The translations under genes were made by a program, and so were the position numbers. This document shows positions 1 to 44,353 of a stretch of DNA of 44,353 bases, piece after piece. Below the pieces are notes generated by a model. The model saw only the letters and a list, made by a program, of their open reading frames with translations, had not been told where the DNA came from and searched no databases. Origin of the DNA: Gemmatimonadota bacterium (lineage in GTDB: Bacteria > Gemmatimonadota > Gemmatimonadetes > Longimicrobiales > Gaopeijiaceae). The DNA lies in the NCBI GenBank assembly GCA_015664885.1, contig DQPL01000112.1:1-44353 (forward strand), given 5' to 3'. Each line of letters opens with the position of its first letter. Positions within the stretch are counted from its first letter, which is position 1.

Positions 1-420
1 GTAGCGGGCGAAACCGATGCCGAGAATCGACGTAATCCCCTCGAGCTCTTCCTGGAAGGCGTCGTCGCTCGACGAGCGGTAGATCAGCCGATCGTCTCCA
101 CCCTCGATTTCGTTGACGACGAAATCGACCTGGAACTCACGCCCACCGCCTGGCAGCGCCGCTGCGGCAAGTGTCGCTCGCACGTCGGCGTCTTCGGGAT
201 CCCCGACCCAGTTCACCCATGCGAGCTCGTCCTGGAAGAAACCGAGGTCGCATCCCCGCCCCCCGCACTCGAGAAAGACGTTCAACCGATCCGTAGCCGG
301 CTCATCCGCTCCTTCTTGAGCGGCTGCCTGGAACGGTGTGGCGGCTGCCAGGCCGCCGCCGATGACGGCTGAGAGGGCAAGTCTGAGGCAGAGGCTACGC
401 CGGCCGCGCCTCGGTCTCAT
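1..420 (-). CDS. Secreted protein, N-terminal 140 residues only (runs off window)
   Basis: The reading frame is open from an ATG at 420 to the left edge, so only the N-terminus is present. It begins with an Arg-rich stretch and a hydrophobic segment ending near AAAQEGA, which reads as a Sec signal peptide. The mature part has VFLECGGRGCDLGFF, then a region rich in D and V. I recall a family of exported or outer-membrane proteins in Gemmatimonadota and Bacteroidota that opens with a similar VFLDC...CDF...FVNYVRD pattern and continues into a beta-barrel. That match is from memory and the barrel part lies outside the window. It starts 34 bases after the stop of the methyltransferase at 455, so it could be the last gene of the same transcript. 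Confidence 0.65.
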   Translation of the reverse strand, partial: MRPRRGRRSLCLRLALSAVIGGGLAAATPFQAAAQEGADEPATDRLNVFLECGGRGCDLGFFQDELAWVNWVGDPEDADVRATLAAAALPGGGREFQVDFVVNEIEGGDDRLIYRSSSDDAFQEELEGITSILGIGFARY

Positions 421-454
421 CGAAGTTGTTGGCCACCAGTCTTTGGGATGCGCG

Positions 455-1717
455 CTAGCAGTACCTTGCCGGAGCGTCGATGACGACCCGACGGTCCCGT
501 AGTTCCTCGTATCGCACTCCGAGAGTCTCACGCAGAATGGGACCTGTCAGGTCTGCATCCACACTGATGCGGTCCGGCAGGTACCGGCGGCAAGCGCCGA
601 ACTCGGCCTCGTACTCGGTCGTGGGGAAGGTCAGCGTCAGGACGGACGACGCGCCATGCCGTTCGACCCGGTACAGCGGGTTGACCGAGAGTTGGCCCGT
701 CACTTCACGCTCATCGGTCAGCTCGTAGCGACGAAACAAGTCGGCACGAGCGCTGGCCACCAGTGTGAAGGACGGCTCGCCGCCGAGCTGCTCGGGTGAC
801 ACGTCGCACGTCAGGTCGACCACGTGGCGCTCGACGATATCCTCGAAGATCCGCTCATCACTGAACAAACGCGGCTGGTGTGACTCGAACAGCGCGCGAT
901 ACGCGGCCGGCGTGAGCCTGTCGCCTGGCGAGAAGTTGTCTCCCAGTGAGCTGTGCAGGTGGGGCATCACCACGACGCCGTCCGCGTCAGCGACCCGCAT
1001 CATCTCATCGGCCAGCAGTCGCTTGTGCCAGATATAGGGAAACGCGTCGGCCACGAGCACCGTCGAGAACGTCCCCCGGGAGAACGGTAGCGGGTGGTTG
1101 GCGTCGCAGCAGACGGCCCCCGAGTCGGGCGACGTGAACCGTCTGGCGAGCCACAGCTTCCAGAAGTGCGCGTCGGCGAGCACGGTGCTCGGGACTAGGT
1201 CCCCCACCTCAGTTGGGCGCAGTCCGCTGAGGACCCGAGTCAGGTGACCCGAGCCACCGCAGAGATCGAGCATGCGACCTTGCACAGGCCAGGGTTGCTG
1301 GCCGATAGCCCGCAGCAGCGCCTCCGCGGCCACGAACGTCGGGTCCGTGAAGCGATACAGGAAGTAGGTGCCTTCGGCGTCGGTACACAGCAGCTCGAGT
1401 ACGTCGCGATACGTCGCGGAGTCCTTAGTCGTGAGCGCATGGAAGCGATCGCGGCGCGCCCAGTCGTCAGAGAGGCCCAGGAGGCCGAGCAGCGCCTCGT
1501 CGCCCCGGTCCGCCTCGAGCGCGTCCAGGGCCTGCTGTGTCCGCTCGTCAGCCATCATCACAGGGATACCGGCGACGACAGGAAAGGCGCAGCATTCGCA
1601 ACCCAGCACGCCCGACTCGATGTCGTCGCCGGCGCAAGACAGCGCTTCGTTTTCGGCGATCGCGAGAGCCGTACCGCAAAAAGGGCAGCGCAGGATGTCC
1701 AGGAGGCTCGTGTGCAT
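455..1717 (-). CDS. Trm112-domain/SAM-dependent methyltransferase fusion
   Basis: A 420-residue protein with two parts. Residues 1-60 form a Trm112-like zinc ribbon, with CPFCG near residue 11 and a CECC cluster near residue 40. The middle carries a class I methyltransferase fold, with motif I visible as LDLCGGSGHLTR around residue 149 and an acidic AVCCDANHPLPF segment that fits motif IV surroundings. The substrate cannot be read from the sequence; the position after glycosyltransferases and a sugar deacetylase suggests methylation of a glycan or its precursor. It follows the LON-domain gene by 14 bases and is probably in the same operon. The C-terminal 120 residues match nothing I recognise. 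Confidence 0.8.
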   Translation of the reverse strand: MHTSLLDILRCPFCGTALAIAENEALSCAGDDIESGVLGCECCAFPVVAGIPVMMADERTQQALDALEADRGDEALLGLLGLSDDWARRDRFHALTTKDSATYRDVLELLCTDAEGTYFLYRFTDPTFVAAEALLRAIGQQPWPVQGRMLDLCGGSGHLTRVLSGLRPTEVGDLVPSTVLADAHFWKLWLARRFTSPDSGAVCCDANHPLPFSRGTFSTVLVADAFPYIWHKRLLADEMMRVADADGVVVMPHLHSSLGDNFSPGDRLTPAAYRALFESHQPRLFSDERIFEDIVERHVVDLTCDVSPEQLGGEPSFTLVASARADLFRRYELTDEREVTGQLSVNPLYRVERHGASSVLTLTFPTTEYEAEFGACRRYLPDRISVDADLTGPILRETLGVRYEELRDRRVVIDAPARYC

Positions 1718-1731
1718 GCAGGGTCAGTTGC

Positions 1732-2421
1732 TCAGAGCGGCACAGCGGCCTTCGCCAGAAACCCGATGAGCCTCGTCGCTCGCTCGATTGGGCCGTCTGC
1801 CTCGAGTAGCTCCTGGCGGTCGGCAGGAGCGAGCGGGACGACAGCCGAGACACCGTCGACGACATCTTCGTCTGCGAGATCCGCGGGCGGCAGCCTCATT
1901 GCGGGCGAGAAGGAGCGTAAGGCTCTTTCGAGTTGTCGCCGGCTCTGAGCTAGCACCGGGCGCTCGCTACCCTCGACCACTTCCGGCAGCGCTTCGACCT
2001 CAGCCAGCCGGTAGGCACGGCTCGCATCCTCGCTCAGAATACGAAACTTCATGAGTCCGTCCAAGACGATGTTGTAGCGCCCGTCGGGCAGCTCCTCGAC
2101 CGCGATGATCACGCCCGCGCAACCCACAGCGTAGACCGGCGGTCGTCCTTCGTACTCAGTTTCGTAGCCTGGTTGCAGCAGTATCATGCCGATGATGCTG
2201 TCGCTCTCGAGTGCGTCGGCCACCATCGCGCGGTATCGCGGTTCGAAGATGTGCAGCGCCCGCGTGCTGTGGGGAAACAGCATGACGTCTTGAAGAGGAA
2301 AGATCGGAATCGTCGTCGGCAAAGCTTGTGCTTCAGCCGAGCTGGATTGGGCGCCGCCGGTACCCGGGCCGCTAAGGACGGCGATGAGTAGGATCACCAA
2401 CGTCGGCGTGATGGGTCTCAT
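1732..2421 (-). CDS. Exported LON substrate-binding-domain protein
   Basis: The 229-residue product starts with a Sec signal peptide (hydrophobic ITPTLVILLIAVLSG, likely cut near GGAQSSSAEA). A LON N-terminal domain follows, recognised by IPIFPLQDVMLFP and the FEPRYRAMVADAL pattern that opens Lon substrate-binding domains. There is no AAA+ or protease domain, so it is not Lon. Stand-alone LON-N proteins are common in the cytoplasm, but one with a signal peptide would act outside it, perhaps as a peptide-binding or chaperone-like factor. The start overlaps the PIG-L stop by four bases (ATGA), which supports this start and co-translation with the glycan genes. Confidence 0.8.
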   Translation of the reverse strand: MRPITPTLVILLIAVLSGPGTGGAQSSSAEAQALPTTIPIFPLQDVMLFPHSTRALHIFEPRYRAMVADALESDSIIGMILLQPGYETEYEGRPPVYAVGCAGVIIAVEELPDGRYNIVLDGLMKFRILSEDASRAYRLAEVEALPEVVEGSERPVLAQSRRQLERALRSFSPAMRLPPADLADEDVVDGVSAVVPLAPADRQELLEADGPIERATRLIGFLAKAAVPL

Positions 2422-3224
2422 GTTCCGCCTCCTACAGGGACCGGCGTGGCAAAGGGCTCGATGAAGACCTCATCGCGCGAGCCGACTTCGGCACGCCGGT
2501 AGTGCTCCGTCCCGAGCAGCCGCGCCGCGTCTGGTTCACTGAGCTGCTGCAACACGCTCCCGTCGTACTGCGTGCGGTGGCATCGCAACGCGGCCAACTT
2601 CTTGCCCGCGAAGTCACCAGCCTCTACGACGAGCGTCGGCGCAGGCGCCATCGATCCGAACGCGTCCGCATCGGCTACACCGAGGATGGGCCTCGCAGGT
2701 TCATCAGCGCGCGCGGGCGCCTTCGATGCAGCGTCCACGACGGCGCGCATTCTGCCTGCAGGAATGCTGACATAGAATAGAGACGGGCCGTCGCTGCCGA
2801 GCCCAGCGACCACAGCAGTGGTTTGTTCGTGCACCGCGATGTGGTCTGGATGCCAATAGAGGCCGTCGGAGTCGAAGGTGACGACGACCTGTGGCTGCAA
2901 CCGGCGGATGGCGCCGAGGATGTCCGCCTCGAGCCGTAGGCTGTCGATCCAGGGCAGCATGCCGTCCTCGTGCTCGAGCAGTACGACGTCGCGGATGCCG
3001 AGAACCCGAGCGGCATCCCGCAGCTCGCTCGCACGAATGTCCGCAAGCCGCTCGTGCTCCTGCCCGGGACCGTGCTCGCCATGCGTGAGGCAGAGCAGCG
3101 AGACTCGGACTCCGTAGGCGGCGCAGCGGGCGAGCAGGCCACCACAAGCCAGTGACTCGTCGTCGGGGTGTGCGAAGACCGCCAGAAGGGAGGAAGCACT
3201 GAGATCTTCGACGGGCGGCGGCAT
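2418..3224 (-). CDS. PIG-L/LmbE family deacetylase
   Basis: A 268-residue zinc-dependent N-deacetylase. The family signature AHPDDES lies near residues 18-24 (His-Asp-Asp, metal site and catalytic Asp), and the second metal-binding stretch WHPDHIAVHE is near residue 124. Known members remove acetyl groups from N-acetylglucosamine in GPI precursors, mycothiol precursors or antibiotics. With glycosyltransferases directly upstream, deacetylation of an amino sugar in a surface glycan or glycolipid is the likely role. The gene is one base after the GT4 stop and overlaps the LON-domain gene by four bases. Confidence 0.88.
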   Translation of the reverse strand: MPPPVEDLSASSLLAVFAHPDDESLACGGLLARCAAYGVRVSLLCLTHGEHGPGQEHERLADIRASELRDAARVLGIRDVVLLEHEDGMLPWIDSLRLEADILGAIRRLQPQVVVTFDSDGLYWHPDHIAVHEQTTAVVAGLGSDGPSLFYVSIPAGRMRAVVDAASKAPARADEPARPILGVADADAFGSMAPAPTLVVEAGDFAGKKLAALRCHRTQYDGSVLQQLSEPDAARLLGTEHYRRAEVGSRDEVFIEPFATPVPVGGGT

Positions 3225-3225
3225 G

Positions 3226-4272
3226 TCAGGCCGTACGCTCGGCGCCGTGAGGCTCCGTGACCAGCCGCGCGTACGCCTCGACGTGCTCCGCGACCATGCG
3301 CTCGGGCCCGAAGCGCCGCACGGCGTGACTCCGTACCCGGCTGCGGTCGAGCGCCAACACGGTTGGCAGCCCCTGCACGAGCTCGTCGAGCGAATCGAAA
3401 ATGCCGCCGGTTACGCCGTCGTCGATGACCTCGTCGACGGCGCCTCGTCGAAGCGCGGCAACGGGAGTGCCGCACGCCATGGCCTCCGCGACCACCAGCC
3501 CAAAGGACTCACTTGATTGCACCGGATAGAGCAGCGCTCGCGCCCCGCCGAGCAGCTCGACCTTTTGCGGGAGGTCGACCTCGCCGGCGTAGACCACCTG
3601 ATGGCCGTCGACCATGGGTGCGACCACGTCTCGATAGTAGTCATTGGCCGCTGCGGCGAGCACGAGACGCAGGCCGGCCCGTCGGGCTACGTCGATTGCC
3701 TGCAGCACACCCTTGCCTTCAGTGAAGCGGCCCAGAAATACGAGGTAGTCCTCGCTTTTCGGGTGAAGAACGAACGTGTCCATGTCTACCGCGTGATGAA
3801 TCGTCCCCACGACGTTGAGGCCCCCGAGAAGCTGTGCCTGCGCGGCCGAAATGGCGACAAAGGGAGCTTCCGGGTAGCGAGACCAGAGCGCGACCTCGGG
3901 CGGGGTCGGCACGTGATGCACTGTGATCACGACCGGAGTGGGTGTGAGCCGCGTGAACGCCAACGACATCGGAGCGAACACCGCCTGATAGTGAATGACG
4001 TCGAATTCAGCAGCCCGCTCGACGGCGGCGGCGAGGTTGAACAGCTCGCAGAGCTCCCAAGGCCATAGCGAGGTATCCTCATGGTAACCGCGTTCGAAGC
4101 TGGCATGGAGCCTCGCTGTCGTCGTTGATGATCCGGCCGCGAAGAGGGTGACATCGTGGCCTTCGGCCACGAGGCCGTCGGTTAGCAACGCCGTGACGGT
4201 TTCGACCGATCCAGACCGCGTTGGTGGTATCGACTGGGCGACCGGGCCTACCACTGCGATACGCATCGTCAT
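3226..4272 (-). CDS. Glycosyltransferase family 4 (GT-B)
   Basis: A 348-residue retaining GT-B glycosyltransferase. The N-terminal domain opens with MTMRIAVVGPVAQSIPP and a donor-site-like GSVETV loop; the C-terminal domain has FLGRFTEGKG near residue 172 and the E-x7-E type motif in ESFGLVVAEAMACGTPV. An in-frame extension exists upstream, but I chose the ATG at 4272. It overlaps the stop of the preceding gene as ATGA, and the Rossmann strand begins right after it. No transmembrane segment is evident, so it should act at the cytoplasmic face, adding one sugar to the repeat or lipid made by this operon. Confidence 0.88.
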   Translation of the reverse strand: MTMRIAVVGPVAQSIPPTRSGSVETVTALLTDGLVAEGHDVTLFAAGSSTTTARLHASFERGYHEDTSLWPWELCELFNLAAAVERAAEFDVIHYQAVFAPMSLAFTRLTPTPVVITVHHVPTPPEVALWSRYPEAPFVAISAAQAQLLGGLNVVGTIHHAVDMDTFVLHPKSEDYLVFLGRFTEGKGVLQAIDVARRAGLRLVLAAAANDYYRDVVAPMVDGHQVVYAGEVDLPQKVELLGGARALLYPVQSSESFGLVVAEAMACGTPVAALRRGAVDEVIDDGVTGGIFDSLDELVQGLPTVLALDRSRVRSHAVRRFGPERMVAEHVEAYARLVTEPHGAERTA

Positions 4273-5390
4273 GCGCACGCTTCTTCCAGAAACCGCGGCA
4301 ACACCCGAGAAGCGTCGAAATACTCGCGCGCGATCTCTGTGGCGCGGCTCGCGTGCAGCGCGTAATTGCTTTCCAGCTGCTCGAGGCCGTCGAGTGCCTC
4401 GTCGAGCGTCGAAAAACCGATCAGGCCGGTGCCCGAGGGGAGGTGGGCGCTCCACCCGGTGTCCTGCACGAGCGCGGGTCGTCCAGCGGCGAGGTAGCAC
4501 TCCGTACGGTCACTGAACCAACCTGAGTGCCGAGCGACATAGGCGTGTTTGGCGACGCCGAACTCTGCCTTCGAGTCGCGGATGAAGTCGCGGTAGTCCC
4601 AAAGAGATCTGGAGACACCAATCGCCTCGACGGGCGACCAGCCGTGCTGCTCGAGCAACTCCATGGGACCGTTCACCGCGATCTCGAATCGCGAGGGCGT
4701 AAGAGCCGGAAGCTCGATGAAGCGCATGAATTCCCGATCCTTGTTGCCGTCGACATCGGTGAAGCTCTCGGTTCTCCAGGTCATCACGGTGGTGAAGCGG
4801 TCACCGGAGGGCGCCTGATCGGTCTGCCAGAGCTCGGTCACGACGGGCTGCCGGGTAGGGTGCCACACGAAGCCGCTCGTCGGCACGTCGCACGCTGAAG
4901 TGCCGATGTTACCGCCGAACGTGAACAGACGGTCGAATCCCTTGAAGAACTCGACATACCACTGCTCGCCCTTGGCGATAGCCAGCTGGGTAAACACAGG
5001 GTCCGAGTCGATGAACACGCGGCGCGGGATGGCCGCATACTCGTCACGCCAAAACCATGAGCCGCCCGAGAGGTTGACGAAGAGGTCGGCCTCGGCGCAG
5101 TAGGCTCGCACGGCATCCTTCGAGAGACCGTGGTACGAACCGTCGTAGTTGACGAAGCTCCAGCGATCCCCGAGGCCGAACGGTTCGAGCGCGTCATGGA
5201 TGTAGCGCGTGCCGTAGGCGGGGTCGGTCGCGATCTCGTCGCGCTCGGGGTCATAAATGCACTCGCCGGTGTCCTCGATGTAGAGCACCTCGTGCCCTAG
5301 GGCGCGCAGGCCCAGCAGATACATGAGTGAACACCAGGTGACGCCACCGAACGGATACCGGGCGACAATACCGGCGAACAGGATCTTCAT
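4269..5390 (-). CDS. GT-B glycosyltransferase-like protein (CgeB-like)
   Basis: A 373-residue protein starting with MKILFAGIVARYPFGGVTWC, a Rossmann-type strand with a GG loop. The C-terminal part, with RHSGWFSDRTECYLAAGRPA followed by QDTGWSAHLPSGTGLIGFST, resembles the donor-binding end of CgeB/GT1-like glycosyltransferases, where the E of TECYLAAGRP contacts the nucleotide sugar. The family match is by pattern only. It overlaps the ABC exporter gene (ATGA at 5387-5390) and the GT4 gene (ATGA at 4269-4272), so the three are probably translationally coupled. A sugar-transfer role is inferred; substrate unknown. Confidence 0.72.
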   Translation of the reverse strand: MKILFAGIVARYPFGGVTWCSLMYLLGLRALGHEVLYIEDTGECIYDPERDEIATDPAYGTRYIHDALEPFGLGDRWSFVNYDGSYHGLSKDAVRAYCAEADLFVNLSGGSWFWRDEYAAIPRRVFIDSDPVFTQLAIAKGEQWYVEFFKGFDRLFTFGGNIGTSACDVPTSGFVWHPTRQPVVTELWQTDQAPSGDRFTTVMTWRTESFTDVDGNKDREFMRFIELPALTPSRFEIAVNGPMELLEQHGWSPVEAIGVSRSLWDYRDFIRDSKAEFGVAKHAYVARHSGWFSDRTECYLAAGRPALVQDTGWSAHLPSGTGLIGFSTLDEALDGLEQLESNYALHASRATEIAREYFDASRVLPRFLEEACA

Positions 5391-7210
5391 GAAGTGATGC
5401 GCAGGAGTTCGTCCACCGTGCTCGAATCATCTAGCGATTCACCGAGGGACAGGCGCGCGCACATCTGTCGGTAGAGCTCGCACGTCGTGATCAACTCGTC
5501 GTGCGATCCATGAGCGATGAGTCGCCCATCGTCCAGAACGAGGATGCGCGAGGCGTCGCGGACCGTGGAGAGGCGGTGGGCGATGACCAACGTGGTGTGG
5601 TTGGCGCGGAGCCTCCGCAGCGTGTCGAAGATGGCCCCTTCGGAGATTGCGTCGACCGCGGAGGTTGGCTCGTCGAGAATCAGGATCGGAGCCGCTTTCA
5701 GGAGCGCGCGAGCGATACCGATGCGTTGGCGCTCGCCGCCCGAGAAGGTCGCGCCCGCCTCGTGGACAGGGGACTCGTAGCCCAGCGGCAGACGGCTCAC
5801 GAAGTCGTGGAGGTTGGCGTCTCGTGCCGCGGCCTCGACTTCAGCGTCCGAAGCGTCGAGCCGTCCGTAGCGGATATTGTCGGCGATGCTGCCGGTGAAC
5901 AGCACGGGCTGTTGCGGGACCAGTGCGATCTGCTCGCGGAGGGATCGCAACCCGTACCGAGCCACGTCGACTTCGTCGATGAGGACGCGCCCGGAGCTCG
6001 GCTCGAAGAATCTCGGAATCAGGCTGGCGATCGTGGTCTTGCCCGCGCCGGTCAGGCCTACCAGCGCCACCATCTCGCCGGGCCGGGCCTGGAAGCTGAT
6101 CGAGTCGAGAACGTTCCTATGCTCACCGTAGCTGAAGCTCACAGCATCGAAACGGATGTGGCCGCCGATGTCGGACGCATCGATGCCATCATCGGCATCG
6201 AGCACCTCGGGGGTGAGCGCGAAGATCGCGCGCACGCGCCGAGCGCTCGCGACAGCCTGTTGCAGGGATCCGGTCGAGTGGGCGATCGCCGAGATCGGAT
6301 CATAGACCGCGGCCAGATACGCGATGACGACGAGCAGGCTGCCGAGCGTCAATGTGCCGTTCATGACGTGAAGTCCGCCCACGATGAGCACCAGCGCGGT
6401 ACCGGCAAGTGTGATCGCCGTCACCACGACCGAGAAGAGCGACTCCTGCCACGTCAGCCTGAGTCGGGCTCGCATGGTGTCGTCGCCTGCGCTCGAAAAA
6501 CGAGCCAGCTCGTGGCGCTCGCGTGTAAAGCTCTTGACTGCGGCGACCGAGGAGAGGACCTCGAAGGCCCGCTCGATCAACGTCGACTCCAACGCCTTCA
6601 CGCGCTCGGCGCGATCTAGCATGGTGCGCGAATAAAAGCGGAGGCTCACGTACAGAAACGGCGCCACGACGAGCGAGAGCAGCGCGAGCGTCAGGTCCAC
6701 GTATAGGAGGACCGCGAACATGATCCCGAGATTAAGCGTCGCCAGAGTCAGCGGAAACACACCGCCGATGATCAGGTCGTCCACGCAGTGCGCGTCGGCA
6801 TCGAGTCGGTAGACCGAATCCGCCGTTGGGGTCAGCATGTGGTGCCGCAGCGGGAGCGCCTGCAGGTGCGCCAGCAGCTTGGCCCGAAGCGTGTAGACCA
6901 CGCGCTGGGCGACCTGCACCTGCATTTGAGTGTGGATCATGCGCGTGACCTCGTTGGCGATCTGGATGAGCAGACCCGCCAGGACGACGACGACGAGCAC
7001 GGCCACAGCGCTGCCGGCGATTGCGGAGGGCGTGAGCGCCGCGAGCGCCGGCGGAAGCGCAAGACCGTCCAGCACGTAATCCACGATCACTTTGAGCGGC
7101 CAGGGCGCCAGCGCCGCCAAGCCGATTTCCAGGAGGGAAAACGCGAAGATCACGGCGGCCTTTCTGCGATACGGCCGCAGGAACGCGAGCGTCCAGGAAA
7201 CTACGCCCAC
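5387..7210 (-). CDS. ABC exporter, fused permease and ATPase (MsbA/HlyB type)
   Basis: A 607-residue half-transporter. Six transmembrane helices occupy roughly residues 15-320. The nucleotide-binding domain has Walker A GLTGAGKTT, signature FSGGERQR, Walker B ILILDEPT and the H-loop in VIAHRLST. The frame is open upstream into the previous gene. The GTG at 7210 lies ten bases after that gene's stop and gives the usual short N-terminus before the first helix, so I prefer it. Exporters of this type flip lipids or glycolipids; next to a hydrolase/glycosyltransferase fusion and two GT-B enzymes it is the probable flippase for the operon's product. Confidence 0.88.
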   Translation of the reverse strand: MGVVSWTLAFLRPYRRKAAVIFAFSLLEIGLAALAPWPLKVIVDYVLDGLALPPALAALTPSAIAGSAVAVLVVVVLAGLLIQIANEVTRMIHTQMQVQVAQRVVYTLRAKLLAHLQALPLRHHMLTPTADSVYRLDADAHCVDDLIIGGVFPLTLATLNLGIMFAVLLYVDLTLALLSLVVAPFLYVSLRFYSRTMLDRAERVKALESTLIERAFEVLSSVAAVKSFTRERHELARFSSAGDDTMRARLRLTWQESLFSVVVTAITLAGTALVLIVGGLHVMNGTLTLGSLLVVIAYLAAVYDPISAIAHSTGSLQQAVASARRVRAIFALTPEVLDADDGIDASDIGGHIRFDAVSFSYGEHRNVLDSISFQARPGEMVALVGLTGAGKTTIASLIPRFFEPSSGRVLIDEVDVARYGLRSLREQIALVPQQPVLFTGSIADNIRYGRLDASDAEVEAAARDANLHDFVSRLPLGYESPVHEAGATFSGGERQRIGIARALLKAAPILILDEPTSAVDAISEGAIFDTLRRLRANHTTLVIAHRLSTVRDASRILVLDDGRLIAHGSHDELITTCELYRQMCARLSLGESLDDSSTVDELLRITS

Positions 7211-7220
7211 GGCCGCACCA

Positions 7221-9896
7221 TCAGTCTCCGAACTCGGACACCGCCGTTTCGGCGGACGGCCGGAGCGCAGGTGCGACCTTGGTCTCGACCGCGGCAGAGA
7301 TTGGTAGCCGCTGTAGCCCAGCCGCGGTGCTGACCCGTATGACCGCCTGGTCGAGTAGAGCCGCGCCACGGATCGCTTGCCACGTCGCGCGGGCGCCGAC
7401 AGCCGCGATGGCAAGCGCTGAGACAAAAAGCGTCACCGACGGCTCGTAGAGGAACATCGACGCGCTCATGCCGCCCGCCCCCAGCACCGCCAGCGTCAGG
7501 CCGCGCAGCGTGCCGACGAAGCTGGGACGCAGCCGTGCTCGCATGCGGAAGAGACAGGCTCCCTGTTCGTGCTCCTCCACCACGGTACGCACGTGAAGCC
7601 AACCCCAGCGCCCGATCGCCAGGCTGAGATCTCGGTCGGGACGCCATCCCTCGTCGACATCGACGATCCGGGCCGGGCGGGAAGCTCGTAGAACCCCTAC
7701 AAGCTCCGTCAAAAGCATCGTGTGCGAGACGCCCGAGTCGCTCCAGAAGGAGCGCTCCGTACCGGCGCGGGTCAGGAGCCGTGCGCCCGCGATCACGTCG
7801 CGCAGCGTCGGCAACTGTAACTTCCATGGATGTCGAGTCATGTGCTTCGGTGCGACCGCCTGGGGCCGTGACAGACCGCGCAGCCTGCCTCGGAATCGGG
7901 CCAGTGGCTGCAGCAGGTGCAGCCACGCGATGAGGCTCCGGTACAGAACGCGACTCTGCCACATGGACCAGTGTCCGATGGTGGGCAGACCGTCGAGGTT
8001 GGAGCGCCAACCGCACAGCGCACACCGCGTGAGGGTGGTGGCCCAGCCCAGCATGCCCGCGATCAGGGGTAGCCATGCGGCGTCCATGCCCGCTAGTGGG
8101 CCGAAGACGCCAACGAGCAGCAAGACCAGCGAGACCCCCATCCAGGCCGGCGAATGCGGCAGGTAGCGCCAACCGTGGGAGTGCGTGCTGTAGACCGACG
8201 GAAACGCCGCGGTACCCCAAACACCTGTGTTGACGCGCCGTGCGGCACTGGTGCGCAGGAAGGGGAGAGGGCTGTAAATGCGTCCCCGCCACAGCATTTG
8301 GCCACCGAGAAACTTCTCGGGGTGATGTGCATCGAGCCACGCTTCCCCTTCGCCGTACCCGACCTGCTGACACCAGAACGATCGCACGCTCGGCCGGCGA
8401 TGATGCCACACTAGCGCCGACGGCGCGAAGCCGATTTCCAATTGTTTTGCCTGCAGCCGCCAGCAGATGTCTACGTCGTCGCCCGCACGCACATAGACCG
8501 GATTGAAGCCGTCGGCGGCCAGGAGTGCCTCTCTTCTGAACGCCATGTTACAGCCCGGCACGTGCTCGGCGATCCGGTCGTCGAGCATGACGTGGATCGG
8601 CCCGCCCGGAGCCCGCGCGACACACTGCGACACCCACGGATCGTCCGCGGGCACGACGTTGGGACCGCCGACGCCGGCCACGTCCGAGTTGAGGAACGGT
8701 TGGACCAGATAGGTCAGCCAATCAGGGTCGACACGGACATCCGCATCGGTGTAGGCGATGATCTCGCCGGTCGCGGCAGCGAGCCCGGCATTGCGGGCTG
8801 CGCTCAAACCGCCATTGGGCAGGTTGAGGACGCGGACGTGGAAATGCCTTCGCGCGATGTCCCCAGTCGCATCGCGCGACCCGTCGTTGACGACGATGAC
8901 CTCCATGTCGGGGTAGGTCAGCTCGCCGAGCGAGGTCAGGCAGTCGGCAAGGGTGTCGGCCGCGTTGTATGCGCAGACGACCACCGACACCTTGGGCCAC
9001 GAAGCGCGCTCGCTGGCGGGGAACGCGGCGCCCGCGAAGGCTTCTCGCACCGCGGCGAGCGCCGGCTTGGCCTGTCGCGCCTCATCCACCAGGCCGAAGG
9101 CCCAGTCGTCGACCGTCCGACCTCCGCGCCACCACTCGTCGGTCCAGGAGTAGGCCACGGCACCGCAGGCGCCCTCGGCAAAAGCCGTTCGGATGTGTGT
9201 CGCGGTGATGAGCGCCTGGCCCTCGAGGCCCTCACGCAAACTGTCCGCTCCGGCTTCAGCCAGCAGCAGCGGCCGCGTGCCCGCGAGATGCTGCAGACGC
9301 GCGAGATAGCCGCGCAGCTCGGTCTCTCGATGCAGATAAACGTTGTAGGCGAAGACGTCGAACGCGTCGAGCTCGAGATGCTCCGTGGGCGGGAAGTTTA
9401 CATAAGTCAGCAGGCTATCGGGTGCCGCGGCTTTCACGTCTTCGTAGAGCTCACGCAGAAACCGCTCGATCCTCCGGTGGCCGTGCCAGCGCACGATTCC
9501 CGCGGGAATCTCGTTGCCCAGCGCGAAAAGCAGCGCCGCGGGGTGGGCCGCGATCTCGCGCACCGTAGTGACCGCGTCGCGTATGATGTTTCGAGTGAGC
9601 TTTCGGTCGTCGAGAAATGGGATGTGTTGCGGCCACGCCAATCCGACCATCACCCCGAGGCCGTGCCGGAGCGCGGCGTCGAGCAGGGCAGGGGACGGCG
9701 GCGTGTACGTGCGCACCGTGTTGATGCCTGCGGCCGCCATCAGGACAAAGTCTTGCTCGATTCGCTCTGTCGATCGGAACTGCGCCCCGTCGTGATTCGG
9801 AGCGAAGGTGCCGTAGGCCACTCCCTTGATCAGTAAACGACGCCCGTCGACCTCGAGAAACTTGCCATCCACGCGAGGGCGGTGAGCCACTTCCAC
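7221..9896 (-). CDS. Glycoside hydrolase (GH2-like)/GT2 glycosyltransferase fusion, membrane-bound
   Basis: An 891-residue fusion with a GTG start. Residues 15-290 form a GH2-type TIM barrel with the GNE acid/base motif (E129) and a candidate nucleophile in LLAEAGAD (E214), so both catalytic acids appear intact. Residues 300-560 are a GT-A family 2 transferase: VSVVVCAYN, VVNDGS (D338), TDADV (DxD, 383-385) and a later GDDVDICWR. Several hydrophobic helices follow (SPAWMGVSLVLLLVGVFGPL and others). It could build a beta-glycan and trim or transglycosylate it. It starts 15 bases after the ribA-like gene and is followed by the ABC exporter. Confidence 0.85.
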   Translation of the reverse strand: MEVAHRPRVDGKFLEVDGRRLLIKGVAYGTFAPNHDGAQFRSTERIEQDFVLMAAAGINTVRTYTPPSPALLDAALRHGLGVMVGLAWPQHIPFLDDRKLTRNIIRDAVTTVREIAAHPAALLFALGNEIPAGIVRWHGHRRIERFLRELYEDVKAAAPDSLLTYVNFPPTEHLELDAFDVFAYNVYLHRETELRGYLARLQHLAGTRPLLLAEAGADSLREGLEGQALITATHIRTAFAEGACGAVAYSWTDEWWRGGRTVDDWAFGLVDEARQAKPALAAVREAFAGAAFPASERASWPKVSVVVCAYNAADTLADCLTSLGELTYPDMEVIVVNDGSRDATGDIARRHFHVRVLNLPNGGLSAARNAGLAAATGEIIAYTDADVRVDPDWLTYLVQPFLNSDVAGVGGPNVVPADDPWVSQCVARAPGGPIHVMLDDRIAEHVPGCNMAFRREALLAADGFNPVYVRAGDDVDICWRLQAKQLEIGFAPSALVWHHRRPSVRSFWCQQVGYGEGEAWLDAHHPEKFLGGQMLWRGRIYSPLPFLRTSAARRVNTGVWGTAAFPSVYSTHSHGWRYLPHSPAWMGVSLVLLLVGVFGPLAGMDAAWLPLIAGMLGWATTLTRCALCGWRSNLDGLPTIGHWSMWQSRVLYRSLIAWLHLLQPLARFRGRLRGLSRPQAVAPKHMTRHPWKLQLPTLRDVIAGARLLTRAGTERSFWSDSGVSHTMLLTELVGVLRASRPARIVDVDEGWRPDRDLSLAIGRWGWLHVRTVVEEHEQGACLFRMRARLRPSFVGTLRGLTLAVLGAGGMSASMFLYEPSVTLFVSALAIAAVGARATWQAIRGAALLDQAVIRVSTAAGLQRLPISAAVETKVAPALRPSAETAVSEFGD

Positions 9897-9911
9897 CGGC
9901 GTTCCGACTGC

Positions 9912-11075
9912 CTAGTCCGCCGAGGCGTGCTGCGAGATCATATCCATCAGCCAGTGGCCCGAGCGGTCCACCTTGGCCTGGACGTAGCGGATGTTGTGGC
10001 GGTTGATGCCCCCGTACAGGGGCATACGCTCCACGACCTCGATCCCGCCGTCCTCGACCGCCCTCACCTTGTGCGGATTGTTGGTGAGCAGCTCGATCCG
10101 CGTGATGCCGAGGTGGCGCAAGACCGCCACGCCCGCTTCGTAGCGCCGCTCGTCGGCGCCGAAGCCGAGCACGCGGTCCGCGTCGATGGTGTCCAGCCCC
10201 TCCTGCTGAAGCGTGTAGGCGCGGAGCTTGTTGCCCAATCCGATGCCACGGCCCTCCTGGGCGAGGTAGACGAGCACGCCTCCGCCCCGCCTCTTGAAGT
10301 GGCGGAGGCTCCCGCGCAGCTGCTCCCCACAGTCGCAGCGCAAGCTGCCGAAGAGGTCTCCCGTGAGGCACGCCGAGTGCAGACGCACCGGCAACGGGTC
10401 CGGCCAGGCTTCCCGCGGGCCGATCAGCACCGCCACGTGCTCCAGTAGGCCCCCGCCTTCGCGAAACAATACGAAGCGGGAGTGCTCGGCGTCCGCCAGC
10501 GGGACTGGCGTCTCTGCCACGCTGGTGATCTCGATGCCTGACCGGGCGGCCGCGCACTCGACGTCCTCACTCGAGACCTCGAGAATCGTCGCGTCCTCGA
10601 TCCAGCGCGTGACTACCTGCGAGCCCGGATCCACTTCCACGGTCACGAGTGCCGGAAGCAGAAGTCCGGACCGGATGAGCGCCAAACCGGCAGACTCCGC
10701 CGAGGAGGCCGGACGCGCCTCGAGGCTGTTGGGTGAGCCCGATACGGCGGCCGGCACTGTGGCCGAACGCCCTGGGGAGCCGGCGGGTGGCCTTTCCGTC
10801 GCCAGTCCAAGGATGGTATCGCTGGTAGCGTCCGGGCCGAGCCTGAGGCTGAGGTTGGTCTCGCCCTCGTGCGTAGCGATCCCCATCGCTTGAGCGCGAT
10901 GGGGGGTCACGACCAGGCGCAGCGGTCGGCCAAGGGAGTGCAGCTGCTCCAGACGGTCGACCGAGAGGTTCTCGACTGCCGCGACCAGCACGCGCGCACT
11001 CCGGCCCTCGTCGGTCACGCAGAGAGCTCGCCCCTGCCTGAGCTCGAAGAGTCCTCGTTCCGCTTTGTGCGTCAT
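9912..11075 (-). CDS. ribA: GTP cyclohydrolase II with degenerate RibB-like N-terminus
   Basis: A 387-residue protein shaped like RibBA. The C-terminal half is GTP cyclohydrolase II: zinc cysteines C236, C247 and C249 in LHSACLTGDLFGSLRCDCG, the EGRGIGLGNK loop, and D308/R310 in GADERR. The Tyr equivalent to E. coli Tyr105 is kept (Y287 in RAYTLQ), which predicts the normal product, 2,5-diamino-6-ribosylamino-pyrimidinone phosphate plus formate. The N-terminal half resembles DHBP synthase, but the acidic catalytic DDEDRENE stretch is replaced by TDEGRSARV, so it is probably inactive. The gene could serve riboflavin synthesis or the proposed pterin-like pathway of its neighbours. It is divergent from the sulfatase gene and may head the glycan operon. 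Confidence 0.88.
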   Translation of the reverse strand: MTHKAERGLFELRQGRALCVTDEGRSARVLVAAVENLSVDRLEQLHSLGRPLRLVVTPHRAQAMGIATHEGETNLSLRLGPDATSDTILGLATERPPAGSPGRSATVPAAVSGSPNSLEARPASSAESAGLALIRSGLLLPALVTVEVDPGSQVVTRWIEDATILEVSSEDVECAAARSGIEITSVAETPVPLADAEHSRFVLFREGGGLLEHVAVLIGPREAWPDPLPVRLHSACLTGDLFGSLRCDCGEQLRGSLRHFKRRGGGVLVYLAQEGRGIGLGNKLRAYTLQQEGLDTIDADRVLGFGADERRYEAGVAVLRHLGITRIELLTNNPHKVRAVEDGGIEVVERMPLYGGINRHNIRYVQAKVDRSGHWLMDMISQHASAD

Positions 11076-11170
11076 TCGCTCAGGTGGTAACGTTAGGCCA
11101 GCGTGGCCCCGAACCGGCCGTCGGGCGAATGATGCGCCCGTGGGACTCCGACCGATGAGGTACCGATAAG
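11076..11170. promoter_or_regulatory. Divergent intergenic region between ribA-like and sulfatase-fold genes
   Basis: These 95 bases are the only gap between two oppositely oriented transcription units, so promoters for both must lie here or overlap the coding ends. I see a GAGG stretch 10-15 bases before the GTG start at 11171 as a possible ribosome site, but no convincing sigma-70 boxes, riboswitch fold (such as an FMN element) or operator palindrome. Confidence 0.4.
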
Positions 11171-12805
11171 GTGATCAGGCTGGTGTCCGCGTGGGTGCTT
11201 GTCAATGGGCTGCTCATGAGCCCGGTGTGGCTCTCGGGCGCCGTGACGGAAGGCCCGGCTACCGCCTGGCTTTCCTTGGAGGCGGCCCTGATCGTGGGCG
11301 CGATGGCGCTGCTTCCCCGGCGGCCTTGGAGCCGCGGGCTGGCCTGGATCCTGGCGGCGGGAGTCATCCTGTGCGCTGTCGTCTCGCTCGCGGATCTCGT
11401 CTTGCGCGTGAGCTTGGGCCGTCCGCTCAACCTCTCCCTGGACCTCTACCTGTTGAATGCCGTCTATCGGCTCATGGTGGGGAACTCGGGTTTGTGGCGG
11501 ACCCTCCTCGGAATGGGTGCGATTGCTGTCTCGCTCGGTGTTTGTGCGACTGCGGCTGCGCTGCTGTTGACGCCGGTCGCCTCGGAACGTGAGAACCCCC
11601 TCCGTCGCATCGTGCCGCGGCTCGGAGCAGTCATGCTCGTGAGCGCACTCGCGCTCGGCTTCATAGGCAGGGGCGCGCCCGCCATCGGGCAGCGGCTCGC
11701 CGCACCGGCCATGGGACTCGTGCTCGGGCAGGCCGAGGTGTTTCGGTCGATGCGCTCGGAGCGGCAAGCGTTCGCGGCCGAACTCGAGAGGCGCTCCGAC
11801 GGATTCGCGGACTTGCCGGATCTGTTCTCGAGGCTCGAGGGCCGCAACGTGGTCCTGACTTTCATCGAGTCCTACGGGATGGCGGCGCTCGAGGACCCCG
11901 AGTTCGCCGCGACCATCCGGCCCCGCCTGCAGGACGCCTCGGCCCGCATCGAGGGCGCTGGCCTCCACCTCGCGACCGGCGAGCTCGCCTCTCCCACGCT
12001 GGGCGGGCAGTCTTGGTACGCGCACGGGACGCTGCTCAGCGGGCTATGGCTCGAGGACCAGCTTCGCTACGACCTCCTGCTTGCGAGTCCGCGGGAGACG
12101 CTGGTGGACGACTTCCGACGGGCCGGCTACCGCACCGTAGCGCTGATGCCCGCCATCACCACCAGCTGGCCCGAGGGGGTTCGACTCGGCTACGACGACG
12201 TGTACTCGAAGCCTTCGATTCCATACGCCGGCCCGCCCTTCTACTGGGTCACCATGCCGGACCAGTTCACGTGGTCCTTCCTCGGGGAGATCGTGCACGA
12301 GGCGACGACGCCTCTGTTCCTCGAGGCGGCGATGCTGAGCAGCCACGCGCCCTGGACGCCCATCCTGCCGCTCATCGACTGGGACTCCGTGGGGGACGGA
12401 GCGGTGTTCGAACCCTACCGAGAGGATGGATATCCGCCCGAAGAGCTCTGGTGGGACGTCGAGGTCCTGCGCGAAAGTTACGCACAATCGCTGGACTACT
12501 CGCTGCAAGCGATGGCCGAGTTCGCCGAGCGGTTCCTGGACGAGCGCACCCTCCTGGTCGTGGTCGGCGATCACCAGGCGGCGCCCTGGGTGACGGGGGC
12601 GAGCGACCCTGACGTTCCGGTGCACGTCATCGCGCGCGACCCCGCCCTGCTGGAGCCCTTCTTCGAGTGGGGATTCCGCGCCGGGCCGTTTCCAGACCCG
12701 CAGGACTCGCCCCCGCGCATGGACGAGTTCCGCGACTGGTTCGTACGCGCGTTCAGTGGCGGTGCCTCCGCCTCGGTCGCGCTCTCCGCGAAGGAGGGAG
12801 GGTGA
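11171..12805 (+). CDS. Membrane-anchored sulfatase/LTA-synthase-fold enzyme
   Basis: A 544-residue protein with a GTG start. About five hydrophobic helices fill residues 1-175, followed by an extracytoplasmic alkaline-phosphatase-superfamily domain. The metal-binding start is VVLTFIESYG (Glu ligand), the nucleophile region is SPTLGGQSWYAHGTLLSGL, a conserved His is in LSSHAPWTP, and the C-terminal metal motif is VVVGDHQ. This layout matches lipoteichoic-acid synthase and phosphoethanolamine transferases more than soluble sulfatases, so it probably moves a phospho-alcohol group from a lipid onto an acceptor outside the membrane. The next gene starts inside its stop codon (GTGA). Together with the CDP-alcohol transferase at 25203, a phospholipid-like donor is plausible. 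Confidence 0.8.
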   Translation: MIRLVSAWVLVNGLLMSPVWLSGAVTEGPATAWLSLEAALIVGAMALLPRRPWSRGLAWILAAGVILCAVVSLADLVLRVSLGRPLNLSLDLYLLNAVYRLMVGNSGLWRTLLGMGAIAVSLGVCATAAALLLTPVASERENPLRRIVPRLGAVMLVSALALGFIGRGAPAIGQRLAAPAMGLVLGQAEVFRSMRSERQAFAAELERRSDGFADLPDLFSRLEGRNVVLTFIESYGMAALEDPEFAATIRPRLQDASARIEGAGLHLATGELASPTLGGQSWYAHGTLLSGLWLEDQLRYDLLLASPRETLVDDFRRAGYRTVALMPAITTSWPEGVRLGYDDVYSKPSIPYAGPPFYWVTMPDQFTWSFLGEIVHEATTPLFLEAAMLSSHAPWTPILPLIDWDSVGDGAVFEPYREDGYPPEELWWDVEVLRESYAQSLDYSLQAMAEFAERFLDERTLLVVVGDHQAAPWVTGASDPDVPVHVIARDPALLEPFFEWGFRAGPFPDPQDSPPRMDEFRDWFVRAFSGGASASVALSAKEGG

Positions 12806-13389
12806 CGAACCGTTTCGGCGTGGGCGCGCGTCTCTTCCACTGGCTGGTCGTGCTGCTGCTGCTGGTGCAGATCCCGGCGGGGATCGCGATGATCGCGCCC
12901 GGCCTCGAGCAGGGGTCGATCGACGTGCTCTTCGTCCTGCACAAGGGGCTCGGCGTCGTGCTGCTCCTGGTGGTCGTAGCCCGCGTGCTGTGGCGGCTGA
13001 CCCATTCGGCGCCGACCATGTCGGAGGCCATCCCGGAGCGCGAGCGGCGCATCGCGACCGTGATGCATGGAGTTATTTACGGCGTGCTGGTTGTGGTTGC
13101 GGGCAGCGGGTATGTACGCGTCGTGGGCGGGGGCTTCCCCATCGAGATGATGGACGTGCTCGGGCTTCCGACGCTGCTGCCCCTGATGCCCGAGGTCGCG
13201 GAGTGGGCGTCGCTCGTGCACCGATTCTCGACCTTCCTGCTGGTGGCACTGGTGTCGATTCACGTGGCAGAGGTGTTGCGGCACCATTTGGTTGTGCAGG
13301 ACGCGACGCTGGCGCGGATGTGGCCACCGCTGGGGGGCGGCAGCGCCCGGCCCTCGGCTGAATCGAAGCCCGGGCAGGGTGCTCCGTGA
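12802..13389 (+). CDS. Cytochrome b561-family membrane protein
   Basis: A 195-residue, four-helix protein. Likely haem ligands are His in RLFHWLV (helix 1), LHKGLG (helix 2), MHGVIYG (helix 3) and SIHVAEV (helix 4), the pattern of bacterial b561 proteins that carry two b haems and pass electrons across the membrane from quinol. A longer in-frame extension exists, but the GTG at 12802 overlaps the upstream stop (GTGA) and is directly followed by TNRFGVGARLFHW, the usual family start. The downstream FkbM gene overlaps it in the same way. Its electron acceptor in this cluster is unknown. Confidence 0.85.
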   Translation: MTNRFGVGARLFHWLVVLLLLVQIPAGIAMIAPGLEQGSIDVLFVLHKGLGVVLLLVVVARVLWRLTHSAPTMSEAIPERERRIATVMHGVIYGVLVVVAGSGYVRVVGGGFPIEMMDVLGLPTLLPLMPEVAEWASLVHRFSTFLLVALVSIHVAEVLRHHLVVQDATLARMWPPLGGGSARPSAESKPGQGAP

Positions 13390-14207
13390 TGTGGCGTGGC
13401 CTTGAACGGTGGCTGGGCCTGGTGCGTTCGCTGATCATCTATTGGCGACCGGGCCGCCAGCGCGGGCTTCGCGAGCTGTACCGCCCCTTCGTCGGGGCGG
13501 GGGACTTGGCCTTCGACGTAGGCGCGCACCTGGGCGACCGCACTCATGCGTTCCGGAAGCTTGGTGCGCGCGTGGTCGCCTTGGAGCCCCAGCCCGCGGT
13601 ACGCCGCTGGCTCATGCGATTTGTGGGACGCAGCGAGCACGTGTCGATTCGGGCGGAGGCGTTGGGCCGCGAAGTCGGTACCGCCCGCCTGGCGCTGAGC
13701 CGCCGCACTCCGACCGTCTCGTCGCTGGCGGAGGACTGGCCGAACGTGTTGCCCGAGCGCAACCCCAGCTTCCGCGGCGTGCGTTGGGATGATTCCGTGG
13801 AAGTACAGGTAACGACCTTGGACGCGCTGATCGAGGAGTATGGCCTACCTCGCTTCTGCAAGATCGACGTGGAGGGGTACGAAGCCAAGGTGTTGGCCGG
13901 ACTGAGTCAGCCTATCCCGGCGCTCTCCGTCGAGTTCGTGGCAGGCGCTCTGGACATCGCCGAAGCATGCGTGCGCAGGCTCGAAGCGCTGGGTCGCTAC
14001 GAGTTCAACGCGATCAAAGCAGAGGAGAGGAGCTTCATGTCGGAGCGCTGGCTCGCATCGGATGAAATGGTCTCCTGGCTGAGGCGCGATGGTGCGCGGG
14101 TTTCTTCAGGGGATGTCTACGCGCGACTGAGGTCCGACGCGGGCGCCGCGAGGGACGGTGTCTCAGATGGGGGCGCCCCCGGTAAGGCGGGTTCGATCGA
14201 TGGCTGA
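13386..14207 (+). CDS. FkbM-family methyltransferase
   Basis: A 273-residue class I methyltransferase. Motif I is DVGAHLGDRT near residue 44, the acidic end of strand 2 is ALEPQP, and the family-specific KIDVEGYEAKVLAGL lies near residue 158. FkbM-type enzymes usually O-methylate sugars or polyketides. The GTG start at 13386 overlaps the cytochrome b561 stop, and an ATG follows at once at 13389. The C-terminal 40 residues (Gly/Ala/Arg-rich) look disordered and overlap the next gene. In context it may methylate a sugar or the head group made by the cluster. Confidence 0.85.
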   Translation: MMWRGLERWLGLVRSLIIYWRPGRQRGLRELYRPFVGAGDLAFDVGAHLGDRTHAFRKLGARVVALEPQPAVRRWLMRFVGRSEHVSIRAEALGREVGTARLALSRRTPTVSSLAEDWPNVLPERNPSFRGVRWDDSVEVQVTTLDALIEEYGLPRFCKIDVEGYEAKVLAGLSQPIPALSVEFVAGALDIAEACVRRLEALGRYEFNAIKAEERSFMSERWLASDEMVSWLRRDGARVSSGDVYARLRSDAGAARDGVSDGGAPGKAGSIDG

Positions 14208-15012
14208 CGGGGCGATCCGGTGGTGGCAGACGCTGACGACGGTGGACGCCGAAGCTGTGGAGCTGAGCGATCCCGTGGTCGTGCTGCCCGTGGCCGCGAT
14301 CGAGCAGCATGGACCCCACCTGCCGCTCTCCACTGACCTCGAGATTGGCCTCGGCTTGCTCGCCGAAGCCTTCCAGCGGCTGCCAGATGGCTTTCCGGCC
14401 TGGGTCCTGCCTCCGCAAGCGATCGGCTGTAGCCGGGAGCACGCGCGCTTTCCGGGCACGCTCACGCTAGAGCCGGAGCAGCTCTCCGCTTTGATCGAGG
14501 CAGCGGGCGAGTCCCTTGCGCGCACCGGTGTGCGGCGGTTGGTGCTGAGCAATAGCCACGGCGGGAACCGGCACGCACTGGAGGCAGCCGGACTGCGGCT
14601 TCGCGACGAGCTGGGAATGTTGGTCGTGCACGCGAGCTGGTTCCGTTTTCCCCGGCCCGAGCATGTGGATCTCCCGGAGGGAGAGTGGCGTCATGGCCTG
14701 CACGGCGGGGCGGTGGAGACCGCGATGATGATGCATCTGCGGCCGGATCTGGTGCGCGGGCTCCAATCCGCTCAGGCCCACTCGCTCGGTCAGGAACTGG
14801 AGGAGACACTACGACGGGTCGGACCCGAGGGTGGGGCCTCGTTCTCATGGCTCGCCGGCGACCTCAACCCGGGCGGTGCGGTTGGAGACGCCACTCTGGC
14901 CGACGGCGATATGGGAGCGCGCTTGGTATCGCACTACGGGACGGTTCTGGCGGAGGTGATTGAAGATGTCAGGGCGTTCCCGTTGGACCGCCTGGCGGAG
15001 GACGCCACTTGA
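14200..15012 (+). CDS. Creatininase-family amidohydrolase (possible ArfB-like formamide hydrolase)
   Basis: A 270-residue metal-dependent amidohydrolase. The metal site is clear: EQHGPHLPLSTD (Glu, His, Asp), SNSHGGN (His) and LHGGAVETA (His and Glu), as in creatininase. The same family includes archaeal ArfB, which deformylates the formamidopyrimidine made from GTP, and mycofactocin MftE. Lying between a GTP cyclohydrolase II and a RibD-type reductase, a pyrimidine or pterin-related amide is a better guess than creatinine. The ATG at 14200 overlaps the FkbM stop by eight bases. A GTG at 14158 would add 14 residues. It is coupled to the reductase by a TTGA overlap. Confidence 0.83.
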   Translation: MADGAIRWWQTLTTVDAEAVELSDPVVVLPVAAIEQHGPHLPLSTDLEIGLGLLAEAFQRLPDGFPAWVLPPQAIGCSREHARFPGTLTLEPEQLSALIEAAGESLARTGVRRLVLSNSHGGNRHALEAAGLRLRDELGMLVVHASWFRFPRPEHVDLPEGEWRHGLHGGAVETAMMMHLRPDLVRGLQSAQAHSLGQELEETLRRVGPEGGASFSWLAGDLNPGGAVGDATLADGDMGARLVSHYGTVLAEVIEDVRAFPLDRLAEDAT

Positions 15013-15926
15013 ACGGTCCCCGAGGGCGGGGGGGCAGTCAGGCCGAGGACGCCGCCCCTCTCGACGAGGACGCCGCCTGGGCGCTGGTGCGCGCCGCGAT
15101 TCCGCGAGCGTCCTTCGAGCCCGGGCCTCGTCGCGTGGCGCATCCCACGCGCCCCGAGCTCTGGCTCGAGCTGGGCGAGTCCGAGGGCTGGCAGACGTCG
15201 CTGCCGCCCACGCCGGCTGCTCGAGACCTGCTCGACCTCTATGTGCCGCTGACGTGCAGGCGCGATTTCGTCATCGGACAGCTCGGCCAGAGCCTGGACG
15301 GCCGCATCGCTACAGTGAGCGGGCGGTCCCACTACATCACCGGCCCCGAGGACATCCGCCGCCTCCATAGGCTGCGGGCTCTGGTCGATGCCGTAGTCGT
15401 GGGGGCCGAAACCGTGGCACAGGACGATCCGAGGCTCACGGTCCGGGACGTGGAGGGGGAGAACCCGGCGAGGGTCGTGCTCGATCCGGACGGTCGCCTC
15501 GCGCAGGAGCGACGGGTCTTTACCGACCGGACGGCTCCGACGCTGGTGGTGCGGCGCGCTGAGGTTGATGGCAGCCCCTCTGGCACCTCGGGCAATGAAT
15601 CGAGCGCTACGCCGCCTGAGGACGGGCCTGGAGTCCTCACGCTTCCCGCCGGTACCAATGGCTTCGAGCCGGGCGCCGTGCTGGAAGCGCTCCGTGCCCG
15701 CGGGCTTCGCAGGGTGCTGGTGGAGGGTGGAGGAGTCACAGTGTCGAAGTTCCTCGAGTCCGGGCTGCTCGATCGACTGCACGTAACCGTCGCGCCTGTC
15801 TTGATCGGCTCGGGCCGTTCGGGCATCACGCTGCCGGTGATCGAGACCCTAGATCAGGCGCTGCGGGCTCGGTGCCGTCACGTGGCGCTTGGCGACGACC
15901 TGCTTTTTGATCTGGATCTGAGTTGA
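15009..15926 (+). CDS. RibD C-terminal-type pyrimidine reductase with N-terminal extension
   Basis: A 305-residue protein. From about residue 85 it is the dihydrofolate-reductase-like domain of RibD: GQLGQSLDGRIA, a HxxRALVDAVVVGAETV helix-strand, DDPRLTVRDVEG, and the C-terminal VLVEGGGVTVSKFLESGLLD with VAPVLIGSG. Family members use NADPH to reduce the ribose side chain of the aminopyrimidine after GTP opening. There is no deaminase domain, and the first 85 residues are not recognised. The start is a TTG overlapping the creatininase stop. With the ribA-like gene this makes a short route from GTP to a ribitylamino-pyrimidine, for flavin or for a separate metabolite. Confidence 0.85.
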   Translation: MNGPRGRGGSQAEDAAPLDEDAAWALVRAAIPRASFEPGPRRVAHPTRPELWLELGESEGWQTSLPPTPAARDLLDLYVPLTCRRDFVIGQLGQSLDGRIATVSGRSHYITGPEDIRRLHRLRALVDAVVVGAETVAQDDPRLTVRDVEGENPARVVLDPDGRLAQERRVFTDRTAPTLVVRRAEVDGSPSGTSGNESSATPPEDGPGVLTLPAGTNGFEPGAVLEALRARGLRRVLVEGGGVTVSKFLESGLLDRLHVTVAPVLIGSGRSGITLPVIETLDQALRARCRHVALGDDLLFDLDLS

Positions 15927-16120
15927 ATAACTCGCGACTACGCCACGAACGGGGCGTCGCTACTTGGTCGCTACTAGGCGGCCGCGCAGGGCGCGACCTC
16001 CTCCGGGGTCATCTTTCCTCGAGCCACGGTTGACTACTAGCGTTACGCGAGTGCTCTCCAACCGCAAGTAGTCGAGCGGCGTCCAACCCGGCAGACGGGC
16101 AGGCACTACGAGGGGCGTGT
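15927..16120. other. Intergenic region before the decayed PadR gene
   Basis: These 194 bases follow the last gene of the plus-strand set. I see no terminator with a clear stem and T-run. A TTGACT box near 16029 could be a -35 element for the PadR pseudogene, but I cannot place a good -10 box, and no strong operator palindrome is visible. Confidence 0.35.
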
Positions 16121-16471
16121 ATGAGCGAACGGGAAGTGGATGCGTTTCTGCCCTTGAGGGCCGTGGAGTTCCAAATCGTGCTCAGCTTCAGCGAGGGCGA
16201 TAAACACGGGTACGCGATCATTCAGGACGCTCGGGACCGCGGCGGAGGCGCGGCAGTCCCTGGACTGGCCACTTTGTAGCGGGCGCTACGCAGGCTGGAG
16301 GCCAAGGGCCTCGTGGAGCGTGCCGAGGCCGCGGACCTCGCCGAAGAGCGTCGTCGTGTGCTACACCTCACTCGCCTGGGAGCACGAATCGCCACGGCCG
16401 AGGCACGGCGTCTATCGCGCCTAGTGCGTGTGGCTCGAGACTACGAGCTACTCGAAGAGGCCGACGCGTGA
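16121..16471 (+). pseudogene. PadR-family transcriptional regulator, interrupted by one TAG
   Basis: The frame reads 117 codons with a single internal TAG at 16277-16279. Before it: a winged-helix start, FQIVLSFSEGDKHGYAII. After it: RALRRLEAKGLVERAEAA, then a C-terminal helix ending in EEADA. PadR proteins normally have TLYRALRRLE here, so the TAG replaces the conserved Tyr codon (TAC to TAG is one base). Unless the base is wrong, the regulator is lost. PadR genes of this type sit next to ADOP-type permeases, and a permease remnant follows in an overlapping arrangement. The start is an ATG with GAGGGGCG upstream. Confidence 0.8.
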
Positions 16472-16873
16472 GTCGTTCCAGCCGGGTGGCTCGTATGGAC
16501 TTCGGTCCGAGTCTACCAAGCGCTGCTACGGTGTTTCCCTCGCGATTTCGGAGAGGACTCCGGCCTCCCGTTGAGGCTGGAGTTCCGCGCGGCTCTGGAA
16601 CGAGCCGTTGCACGGGGGCTGAGCCCGCTCATCGCAATCTCGGGACGAGAGATCTGGGATCTCACGTGGAATTTGATACCAGAGTGGATCGGCGCCGTGG
16701 GAAGAAATCGAACGCTGGATGGGAGGAGGAGTGCCATGACTTGGCTCGGGATGGGGCAGGACATTCGCTTCGCATTGCGCGGCCTTCGCCGGCGGGCGGG
16801 ACTCACAGCGGTGATCCTGGCCACGATGGCGATCGCGATCGGGGGCACGACGGCAGTCGCCACCCCCGCCTAG
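16468..16873 (+). pseudogene. Remnant of an ADOP/MacB-like permease N-terminus
   Basis: From about 16517 one frame reads VYQALLRCFPRDFGED, a helical linker, then MTWLGMGQDIRFALRGLRRR and a hydrophobic segment (AVILATMAIAIGGTTAV) before a stop at 16873. This is the start of the ADOP permeases of Acidobacteria and Gemmatimonadota, where the next words would be the first transmembrane helix and MacB periplasmic domain. Full-length members have about 800 residues; only about 120 remain. The GTG overlapping the PadR stop is in another frame, so a frameshift lies near the start. The open frame ends about 13 bases from where homology of the opposing methyltransferase remnant stops. Confidence 0.7.
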
Positions 16874-16885
16874 GCCCTGGGCCAC

Positions 16886-17317
16886 GCTGTCCTGGAAGAT
16901 GACTTGGCCCCCTATCTCCAGGGATCGCACCACCCACACCCAGAACTCGTCATGGAACTCGAGCGGCACGTGAGAAACCCAGAACGTCGAGAATACGACG
17001 TCAAAGGTCCCAAGATCGGGGAAGTCCAGAATGTCCAGCACGCGATAGTCGATGCCGCTCTCCCCCAGCTTCTCTCTGGCAGCAGCGATCATGGCGGAAG
17101 ATGCATCTACCGCGAGGACCTAGTCACAGACCTCCAGGAGGCCGCACGTCCAATTGCAGGTACCGCAACCTAGATCCAACCCCCGGGGGAACACGGCCCC
17201 CGCAGGGAACAACCTTCTGTACGGGGCGTTCTCTGCGATGGCTTCCGCGTTGACCTCACGGTCGAAGTCCGGGGCCAATTTGTGGTAAAACTCGATCTGC
17301 GATTGTCGAAGGTCCAT
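16886..17317 (-). pseudogene. SAM-dependent methyltransferase, internal TAG and lost C-terminus
   Basis: Starting at an ATG at 17317 the frame reads a typical class I methyltransferase: YHKLAPDFDREV, then LDLGCGTCNWTCGLLEVCD, an in-frame TAG near 17120, then VLAVDASSAMIAAAREK, YRVLDILDFPD and SLEIGGQVIFQDS. Both halves are in one frame, so a single base change explains the stop. Homology ends near 16886, about 60-80 residues short, exactly where the ADOP remnant on the other strand also ends. The gene is therefore broken twice. No function beyond methyl transfer can be assigned. Confidence 0.78.
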
Positions 17318-17400
17318 TAGTATGGCTCGGGAACTGAGCTGAGCTGAGCAAGATGAGGTCCCATTGGCATACGATACCCCCCCGGAGCATCTTGGGCGTC

Positions 17401-17508
17401 ATGTCCGACACCCCCATCGACCGCCTGAACGCGGAGCTGCAGAGCGCCTTCGCCGAGATCGACCTCACGGCGTGCGCACGGGAGAGGGCGCACGAGTCGA
17501 AGCGATGA
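17401..17508 (+). CDS. Possible 35-residue ORF or gene fragment
   Basis: An ATG-initiated frame of 35 codons (MSDTPIDRLNAELQSAF...) ends eight bases before the membrane-protein gene at 17516. The first words vaguely resemble the start of Gemmatimonadota Ser/Thr kinases, whose C-terminal end may survive near 18130. It could be a leader peptide, a fragment or chance. I cannot decide from this sequence. Confidence 0.25.
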   Translation: MSDTPIDRLNAELQSAFAEIDLTACARERAHESKR

Positions 17509-17515
17509 GATCCCG

Positions 17516-18022
17516 ATGAACGAACCTGAAACACATCTGATTCCGACCGACGACCCCGCTATTCCTACCGAGCTCGCCCTCGTCGCGTCTCGAGAGCGCG
17601 CCGTGAGTCGGATCTTCAAAGGCGTGGTCTTGAGCGTCGCCGGATGGGGCACGATGGTGGGGGTCCTGATCTCCGAGTTTCTCGGGGTAGGGGACTTCGT
17701 GCAGCAGCTCGCACAGTTCGGGGCCGCCTCCCTGATTTGGATAGGCCTTTTCGTGATGGGGTCGGCTACGCCACATCTGCGACGCTTCGGTGGAAAGTTC
17801 AGCGGCATGTCCCTAGCCTGTTTCGCCGGCATGGGTGCCGGCGGCCTTCTGGCCGCGGCGGAAATGTTCGAGACGTCGTTCCTCGGCACGGGCTACCTCA
17901 CCGGGCTGGACAACTGGGGCTTGGCAGGGGTCGTCTTTTTTGCGGTGCTGGGCTGGATCTTCCTAGAAGTCGACCGTCGAAGTGATGGTGAGGCCGAGCA
18001 GCGTCCTGGAACCGGTCGCTAG
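17516..18022 (+). CDS. Small multi-pass membrane protein, unknown function
   Basis: A 168-residue protein that I do not recognise. After a polar 35-residue N-terminus there are about four hydrophobic helices: VVLSVAGWGTMVGVLISEFL, a FGAASLIWIGLFVMG segment, LACFAGMGAGGLLAAAE and WGLAGVVFFAVLGWIFL, then a short charged tail. An Arg-rich loop (HLRRFGGKF) lies between helices 2 and 3. The ATG at 17516 is preceded by GAGATCCCG, a weak ribosome site. It stands between decayed genes and the cytochrome/copper-protein gene with about 290 bases on its right, and no partner is evident. Confidence 0.6.
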   Translation: MNEPETHLIPTDDPAIPTELALVASRERAVSRIFKGVVLSVAGWGTMVGVLISEFLGVGDFVQQLAQFGAASLIWIGLFVMGSATPHLRRFGGKFSGMSLACFAGMGAGGLLAAAEMFETSFLGTGYLTGLDNWGLAGVVFFAVLGWIFLEVDRRSDGEAEQRPGTGR

Positions 18023-18310
18023 CGTCTCTTCTCGCGGTTTGCAGGTCCGCGCGATATCCTGCGCCGCATGAGTGCGCCCGAAGCTGTCACCCGCCTGACC
18101 GCCGCCGGGTGCCGAAGGCCGTGGCCGATTTGTGTACGTCCACAACTGGCTGCACGAGCTGGGGGAATTGCTGGGCGGGGACTGATTGCTGGGCGGCGAC
18201 TGAGAGAAAAGCTAAAGAGTCTTGCGCGACATCGCGCGATTTGCCTACCCTCCACGTGGGTCGTGCCCTCGGCCTCATCCCAATGGTACGCGTAGCTAGG
18301 AGGCCACTCG
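18023..18310 (+). other. Non-coding stretch with an 18-bp tandem repeat and a possible gene remnant
   Basis: No intact gene is visible. Bases near 18128-18184 read RFVYVHNWLHELGELLGGD then stop, similar to how some Gemmatimonadota kinase/TolB-like proteins end, so this may be a C-terminal remnant. An 18-base unit ending in GGGGACTG or GGCGACTG occurs twice in tandem at 18167-18184 and 18185-18202 with one mismatch. The end of the region has TAGGAGG before the start at 18311, a strong ribosome site. Confidence 0.4.
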
Positions 18311-19774
18311 ATGTCGCGTTCGTTCGTGCTCACCACCCTGACCGCGGTAATGGTGATCGTCGGAGGTCAGTCGCTGACCGCCGAGACTTCGGATCCCACG
18401 GAAGACACGCCCACTTATAACGGGGCTGTGGGACAACTGCTGCTCGAGAATTGCGCAGCCTGTCATCGACCGAACCAGATCGGGCCGATGTCGCTCCTGA
18501 CCTACAAGGACGCGCGCCGTTGGGCACGCACGATCAAAGCCAAAGTCGAAGGGCGTGAGATGCCGCCTTGGTTCGCGGACCCGCGCTTCGGTCACTTCGC
18601 AAACGATTTGAGCCTGAGCGAACAGGACATCGCGACCATCGTCGAATGGGTCGATGGAGGCGCTCCCGAAGGTGAGGGAGCCCCCCCGGAGCCTCCCACG
18701 TTTTCCGACGATGGCTGGACCCATCCCTCGGGTCGGGATCCCGACTTCATCTACGAATTGCCGATTGAGTGGCACACCGAAGCCGACGGGGAATCGCCGA
18801 ACTTCAACCTGTTCACGCCGCTTCCCTTCGACAAAGAGGTACTGATCGAAGCGACCGAGATCCGTCCGGGCAACTTTGCTGCGACGCATCACATCGTGAC
18901 CAACGTCATGAACGTTCCGGCAGGAATGAAGATCGGTACGGGTCCCGCATGGCCGGGCGGTCCCGTCGTGGACTACGCACTGGTTCGCGACCCTGACTAC
19001 GAGCCCGATCAGGACAGCGATGCAGGGAACAGCGATCTCGGACCCGGCGGCTCCTTGGGTGCGTACATCCCAGGCCGTGGGGCGGTACTGACCGCCGAGG
19101 GTCAGCGACTCAGCATTCGAGGGGACCAGTTCAACATGGTCGCTTGGAACCTGCACTATCAGGCGACGGGCCAGCCCGAGTCGGCGCGACCCCAGATCGG
19201 CATCTGGTTTGCGAAGGACGACGAGGGCACCACGCAGGAGCCGCCCATGGTGTTGCAGGAGTATATCTCGAAGGGCGTGCAACTCATCGCTCCTCCGCCT
19301 CTTTCCGCGGCGGAACGGAGGGCGGCCGCTCAGGGGCGGCAGGCGGGTCAAAATCTGAACCCGCTGTTGGATCCGATTCCAGCGAACGATGGGGATTGGA
19401 CCGTGACCGGCATCGGCGCGGTGCAAAACGACTCTTGGATCCAGAGCCTCCTGGTGCATGCGCACTTGCGCGGGAAGGACTTCACGTTCGTGCTGACCCG
19501 GCCGGACGGCACAGAGGAGATCATGCTCAGGGTTCCGAACTACAGCTTCGATTGGCAGTTCGAGTACGAGTTGTCGGAGCCGACCTTCGCGCCCGCGGGC
19601 AGCACGATCAAAATGATCGCGCGCTACGACAATTCGCGCGCGAACAGGCACAACCCGGCGCCGCACAGAGAGGTGTATTGGTCCGAGCAGAGCTGGGACG
19701 ACATGTTCCTCACCACGGTCCAGTACACGGAAGCCGAGGGGGACAATCGGCCGAGAACTGACGGCACCCGGTAG
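18311..19774 (+). CDS. Cytochrome c/PHM-like copper monooxygenase-type secreted protein
   Basis: A 487-residue exported protein. A signal peptide (residues 1-24) is followed by a haem c motif CAACH at 48-52 with a later Met-Pro-Pro (84-86) as possible axial ligand region. The rest resembles the copper type II, ascorbate-dependent monooxygenase fold. The PHM ligand pattern is all present: HH at 193-194 and H282 (CuH site), H383 and H385 in LVHAHLRG, and M465 in WDDMFLTTVQY (CuM site). It could hydroxylate a substrate outside the cytoplasm with electrons delivered through its own haem, but no member of this bacterial group that I know has a proven substrate. Two small secreted proteins follow. 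Confidence 0.82.
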   Translation: MSRSFVLTTLTAVMVIVGGQSLTAETSDPTEDTPTYNGAVGQLLLENCAACHRPNQIGPMSLLTYKDARRWARTIKAKVEGREMPPWFADPRFGHFANDLSLSEQDIATIVEWVDGGAPEGEGAPPEPPTFSDDGWTHPSGRDPDFIYELPIEWHTEADGESPNFNLFTPLPFDKEVLIEATEIRPGNFAATHHIVTNVMNVPAGMKIGTGPAWPGGPVVDYALVRDPDYEPDQDSDAGNSDLGPGGSLGAYIPGRGAVLTAEGQRLSIRGDQFNMVAWNLHYQATGQPESARPQIGIWFAKDDEGTTQEPPMVLQEYISKGVQLIAPPPLSAAERRAAAQGRQAGQNLNPLLDPIPANDGDWTVTGIGAVQNDSWIQSLLVHAHLRGKDFTFVLTRPDGTEEIMLRVPNYSFDWQFEYELSEPTFAPAGSTIKMIARYDNSRANRHNPAPHREVYWSEQSWDDMFLTTVQYTEAEGDNRPRTDGTR

Positions 19775-19834
19775 TAGGGGTCGAGCGCGGTGTTGCGTCG
19801 ACTCCTTCCGTCGGGGTTCCAGATAGTACGGGTG

Positions 19835-20293
19835 ATGAGCAACCGGACAGTACTCGTGCTCACCGCTACGATGGTCGTGTCCTGGCCCGCCGCAGTCGCG
19901 GGTCAGGACAAGTCGCCTCAGGTCGAGATCGTGCAGACCGTTGGGTGCGTCGAGCAGCGGGGTGGCGACATGTCGACGTGGTGGTTGACGCGCTCGGTCG
20001 AGCCTGCCGTGATCTCCGCAGGCGTCTTCAACGAGACTGAGGTCGAGGAGGCCAAGGGCTCCGAGTTGGGCACTCACTCGTTCCAGCTCATCGGCGTTGC
20101 CGACTTCTTGGACGCCGAGTCGTTGCTGGCGTTCGGAGATCGCGCGCAGTTCACGACGCGCGATCAGGCGAACGCGACCGGCGAGCTCGTTGCTGGCCGT
20201 ACTGTCCTGGTTAAGGGCCTGTTGATCGAGGCCATCGAGCCGGCGCGGATCAACTTGCTGGTCGTAGTGGCGTTGTCTGACAGTTGCGTATAG
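19835..20293 (+). CDS. Secreted protein, unknown function
   Basis: A 152-residue protein if it starts at the ATG at 19835, chosen because MSNRTVLVLTATMVVSWPAAVAGQ is a complete signal peptide. A GTG at 19790 would add 15 residues ahead of it. The mature part (about 130 residues) is beta-rich by eye and has two Cys, near VGCVEQ and at the end (DSCV), which could form a disulfide. The segment VAGRTVLVKGLLIEA resembles an OB-like or KOW-like strand pair, but I do not name a family. It follows the copper-protein gene by 60 bases. Confidence 0.6.
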   Translation: MSNRTVLVLTATMVVSWPAAVAGQDKSPQVEIVQTVGCVEQRGGDMSTWWLTRSVEPAVISAGVFNETEVEEAKGSELGTHSFQLIGVADFLDAESLLAFGDRAQFTTRDQANATGELVAGRTVLVKGLLIEAIEPARINLLVVVALSDSCV

Positions 20294-20303
20294 GATCGCT
20301 GGT

Positions 20304-20990
20304 ATGCTGAGGATTCATGCAACGGTCGCGATTCTGTGTGTCCTGAGCGCGGCCCCATCGGCTGCGCAGACCCTCGCCGAGATCGAGGCCGAGCCGGTCG
20401 TCAAGCTGCAGCGGGGTGAGACAGCAGTCCCCGATCAGTGTCTCACGCAACAGGAGTTCGACCTCATCAACGGCCTGGACGCGTTGAGTCGCCCGACGGT
20501 CGGCGTCGAGGCGGACGGTGACGATCCAGCACCGTTCGATCCGCACTACTTCGTTGGCGAATGGCGGATCGAGGGTGTGCTACCATATTCGCCGCTCGGG
20601 GAGGGGAAATTCGTCGGCACGGAGACCATTCGCTACGTGGGCGGATGCACGTACGAGGGCACCCTCGAGGCCACATTCGGCGGTGAGAGCATCACGATCT
20701 CCTCACGTATGTTCTATGACCGACGAGAGCACTATCTGGTTCGTATCGAGGACGACAGCCGCGGCTTCGAGTTGTTGAAGGCGGGCACGATGCGTGGAGA
20801 TCCCGGCGGCTTTACGTCGCACCACTGGCAGGCGCCGGCCATCTCAATTGACGGGAGCGCGCTGCGGCTGACTGGGCGCACGTTCATCTCCTCGCCCTAC
20901 GCCTATCGCCTGCGTATGCGTATGTCGGAGGGCGACGAGCCGTTCAGCAACTTAGGCACCCTCGAGTGGGCGCGAGTCGGAGACGGATAG
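20304..20990 (+). CDS. Secreted protein with lipocalin/DUF1579-like sequence, unknown function
   Basis: A 228-residue protein with a clear signal peptide ending at APSAAQ. The middle holds FVGEWRIEGVLPYSPLGEGK, TIRYVGGCTYEGTLEATFGGE and a DRREHYLVRIEDDSRGF stretch. This alternation of short strands with an early GEW motif recalls lipocalin-like DUF1579 proteins, but the link is tentative. It starts 10 bases after the preceding secreted protein, so the two are probably co-transcribed with the PHM-like gene. It converges on the minus operon ending at 21007; only 16 bases separate them, with no visible terminator. Confidence 0.6.
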   Translation: MLRIHATVAILCVLSAAPSAAQTLAEIEAEPVVKLQRGETAVPDQCLTQQEFDLINGLDALSRPTVGVEADGDDPAPFDPHYFVGEWRIEGVLPYSPLGEGKFVGTETIRYVGGCTYEGTLEATFGGESITISSRMFYDRREHYLVRIEDDSRGFELLKAGTMRGDPGGFTSHHWQAPAISIDGSALRLTGRTFISSPYAYRLRMRMSEGDEPFSNLGTLEWARVGDG

Positions 20991-21006
20991 CAGGCCTCCA
21001 CAGCCG

Positions 21007-21864
21007 TCAGGTACCCCGTTGGAGAGGGCCTCCTCTCCGACTTCGACCCGAGCTGAGCAGGACGAGCGCGCCCGGCAGACTCGAGAGCAGCACCAGGATC
21101 CCGTATGCGGCGGAGATCGCTACGCCGTCCACCGCCGTGAGTCCGACGGCGCCCCAGCGCGCCGCCGCGGTGGCCTCGCGCACCCCCCAACCCCGCGATC
21201 GTCACCGGGATGAGCATGCTGAGCAAGACCGGGGCGACCAGGGGAAGGAGTGTCCAGAGCGGCGTGCTCACCCCCACCGCGCGGGCGGCCACGAGGTAGG
21301 TAGCGAGGAAAGTGCCCCCGATCAGCGCGGAGCTGATCAGTTGCACGAGGAGCGCGGTGTGCGCATCGCGCCCGAGGGTGGCCAGAGGGCCGGTGCGTGG
21401 TCGCTGACGGAACGCGAAAAAAGCGGCCAACGCGGCCACCCCCACTCCCCCGACGGCGAGCGGCAGGCTCGCGAACGAGAGTGCGGCGACCCCGCCCATC
21501 ACCACTTGCCCCGAGGTGCGCTCCAGGATCACGGCGAGGGCGGCGAGCCCCACGCGGCGCCCATGCCGCCACACGCGCGAGACATCCCCATGACGCCGCC
21601 AGGAAGAACCTGATTGAGGAAGAGCGCGAGGTAGTACTCCCGGACTGCGGTGCCAAAAGGAAGCTCTAACCCTAGCCGGCCGGCCGTGAAGCGCCACCGA
21701 AAGGCGAGAAGCGCGACCTGCGGCAGGGAGATCGCGACGCCCCGGAGCGCCCAGCGCGGATCAAAACCCGCCAGACGATCGAGCAGGGCTGATGCGTCCA
21801 GCCACCACGCCAGCAGAGCCAGAAGCGCGAGGCTCACGCCCGCGCGTACGAGACCACGGATCAC
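21007..21864 (-). pseudogene. UPF0104/LPG-synthase TM-domain flippase-like protein with two frameshifts
   Basis: Read across two shifts, this is a 285-residue membrane protein of the lysylphosphatidylglycerol-synthase transmembrane family (COG0392): LALLALLAWWLDASALLDRL, AVREYYLALFLNQVLPGGV, then, in a second frame, RVWRHGRRVGLAALAVILER and several helices, then back in the first frame AGWGVREATAAARWG. The first shift needs one extra base at the C-run 21586-21589; the second needs one base fewer near 21185-21195 (G/C runs). They cancel, and the total span (858 bases) is a multiple of three. That suggests sequencing indels as much as real decay. The GTG start overlaps the methyltransferase stop. 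It is the probable lipid-conjugate flippase of this operon. Confidence 0.78.
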
Positions 21865-22682
21865 GGAGCGCCCGGTCCCGGAGGGAGGGCCAGCAAGTCT
21901 ACGTGTCCGACTTCGAGTGCGAACTGCGAGGCCACTGTCGCGCGGCGGTTCTGGGCCCAATCCCGGATCAGCGAGGCGTCCGCGGGACGCTGCTCGGCTA
22001 CGGCGGTCTCCCACCCATCGACCAGCGCCCGAGCCAACGAGGCGTCGGCGGCTTGCAGACGCCAGGGGCTCGGTCGCAGCCAAGTGTCGTAGCCGGCCGC
22101 ACGAAACGCGCGCTCGGCAGCCTGTCCGGCCGCCGGTCCGAGCGCCGGCCCCATGCGTTTGTCGCGGAGCTGGTGGCTTCGAACTGCTGCGGCGACGAGC
22201 TCGTCGTCGCGGTCAGGGTCAGCCCAGTTGATCACGCCGTCCCATGTGAGCGCAAGCAGCGCTGCGCTCCCTGCTGCCCGGCACGTCGCGGCGAGCCGTT
22301 CCAGCCACTCGTGAGTCACCAAGTCCAACAATGCTGACGCCGTCACGAGGTCCGATCCAGGGACGAGCCCCAACCCTTCCCGGTCCAGCTCCCCGGGGAT
22401 GCGCTCCACGCGGGCGACCCCGGGCACCGTGACGGCCGCACCCGTCGCGCGGTCGAGCAGGTCGGCGTCCCTGTCCACCAACGTCCACTCCTGCTCACCC
22501 CGGAGCCGAGGTGCCAGGTAACGCAGGTTGGATCCGGTGCCGCTGCCCAGGTCGAGCACGCGCCGGCTCTGCCTGGACTCCAACCACTCCACGAGCGGCG
22601 CCACGAGATCGGCGGCTCGGGCGCGGTGATCCGCCGGCTCACGCAGCGCCAGCCAGTCGGGCGAGAAGGACTCCTCACTCAT
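21861..22682 (-). CDS. Class I SAM-dependent methyltransferase
   Basis: A 273-residue methyltransferase with motif I VLDLGSGTGSNLRYL near residue 42, then WTLVDRDADLLDRA (strand 2 with acidic end) and SDLVTASALLDLV (motif IV). The long C-terminal half (GYDTWLRPSPWRLQ onward) is specific to this group and may bind the acceptor. I set the start at the ATG at 22682, which overlaps the preceding glycosyltransferase stop by eight bases; an upstream in-frame ATG would add ten residues. It ends in a GTGA overlap with the flippase-like gene. Substrate unknown; in context, a glycosylated pyrimidine or pterin is possible. Confidence 0.83.
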   Translation of the reverse strand: MSEESFSPDWLALREPADHRARAADLVAPLVEWLESRQSRRVLDLGSGTGSNLRYLAPRLRGEQEWTLVDRDADLLDRATGAAVTVPGVARVERIPGELDREGLGLVPGSDLVTASALLDLVTHEWLERLAATCRAAGSAALLALTWDGVINWADPDRDDELVAAAVRSHQLRDKRMGPALGPAAGQAAERAFRAAGYDTWLRPSPWRLQAADASLARALVDGWETAVAEQRPADASLIRDWAQNRRATVASQFALEVGHVDLLALPPGPGAP

Positions 22683-23748
22683 CCGGCAAGAGCTCCCCAA
22701 CTGCGCGCTCAAAGGCCAGCGCCGCGTCGTCCCAGGTAGGGAGTGAACGGCTGTGGCGAAGCGATGCCTCCGCGAGCTCGGCCCGCCGTGCGGCGGCTTC
22801 CGGACCCGAGAGCATCGACCGCAACGCAGCCGTTAGAGCCCCTTCGTCCCCGGCGGGCACGAGCACGCCGACTTCGGCGGGCACCGTGTCCGGAACCGCT
22901 CCCCCGCGCGTGCTCAGGACCGGGAGCCCGCGGGCGAGGGCCTCGGCCAGCGCCATGCCGTAGCTCTCGAAATGGGTCGCAAGCACGAAGAGCGAAGCGG
23001 AGTGATAATGCGTGTCGAGCTCCGCCGCGCCGAGCTCCCCGGGGAATTCTATCCGGTCCTCCAGACCCAACTCCCGCGCTAGCTCCATCACCGAGTCCGC
23101 GAATTCGGGTGCTTGCCTCAAGCTGCCGGCGCAGAGACAACTCCAGGGGAGGGAGCGGATGCCGCCGAGCGCCCCAACCAGCACGTCCTGACCCTTTCGC
23201 TTGCTCACGGAGCCTACGCACAGTATGCGGGGAGGCTCGCCGGCCCCGGGGCCCACCGCCGTTCGTGCCGGGTCCGTCCCGGGCAGCACGGCGCGGACGC
23301 GAGAGGCTGGGACGCCATAATTCCCGAGGCGGCGCGCGGTGAAGGCGCTCGTTGCGACGGCCCCCGCGCACTGAGCCAGAGAGTCGCGCTCCAAGCCGGC
23401 GAGGTGATCGCGCTCGGAGGCCGCCAACCCCGTCTCGTCGGCAAGGTGAAGGTGCACCAGGGCGAGCAGGCGTAGACGGTCTCGGTGCGCCCGCAGAGGG
23501 TCGGGTAGTGAGCTCATGCCGAGACCGTCCAAGACCACCCGGGCACCTCGGGGGATCGCCTCGAGTGTGTGTGCCAGGCTGGCCTCCGCGACCGCGTCAC
23601 CTTCGGGGAAGCTGCCGTCGAGTGCGTGGGGGACCACCCTCCAGCCCAGCGTAGTCAGGCCCTCCACGATGCGCGCGTTGTAGAGGTAGCCTCCGGTCCG
23701 CTGGTCAAGCGGACCCGGGGCGATCAGATGGAGCTCACGCGGGCTCAA
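22675..23748 (-). CDS. Glycosyltransferase family 4
   Basis: A 357-residue GT-B enzyme. The N-terminal domain starts [20 protein letters not shown], with the GG loop that contacts the donor. The C-terminal domain has [17 protein letters not shown] near residue 175 and the donor-binding [20 protein letters not shown] near residue 260. It overlaps the PTPS-homolog stop by four bases and the methyltransferase start by eight, so the set is probably translated as a unit. It should transfer one sugar to whatever the dehydrogenase and PTPS homolog produce, or to the lipid carrier. No transmembrane helix is evident. Confidence 0.87.
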
Positions 23749-24221
23749 ACCGACCCTTCGAAGGACGCCCAGGCAACGTGCGACTCGTGAAGCGTCACGC
23801 TCAACCGCCCGAGGCCCTGCGCGCCATCTCCGAGGCGGCCGTCCCGGATCGCCGCGAGGAGCCGGTCGAAGATCGTGCGTGCCAGAAACTCGGTCGTCGT
23901 GTTGTGCCCCGTGAACGCAGCTTCATCGTCAAGGTTCCGGAAGTCGAGCTCCGCGAGCACCCCCTTCAGAGCCGTGCTGGCGAGACCGATGTCAACGACC
24001 AGGCCATCGGCGTCGAGCTCGTCACGCCGGAAGGTGGCATCGACCACGTAGGTGGCTCCGTGCAGACGTTGGGCCGGCCCGAAGACCTCACCCTGGAAGC
24101 TGTGGGCGATCATGAAGTGATCGCGAACGTTCAGGCTATAGATGGTCCTGTCTCCAGGTGGCTCCGAGCCACGGTCAGGGCTGCGCGTAGCGGATGCGGT
24201 GACACAGGGCCCCCCGTCCAT
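23745..24221 (-). CDS. 6-pyruvoyl-tetrahydropterin synthase/QueD-fold homolog with altered active site
   Basis: A PTPS-fold protein of 158 residues from the ATG at 24221, or 132 from an ATC at 24143. Family landmarks are [53 protein letters not shown] and [13 protein letters not shown]. The classic zinc motif HGHNY reads HGATY: H40 and H54 remain but the third His is Ala56. The catalytic Cys just before LHG is also missing (Ala50). Glu111 and Glu146 are kept. It is therefore unlikely to be a normal PTPS or QueD, and resembles the divergent actinomycete PTPS homologs. The ATG start would overlap the dehydrogenase by 47 bases; the ATC has GGAG at ideal distance and gives the expected N-terminus. 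Confidence 0.82.
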
Positions 24222-25167
24222 CTTCGGCGAGGCGGCCCAGCACTTCCGGCAGCGTCTCGAAGTCGCTCTCCCCGGAGATGAGCAGATCGAGTCGTTCGTC
24301 GCAGAGCAGGTCGAGCGCGACGCCGAGCCGGCGCGAGTGATCCCAGCGCGCTACCCGGTCGGCGGGGATGCGGCCTACTTGACTGCTGAGGAGGGTCAGC
24401 CGGCGCGAGTGGAAGGCTTCTCCCAAGGGCAGCGGAACGGACCGCGTGCCGTACCAGCTCAGCTCGACCACCGTAGCCTCCATGCCGGCCACCGAGAGCG
24501 CGGCTTCGAGCCCCTGCGGACTTCCGCTCGCGTGGAAGACGAAATCGGCATGCACTCCGGCCGGGGCGAGTACAGCGAATTCCAGCCCCAGACTCTCGGC
24601 CACGCCCTCTCGAGTTGCGTCGATGTCCACCAGGGTCACATGAGCAGCGGGGATCTGCCGGCAAAGCACAGCGACGAGCAGCCCCACGACTCCCCCCCCG
24701 ATCACGACGATGCGATCACCGGCCGAGGGTCGCGCGTCCCACACCGCGTTGAGGGCGGCCTCCATGTTCGCGGCGAGCACGGCGCGCTCGGGCGGCAGGC
24801 CGTCGGGCAGGACGTGCACGGCCCCCGCCGGTACCAGATATAGGTCCTGGTGCGGGTGCAGGCAGAACACGCGCCGCCCGACGAGCGAGGGCCCGGGTTG
24901 GTCCGGTGCCTCCAGGACCTCGCCCACGCTGCTGTAGCCGTACTTCACGGGTCCGGGGAAGTCACCCTCCTGGAACGGCGCGCGCATCGCCTGGTGCTGC
25001 GACGGCGGCACCTCGCCCCGAAAGACCAGCGATTCCGTGCCTCGGCTGATGCCGGAGTAGAGCGCGCGTACCAGCACCTGGTCCGGCTCCCTGGGACCGA
25101 GCGGCGACGCGAGGATCTCTCCCTGGCCCGGAGTGCGGACCCAGAACTGGCGAGCGGTTCTCGGCAC
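24175..25167 (-). CDS. Zinc-type alcohol dehydrogenase (MDR superfamily)
   Basis: A 330-residue medium-chain dehydrogenase. The GroES-like half has [19 protein letters not shown] and [15 protein letters not shown]. The Rossmann half has the nucleotide-binding [16 protein letters not shown] and the acidic LVDIDATRE that suggests NAD preference. The usual catalytic Cys-His pair is not obvious: the early Cys is Ser in GISRGTE, so the zinc site may be changed. I chose the GTG at 25167, right before [15 protein letters not shown]; an ATG at 25224 would overlap the divergent gene. It heads the minus operon with the PTPS homolog, glycosyltransferase, methyltransferase and flippase-like gene. Confidence 0.82.
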
Positions 25168-25202
25168 GAGCGTTCTGGTTCCTCCCTGGTTAGTATCGGT
25201 CC

Positions 25203-25994
25203 ATGAGTCAGGCCACCCGGACACCTAAGCCTCCCATTGTCAGGGAGACATCCTCGTCGCCGTCGGGCGATGTGGCCCTGGGGCTGTTACCTCTCGTGGC
25301 CGTATCCCTCACAACTTGCTGGATGCTCGCCCGTCCGACCAGCCACGTGCTTCTGGCCGTCGCACCGTATGTCGCGCTGGGCGCACTACTGCTGCTGAGG
25401 CTGCCACCGTCCCACCCGGGCCCCGGCCTCGGGCCTGGCAACCGGCTGACGCTGGCCCGTGCCACGCTCGTGCTGCCTCTTGCTGCGCCGGCTTTCATGC
25501 CTGGCGTGGTCACGGGAACGGGCTACTGGTGGCTCGTTGTGCTGTCCGCCATTGCGCTCGTTTTGGACGCTCTCGACGGACCGCTCGCGCGGCGAACCGA
25601 GACGGTGAGCGCCTTCGGGGCCCGCTTCGACATGGAACTGGACGCGTTTCTGCTCGTGGCGCTGTCTGTGTTGCTCTGGCGCACCGGGAAAGCGGGGTCT
25701 TGGGTCCTGCTCATTGGTGGCCTGCGGTACGCGTTCGTGCTCGGGGGTATTCTGTGGCCGCGGCTCCGGGGAGAGCTGCCGCCCAGGCGGCGTCGGAAGG
25801 TGATTTGCGCGGTGCAGGGAATCGTGCTGGTCGTCGGCTTGGCTCCGGTGATACTGCCCGCGCTGGCCACGGTTATCGCGGCTTTGGCTTTGCTCCTCCT
25901 CGTATACTCGTTCGCTGTCGACACCTGGTGGCTGGCAGCCGGCGGCATTTCCTTGCGCCCTTCGCGCAACCCATCGAATGTTGACGCCGCGTAG
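25203..25994 (+). CDS. CDP-alcohol phosphatidyltransferase-family membrane enzyme
   Basis: A 263-residue protein with about six membrane helices. The full family signature is present: D122-x2-D125-G-x2-A-R130, eight residues, G139-x3-D143-x3-D147. These acids bind two metals that activate the CDP-alcohol. The entry helix NRLTLARATLV at about 80 is also typical. It joins the alcohol of one substrate to the phosphate of a CDP-linked lipid or polyol. The gene diverges from the dehydrogenase operon with 35 bases between the chosen starts, a shared-promoter layout that supports a joint role. Acceptor unknown; a phospholipid-like precursor is likely. Confidence 0.87.
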   Translation: MSQATRTPKPPIVRETSSSPSGDVALGLLPLVAVSLTTCWMLARPTSHVLLAVAPYVALGALLLLRLPPSHPGPGLGPGNRLTLARATLVLPLAAPAFMPGVVTGTGYWWLVVLSAIALVLDALDGPLARRTETVSAFGARFDMELDAFLLVALSVLLWRTGKAGSWVLLIGGLRYAFVLGGILWPRLRGELPPRRRRKVICAVQGIVLVVGLAPVILPALATVIAALALLLLVYSFAVDTWWLAAGGISLRPSRNPSNVDAA

Positions 25995-26052
25995 TCTGCC
26001 CACGGATTCCGGGTCGTGCACGCGATGGCCAACTAGCCTGACAGGAGGCTCC

Positions 26053-27069
26053 ATGAGGCTTCGAACCTTTCCCACTTCACTGCTGGTTGTGGCTTGCCTC
26101 GCGGCATCGGTGAGCCCGCTCGAGGCGCAGTGCGAAGCGGATGGTGATGTCGAGTTCGTCTGCGGGCCGGTAAGCCCCGAGGACCTGGTTCCCGTGCCGC
26201 GGTCGCCTTGGCTTCTCGTCTCGGGCATGGAGGACGACGGCTACCTCTATGCGACCGATACGCGCGATCTCACTTCGAACGTGCTCTTTCCTACGCAGAT
26301 GGCTCGACCACGCCACGACCGCGAGACCTACGGCTCATGCCCGGGACCCGTGACCGGCGGCTTCAGACCGCACGGTCTGAGCCTGCGGCCGGGCGACAAT
26401 ACAACGCACACGCTTTACGTGGTGCGCCACGGCGAGCGAGAAGCCATCGAAGTCTTCGAAGTCGATGCCGGTGCGGCGTCGCTGAGCCTCGTGTGGGTAG
26501 GATGCGTGGTCGCGCCCGAGGGCGTTAGCATGAACTCGGTTGCCGCGCTTCCGGGCGGTGGATTCGTCGTCACGCACTTCGACTTTGCGGCAGGTCGCTT
26601 GTGGGAGTGGCAGCCAGGAGATGGCTGGCAACAGGTCCCCGGCAGTGAGACCGCCGGCCCCAATGGGATCGTCGCGTCGGACGATGGCCGCTGGCTCTAC
26701 ATCGGGGGGTGGGGCACGCAGTCCTTGATTCGACTGTCGCGCGGGCAGACGCCGCCTCAGGTCAGTTCTGTCGATGTCGGCCACCACATCGACAACGTTC
26801 GCTGGGCGCCCGACGGATCGCTGCTCGCCGCCGGCCACGTAGGCCCGACGCAAGCCTCGATCGTGTTGTGTCTGCAAAGGCGCCAATGTGAGGGGGTGAA
26901 TTCGATGGTCACGCGAGTCGACCCCGAGCAGCTCACAGCCCGGGAGATCGTCCGCTATCCCTCGAACGACTTCCTGATCCTGGGAACGGTCGCCATCGAG
27001 GTTGGGGACGAGATCTGGGTGGGCGGCATCGCCGGCGGGAATCGGATCGCGCGATTCGCTAATCGCTGA
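26053..27069 (+). CDS. Exported beta-propeller, SMP-30/gluconolactonase-like
   Basis: A 338-residue exported protein. The ATG at 26053 has AGGAGG nine bases upstream and opens a signal peptide ending near PLEAQC, so the longer in-frame extension is rejected. Repeated blades such as GFRPHGLSLRPGDNT, EGVSMNSVAALPGGGFVV, GPNGIVASDDGRWLYIGG and IDNVRWAPDGSLLAAGH follow the SMP-30/strictosidine-synthase-like six-bladed propeller pattern, in which one acid, one Asn and one Asp hold a metal. It could be a lactonase or an esterase-like hydrolase outside the cytoplasm. Four Cys may form disulfides. No operon partner; the next coding unit begins after a pseudogene. Confidence 0.75.
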   Translation: MRLRTFPTSLLVVACLAASVSPLEAQCEADGDVEFVCGPVSPEDLVPVPRSPWLLVSGMEDDGYLYATDTRDLTSNVLFPTQMARPRHDRETYGSCPGPVTGGFRPHGLSLRPGDNTTHTLYVVRHGEREAIEVFEVDAGAASLSLVWVGCVVAPEGVSMNSVAALPGGGFVVTHFDFAAGRLWEWQPGDGWQQVPGSETAGPNGIVASDDGRWLYIGGWGTQSLIRLSRGQTPPQVSSVDVGHHIDNVRWAPDGSLLAAGHVGPTQASIVLCLQRRQCEGVNSMVTRVDPEQLTAREIVRYPSNDFLILGTVAIEVGDEIWVGGIAGGNRIARFANR

Positions 27070-27148
27070 ACGAGCTCAACGACGGACGCTTGGGAAGGGG
27101 GGCTTCAACCCCGTCGACTTCGAGGCCACGCCTTGAGGTTGGCCGTGC

Positions 27149-27510
27149 CTAGTTCCCGCCCGCCTGCCTCTCCTGATAGCGCACCCCACTCAGGATGTTT
27201 GACATGGCCTAGTTGCCCTCGTGACAGTTGTACTCTTACAGGAGGTCGTCGTATTTCCTGAACGGCACTTCTCCGCCCCAGGTCTGCGTGTAGGTCGTCG
27301 GATCGTCGAGCGTGAACTCGTACAGGATCGTCTGCTCGTCGGTACGAGTGAAACGCTCGGTCACCTTCAGGTCCATGGTTGGCCGGACGTCCCAGATGCC
27401 TGGTGCCACGAGCTTGCCGATGGGTGCGGTCGAGTAGTTCTACAGCGGGTGGATGTTGGTCGTCTCGACCACGAGCGTGTTGCCCTCCCAGCGCGCCACG
27501 GTCCTGAACG
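27149..27510 (-). pseudogene. C-terminal part of an exported conserved protein, three internal stops
   Basis: One minus-strand frame reads TVARWEGNTLVVETTNIHPL, stop, NYSTAPIGK...VTERFTRTDEQTILYEFTLDD, TWGGEVPFRKYDDLL, stop, EYNCHEGN, stop, AMSNILSGVRYQERQAGGN, stop. The words WEGNTLVV-TTN, ERFTR and CHEGNY-SNIL mark a widespread exported protein family of Acidobacteria and relatives (about 300-400 residues, unknown function). Internal stops are TAG at 27440-27442, TAA at 27236-27238 and TAG at 27209-27211; the last two stand where Tyr is expected. The N-terminal two thirds are missing, replaced by the start of the gene at 27524 on the other strand. Confidence 0.8.
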
Positions 27511-27523
27511 CTTGGAGACAGAG

Positions 27524-28831
27524 ATGAACGAAGCTGATGGCCCCGGACGACCGACGGGCCCCTCCCGTCGACACTTCCTGGGTAGGGCAGCGGGGCTGGC
27601 CGCCTTGGCCGCTTCCGTGGGTCCGGGTCGCAGCCTGGGGGCCGCGAATACCGGATCGGCAGGCTTGCACCGCCACCAGCAAGCCCGCCTCACCGTCCGT
27701 GCGGTCGACGCGTATCCCGTTTTTATCAACCAGCGCTCCGAAGGGCTCTTCGACGCACCTACCTTCTCCTCGGATGACGACCCGCGGCGATGGAGCTACG
27801 GCGGGCCGTTCTCTCAGATCCCCTCGGCGATCATCGCCGTAATCAAGACCGACGACGGCATCACCGGATTCGGGATGGGGGCCGGTGGAAGCGTCGCAAC
27901 CGAGATCATCCGCGGGCACCTGCGACACCTGCTGGTGGGGGCCAATCCACTCAACGTCGAGCAGCTCTGGGATCAGATGTACAGCTCGGCCCTCTTCTAT
28001 GGCCGACGTGGCGTCTTCGCGATGGCGTTGAGCGCCGTCGACAACGCGCTCTGGGACATCGCGGGCAAGCACGCCGACCAGCCGGTGCACCGCCTGATCG
28101 CAGGCACCACGCGCGAACGGATCGCGGTCTACCAGTCCGGCGGAAGCGTCCAGGCGGGCAGAGACCGTGGTATTCGCCACTTCAAACGATTCCTTCGGGT
28201 CGGTCCCGCGACGCCGCGCCCGGAATTCGAGCGCTTCATCGACGACGTTTTCGAGGCACGCCAGATCATGGGACCCGATGGCAACCTCATGACCGACTGC
28301 GTCTCCCGCACCGGGACCGTTGAGTGGGCGGTCGGTCTCGCCGAGCGACTCCGGCCGGCGAACCTGTACTTCATGGAGGAGCTGCTATCGCCCGACAACG
28401 TCTTTGGTTACGCCGAGCTCGTCCGCCGGATCGGAGGCGAGGGACCGGGGTGGACGCGGGTCGCGTGTGGCGAGCACGAGTACACGCAGCACGGTTTCGA
28501 CGTGCTCGTGCGTCTCGCATCGGCCGAGGTGCTGCAGCCCGACATGACGTGGTGCGGCGGGCTTACAGCGGGACGACGGATTGCGCGCCTGGTCGAGCAA
28601 GCCGGACTCGAGATCAACCCGCACCGTGGAGGCAGCCTTTGGGGGCTGCCGCTGGCGCTGACCTCGCCGAGTTGCGTCATGGCCGAGAGTTTCCCGGCGG
28701 GATCTGAGCTATTGGGTGCTATGACGCCTCAGTTCGAGGCAGGCGACTATTTGGCTCCCCAGGGTCCGGGCTTCGGCACTCGATTGACCGAAGCCATGGT
28801 CCTCGATCACCGACTGGAGGCAGGATCATGA
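27524..28831 (+). CDS. Tat-exported mandelate racemase/enolase-superfamily enzyme (rhamnonate-dehydratase-like)
   Basis: A 435-residue protein with ATG at 27524 and GGAGA upstream. SRRHFLG at residues 14-20 plus a hydrophobic stretch is a twin-arginine signal. The barrel then shows enolase-superfamily metal and catalytic words: LMTDCVSRTG (Asp), YFMEELLSPDN (Glu), ACGEHEYTQHGF (Glu), LQPDMTWCGGLT (Asp) and INPHRGGSLW (His). The FMEE-PDN and GEHE-T-GF patterns are closest to L-rhamnonate dehydratase and related sugar-acid dehydratases. Most relatives are cytoplasmic, so a Tat-exported one is unusual. The Kelch gene overlaps its stop (ATGA). Confidence 0.83.
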   Translation: MNEADGPGRPTGPSRRHFLGRAAGLAALAASVGPGRSLGAANTGSAGLHRHQQARLTVRAVDAYPVFINQRSEGLFDAPTFSSDDDPRRWSYGGPFSQIPSAIIAVIKTDDGITGFGMGAGGSVATEIIRGHLRHLLVGANPLNVEQLWDQMYSSALFYGRRGVFAMALSAVDNALWDIAGKHADQPVHRLIAGTTRERIAVYQSGGSVQAGRDRGIRHFKRFLRVGPATPRPEFERFIDDVFEARQIMGPDGNLMTDCVSRTGTVEWAVGLAERLRPANLYFMEELLSPDNVFGYAELVRRIGGEGPGWTRVACGEHEYTQHGFDVLVRLASAEVLQPDMTWCGGLTAGRRIARLVEQAGLEINPHRGGSLWGLPLALTSPSCVMAESFPAGSELLGAMTPQFEAGDYLAPQGPGFGTRLTEAMVLDHRLEAGS

Positions 28832-29835
28832 GAGCGACCACAATGTGCCTGGTCGCGGCGGCGGCTCTTTGCGTCTACGGAGCTCGGCCGGCCCGTGCCC
28901 AGCAGGGTGCGACTGCGGCCGCTCCTTGGCAGACCCTCGAGGAGATGCCGGAGGCGCGTTGGGAAATGGCGAGTGCCATGGTCGGAGGTACGCTGTACCT
29001 ATTCGGTGGCTACGGGGCGGGCGTGCAGTCCAGTCGGCACGTCGACGCCTTCGAGGTGGAGGACAACGCCTGGCGACGCCTCGCCGAGCTGCCTAGCGCG
29101 ATTACCCACATGAACGCCGTTGCCGACGGCCGCTCGGTGTGGCTCGCCGGAGGATTCAAGGACGGCTACCCCGGTCACGCGATCGACGAGGTGTGGCGAT
29201 ACGACATCGACGACGACCGCTTCGTCGCCGCGCCTCCGCTGCCGGAGCCACGCGCCGGAGGGGGCCTCGCGCTCGTCGGTCGCAGCCTGCACTACATCGG
29301 AGGGCTCATGTCCGACCGCGACACGGACTCCTCCGACCACTGGGTGCTCGACCTAGAAGGCTCTGGCAACTGGACGAACGCCGCGCCGATGCCGGCGCCA
29401 CGCAACCAGTTTGGGACTATAAGCCGGGACGGCCGGATCTACCTCACGGGTGGCCAATTGGGCCATGACAGCAGGAATGGCAAGCCCGGCGTGGATCAGA
29501 TGCGGGTCGACATCTATGACCCGTTGACCGACTCGTGGAGCGCCGGACCCGATCTGCCGAGGCCGCATTCGCATGCCGAAGGCAGCACCCTGTTGAGCGC
29601 GGGGCGAATCTTCGTCATCGGTGGTCGCAGCGAGACTCGTAACGAATCCACGATCTGGGTGCTGCCACGCGAAGGCGAGTGGAGCCTGTTCGCGGAGCTG
29701 CCTCAGTCGCTTACGGCGCCGGCGGCGGGCATGCTGGACGGGTTGCTCGTGGTCGCCGGCGGCGCTCCGTCGGGATCCACGCCCCATGCGATGGTTTGGG
29801 CCCGAAGGGTCGAGCCGGGGAGAGACTACCCATGA
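28828..29835 (+). CDS. Exported Kelch-repeat beta-propeller
   Basis: A 335-residue protein with signal peptide ending at ARPARAQQ. Kelch blades are evident by paired Gly after hydrophobic strands: GGTLYLFGGYG, GRSVWLAGGF, GRSLHYIGGL, GRIYLTGGQL, GRIFVIGGRS and GLLVVAGGA, each followed by a Trp- or Pro-bearing loop. Six blades fit the length. Such propellers bind sugars or proteins, and some (sialate mutarotase NanM) convert sugars, so a sugar-binding or mutarotase role beside a sugar-acid dehydratase is reasonable but unproven. The start overlaps the upstream stop, and the next start overlaps its own stop (ATGA both times). Confidence 0.83.
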   Translation: MRATTMCLVAAAALCVYGARPARAQQGATAAAPWQTLEEMPEARWEMASAMVGGTLYLFGGYGAGVQSSRHVDAFEVEDNAWRRLAELPSAITHMNAVADGRSVWLAGGFKDGYPGHAIDEVWRYDIDDDRFVAAPPLPEPRAGGGLALVGRSLHYIGGLMSDRDTDSSDHWVLDLEGSGNWTNAAPMPAPRNQFGTISRDGRIYLTGGQLGHDSRNGKPGVDQMRVDIYDPLTDSWSAGPDLPRPHSHAEGSTLLSAGRIFVIGGRSETRNESTIWVLPREGEWSLFAELPQSLTAPAAGMLDGLLVVAGGAPSGSTPHAMVWARRVEPGRDYP

Positions 29836-30911
29836 CCACAAGACGAGAGTTCATCTCCAGCGCCTCTAAGGGTCTGCTCGGCCTAGGCGTGGTGCCCGGT
29901 GGGAAGCGCCCGGCGACGCCCACATTCGCGGCCACACCCGCTACCACTCCGGAGGAAACGCCCATGGCCGCGGAAACGTCCACGTCCACGTCCACGCCCC
30001 AGGCCACGGGTACCGGCCTGATCTACGACGCCCGGTACCTGGACCACGTGCTGCCGCTTCGCCGGGGCGAAGTGCACCCCGAGCGTCCCCTGCGTCTGGT
30101 CCGAATCATGGAGGTGTTCGCCGAGCGCGGCCTCGATCAGGAACTGATCCCGCTGTCGCTGCTGGCGGACCCCATGACTTCGATAAGAGCTCACCACACA
30201 CGTGAGCACGTGGAGTCGGTCCGCCGCATCGACGTTACTGGTCCGGTGGCCGAGCTCGCCGTGGCGGGTGCCCTGGGGGCGGTGGACGCTGTCGCTCGCG
30301 GACAAGTGAAGAACGCCTTCTGCGCCAGCCGCCCTCCCGGCCACCACGCGAACAACACCGGTCAGGAGGAGGGCTTCTGCTTCTACAGCAACGCTGCCAT
30401 CGCGACCCGTTATGCCCAACGGGTTCATGGCTTCGAGCGTGTACTCATCATCGACTGGGACTATCATCACGGGAACGGCACCCAAAACGCGTTCTATGAC
30501 GACGCGAGCGTGCTCTTCTTCAGCACGCACGACTGGCAAGCGTATCCGGGAACCGGCGATCCGACTCTCATGGGAGAGGGCGAGGGGACGGGCTTCAACA
30601 TCAACGCGCACCTGGACTGTGGATCGCGCGACGTGGACATGCTTCGGCACTGGGACTCGAAGCTGCTGTCGGTCGTGAGCGACTTTCGCCCGGACTTCAT
30701 CATCGTTTCTGCGGGCTTCGACAGCCGCCGGGACGACCTGCTTGGATGCTTCGACCTGACGGACGACGTCTTCAAGCGCATGACCCGCACCGCCATGGAC
30801 TTGGCGGAGGAGTACACGGGCGGGAGGCTCGTCTCTCTGCTGGAGGGCGGCTACAACGTCGAAGGCAGTGCGCTGGCCGCTGCCGCTCATGTGGAGACGC
30901 TGCTGGACTAA
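29832..30911 (+). CDS. Tat-exported histone-deacetylase-family amidohydrolase
   Basis: A 359-residue protein. TTRREFISSASKGLLGLG is a twin-arginine signal, followed by a Thr/Pro/Ser-rich linker (residues 26-60). The class II HDAC fold then has RPPGHHA (catalytic His pair 171-172), IDWDYHHGNGTQ (zinc Asp210, His212), SAGFDSRRDD (zinc Asp297) and LEGGYN (Tyr341). All catalytic residues are present. Bacterial members deacetylate polyamines, acetoin-related or unknown amides; an exported one must act on an extracytoplasmic N-acyl substrate. A longer frame upstream is rejected because the ATG at 29832 overlaps the Kelch stop. Confidence 0.85.
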   Translation: MTTRREFISSASKGLLGLGVVPGGKRPATPTFAATPATTPEETPMAAETSTSTSTPQATGTGLIYDARYLDHVLPLRRGEVHPERPLRLVRIMEVFAERGLDQELIPLSLLADPMTSIRAHHTREHVESVRRIDVTGPVAELAVAGALGAVDAVARGQVKNAFCASRPPGHHANNTGQEEGFCFYSNAAIATRYAQRVHGFERVLIIDWDYHHGNGTQNAFYDDASVLFFSTHDWQAYPGTGDPTLMGEGEGTGFNINAHLDCGSRDVDMLRHWDSKLLSVVSDFRPDFIIVSAGFDSRRDDLLGCFDLTDDVFKRMTRTAMDLAEEYTGGRLVSLLEGGYNVEGSALAAAAHVETLLD

Positions 30912-30913
30912 AA

Positions 30914-30988
30914 CGATTGCTGGCTCCAAGCGCGGCGCGTATCGTAGCGCGAGCCCCCGCAGTGAACAAAAAGCAATCGGTCGTTTTT
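30914..30988 (+). terminator. Imperfect inverted repeat with T-run, possible terminator
   Basis: CGATTGCT at 30914-30921 and AGCAATCG at 30972-30979 are perfect inverted copies, followed by TTTTT at 30984-30988. The loop is about 50 bases and can form its own small GCGCG/CGCGC hairpin. It starts right after the HDAC-family stop, where transcription should end. The long loop makes a simple Rho-independent terminator uncertain. Confidence 0.35.
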
Positions 30989-31032
30989 CGACCTCAGCGC
31001 GAGTCCAACTCTACTGTGGAAGGAGTGCTGCA

Positions 31033-31852
31033 TTGACGAACACCGTCAAGCTCTGGGTATTCGGTCCGCTCGTATTCATTCTCATCGGATTCGTAGCGGC
31101 CCATCTACTCCTCCGGAAGCTCCTGCCTCCCATCGAGCTACCGCCATACGAACAGGTGCAGGTGAAGTGGGCTGGAGCAGAACTGGACGCCAGACGACTG
31201 GCAGTGGTTTTAGCACGCATCTCAAGGCGGTGCGCTCTCCCTTCCCATTCCCTACGACTGGATTGCCCCGTTCGAGCGTCCCGAGGTGCCGTTGCTCTTT
31301 GGCGAATATACAGGGATGCTGATGGATGAAGAGTACATCAGTCGCTACGGCTTCCTGCCCAACTCCCAAGAGAGCTACAACGCGGACGGAATGACGTTGG
31401 ACCCGGCCGACTTGCCCGGGCTCTCCACGCTAGAGCAGGACGAGCACAACAACCCCTCGCACTTTCCCGTCGGTTTCGTCCGGACCAGAGACTTCACCGA
31501 CCGAGCGACGAACCGTACTAGTGATATGCTCGGCCTGACTTGCGCGGCGTGTCACACGGGCCAGATCAACTTCGAGGGCATCGGCTACCGCATCGACGGC
31601 GGCGCGGCCATGACGGATCTGGGACTCGTGTATTCGAAGATCGAGGGAGGCTTCCTGTTTGACACTACACTTCCCGGAAATTCCAACCAGGGCCACGAAT
31701 TCGCGGGCAGCCCCGGCCCGGAGCACAGGGACTATTGGTGGAACGGCAGCAAGGGCCGGATTGGGCCCGAGTTGGTCACTGATGACCGCCTCGCGATCAT
31801 GGAATTCCTAAAGACGCTACCGGGTGAGCCTGTACGGCGATCCGGCAACTAG
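31033..31852 (+). pseudogene. Di-haem cytochrome c peroxidase/RoxA-like protein, frameshifted and internally deleted
   Basis: The start is TTG with AAGGAG upstream, then an N-terminal membrane anchor (TNTVKLWVFGPLVFILIGFV). A frame change near 31165 leads to GLEQNWTPDDWQWF, an in-frame TAG at about 31217, HASQGGALSLPIPYDWIAPFERPE, YISRYGFLPN, LPVGF-like words and a haem motif CAACHTG. The family expects QWFYHASQG, so the stop stands at a Tyr codon. After IDGGAAMTDLG the text jumps to NSNQGHEFAG and DDRLAIMEFLKTLPG, the usual C-terminal end, so the second haem domain (about 250-300 residues) has been deleted. Relatives are large di-haem proteins such as rubber oxygenase RoxA. Confidence 0.78.
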
Positions 31853-31868
31853 AGGCCAAGGAAGAGAC

Positions 31869-32699
31869 ATGCGCAGACTGATTCTCGCGGCGGTGTTGAT
31901 CGCCGCCGCCCCCGTTGACGGCTCGGCACAAGGCGGCTGGGATGACCCATTCCCGGCGCATCAGGTGATGGACAATCTCTACTTCGTGGGCACCGGGGGG
32001 CTGGGCACGTTTCTCGTCACCACGCCCGAGGGGCACATCCTCATCAACACCGACTTCGAGAGAACGATTCCCCTCATCGAAGAAAGTGTGGCGGCGTTGG
32101 GCTTCGACCTGGACGACGTGAAGATCATCCTGGGAAGCCACGCGCATGGAGATCACCAGGCCGCCGACGTCTTTCTTCGGGAGCGCACTGGCGCACAGGT
32201 CATGATCATGCAGGAGGACGTCGCGGGGTGGCAGCGCATGAATCGCGGCGACAATATCCCGATCGAGCGCATCCTGCATGACGGAGACGAAGTCACATTG
32301 GGCGGCACGACGCTGGTGGCGCATCGCACACCCGGCCACACGAGGGGATGCACGAGTTGGGGAGTGGAGCTCGAAGAAGGCGGAGAGACCTACAACGCGC
32401 TGATCGTCTGCAGCTTCGGCGTGAACGCCAACTATGTGCTGGTCGACAACCCGAATTACCCCGACATCGCCGACGACTACCGGGCTACGTTCGCCAAGGC
32501 GCGCGCGATGCCGGTCGATGTCTTCGTTGCCTCCCACGGCTCGTTTTATGACCTACCGGCCAAGCACGAGAAGCTGCTGCACCGCATGCAGGGCGACCCC
32601 AATCCGTTTGTCGATCATGCCGGGTTCCTGGCGTACATAGACTTTCAGGAGGGGCGCTTCCAGGCGATGCTGGACAGCCAGCGCAGGTCCGGCCGATAG
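31869..32699 (+). CDS. Subclass B3 metallo-beta-lactamase-like exported hydrolase
   Basis: A 276-residue protein with signal peptide ending at DGSAQG; the ATG at 31869 has AAGGAAGAG upstream. Zinc ligands of the B3 type are visible: SHAHGDH (His116, His118, Asp120, His121 in standard numbering), TPGHTRGCTSW (His196) and a later ASHGSFYD (His263 position). The word NPNYPDIADDYRATF matches the segment between ligands in true B3 enzymes. It probably folds as a B3 enzyme with two zincs; whether it opens beta-lactams or another lactam or lactone outside the cytoplasm cannot be told. It sits alone between a pseudogene and the ThDP enzyme, without mobile-element signs. Confidence 0.83.
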   Translation: MRRLILAAVLIAAAPVDGSAQGGWDDPFPAHQVMDNLYFVGTGGLGTFLVTTPEGHILINTDFERTIPLIEESVAALGFDLDDVKIILGSHAHGDHQAADVFLRERTGAQVMIMQEDVAGWQRMNRGDNIPIERILHDGDEVTLGGTTLVAHRTPGHTRGCTSWGVELEEGGETYNALIVCSFGVNANYVLVDNPNYPDIADDYRATFAKARAMPVDVFVASHGSFYDLPAKHEKLLHRMQGDPNPFVDHAGFLAYIDFQEGRFQAMLDSQRRSGR

Positions 32700-32762
32700 G
32701 CTCGCCACCACCATTGACGCACCCCCCGACCCCCCGGTAGCATCGCCGAGGGAGGACCGTCC

Positions 32763-34706
32763 ATGAGCAAGAACAGAAAGAAATCGTCAGAGACCAAGGC
32801 TCACCCGTCGCGTCGCGCTTTCGTGAAGAGTGCAATGCTCGGGGCAGGGGCCACCGCCGCGCTGGGAACCACCGGCGTCGGCGTGGGCGCGCAGGAGACC
32901 AACGGAGAGGGCATCACCATCCCTCCGGAGTTCGCGGCGGCCAAGAAGGCCAGTCTGCCCGCGGTCGACTTCCCGATGATCGGCGCGCAAGTGTTCGCTC
33001 GCGCGTGCCACGAAGAGGGGGTCAAGGCGCTGTTCTGCTGCCCGGGCAACTACGATATCGTGCACGCGATCGCCGACACGGGCATCCCGACCTTCGGCGG
33101 GCGGCACGAGGGATCCATGTGCCATGCTGCCGACGCATTTTGCCGGGCCACGGGCGAGGTCGCGGCCACTTCGGGGACGGAGGGGCCGGGGTTCACCAAC
33201 ATGATCTGCGCGATCGCGACCGCTAACGCGGCTCGCTCGCCCATCCTGGTGCTGGCCAGCAACAAGACGGTCTTCGCCGAGGACTCCGAGCAAGGCATCC
33301 AGGATTCCTACCAGCAGCCCACCACCGAGGGCCTGCGCAAGTACGGCAAGCGCATGATTACTCCGGAGCGGGTCTGGGAATATGCCGGCTACGCGTTCCG
33401 GCAGCTCAAGAGCGGCGTGCCCAAACCGGTTCACCTCGATTTCCCGGCGGAGATCGCGCGTGCCAGGTTCGACGACGCCAGCGAGCTGGAGTACTTCTTC
33501 GAGAATTCCAAGTATCGCACGGAGACGAAGCCGCATCCGGATCCGATGGCGATCGAGGCGGCGGCGCAGATGCTGGCTTCGGCCGAGCGGCCGATGATCG
33601 TGTCCAGCAACGGCGTCTTCTACAGCCGGGCGTGGGGCGCTCTGCGCGAGCTCGCCGAAAAGGCTCAGATTCCGGTCGTCGAGTCCGGAGCCACCAAGGG
33701 CCAGTTCCCGGCCGATCACGAGTTGTCCGCGTGTGCGGCTCCGGGCGCCCTCAGAAGCGCCGACGTGGTCTTGCTGGTCGGGCAGTACTGCATGCCGACT
33801 CTGGGAGAGTTCGCCTTCGGTCCCGACACTCGATACATCCGCATCGATCCGTCCGCCGAGGACATCGGGCGCAATCTTCCTATCGACCTAGGCATCGTGA
33901 GCTGCGAGAAGGCTGCGCTGGAGGCGCTGACTGCGGCGATGCCGCGACAGCGTCGGACCGAATGGGTGGGAGAGGTCGCTGCCGCGCGCAAGGCATTCGA
34001 GACGGAGAACGAGCAGTACTACCAGACCGGGCTTGGCTACACCGATGCGGTGCACCCCGCTGTGATCGGCAAGGAGTTGGCCGATTTCCTCTATGCCGGT
34101 GACCTGCCGAGGGATCGCACGACCATCATGCAGGGCGGCTATGGAATCGCACGCTACACGCGTCGCTACCTGCGCGCGTATCGGCCGGGGCAGATCATCA
34201 ACGGGGCGTACCAGTACGGTGCGATCGGTCCCGATGTCGGCTACGCCGTCGGCGTGGCCGCGGCGGTGCGCGACGGCGTCGGCCCCCAGGCTGGCTATGA
34301 GGGACATCCCGTGGTTGCAATTACAGGCGATGCCGGTTTCGGCTTCACCGGCATGGAGGTGGAAACCCTGTCGAAGCACCGGTTGCCGGTGGTCATCATC
34401 GTGTACAACAACAACGCCTGGGGGACCTGGTCCGGCCAAGTGAACAACGAGATCGGGCTGCCGGTCCATCTATTCCAGGAAAACGTCCGCTACGACAAGA
34501 TGGCAGAGGCGCTGGGCGGTTACGGCGAGTATGTGACCACACCAGGGGACTTCACTCCGGCGCTCGAGCGCGCGTATAACGTCGCCCGAGACGAGAGTCG
34601 GCCGGCTGTGATCAACGTGCAGGCGCGGAAGGAATTTTGGCTGCGCTCGCAGCCACCCGGCTTCCTCGGCAAGGTCGAACCGGGCGTCATGTCCTATTAC
34701 CACTAG
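32763..34706 (+). CDS. Tat-exported thiamine-diphosphate-dependent enzyme
   Basis: A 647-residue member of the acetolactate synthase/oxalyl-CoA decarboxylase superfamily. SRRAFVK at residues 16-22 followed by an Ala/Gly-rich hydrophobic stretch is a twin-arginine signal. The Pyr domain has the cofactor-activating Glu in [15 protein letters not shown], and the PP domain has [13 protein letters not shown]...YNNNAWG, the Mg/ThDP site with Asp and Asn. The middle domain lacks an evident FAD pattern. The reaction is likely decarboxylation or ligation of a 2-keto acid or CoA-type substrate, but an exported ThDP enzyme is unusual. The ribosome site is GGGAGG nine bases before the ATG. Confidence 0.83.
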
Positions 34707-34725
34707 CCGCGCTGTTCGGAAGAGC

Positions 34726-35235
34726 GTGGGCGCACGGCACCGAGGCGAGGCGTCACGGTTGGTGGTGGGAGATGGTGTCAACGCAGTCCGTGAGTGCCTG
34801 AAGGCGTACGCCGATCGCGGGGTCTTTCGCGGATACACCGAACGGCCGGGCCGGCTAGGGCGCGTCGTGTTTCGGTTTTCCTGGCTGGCGCGCCATCCCT
34901 ACGAGCTCCAGTACGAGCCCCGCACGGGGACGTTCGTTTTTCTCAATGCGTTGCCCAATATGCCCGCGAGGACACCGCTGGCTCGGGCCCTGAAGACCTT
35001 CGTCAAGGATCGCTCGGCCGAGTCGCTGCCCGAGCATCGGCGCATCGATCCGGCGCGTGCAAGCGTATCGGCGTTCGTGCGGCGCGGCGAGATGCGGCTG
35101 AAGGTGGTCGCCCGGCGCGGGCACCACGCCTACGCTGCGAATCGAGTCGTGAACTTGATGCACGAGGTTTTTTTGCACCTCAGTAGCTACTACCCGGAGT
35201 ATCTTTGGGAGAACTACGATGCATCGCAGGACTGA
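34726..35235 (+). CDS. Conserved hypothetical protein, 169 residues
   Basis: I do not recognise this gene. The product has no signal peptide and no membrane helix. It is basic, with a compact core of alternating strands (LGRVVFRFSWLARHPYELQYEPRTGTFVFLN), a helix (ARALKTFVKDR) and a C-terminal helix with VVNLMHEVFLHLSSYYPEYLWENYD. That composition suggests a small alpha/beta cytoplasmic protein. The GTG at 34726 is 20 bases after the ThDP stop; in-frame GTGs about a dozen codons further in could also start it. The following cytochrome c gene begins 43 bases later, so they may share a transcript. Confidence 0.6.
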   Translation: MGARHRGEASRLVVGDGVNAVRECLKAYADRGVFRGYTERPGRLGRVVFRFSWLARHPYELQYEPRTGTFVFLNALPNMPARTPLARALKTFVKDRSAESLPEHRRIDPARASVSAFVRRGEMRLKVVARRGHHAYAANRVVNLMHEVFLHLSSYYPEYLWENYDASQD

Positions 35236-35277
35236 AACCGGCCGCAAGTCACAGGGCCGTCCACAAAGAGGACGTGA

Positions 35278-35685
35278 ATGAACTTGGTGAGGCTCTTCTG
35301 TTTGATCCTTGTGGCAGGCGCACTCCCTGCCTTGTGCGCGGCGCAGGAACACCCTGCGCAACCCCATACCCACGCGGCCGGGCAAGCGCTGAGCAATCCG
35401 GTCGAGGCTGTACGCGAATCGGTTGTAAAGGGACGCCAGCTCTATGTCTTCGAATGCCGTCAGTGTCACGGCAACCGCGGAAAAGGTGACGGCGACATGT
35501 CGCACGCTGGTGGCGTGCCCTCCGACTTCACCGACGCGGTCTGGCAGCATGGCGAGACCGACGGCGAGCTCTTCTTGGTCATCAGGGACGGGGTGACGGC
35601 GGACATGCAGGGCTACGAAGGCCAGATCCCGGAAGATGACATCTGGCACCTCGTCAACTACATCAAGAGCCTGACGAGGAGGTAG
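35278..35685 (+). CDS. Exported monohaem cytochrome c
   Basis: A 135-residue class I cytochrome c. A signal peptide ([18 protein letters not shown]) is followed by a His-rich stretch, then the haem motif [14 protein letters not shown] near residue 60 and the C-terminal [27 protein letters not shown], where Met near residue 109 is the sixth haem ligand. This is the profile of small electron carriers or of the mobile cytochrome subunits of dehydrogenases and oxidases. GAGGACGTG precedes the ATG. The broken ABC ATPase starts three bases after its stop, so the two formed one operon. Confidence 0.85.
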
Positions 35686-35687
35686 AG

Positions 35688-36030
35688 ATGGCCCATCACT
35701 CGATTTGGGTACGGGACCTCGTGAAGCGGTACGGCAAGCTCACGGCGGTGGATCAGCTTTCGTTCACGGTTGAGGGCGGCGAGATCGTGGGGCTGGTCGG
35801 TCAGAACGGCGCCGGCAAGACCAGCACTCTCCGCTGACTGGCGGGAATCATTCGTCCTACTCATGGCACGGTCCACGTCGCCGGCCACAACCTGGAGCTC
35901 GACCCCATCCCGGCGAAGCGCGAACTCGCGTTCGTGCCCGACGATCCGCGGTTCTTCGATGACCTGACCGTTGAGGAGCACCTTCGTTTCGTCGCCTGAC
36001 TCTACAACGTCGAGGACGCAGAGGACCAAG
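35688..36030 (+). pseudogene. ABC transporter ATPase, two in-frame TGA codons and truncated
   Basis: One frame reads an ABC-2-type ATPase start: [21 protein letters not shown], Walker [19 protein letters not shown] at 35835-35837, LAGIIRPTHGTVHVAGHN, LAFVPDDPRFFDDLTVEEHL, RFVA, TGA at 35997-35999, LYNVEDAED. Signature motif and Walker B never appear, so about half of the usual 250 residues is gone. Each TGA could come from CGA, TGC or TGG by one change. The words VPDDP-FDDLTV and LYNVED are those of bacterial drug/Cu-type exporters. It begins three bases after the cytochrome c stop; no permease gene follows. Confidence 0.82.
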
Positions 36031-36042
36031 GCCGAGACCAAT

Positions 36043-36219
36043 ATGCAGGGCCCCGATTCAAAGAGTTTCCGTGTGGTCCTCACGACAAACGAGGACGGGG
36101 AGCCCCAGGCCAAGGCATTGTCGCTCGCCTTTTGGACGAGGGAAACGGTGGACGAATGTGGGCGAGCCATAGCACAGCTTGCGAGTGCTCCGTTCCTTGA
36201 AGCGGACGGCGGCGCTTGA
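36043..36219 (+). CDS. Possible 58-residue hypothetical protein
   Basis: An ATG-started frame (MQGPDSKSFRVVLTTNEDGEPQ...) just after the ABC remnant. It has no signal, membrane segment or known motif, and no good ribosome site. It may be part of the same decayed region, or a chance frame. Listed only because nothing else explains these bases. Confidence 0.2.
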   Translation: MQGPDSKSFRVVLTTNEDGEPQAKALSLAFWTRETVDECGRAIAQLASAPFLEADGGA

Positions 36220-36325
36220 GCTCGTTGGCGACGGGAACGCTAGCCGGGAAGGCTCCACCGCTTTTACTCGTAGGGAGAGTGCGTCGCGGGCAGTCTCGGG
36301 CGCCTGATTCCCTGAGGAGGAGGAC

Positions 36326-36613
36326 ATGAACATGAGAGATCTACTACTGATCCTGATCCTGGTCGTGGGCTCAGGCACCATGGCCGTGCTTCTCGGATGG
36401 ATGTGGCACCGCATCAGCAAGCTCGAGGGGGGACGAGAGGACCGCTCGGAGCTGGGCAACGTCTACCAGCGGCTGGACGCACTCCGTGATCAGGTTTTCG
36501 CGGCCGAGGATGAGATGGCGAGGTTGAATGAACGCGTCGACTTCACCGAAAAGCTGCTCGACGCCCCGAGGGCCGGGGCGCCTGAGACGGACGAGCCGTC
36601 AGGCGCCCCCTAG
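36326..36613 (+). CDS. Small membrane protein with cytoplasmic coiled coil (PspB-like layout)
   Basis: A 95-residue protein: one N-terminal transmembrane helix (LLLILILVVGSGTMAVLLGWMW), then a charged helix with heptad-like spacing (VYQRLDALRDQVFAAEDEMARLNERVDFTEKLL) and a disordered Pro/Glu tail. This resembles phage-shock PspB and the small RLDFTER-type proteins beside it in other phyla, but it may be unrelated. GAGGAGGAGG lies directly upstream of the ATG, a very strong ribosome site. Its 3' end is four bases from the convergent lipoprotein stop, leaving no room for a terminator. Confidence 0.65.
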   Translation: MNMRDLLLILILVVGSGTMAVLLGWMWHRISKLEGGREDRSELGNVYQRLDALRDQVFAAEDEMARLNERVDFTEKLLDAPRAGAPETDEPSGAP

Positions 36614-36617
36614 CCGT

Positions 36618-37772
36618 CTACATCCCCTTCACGTACTTCGTCAGCGCTCCACCAGCCCAGCGCAGCGAATTCGGGCCTTCCGCTGCGTAGACATTTCCGT
36701 CCGCGTCGACGGCCACACCCTCGCCCGCCGCGCCCTGGTAGGGCCGGGTGTCTGCGTCGAACGGCGGAATGAAGCCCGTGATGTGATCCCCGTCCACCGG
36801 GCCGATCCGGACCCCATTCATCCAGTTCGCGTGGCTGGTCATGCTCGATTCGGAGTCGATCGCATAAAGGATGTCGTCCGCCGTGATGAAGAGCCCACTG
36901 ATGCGCCCGAAGCTGTAGCGGGAGTCGAGGTAGTTGCCTTCCTGGTCGAAGATCTCGATGCGGTGGTTACCACGGTCCGCGACGAAGAGGCGACCTTGCG
37001 AGTCGAACGCAAGAGCGTGCGGCGTCCGGAACTCGCCGTGAAGCCTCCCGATCTGGCCCCACTCTTTGAGGAATGTGCCGTCGGCTGAGTATTTGAGGAT
37101 GCGGCCGGTCGAGCCCGCTTCACGTCCATCCGCCATTGCCGCCATGGTGGTCATGCCCTGACCGTTGTGCCCATCCGAGACGAAGATGCTTCCGTCCGGC
37201 GCGGTGATCACGTCGTTCGGTTGGTTCAGCTGGCCTGGTCCGCTTCCGGGCTGGCCAGCGGTGCCGAGCGACATCAGGAGCTCGCCCGTGGGGCTGAACT
37301 TATGGACCTGATGACCCTTGGTTCCTTCCCGGTTCCCGGCGAAGTCGGTCACCCATACGTTGCCGTCGCTGTCGACGTGGATTCCGTGCGGCGTCTGGAA
37401 GATTCCCCCGCCGAAGTTCGCGAGCACCTGTCCGGTGTTGCGATCGAACTTGAAGATCGGGTCTACGGGGTTGGTATCGCAGTTGATGGGCGCCCCGCCG
37501 CCGAAGCTGCTGGCGCCGCAACGCTCGTAGGCCCAGATGTGGCCGTCGTTCGGGTCGATGTCGATTCCGGCGGTCGAGCCCCACTCCCGGCCATCGGGGA
37601 GGTCGCCCCAGTTCTGCTCCACCGTCGAGGTCGGGTTCGGCAGTCCTTCACCGGTGATCATGTTGCCGGCCATGGCCATCTCGGCCGAATCTCCGGAATC
37701 GCTGGCGCATGCGGTCAATAGAGCGGCACCACAGACGAACAGCGTGGACATCAGAAGTCGTGACGATGACAT
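36618..37772 (-). CDS. NHL-repeat lipoprotein (6-bladed propeller, PAL-like)
   Basis: A 384-residue lipoprotein: the signal ends LLTAC, a good lipobox. NHL-type blades follow: GIDIDPNDGHIWAYERC, TPHGIHVDSDGNVWVTDFAGN, QPNDVITAPDGSIFVSDGHNG, TPHALAFDSQGRLFVADRGNHRIEIFD, GISGLFITADDILYAIDS and GEGVAVDADGNVYAAEG. The RGNHRIEIFD blade and overall order resemble the bacterial relatives of peptidyl-hydroxyglycine amidating lyase and related lactonases. The window also carries a PHM-like protein at 18311, but the two are 18 kb apart, so a joint role is only a thought. Ribosome site AGGAG before the ATG. Confidence 0.78.
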   Translation of the reverse strand: MSSSRLLMSTLFVCGAALLTACASDSGDSAEMAMAGNMITGEGLPNPTSTVEQNWGDLPDGREWGSTAGIDIDPNDGHIWAYERCGASSFGGGAPINCDTNPVDPIFKFDRNTGQVLANFGGGIFQTPHGIHVDSDGNVWVTDFAGNREGTKGHQVHKFSPTGELLMSLGTAGQPGSGPGQLNQPNDVITAPDGSIFVSDGHNGQGMTTMAAMADGREAGSTGRILKYSADGTFLKEWGQIGRLHGEFRTPHALAFDSQGRLFVADRGNHRIEIFDQEGNYLDSRYSFGRISGLFITADDILYAIDSESSMTSHANWMNGVRIGPVDGDHITGFIPPFDADTRPYQGAAGEGVAVDADGNVYAAEGPNSLRWAGGALTKYVKGM

Positions 37773-37826
37773 GGTATCTCCTCAGAAAAACAGCCGTTGT
37801 GTGACGTTCGTGCTCGACATTGTGGC

Positions 37827-39158
37827 CTATTCGTTCTCTTCCATTTGGGCCAGCGGCTCAATGATAGCCTGATAAGTGAGTCTGTGCGAAATCGAGCGTA
37901 CGCTGGGTCGCCCCCGACCGCCACGCTGCTGGATCATGCCGACGAAGACCAGATCCTCGGCGGGGTCGATCCAGAACCAAGTACCGGCGGCTCCGCCCCA
38001 GTAGTATTCGCCCACCGAGTAGAACTCTGATGCGACTGGATCCAGCACCACGCTGAAGTCGAGCCCGAAGCCCTGCCCGGGACTACGCTCGGGGTTGTCG
38101 CGCGGCATCTGGTTTCGAGTCATCAACTCGATTGTTGTGGGCGAGAGGATGCGCACCCCGTCCAGCGCGCCACCGTTCAGCAGCATCAGTGAGAAGCGCA
38201 TGTAGTCGGTGGTCGTCGAGACCAGCCCGCCGCCGCCGGAAAAGAACGTCGTCGGGTCCAGGAAGGCTCGCGACCCCACGGTCCCCGAGTTAGCCGGCGC
38301 GGTGAGATTGCCATCCTGGTCATAGCCGTAGTACTGGGCCAGGCGGTCGTGATCCTCTTCCGGCACGTGGAAGCCGGTATCGACCATGCGCAGCGGCCCG
38401 AAGACCCGTTCCCGGAGGTACTCGTCGAACGGTTGACCCGAGAGCACCTCGACGAGGTAGCCTTGAACGTCGACTGCGATGCTGTAGTACCACAGCGTGC
38501 CGGGCTGATGGCGGAGGGGCATCGCACCGAGCTTGACGATCATGTCCTTGAGCGTCTGCTGCCTGGAGAGAACGCCCTCGGTGGCATAAAGCCTGTCCGT
38601 CGGACCCGGAGCGCCGATGCCGTACGCCAGCCCGGCCGTGTGCGACATCAGCTCCCGGATGGTCATGGGATGGTCGGCATCCTCGAGCACCGGGCCGTCA
38701 GCCCCCCATGACGCCGCCACCTTCAGGTCGGTGAACTCTGGGATGTACCGCTGCACCGGATCGGACAGGCGGAACTTGCCTTCTTCGTACAGCGTCATGA
38801 GCGCCACGCCCGTGATCGGCTTGCTCATGGAGTAGATGCGGAAGATCGCGTCCTCTTCCATGGGCGACCCAGCCTCGATGTCGCGTTGGCCGTAGGTCTG
38901 GAAGTCCACGACCCGACCACGCCTCGCGACCATCGTGGTTATGCCCGCCAGCCGGCCATCGTCAACGAGCTGCTGCATCCCATCATGAAGTCTGGTGAGG
39001 CGCTCCGACGACATGCCCACGTCTTCCGGTGCGGCGCGCTGCAGGGCTGGTTGCGTATCTGCCGCGACGGCCTCGGTGGGCGCGTCGCAGCCCGAGGCGA
39101 CGAGCGCAATGCTCAGGATGGGTACTAGCAATGCCGACCTGGCGGTGAGCGCACGCAT
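37827..39158 (-). CDS. Serine beta-lactamase/class C-like esterase lipoprotein
   Basis: A 443-residue serine hydrolase of the Beta-lactamase (PF00144) family. The nucleophile motif SxxK is S110-M-S-K113 in FRIYSMSKPITG, and the Tyr motif is WYYSIAVD near residue 243 (YxN-like, with Ser). HTAGLAYG and YYWGGAAGTWFWIDP are further family words. The signal ends ASGC, a likely lipobox, so it is anchored outside the inner membrane or in the outer membrane. I chose the ATG at 39158, with AAGGAGG just upstream, over an in-frame ATG at 39200. Family members are esterases, peptidases or beta-lactamases. Confidence 0.83.
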   Translation of the reverse strand: MRALTARSALLVPILSIALVASGCDAPTEAVAADTQPALQRAAPEDVGMSSERLTRLHDGMQQLVDDGRLAGITTMVARRGRVVDFQTYGQRDIEAGSPMEEDAIFRIYSMSKPITGVALMTLYEEGKFRLSDPVQRYIPEFTDLKVAASWGADGPVLEDADHPMTIRELMSHTAGLAYGIGAPGPTDRLYATEGVLSRQQTLKDMIVKLGAMPLRHQPGTLWYYSIAVDVQGYLVEVLSGQPFDEYLRERVFGPLRMVDTGFHVPEEDHDRLAQYYGYDQDGNLTAPANSGTVGSRAFLDPTTFFSGGGGLVSTTTDYMRFSLMLLNGGALDGVRILSPTTIELMTRNQMPRDNPERSPGQGFGLDFSVVLDPVASEFYSVGEYYWGGAAGTWFWIDPAEDLVFVGMIQQRGGRGRPSVRSISHRLTYQAIIEPLAQMEENE

Positions 39159-39251
39159 GGTGCCCTCCTTACAACGGAATCGTGAGAGTTCGGCGACCAT
39201 GTTAGGCCCGATTTCTGGATGGCGCGAGCGGTCCAGAGGTGGCTTCGGACC

Positions 39252-40166
39252 CTACTGGACCCGATCCGCCGCTCCGTGAGAGGCGAGCAGATGCTGCAGA
39301 GCCGCGATCAACTTCGAGCGCAGCACCGCGGCGCGTTCGCCGAGCTCCCGCTGGCGCAGGCGGTACTCGACGCGCCCCTCCTTTGTCTCGACCCGGACGG
39401 GTTCCAGGCCGAAGTCACCCAGGTTGTACGGACTGGCCTGCATGTCGAGCACGCGAAGCTCGGTCGCCAAGTCGAAGGTCTGCCACAACAGGTCGCTGCC
39501 GATCCAGGGCATGGCCCCATAAGCCCACCGATAGAGATCCATGTTCGCGTGAATGCAGCCGGGTTGCTCCACTTCGTGATGCGTCGACCACGCGAGCTCC
39601 ATCCGGTTCAGCGGCTTGGCCTGGGGCGCGAAGAACCGAAAAGCGTCGAAGTGGGTGCAAACGACTGGCCTGCTCTCGACGAAGTCGTCCACTTGTTTCT
39701 GGGATAGTCGGAGGGGGGCGGTCTCGCGATGGCGGACATCGTCTCCTCCGTACACCATCGCCCACTCATGGACTCCGAAGCACCCGAGGTTCGCCGGCTG
39801 GCGCTGCGTGGACAGCAACAAGTCCACCACGGATCGCTGTTGCTCGATGTCGTCGTCACTCAGGGCGCTCAGGTCGTGCCGGATGAGGCCGTCTGCTACC
39901 CGATAGCATGGTGGCTCGAAGCGTTCCCGACCCTCAGGCGAGTCGGCTAGGACTTCTCCGACTCCCGGATGCCAGGCCTCGAGTTTTGCCGGCGAATACA
40001 TGTAGTACTGAAAGAGGAAGTCGTGGACCGGGTGCGGTTCCTGGCGCGAGCGTCGCTCCCTATGCGGGACGGTCCAGCGCTGCACGCGCTCGAGGTGCGT
40101 GCGCGCGCGCGCGCGCCATTCGGTGGGCGTCAGTACCTGAGGGTCGCAGAGGGACGTATCGAGCAT
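39252..40166 (-). CDS. Conserved protein, often labelled 3-methyladenine DNA glycosylase-like
   Basis: A 304-residue cytoplasmic protein starting at the ATG at 40166 (the longer in-frame extension overlaps the transporter gene and lacks homologous-looking text). It has EWRARARTHLERVQRWT, HPVHDFLFQYYMYSPAKLEAWHPG, ANLGCFGVHEWAMVY, VCTHFDAFRFF and SPYNLGDFGLEPVRVET. Similar proteins in actinomycetes carry the label 3-methyladenine DNA glycosylase, but I see no helix-hairpin-helix or AlkA/TAG signature. Its His-rich conserved words (HPVHDF, HEWAMVY, THFDAFRFF, STHHEVEQPGCIHANMD) look more like a metal or haem enzyme. Function is best left open. Confidence 0.65.
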   Translation of the reverse strand: MLDTSLCDPQVLTPTEWRARARTHLERVQRWTVPHRERRSRQEPHPVHDFLFQYYMYSPAKLEAWHPGVGEVLADSPEGRERFEPPCYRVADGLIRHDLSALSDDDIEQQRSVVDLLLSTQRQPANLGCFGVHEWAMVYGGDDVRHRETAPLRLSQKQVDDFVESRPVVCTHFDAFRFFAPQAKPLNRMELAWSTHHEVEQPGCIHANMDLYRWAYGAMPWIGSDLLWQTFDLATELRVLDMQASPYNLGDFGLEPVRVETKEGRVEYRLRQRELGERAAVLRSKLIAALQHLLASHGAADRVQ

Positions 40167-40209
40167 GACACCACGCTCGGCTCTGGGAGAGGCCGTGTCC
40201 AGTGCTTCC

Positions 40210-41532
40210 CTACTGTGCCCTTCCGGTCGGCGGCACCCGGTTCCACAACGGGAGTAGCAGCAGGCCAGCGACGAGGGTAGCCACGGAGAAACCGTAGAAG
40301 AGAATGACGGTGGTGTCGGTGCCCGGGAACCAAGCCATGAGATAGCCTGGCAGTGCCACGCCCAGGATCTGTCCGAACGAGCCCCAGCCGTTGATGAAAC
40401 CAGCCGCACTTCCTGCGCCCTTCTTGGTTCCGAATTCGATGGCGGCCGTCGCGCTCAGCATCGAGTCTGGACCAAACAGAAACAAGCCGATCAAGAAGAA
40501 AGCGAGCAGGATCCCGCCGATGCTGCCTGAGTTGGTCAGCGGTCCGAAGAGGGAAAGGACCACCGCCAGCAGGAGAAGGCTGAGTACACAAGCCGGAAAG
40601 CGGCGCGCGTGGAAAAGCTTATCGGAAACGAACCCGATGGCGATCGGCGCTATGAGCCCGGCCGCCTCGAATGCCGCCGGAGCGGTGGCTGCGAGGGCAA
40701 AGCTTTCGGAGGCGAGGCGCTGGCTCGCGATCACAGGACCCCAGAAGAGGATCGCGTAACGAGCCGGCTTCAAGAGAAAGTAGACCAGCGCCATGACCAG
40801 CACGGGAGGACTGCGGAACACTTTGCCGATGAACTCCCAGGATCCCTCCTTCTCCTCATCGGGCGCGTTGTGGGCATCGACTACAGCCACCGGCTCGCCG
40901 TGGTACCGCTCGATCTCTTCGAGTCCGACGTCGTGCGGTCGATCGCGCTGGAGGAAGTAAAAGGGAATCGAAATCAGGAGTAAAACGGCGGCGCCCGAAA
41001 AGAACGCCCATCGCCAATCGTCGAATACCGAGTAGGCGAGGTACCCCGCGAGCGGGGACGCGACCAACCCGCCAAAGGCGTAGTTCGTGCACCAAAGGCC
41101 CATCACCCGGCCCCTCTCCTTGGACGAGAACCAGAATGCCATGTTCTTGGTCAGGGGTGCCCACCCGGTGGACTGGCAAAGACCTTGAACGAAGAAGAAG
41201 ATCCCGAGCAGAACGACCGTGGACGAAAGCCCCATTGCCACGGCGATGGCGGTTGACGCGAGAAGCCCGCCGAGCACGACTCGCCGGGGGCCGAATCGGT
41301 CGGCCGACATGCCCCAAAGGAATTGGCCGACACCGTACGCGACGCTGTATGCCACGTCGATATTGCTCGCCATGACCGGCGAGAGCCCGACCGCCGGATC
41401 ATCGAGAAGCCCGAGCTTGGCAACCGAGAATCCCTTGCGCGTAAGGTAAAACCCGGCATAGGCGAGCCAGGTGACCCCGAAGATCCGCCAGCGCCAGCGC
41501 CTGTAGGCGGCGTCCGTCCCTGTCGCTGCTAT
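40210..41532 (-). CDS. MFS transporter, organophosphate:Pi antiporter (GlpT/UhpT) type
   Basis: A roughly 440-residue transporter with twelve helices by eye. AYAGFYLTRKGFSVAKLGL in helix 1 and its loop, GQFLWGMSADRFGPRRV in the helix 2-3 loop, and GFINGWGSFGQILGVALPGYL in helix 11 are words of the OPA family that imports glycerol-3-phosphate, hexose phosphates or glycerophosphodiesters against phosphate. The start is unclear: no ATG, GTG or TTG lies in frame near the N-terminus. An ATA at 41532 has GGTGA four bases upstream and is used here; an ATG at 41691 lies deep inside the previous gene. It follows LicD and the cytidylyltransferase, which suggests a phospho-alcohol substrate. Confidence 0.8.
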   Translation of the reverse strand: MAATGTDAAYRRWRWRIFGVTWLAYAGFYLTRKGFSVAKLGLLDDPAVGLSPVMASNIDVAYSVAYGVGQFLWGMSADRFGPRRVVLGGLLASTAIAVAMGLSSTVVLLGIFFFVQGLCQSTGWAPLTKNMAFWFSSKERGRVMGLWCTNYAFGGLVASPLAGYLAYSVFDDWRWAFFSGAAVLLLISIPFYFLQRDRPHDVGLEEIERYHGEPVAVVDAHNAPDEEKEGSWEFIGKVFRSPPVLVMALVYFLLKPARYAILFWGPVIASQRLASESFALAATAPAAFEAAGLIAPIAIGFVSDKLFHARRFPACVLSLLLLAVVLSLFGPLTNSGSIGGILLAFFLIGLFLFGPDSMLSATAAIEFGTKKGAGSAAGFINGWGSFGQILGVALPGYLMAWFPGTDTTVILFYGFSVATLVAGLLLLPLWNRVPPTGRAQ

Positions 41533-41554
41533 GGTGTCACCGGCGGTGGCTCTC

Positions 41555-41968
41555 CTAGTCGACTTCGGCAGCCCGGATCCTGGCGATGATGTCGGTCGTG
41601 GAGATGCCAGGCGTGTAGCCCACCGTGCGGTACAGGCCCATCGCCATCGGAATCCTGTAGCAGAGCTCTTCCATCTCGGTGGAAAAGTCATCTCCGTGCA
41701 GGACCAGATTTATGTTGTGCCGCTCGATCCAGGCACGGTCGATCGTGAGTGGTGCGTCGGCCACTACTTCATCGACGTAACGACAGCCCTCGACCGAAGC
41801 GACACGTTCCTCCATGGAAAATATGGGGCGGCGCTTGTAGCTCATCACCGTTTCATCCGCGTGAACGCCCACCAGGAGGTAGTCACCATGCTCCTTGGCC
41901 TGTCTGAGCATGCCCACATGACCGTAGTGGAATAGATCGGCGACCATGTCGACATAAACGCGTGTGAT
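41555..41968 (-). CDS. Cytidylyltransferase (glycerol-3-P/ethanolamine-P/choline-P type)
   Basis: A 137-residue nucleotidyltransferase of the TagD/GCT type. HxGH is present as FHYGH (residues 14-17), then RQAKEHGDYLLVGVHADE, KRRPIFSMEERVASVEGCRYVDEV and the C-terminal GISTTDIIARI. It joins CTP to a phospho-alcohol to give a CDP-alcohol. The N-terminal strand TRVYVDMVADLFHYGH requires a start near 41968. The codon there is ATC, with AGGAG eight bases upstream. The only in-frame ATG upstream (42109) lies inside LicD, and the next ATG would remove the first strand. The product would feed LicD or the sulfatase-fold transferase. Confidence 0.82.
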   Translation of the reverse strand: MTRVYVDMVADLFHYGHVGMLRQAKEHGDYLLVGVHADETVMSYKRRPIFSMEERVASVEGCRYVDEVVADAPLTIDRAWIERHNINLVLHGDDFSTEMEELCYRIPMAMGLYRTVGYTPGISTTDIIARIRAAEVD

Positions 41969-42014
41969 TTTATGGTCTCCTGTTAGGACTTCGAGTGCTG
42001 TTGATCGGGCGGCG

Positions 42015-42938
42015 TCAGAACTGTTCAGGGACCAGAGCGTCCACTCTGCCAGCGGGGTTCTGAGGATCCGGTCTATAGACGTAGTCGAAATGAGGGGCAA
42101 GCTGCTCACCGTAGAGGATCTCGTGGTGCTCTCCGTGCTCGACCCCGACTACGTATCCAGCTTGGCCGGGTAGACTGAAATAGACATAGCCATCTGTGTT
42201 CGTCTTTGCTTTGGCCAGCCCTGTCAGGACGGTCGTAGCGGCCAACGACACCACGGCCCCTTCGATCGAACGACCCTCGACGTCGAGGATCTTCAGACTG
42301 CCAGTGTGCCGTCGAGGGTCGAGTTCGTTGCTCAGGGCAATGATTCCCCCGGAGGTAGCGGGAAGAGTGGTCTCGGCCATGAGATCCAGGACTTCTCGTT
42401 CGAACGCGCCGGCCTTCTTCGGAACCATCCATTCCGGCCCATACTTGAGCCGGAGGTATTCCTCGGGCGGATTCGGGACCCAGAATTTCTCGCCGAGGAA
42501 ATCGATCTCTCTCAAGTCCGTGTGGAGCCTGACGGGGATTTGAGTCATCGGCCACTGGTAGATGCTGTCGTCAATGATCCGGTAGCAGGCCCAGTCGATC
42601 TGGCAGCCGGACTTCTTTAGGTCAACCGCGAGACTCAGCTCGTTCATATCGACGTTTGCGGCGAATCCGTCCTCCTCGAACACAGGAACTACGCTGTGTA
42701 CGCGCTCTTCGGTGAGACCGTGCAGGCCGATCACCGAGCCGATATCCAGGTCGTCATCCCATTCGATGAACGCATGATCCCTCACAGCGCCCAAACACGT
42801 GCCATGGCGCAAGAAGAAGACCAGTCCGAGTCGATCCAGGATCTGTTTTACGTCTTTGAGCACGGCTTCGGCCACGCTCATTTCCATGGGCTCGAAGACT
42901 GTGGTCCGCGGGGCTGTGGGCCGCTTGGCTATGGACAT
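42015..42938 (-). CDS. LicD-family phosphotransferase with C-terminal CarboxypepD-regulatory-like domain
   Basis: A 307-residue protein. Residues 30-70 hold the LicD core LGLVFFLRHGTCLGAVRDH and EWDDDLDIG, the acidic metal-binding motif of phosphocholine, ribitol-phosphate and glycerol-phosphate transferases. The core ends near residue 190. Residues 210-290 (SLKILDVEGRSIEGAVVSLAATTV, KAKTNTDGYVYFSLPG) form a beta-sandwich-like carboxypeptidase-regulatory repeat, an unusual addition. LicD moves a phospho-alcohol from a CDP-alcohol to a glycan, so the cytidylyltransferase just downstream is a natural donor enzyme. I chose the ATG at 42938; GAGGAG is very close to it, so the start could be a few codons off. 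Confidence 0.83.
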   Translation of the reverse strand: MSIAKRPTAPRTTVFEPMEMSVAEAVLKDVKQILDRLGLVFFLRHGTCLGAVRDHAFIEWDDDLDIGSVIGLHGLTEERVHSVVPVFEEDGFAANVDMNELSLAVDLKKSGCQIDWACYRIIDDSIYQWPMTQIPVRLHTDLREIDFLGEKFWVPNPPEEYLRLKYGPEWMVPKKAGAFEREVLDLMAETTLPATSGGIIALSNELDPRRHTGSLKILDVEGRSIEGAVVSLAATTVLTGLAKAKTNTDGYVYFSLPGQAGYVVGVEHGEHHEILYGEQLAPHFDYVYRPDPQNPAGRVDALVPEQF

Positions 42939-42957
42939 GCTCCTCAGTGCACTTCGT

Positions 42958-44353
42958 TTAGTTGCCTTCGTATACGATCCCGCCACCGACGACGGTCATG
43001 CGGATTGTAATATCCTTGATCTCGTCGACGGGTACAGCCGTCGGGTCGCTCGACAGGACCACGAAGTCGGCCAACTTGCCTACCTCGATCGATCCCTTGA
43101 TGTCTTCCTCGAACACCGAATACGCGCTTCCCATCGTCCATACTCGGATCGCCTCTTCGGGCGATATCCTCTGCTCGGGGCCGTAGACCTTCCCTTCGGC
43201 GCTCGTGCGCGTCACGAGGCTCTGAATGCGAAGCATCGGAATCGCGGCGCTGACCCCGTAGTCCGAATTGCCGGCTACGGGGATGCCCATGTCCAGCGCC
43301 AGCCGGTTGGTGTGCATCATGCTCCATCGATCCGCGCCGAACGCCTCCATCTTGTCGCCGTGCTCGTAGACATAGGAGTGCAGAACGAGGACGAGCTCGA
43401 GCTCCTTCACCCTCTGGAGAATGGCGGGACTCACCACGCTGGCATGTTCGATCCGGTGCCTGTGGTCCGATCTGGGCAGCCGGGCGAGAGCCTTCTCGAA
43501 CGCGTCGAGAAGCATCGTGATTTCCCGGTCACCGTTCGAGTGGACACCCACCTGGAATCCCCCCTCGTGGATCGTGAAAATCAGAGAATCCAGCTCGCTC
43601 TGTGTCTGGTCGGGTGGAATCCCGTAGTAGTCTCGCTCGCCCGTGGCCGGATTGACCATGTCGTAGGGCTCGAATAGCCAGGCGGTTCTCCCCGACAGAG
43701 AATTGCCGTGGTGCGCCTTGATGGGTCCGACCTTGAGCCACGAATCCCCGAAGTCCGTGCCGAGTCCCCCCGCCTGGAATTCATCGAGGTGCTCACTGAG
43801 AACCATCATGACCACACGAACGGGGGATCCCGGACCCACCGCCGCCCGGAACAGACGCAGTTTCTCGGGGCTCCCCCCCGCGTCGACGACCGTCGTGATG
43901 CCGGTCGTCGCGAACTGCCGGAGCGTGCGCTGGATCCCCCCCACTTCGTCCTGACTCGTGATCGGAGTCTCGGTCACCGCCTGGCGGAGAACACGGCAGG
44001 CGAGCTCACGGCAGACGCCGTTCGGCGTTCCATCGTCCGCTCGATCGAACGCTCCTCCGGGAGGGTCAGGAGTGTCCCGAGTGATCCCGGCGGCGCTCAT
44101 TACGAAGGAGTTCGCAACCCCGAGGTGACCACTCGAGTGGGTGATGTAGATGGCGTGACGGGTGGAGGCTTGATCCAGATCGGCTCGAGTAGGGTGTCGT
44201 CCGAGCTTGGTGTCCTCATAACGGACGCCGCGAATCCACTGGCCCTCCCGGACCAGCGCTGCTTTGGCCGCGAGCGCATCGATCAGATCGGCCATCGAAG
44301 CGACGCTGGCCGGGCGGAGGTCCACGGTAGCGAGGGGGGACGCTTCTGGATAC
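42958..44353 (-). CDS. Amidohydrolase family 3 (YtcJ-like), N-terminus outside window
   Basis: The frame stays open to the right edge, so the true start and the N-terminal HxH metal site are not in view; a GTG at 44325 is probably internal. The visible part has KAHHGNSLSGRT, VGVHSNGDREITMLL, HRHRIEHASVVSP (metal His), IPVAGNSDYGVSAAIPM (Asp) and the C-terminal RISPEEAIRVWTMGSAYSVFEEDIKGSIEVGKLADFVVLS, all standard for the YtcJ/AmidoHydro_3 group. These enzymes hydrolyse amides or N-acyl compounds. It is followed after 19 bases by LicD, so it may be part of that transcript, though the link is not obvious. Confidence 0.83.
   Translation of the reverse strand, partial: YPEASPLATVDLRPASVASMADLIDALAAKAALVREGQWIRGVRYEDTKLGRHPTRADLDQASTRHAIYITHSSGHLGVANSFVMSAAGITRDTPDPPGGAFDRADDGTPNGVCRELACRVLRQAVTETPITSQDEVGGIQRTLRQFATTGITTVVDAGGSPEKLRLFRAAVGPGSPVRVVMMVLSEHLDEFQAGGLGTDFGDSWLKVGPIKAHHGNSLSGRTAWLFEPYDMVNPATGERDYYGIPPDQTQSELDSLIFTIHEGGFQVGVHSNGDREITMLLDAFEKALARLPRSDHRHRIEHASVVSPAILQRVKELELVLVLHSYVYEHGDKMEAFGADRWSMMHTNRLALDMGIPVAGNSDYGVSAAIPMLRIQSLVTRTSAEGKVYGPEQRISPEEAIRVWTMGSAYSVFEEDIKGSIEVGKLADFVVLSSDPTAVPVDEIKDITIRMTVVGGGIVYEGN

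Follow-up and report, generated by a model that had tools for sequence, protein, structure and literature searches.

A LicD-cytidylyltransferase gene pair with an organophosphate-type carrier in Gemmatimonadota and its putative CDP-ethanolamine route

In the lic1 systems (LicA-LicB-LicC-LicD) a small phospho-alcohol is activated with CTP and then transferred by LicD, and in the Pnt (PntC) clusters an aminoethyl phosphorus compound is nucleotidyl-activated, a step that is believed to come before the compound is transferred to the surface of the cell; activation of 2-aminoethylphosphonate (AEP) to CMP-AEP by PntC-type enzymes is an established way of decorating surfaces (PMC6697681). The LicD enzyme Mf1 of Mycoplasma fermentans accepts CDP-ethanolamine and transfers phosphoethanolamine to glucosyl-diacylglycerol (PMC11982090). 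On the supply side, the SMUL_1544 decarboxylase is believed to provide ethanolamine phosphate for norcobamide synthesis (PMC4585668), and transport of AEP has been proven for the GlpT-related permease AepP (PMC8316502).

Here we analysed a window of 44,353 nucleotides (contig DQPL01000112.1) from a Gemmatimonadota genome (G000), which carries genes for a LicD-family protein, an HxGH-type cytidylyltransferase and an OPA-type MFS carrier. As in lic1, a small phospho-alcohol would be activated with CTP and then transferred by LicD, and two relatives of the locus (L011 and L012) also carry a choline/ethanolamine-family kinase. In contrast to lic1, the window cassette has an HxGH, ECT-like enzyme in place of LicC, an OPA carrier or a PLP decarboxylase stands in place of the choline permease, and the window LicD carries an additional C-terminal beta-sandwich. 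The first-pass annotation had proposed the three genes as one decoration route, comparable to lic1-type phosphocholine systems with other enzyme classes; a LicD route using a CTP-activated phospho-alcohol and enzyme classes unlike those of lic1 were supported, but the substrate is better read as ethanolamine phosphate (or AEP) than as phosphocholine. In contrast to the Pnt clusters, the cytidylyltransferase here belongs to another superfamily and G000 and G113 gave no PEP mutase-family match.

The three genes of the window

The three genes are neighbours on the minus strand and run in the same direction, as had been claimed (Table 1). Upstream of LicD lies an amidohydrolase gene, probably a former neighbour of the carrier, since it directly precedes the carrier in the sister genome G001, where LicD and the cytidylyltransferase are missing; it is possibly co-transcribed.

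Table 1. Features of the locus, in coordinates of the window
Feature	Position	Strand	Remarks
Amidohydrolase_3 family protein, upstream of LicD	42958..44352	-	PF07969, 285 bits; runs off contig
LicD-family phosphotransferase	42015..42938	-	307 aa from ATG; PF04991; AlphaFold model; FKRP match; 12-member alignment
LicD domains (predicted)			FKRP/LicD fold, residues ~13-177; C-terminal beta-sandwich, residues ~205-305
Shine-Dalgarno-like AGGAG(A)	41976..41981	-	8 bases ahead of cytidylyltransferase ATC start
HxGH-type cytidylyltransferase	41555..41968	-	137 aa; ATC 41968-41966 = proposed start; PF01467; nearest ECT
OPA-type MFS carrier	40210..41532	-	440 aa; ATA 41532-41530 = proposed start; PF07690, TIGR00881, glpT

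The LicD protein matched PF04991 with E=1.5e-12 and 48.5 bits (cut-off 22.6) and carries the motif GTCLGAVRDHAFIEWDDDLD; in an alignment of 12 LicD family members the residues C-L-G-A-V-R-D...W-D-D-D-x-D were invariant. Its AlphaFold model (mean pLDDT 86.8) superimposed on FKRP 6kal with Z 17.8 and rmsd 2.7 over 160 aligned residues (Foldseek E 2e-8), and the protein is thus predicted to have the FKRP/LicD nucleotidyltransferase-like fold. The nearest NCBIfam model was the cholinephosphotransferase Mf1, at 55 bits and far under the equivalog cut-off of 225; mainly the N-terminal catalytic part aligned, the C-terminal beta-sandwich falling outside the match. This region had been read as an extra CarboxypepD-regulatory domain, but PF13620 scored only 14.8 bits in the window protein, under the Pfam cut-off of 32.3, and 20.7 in L020. 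What stands is a separate beta-sandwich in the model, common to 12/12 aligned family members, for which a whole-protein Foldseek search gave matches of low TM-score, carboxypeptidase N (2nsm) and transthyretin (4mrb) among them.

The cytidylyltransferase matched PF01467 with 82.8 bits (cut-off 21), and its family profile, compared with the PDB, scored 185.6 bits against human ECT 3elb, 100 against CCT and 67 against both TagD and the phosphonate-pathway chain 5x3d. By sequence the enzyme is therefore nearest to the human ethanolamine-phosphate cytidylyltransferase, and it lacks the choline-box tryptophan. The position of this residue, described as Trp692 in PfCCT (PMC6060094), is Leu/Ile in the family and that of Tyr714 is Phe/Val. 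The HxGH motif, as HYGH, is invariant in 10 family members, and the equivalents of PfCCT Lys663 and His709 are invariant as well, the catalytic lysine and histidine being kept as in eukaryotic PCYT2/ECT, the best known-structure relative. In contrast to PCYT2/ECT, the window enzyme is a single short domain rather than a tandem, and the RTEG(I/V)ST(S/T) signature of CCT/ECT/GCT is replaced by YTxGIST, in which a tyrosine (Y124, invariant) takes the place of the arginine. We therefore name the enzyme ECT-like rather than ECT, and for the same reason the use of CTP is itself inferred. A TagD (TIGR01518), teichoic-acid identity was rejected at 68.7 bits against an equivalog cut-off of 165.4, ECT being far closer; phage cytidylyltransferase matches, at most 40% identical, were uninformative as relatives.

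The carrier matched PF07690 with 157 bits. Its best NCBIfam models were the organophosphate model TIGR00881 (196 bits) and glpT (194), against 116 for the sugar-acid (D-galactonate) model TIGR00893, all under their own cut-offs, so that a substrate is not assignable from these scores; the best PDB match was GlpT 1pw4 (E=1.8e-43). The assignment to OPA-type rather than sugar-acid carriers thus held. The phosphate-binding Arg45 and Arg269 of GlpT align to arginines (R32 and R258) that do not vary among five carriers, while GlpT Lys80 and His165 are not retained. Like AepP, the carrier is GlpT-related with these arginines kept, and it has relatives near phosphonate genes: in both G124 and G070 a phosphonatase-like (PhnX-like) HAD gene adjoins a homolog of 52-56% identity, and G070 also has, at a distance of 3.5 kb, a true PhnW (AEP transaminase) scoring 570 bits against a cut-off of 401. 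The likeness to AepP was drawn from the relationship to GlpT, the arginines and the gene neighbourhoods, and the window carrier differs in being joined to LicD and a cytidylyltransferase rather than to catabolic phn genes.

Distribution of the pair and its supply genes

LicD and the cytidylyltransferase were found adjacent at 11 loci in 10 genomes of Gemmatimonadota and Chloroflexota. The carrier adjoins this pair in 4/4 Gemmatimonadota loci and in two gene orders, LicD-cytidylyltransferase-carrier in the window and carrier-LicD-cytidylyltransferase in L011, L012 and L013. The first-pass annotation had made its reading depend on the co-occurrence of the trio elsewhere, and the trio was indeed found again, once in UBA1120 and at two loci in UBA1142. 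No carrier lay next to the Chloroflexota pairs, and three relatives have the carrier without the pair. The pair is thus the core and the carrier a module, found at every one of the four Gemmatimonadota loci without being an obligate part of the route. A census of 400 Chloroflexota genomes yielded no additional locus, the pair occurring in 1/400 sampled; no glycosyltransferase or glycan cluster was seen to recur next to the pair, and no LicD relatives were found on the viral contigs and plasmids searched.

At six Chloroflexota loci (L014, L015, L016, L021, L022 and L038) a PLP enzyme stands beside the pair or LicD. Its best PDB match was 6oux, whose title is SMUL_1544 decarboxylase (E=3e-87, 296 bits), followed by a chain at 89 bits and CobD 1lc5 at 73; its sequence thus places it nearer SMUL_1544 than either CobD or HisC, its own structure model being weak (pLDDT 68). 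In contrast to SMUL_1544, the gene lies beside LicD and outside a cobamide operon, and among the four PLP-bearing genomes tested CbiB was present only in G266 and absent in G262, G263 and G268. The PLP enzyme is therefore unlikely to serve cobamide synthesis in these three genomes, and a cobamide role was largely rejected. The kinase upstream in L011 and L012 is a choline/ethanolamine kinase (PF01633, 84 bits, cut-off 29), and the Chloroflexota pairs L018 and L019 have neither decarboxylase nor kinase nearby. In the window's own genome no PLP decarboxylase was found (best match 28% identity), nor any relative of the L011/L012 kinase at E<=1e-8, so that supply there would rest on the carrier alone. 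De novo AEP synthesis was rejected for this genome, as no PEP mutase-family match was found in G000 or G113; the PF13714 matches in Chloroflexota genomes may be isocitrate-lyase-type relatives.

A proposed route and its alternatives

The trio probably takes up, activates and attaches a small phosphate tag to a cell-surface sugar or lipid, judging from the sequences. The reading to which we give a little better than an even chance is that of a mobile two-gene core that produces and uses a CDP-activated amino-alcohol phosphate, by a CDP-ethanolamine route with host-specific supply; it builds on what was observed directly: the genes present and their adjacency, the protein families and folds, and the residues conserved in them. 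The HxGH cytidylyltransferase would convert ethanolamine phosphate and CTP into CDP-ethanolamine, from which LicD would transfer phosphoethanolamine to a hydroxyl group on a glycan or glycolipid of the surface; surface sugars as the target, as first proposed, stay a conjecture. Ethanolamine phosphate would be supplied by the OPA-type carrier as importer in Gemmatimonadota, including the window, by the choline/ethanolamine kinase in UBA1120 and UBA1142, and by an SMUL_1544-like decarboxylase acting on O-phosphoserine at the six Chloroflexota loci. The likeness to ECT, the lost choline-box tryptophan, the PLP decarboxylase and the kinase point to ethanolamine phosphate rather than phosphocholine, and we regard it as the rather likely substrate, AEP and any other compound each being improbable. 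Against this reading stand the altered YTxGIST signature, the lack of both decarboxylase and kinase in the window's genome and near L018 and L019, the carrier homologs in phosphonatase-like surroundings without LicD, and the failure of any glycosyltransferase to recur beside the pair.

If this is true, the cassette represents a third enzyme architecture for zwitterionic surface tags, beside Lic and Pnt, and one centred on the kind of cytidylyltransferase that eukaryotes use for phosphatidylethanolamine. Import, a kinase or a decarboxylase would serve one and the same two-gene core as exchangeable supply modules, and the substrate could then be tested simply by looking at the neighbouring genes. 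Relatives of SMUL_1544, so far known from norcobamide synthesis, would likely have a role in surface chemistry, and uncultured Gemmatimonadota and Chloroflexota would offer concrete enzymes for assay.

The phosphonate genes near the carrier homologs and the precedent of AepP make imported AEP a live alternative, in which an AepP-like permease would scavenge AEP, the cytidylyltransferase form CMP-AEP and LicD transfer the phosphonate to the surface. AEP is isosteric with ethanolamine phosphate and its activation by PntC-type enzymes is established; however, the PntC enzymes so far studied are LicC-like (PMC6697681), in the Chloroflexota and the kinase-bearing relatives what is supplied is a phosphate ester and not a phosphonate, the PhnX-like HADs score 169-172 against a model cut-off of 219, and the missing PEP mutase-family match means that AEP would need import. 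We hold this unlikely, as we do a divided version in which Gemmatimonadota scavenge environmental AEP and, rather than degrading it, place it on their own surface after activation with CTP, with no C-P bond synthesis, the Chloroflexota cassette working on ethanolamine phosphate from decarboxylated O-phosphoserine. A lic1-like phosphocholine-decorated glycan, suggested by the LicD family, by Mf1 as nearest model and by the kinase-family gene in L011 and L012, is very unlikely, given an enzyme nearest to ECT and not CCT that has lost the choline-box tryptophan, a decarboxylase whose expected product is a primary amine and not choline, and a locus with neither a LicC-type enzyme nor a LicB-type choline permease.

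LicD might instead place phosphoethanolamine on a (glyco)lipid, replacing phosphatidylethanolamine where PS decarboxylase (PF02666) is missing, as it is in 7/7 Chloroflexota genomes tested. The lipid substrate of Mf1 and the lack of a recurring glycan cluster would fit such a head group, but PS decarboxylase is present in 3/3 Gemmatimonadota genomes tested, G000 among them, and a core lipid pathway would be commoner than a pair this rare in the Chloroflexota census; we consider it improbable. That the carrier is a chance neighbour unrelated to decoration, the LicD pair having been inserted into a catabolic amidohydrolase/carrier unit of greater age, is rather doubtful. G001 has the carrier immediately after the amidohydrolase and no pair separating them, and the G070 and G124 homologs lie within a HAD/aldolase/phosphonatase-like cluster, yet UBA1120 and the two UBA1142 loci join carrier and pair in another order and other surroundings, so that the two came together, or were kept together, repeatedly.

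Start codons

ATC 41968 is the most likely start codon of the cytidylyltransferase gene. In 10/11 cytidylyltransferase loci AGGAG/GGAGG lies 7-8 bases from an AT[CT] start, and initiation appears, on this sequence pattern, to occur at a conserved AUC/AUU codon in these loci. For the carrier, the ATG at 41691 picked by a mechanical ORF caller falls within the upstream gene and was rejected; the most likely start, from comparison of the sequences, is ATA 41532, which is kept in 5/5 close relatives, G001 included. A programmed frameshift behind the missing ATG was set aside, direct initiation at ATA being simpler since in G001 this codon is the third after an in-frame stop.

The LicD, cytidylyltransferase and carrier genes and their distribution

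The first-pass annotation had placed a LicD, a cytidylyltransferase and an importer side by side and co-directional, and the gene content of the window bore this out, with an amidohydrolase, LicD, the cytidylyltransferase and the carrier following one another in that order on the minus strand. Family membership was secure by profile for LicD (PF04991), the cytidylyltransferase (PF01467) and the carrier (MFS_1), and the linkage, folds and conserved residues of the cassette were likewise observed directly. The trio is thus real; its novelty lies in the combination of known enzyme families and not in a new kind of chemistry, and a literature search of incomplete coverage found no paper describing it.

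LicD was patchy, since it occurred in only one of 39 near relatives, one stray motif match aside, and was not found in the same-genus genome G001. Three aligned LicD copies, searched against ~85,000 genomes, gave 12 loci, to which L038, reached via a PLP enzyme, was added. LicD was followed by the cytidylyltransferase at 11 loci in 10 genomes: four Gemmatimonadota loci (the window, L011 in UBA1120, L012 and L013 in UBA1142) and seven from Chloroflexota (L014, L015, L016, L018, L019, L021 and L038). Two loci held an orphan LicD (L017, and L020 at 37% identity) and one, L022, was cut by a contig end. The L017 gene is a second LicD copy of UBA1151, the genome of L038, with no cytidylyltransferase neighbour. 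The pair appears rare, as the sole match among 400 sampled Chloroflexota genomes was the query's own genome. Recurrence of the full trio was upheld, the carrier joining the pair at all four Gemmatimonadota loci, as LicD-cytidylyltransferase-carrier in the window and carrier-LicD-cytidylyltransferase in L011-L013.

Coordinates of the features discussed (window positions unless a locus is named)
Feature	Position	Strand	Remark
Amidohydrolase	42958-44352	-	
LicD	42015-42938	-	
Cytidylyltransferase	41555-41968	-	
Apparent ATC/ATT start of cytidylyltransferase	41966-41968	-	equivalents in L011-L016, L018, L021, L038
Carrier	40210-41532	-	
Apparent ATA start of carrier	41530-41532	-	
Frame directly downstream of carrier	39252-40409	-	no Pfam/NCBIfam match; ~300 aa from likely ATG
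Separate glycan region	2418-11075; 13386-14207	-; +	opposite contig end
Second LicD copy	L017 3936-4823		
SMUL_1544-like PLP enzyme	L015 6475-7659		divergent from LicD
Amidohydrolase and carrier, no LicD or cytidylyltransferase	L046 (G001:C34:15000-29000) 6414-9633		
Carrier-homolog cluster	L048 4085-13001; L047 5008-8745		class II aldolase, HAD phosphomutase-like, carrier, phosphonatase-like HAD

Apparent start codons and probable substrate of the cytidylyltransferase

In 10 of the 11 loci, across two phyla, the first strand of the cytidylyltransferase begins with ATC or ATT, 7-8 bases after AGGAG/GGAGG, and in six of these ten the stretch from the upstream in-frame stop to that strand offers no ATG, GTG or TTG; in L019 the equivalent codon is ATG. 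From this codon to the next ATG, third positions vary while amino acids are kept (alignment judged by eye), so the stretch is translated. The start appears to be a conserved near-cognate codon, possibly a regulatory one; IF3 is known to repress initiation of Streptomyces sigR from a non-canonical GTC codon (PMC5472188). ATA is the apparent start of the carrier throughout the five close relatives (the window, L011, L012, L013 and G001), and in G001 it stands third among the codons that follow an in-frame stop. A tiny reading frame, [AG]TG-NNN-CCA-TA[AG], overlaps this ATA in four loci.

A cytidylyltransferase profile (n = 10) matched human CTP:phosphoethanolamine cytidylyltransferase (ECT) with 185.6 bits, against 100 for choline-phosphate enzymes and 67 each for TagD and 5x3d, a chain from a phosphonate pathway. 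In PfCCT, Trp692 and Tyr714 are among the residues that hold the choline head (PMC6060094); the family has Leu/Ile and Phe/Val there, while the equivalents of Lys663 and His709 are invariant in the alignment. The cytidylyltransferase was not classed as true ECT because the cytosine-stacking Arg of RTEGxST is an invariant Tyr. Three independent hints, namely the nearest relative, the lost choline box and a SMUL_1544-like neighbour, point to ethanolamine phosphate as substrate. A PF01633 choline/ethanolamine-kinase-family gene upstream in L011 and L012 is compatible with choline or ethanolamine; a search of the window's own genome found no relative of it.

The neighbour is a PLP enzyme divergent from LicD in six Chloroflexota loci (L014, L015, L016, L021, L022 and L038), its copies ~60-70% alike over their full length. 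Its best PDB match was 6oux ('Structure of SMUL_1544, a decarboxylase from Sulfurospirillum multivorans'; E=3e-87, 296 bits vs 73 for CobD). SMUL_1544 is the presumed source of ethanolamine phosphate in the making of norpseudo-B12 (PMC4585668). For the Campylobacter capsule, ethanolamine phosphate is formed from serine phosphate by another decarboxylase, Cj1436 (PMC12409886). Of four PLP-bearing genomes tested for CbiB, three lack it, so a role of the PLP enzyme in cobamide synthesis is unlikely there.

The carrier and its possible cargo

Grouping with sugar-acid carriers, which would have counted against the importer proposed at first pass, was not found: the carrier scored 196 bits with TIGR00881 and 194 with glpT vs 116 with the sugar-acid model, aligned with GlpT (1pw4) over its full length (E=1.8e-43) and keeps GlpT Arg45 and Arg269. 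By these scores it is of the organophosphate:phosphate antiporter (OPA) type. In G001 the LicD pair is missing between an amidohydrolase (91% identical) and the carrier immediately after it (89% identical over its matched part); either the pair never entered this site or it was lost from it. The reading frame of the G001 carrier is broken around codon 50, by pseudogenisation or sequencing error.

Distant carriers (52-56%) in genomes G070 and G124 are flanked by beta-phosphoglucomutase-like and phosphonatase-like HAD genes, the latter scoring 169-172 bits with TIGR03351, below its cut-off of 219. In G070 an amidohydrolase homolog is close by, as is a genuine PhnW, which scored 570 bits against a cut-off of 401. 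The conserved L047/L048 cluster, with PhnW and amidohydrolase near it in L048, is possibly an undescribed phosphonate-type catabolic cluster. Given these neighbours, and the precedent of AepP, a GlpT-related permease proven to import 2-aminoethylphosphonate (AEP; PMC8316502), AEP, ethanolamine phosphate or both may be what the carrier transports. A search for PEP mutase-family genes found none in the window's genome or in G113, so AEP, if used there, must be imported.

Proposed route and the LicD protein

The reading that best fits the trio is a variant Lic/Pnt-type system for surface decoration, its tag being either ethanolamine phosphate or AEP. Ethanolamine phosphate would be imported or synthesized, activated with CTP and transferred by LicD to a surface glycan or glycolipid. 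Envelope type is expected to differ between Chloroflexota and Gemmatimonadota, which would favour an acceptor that the two phyla share, for example a glycolipid or exopolysaccharide. Transfer from CDP-ethanolamine has precedent in the LicD enzyme Mf1, which places phosphoethanolamine on glucosyl-diacylglycerol (PMC11982090).

The LicD model (mean pLDDT 86.8) shows the FKRP fold over residues 1-180 (Z 17.8), followed by a beta-sandwich that forms a domain apart at the C-terminus. The CarboxypepD-regulatory domain first assigned to LicD is plausible as a fold, through weak matches of the sandwich to transthyretin-like domains, and fell below the cut-off by sequence. The domain is present in all 12 aligned family members and, at a guess, might bind the acceptor. 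The separate glycan region of the window encodes a PIG-L deacetylase, an ABC exporter, an FkbM methyltransferase and glycosyltransferases of GT4-like and GT2 type, the latter bearing a glycosidase-like N-terminal part.
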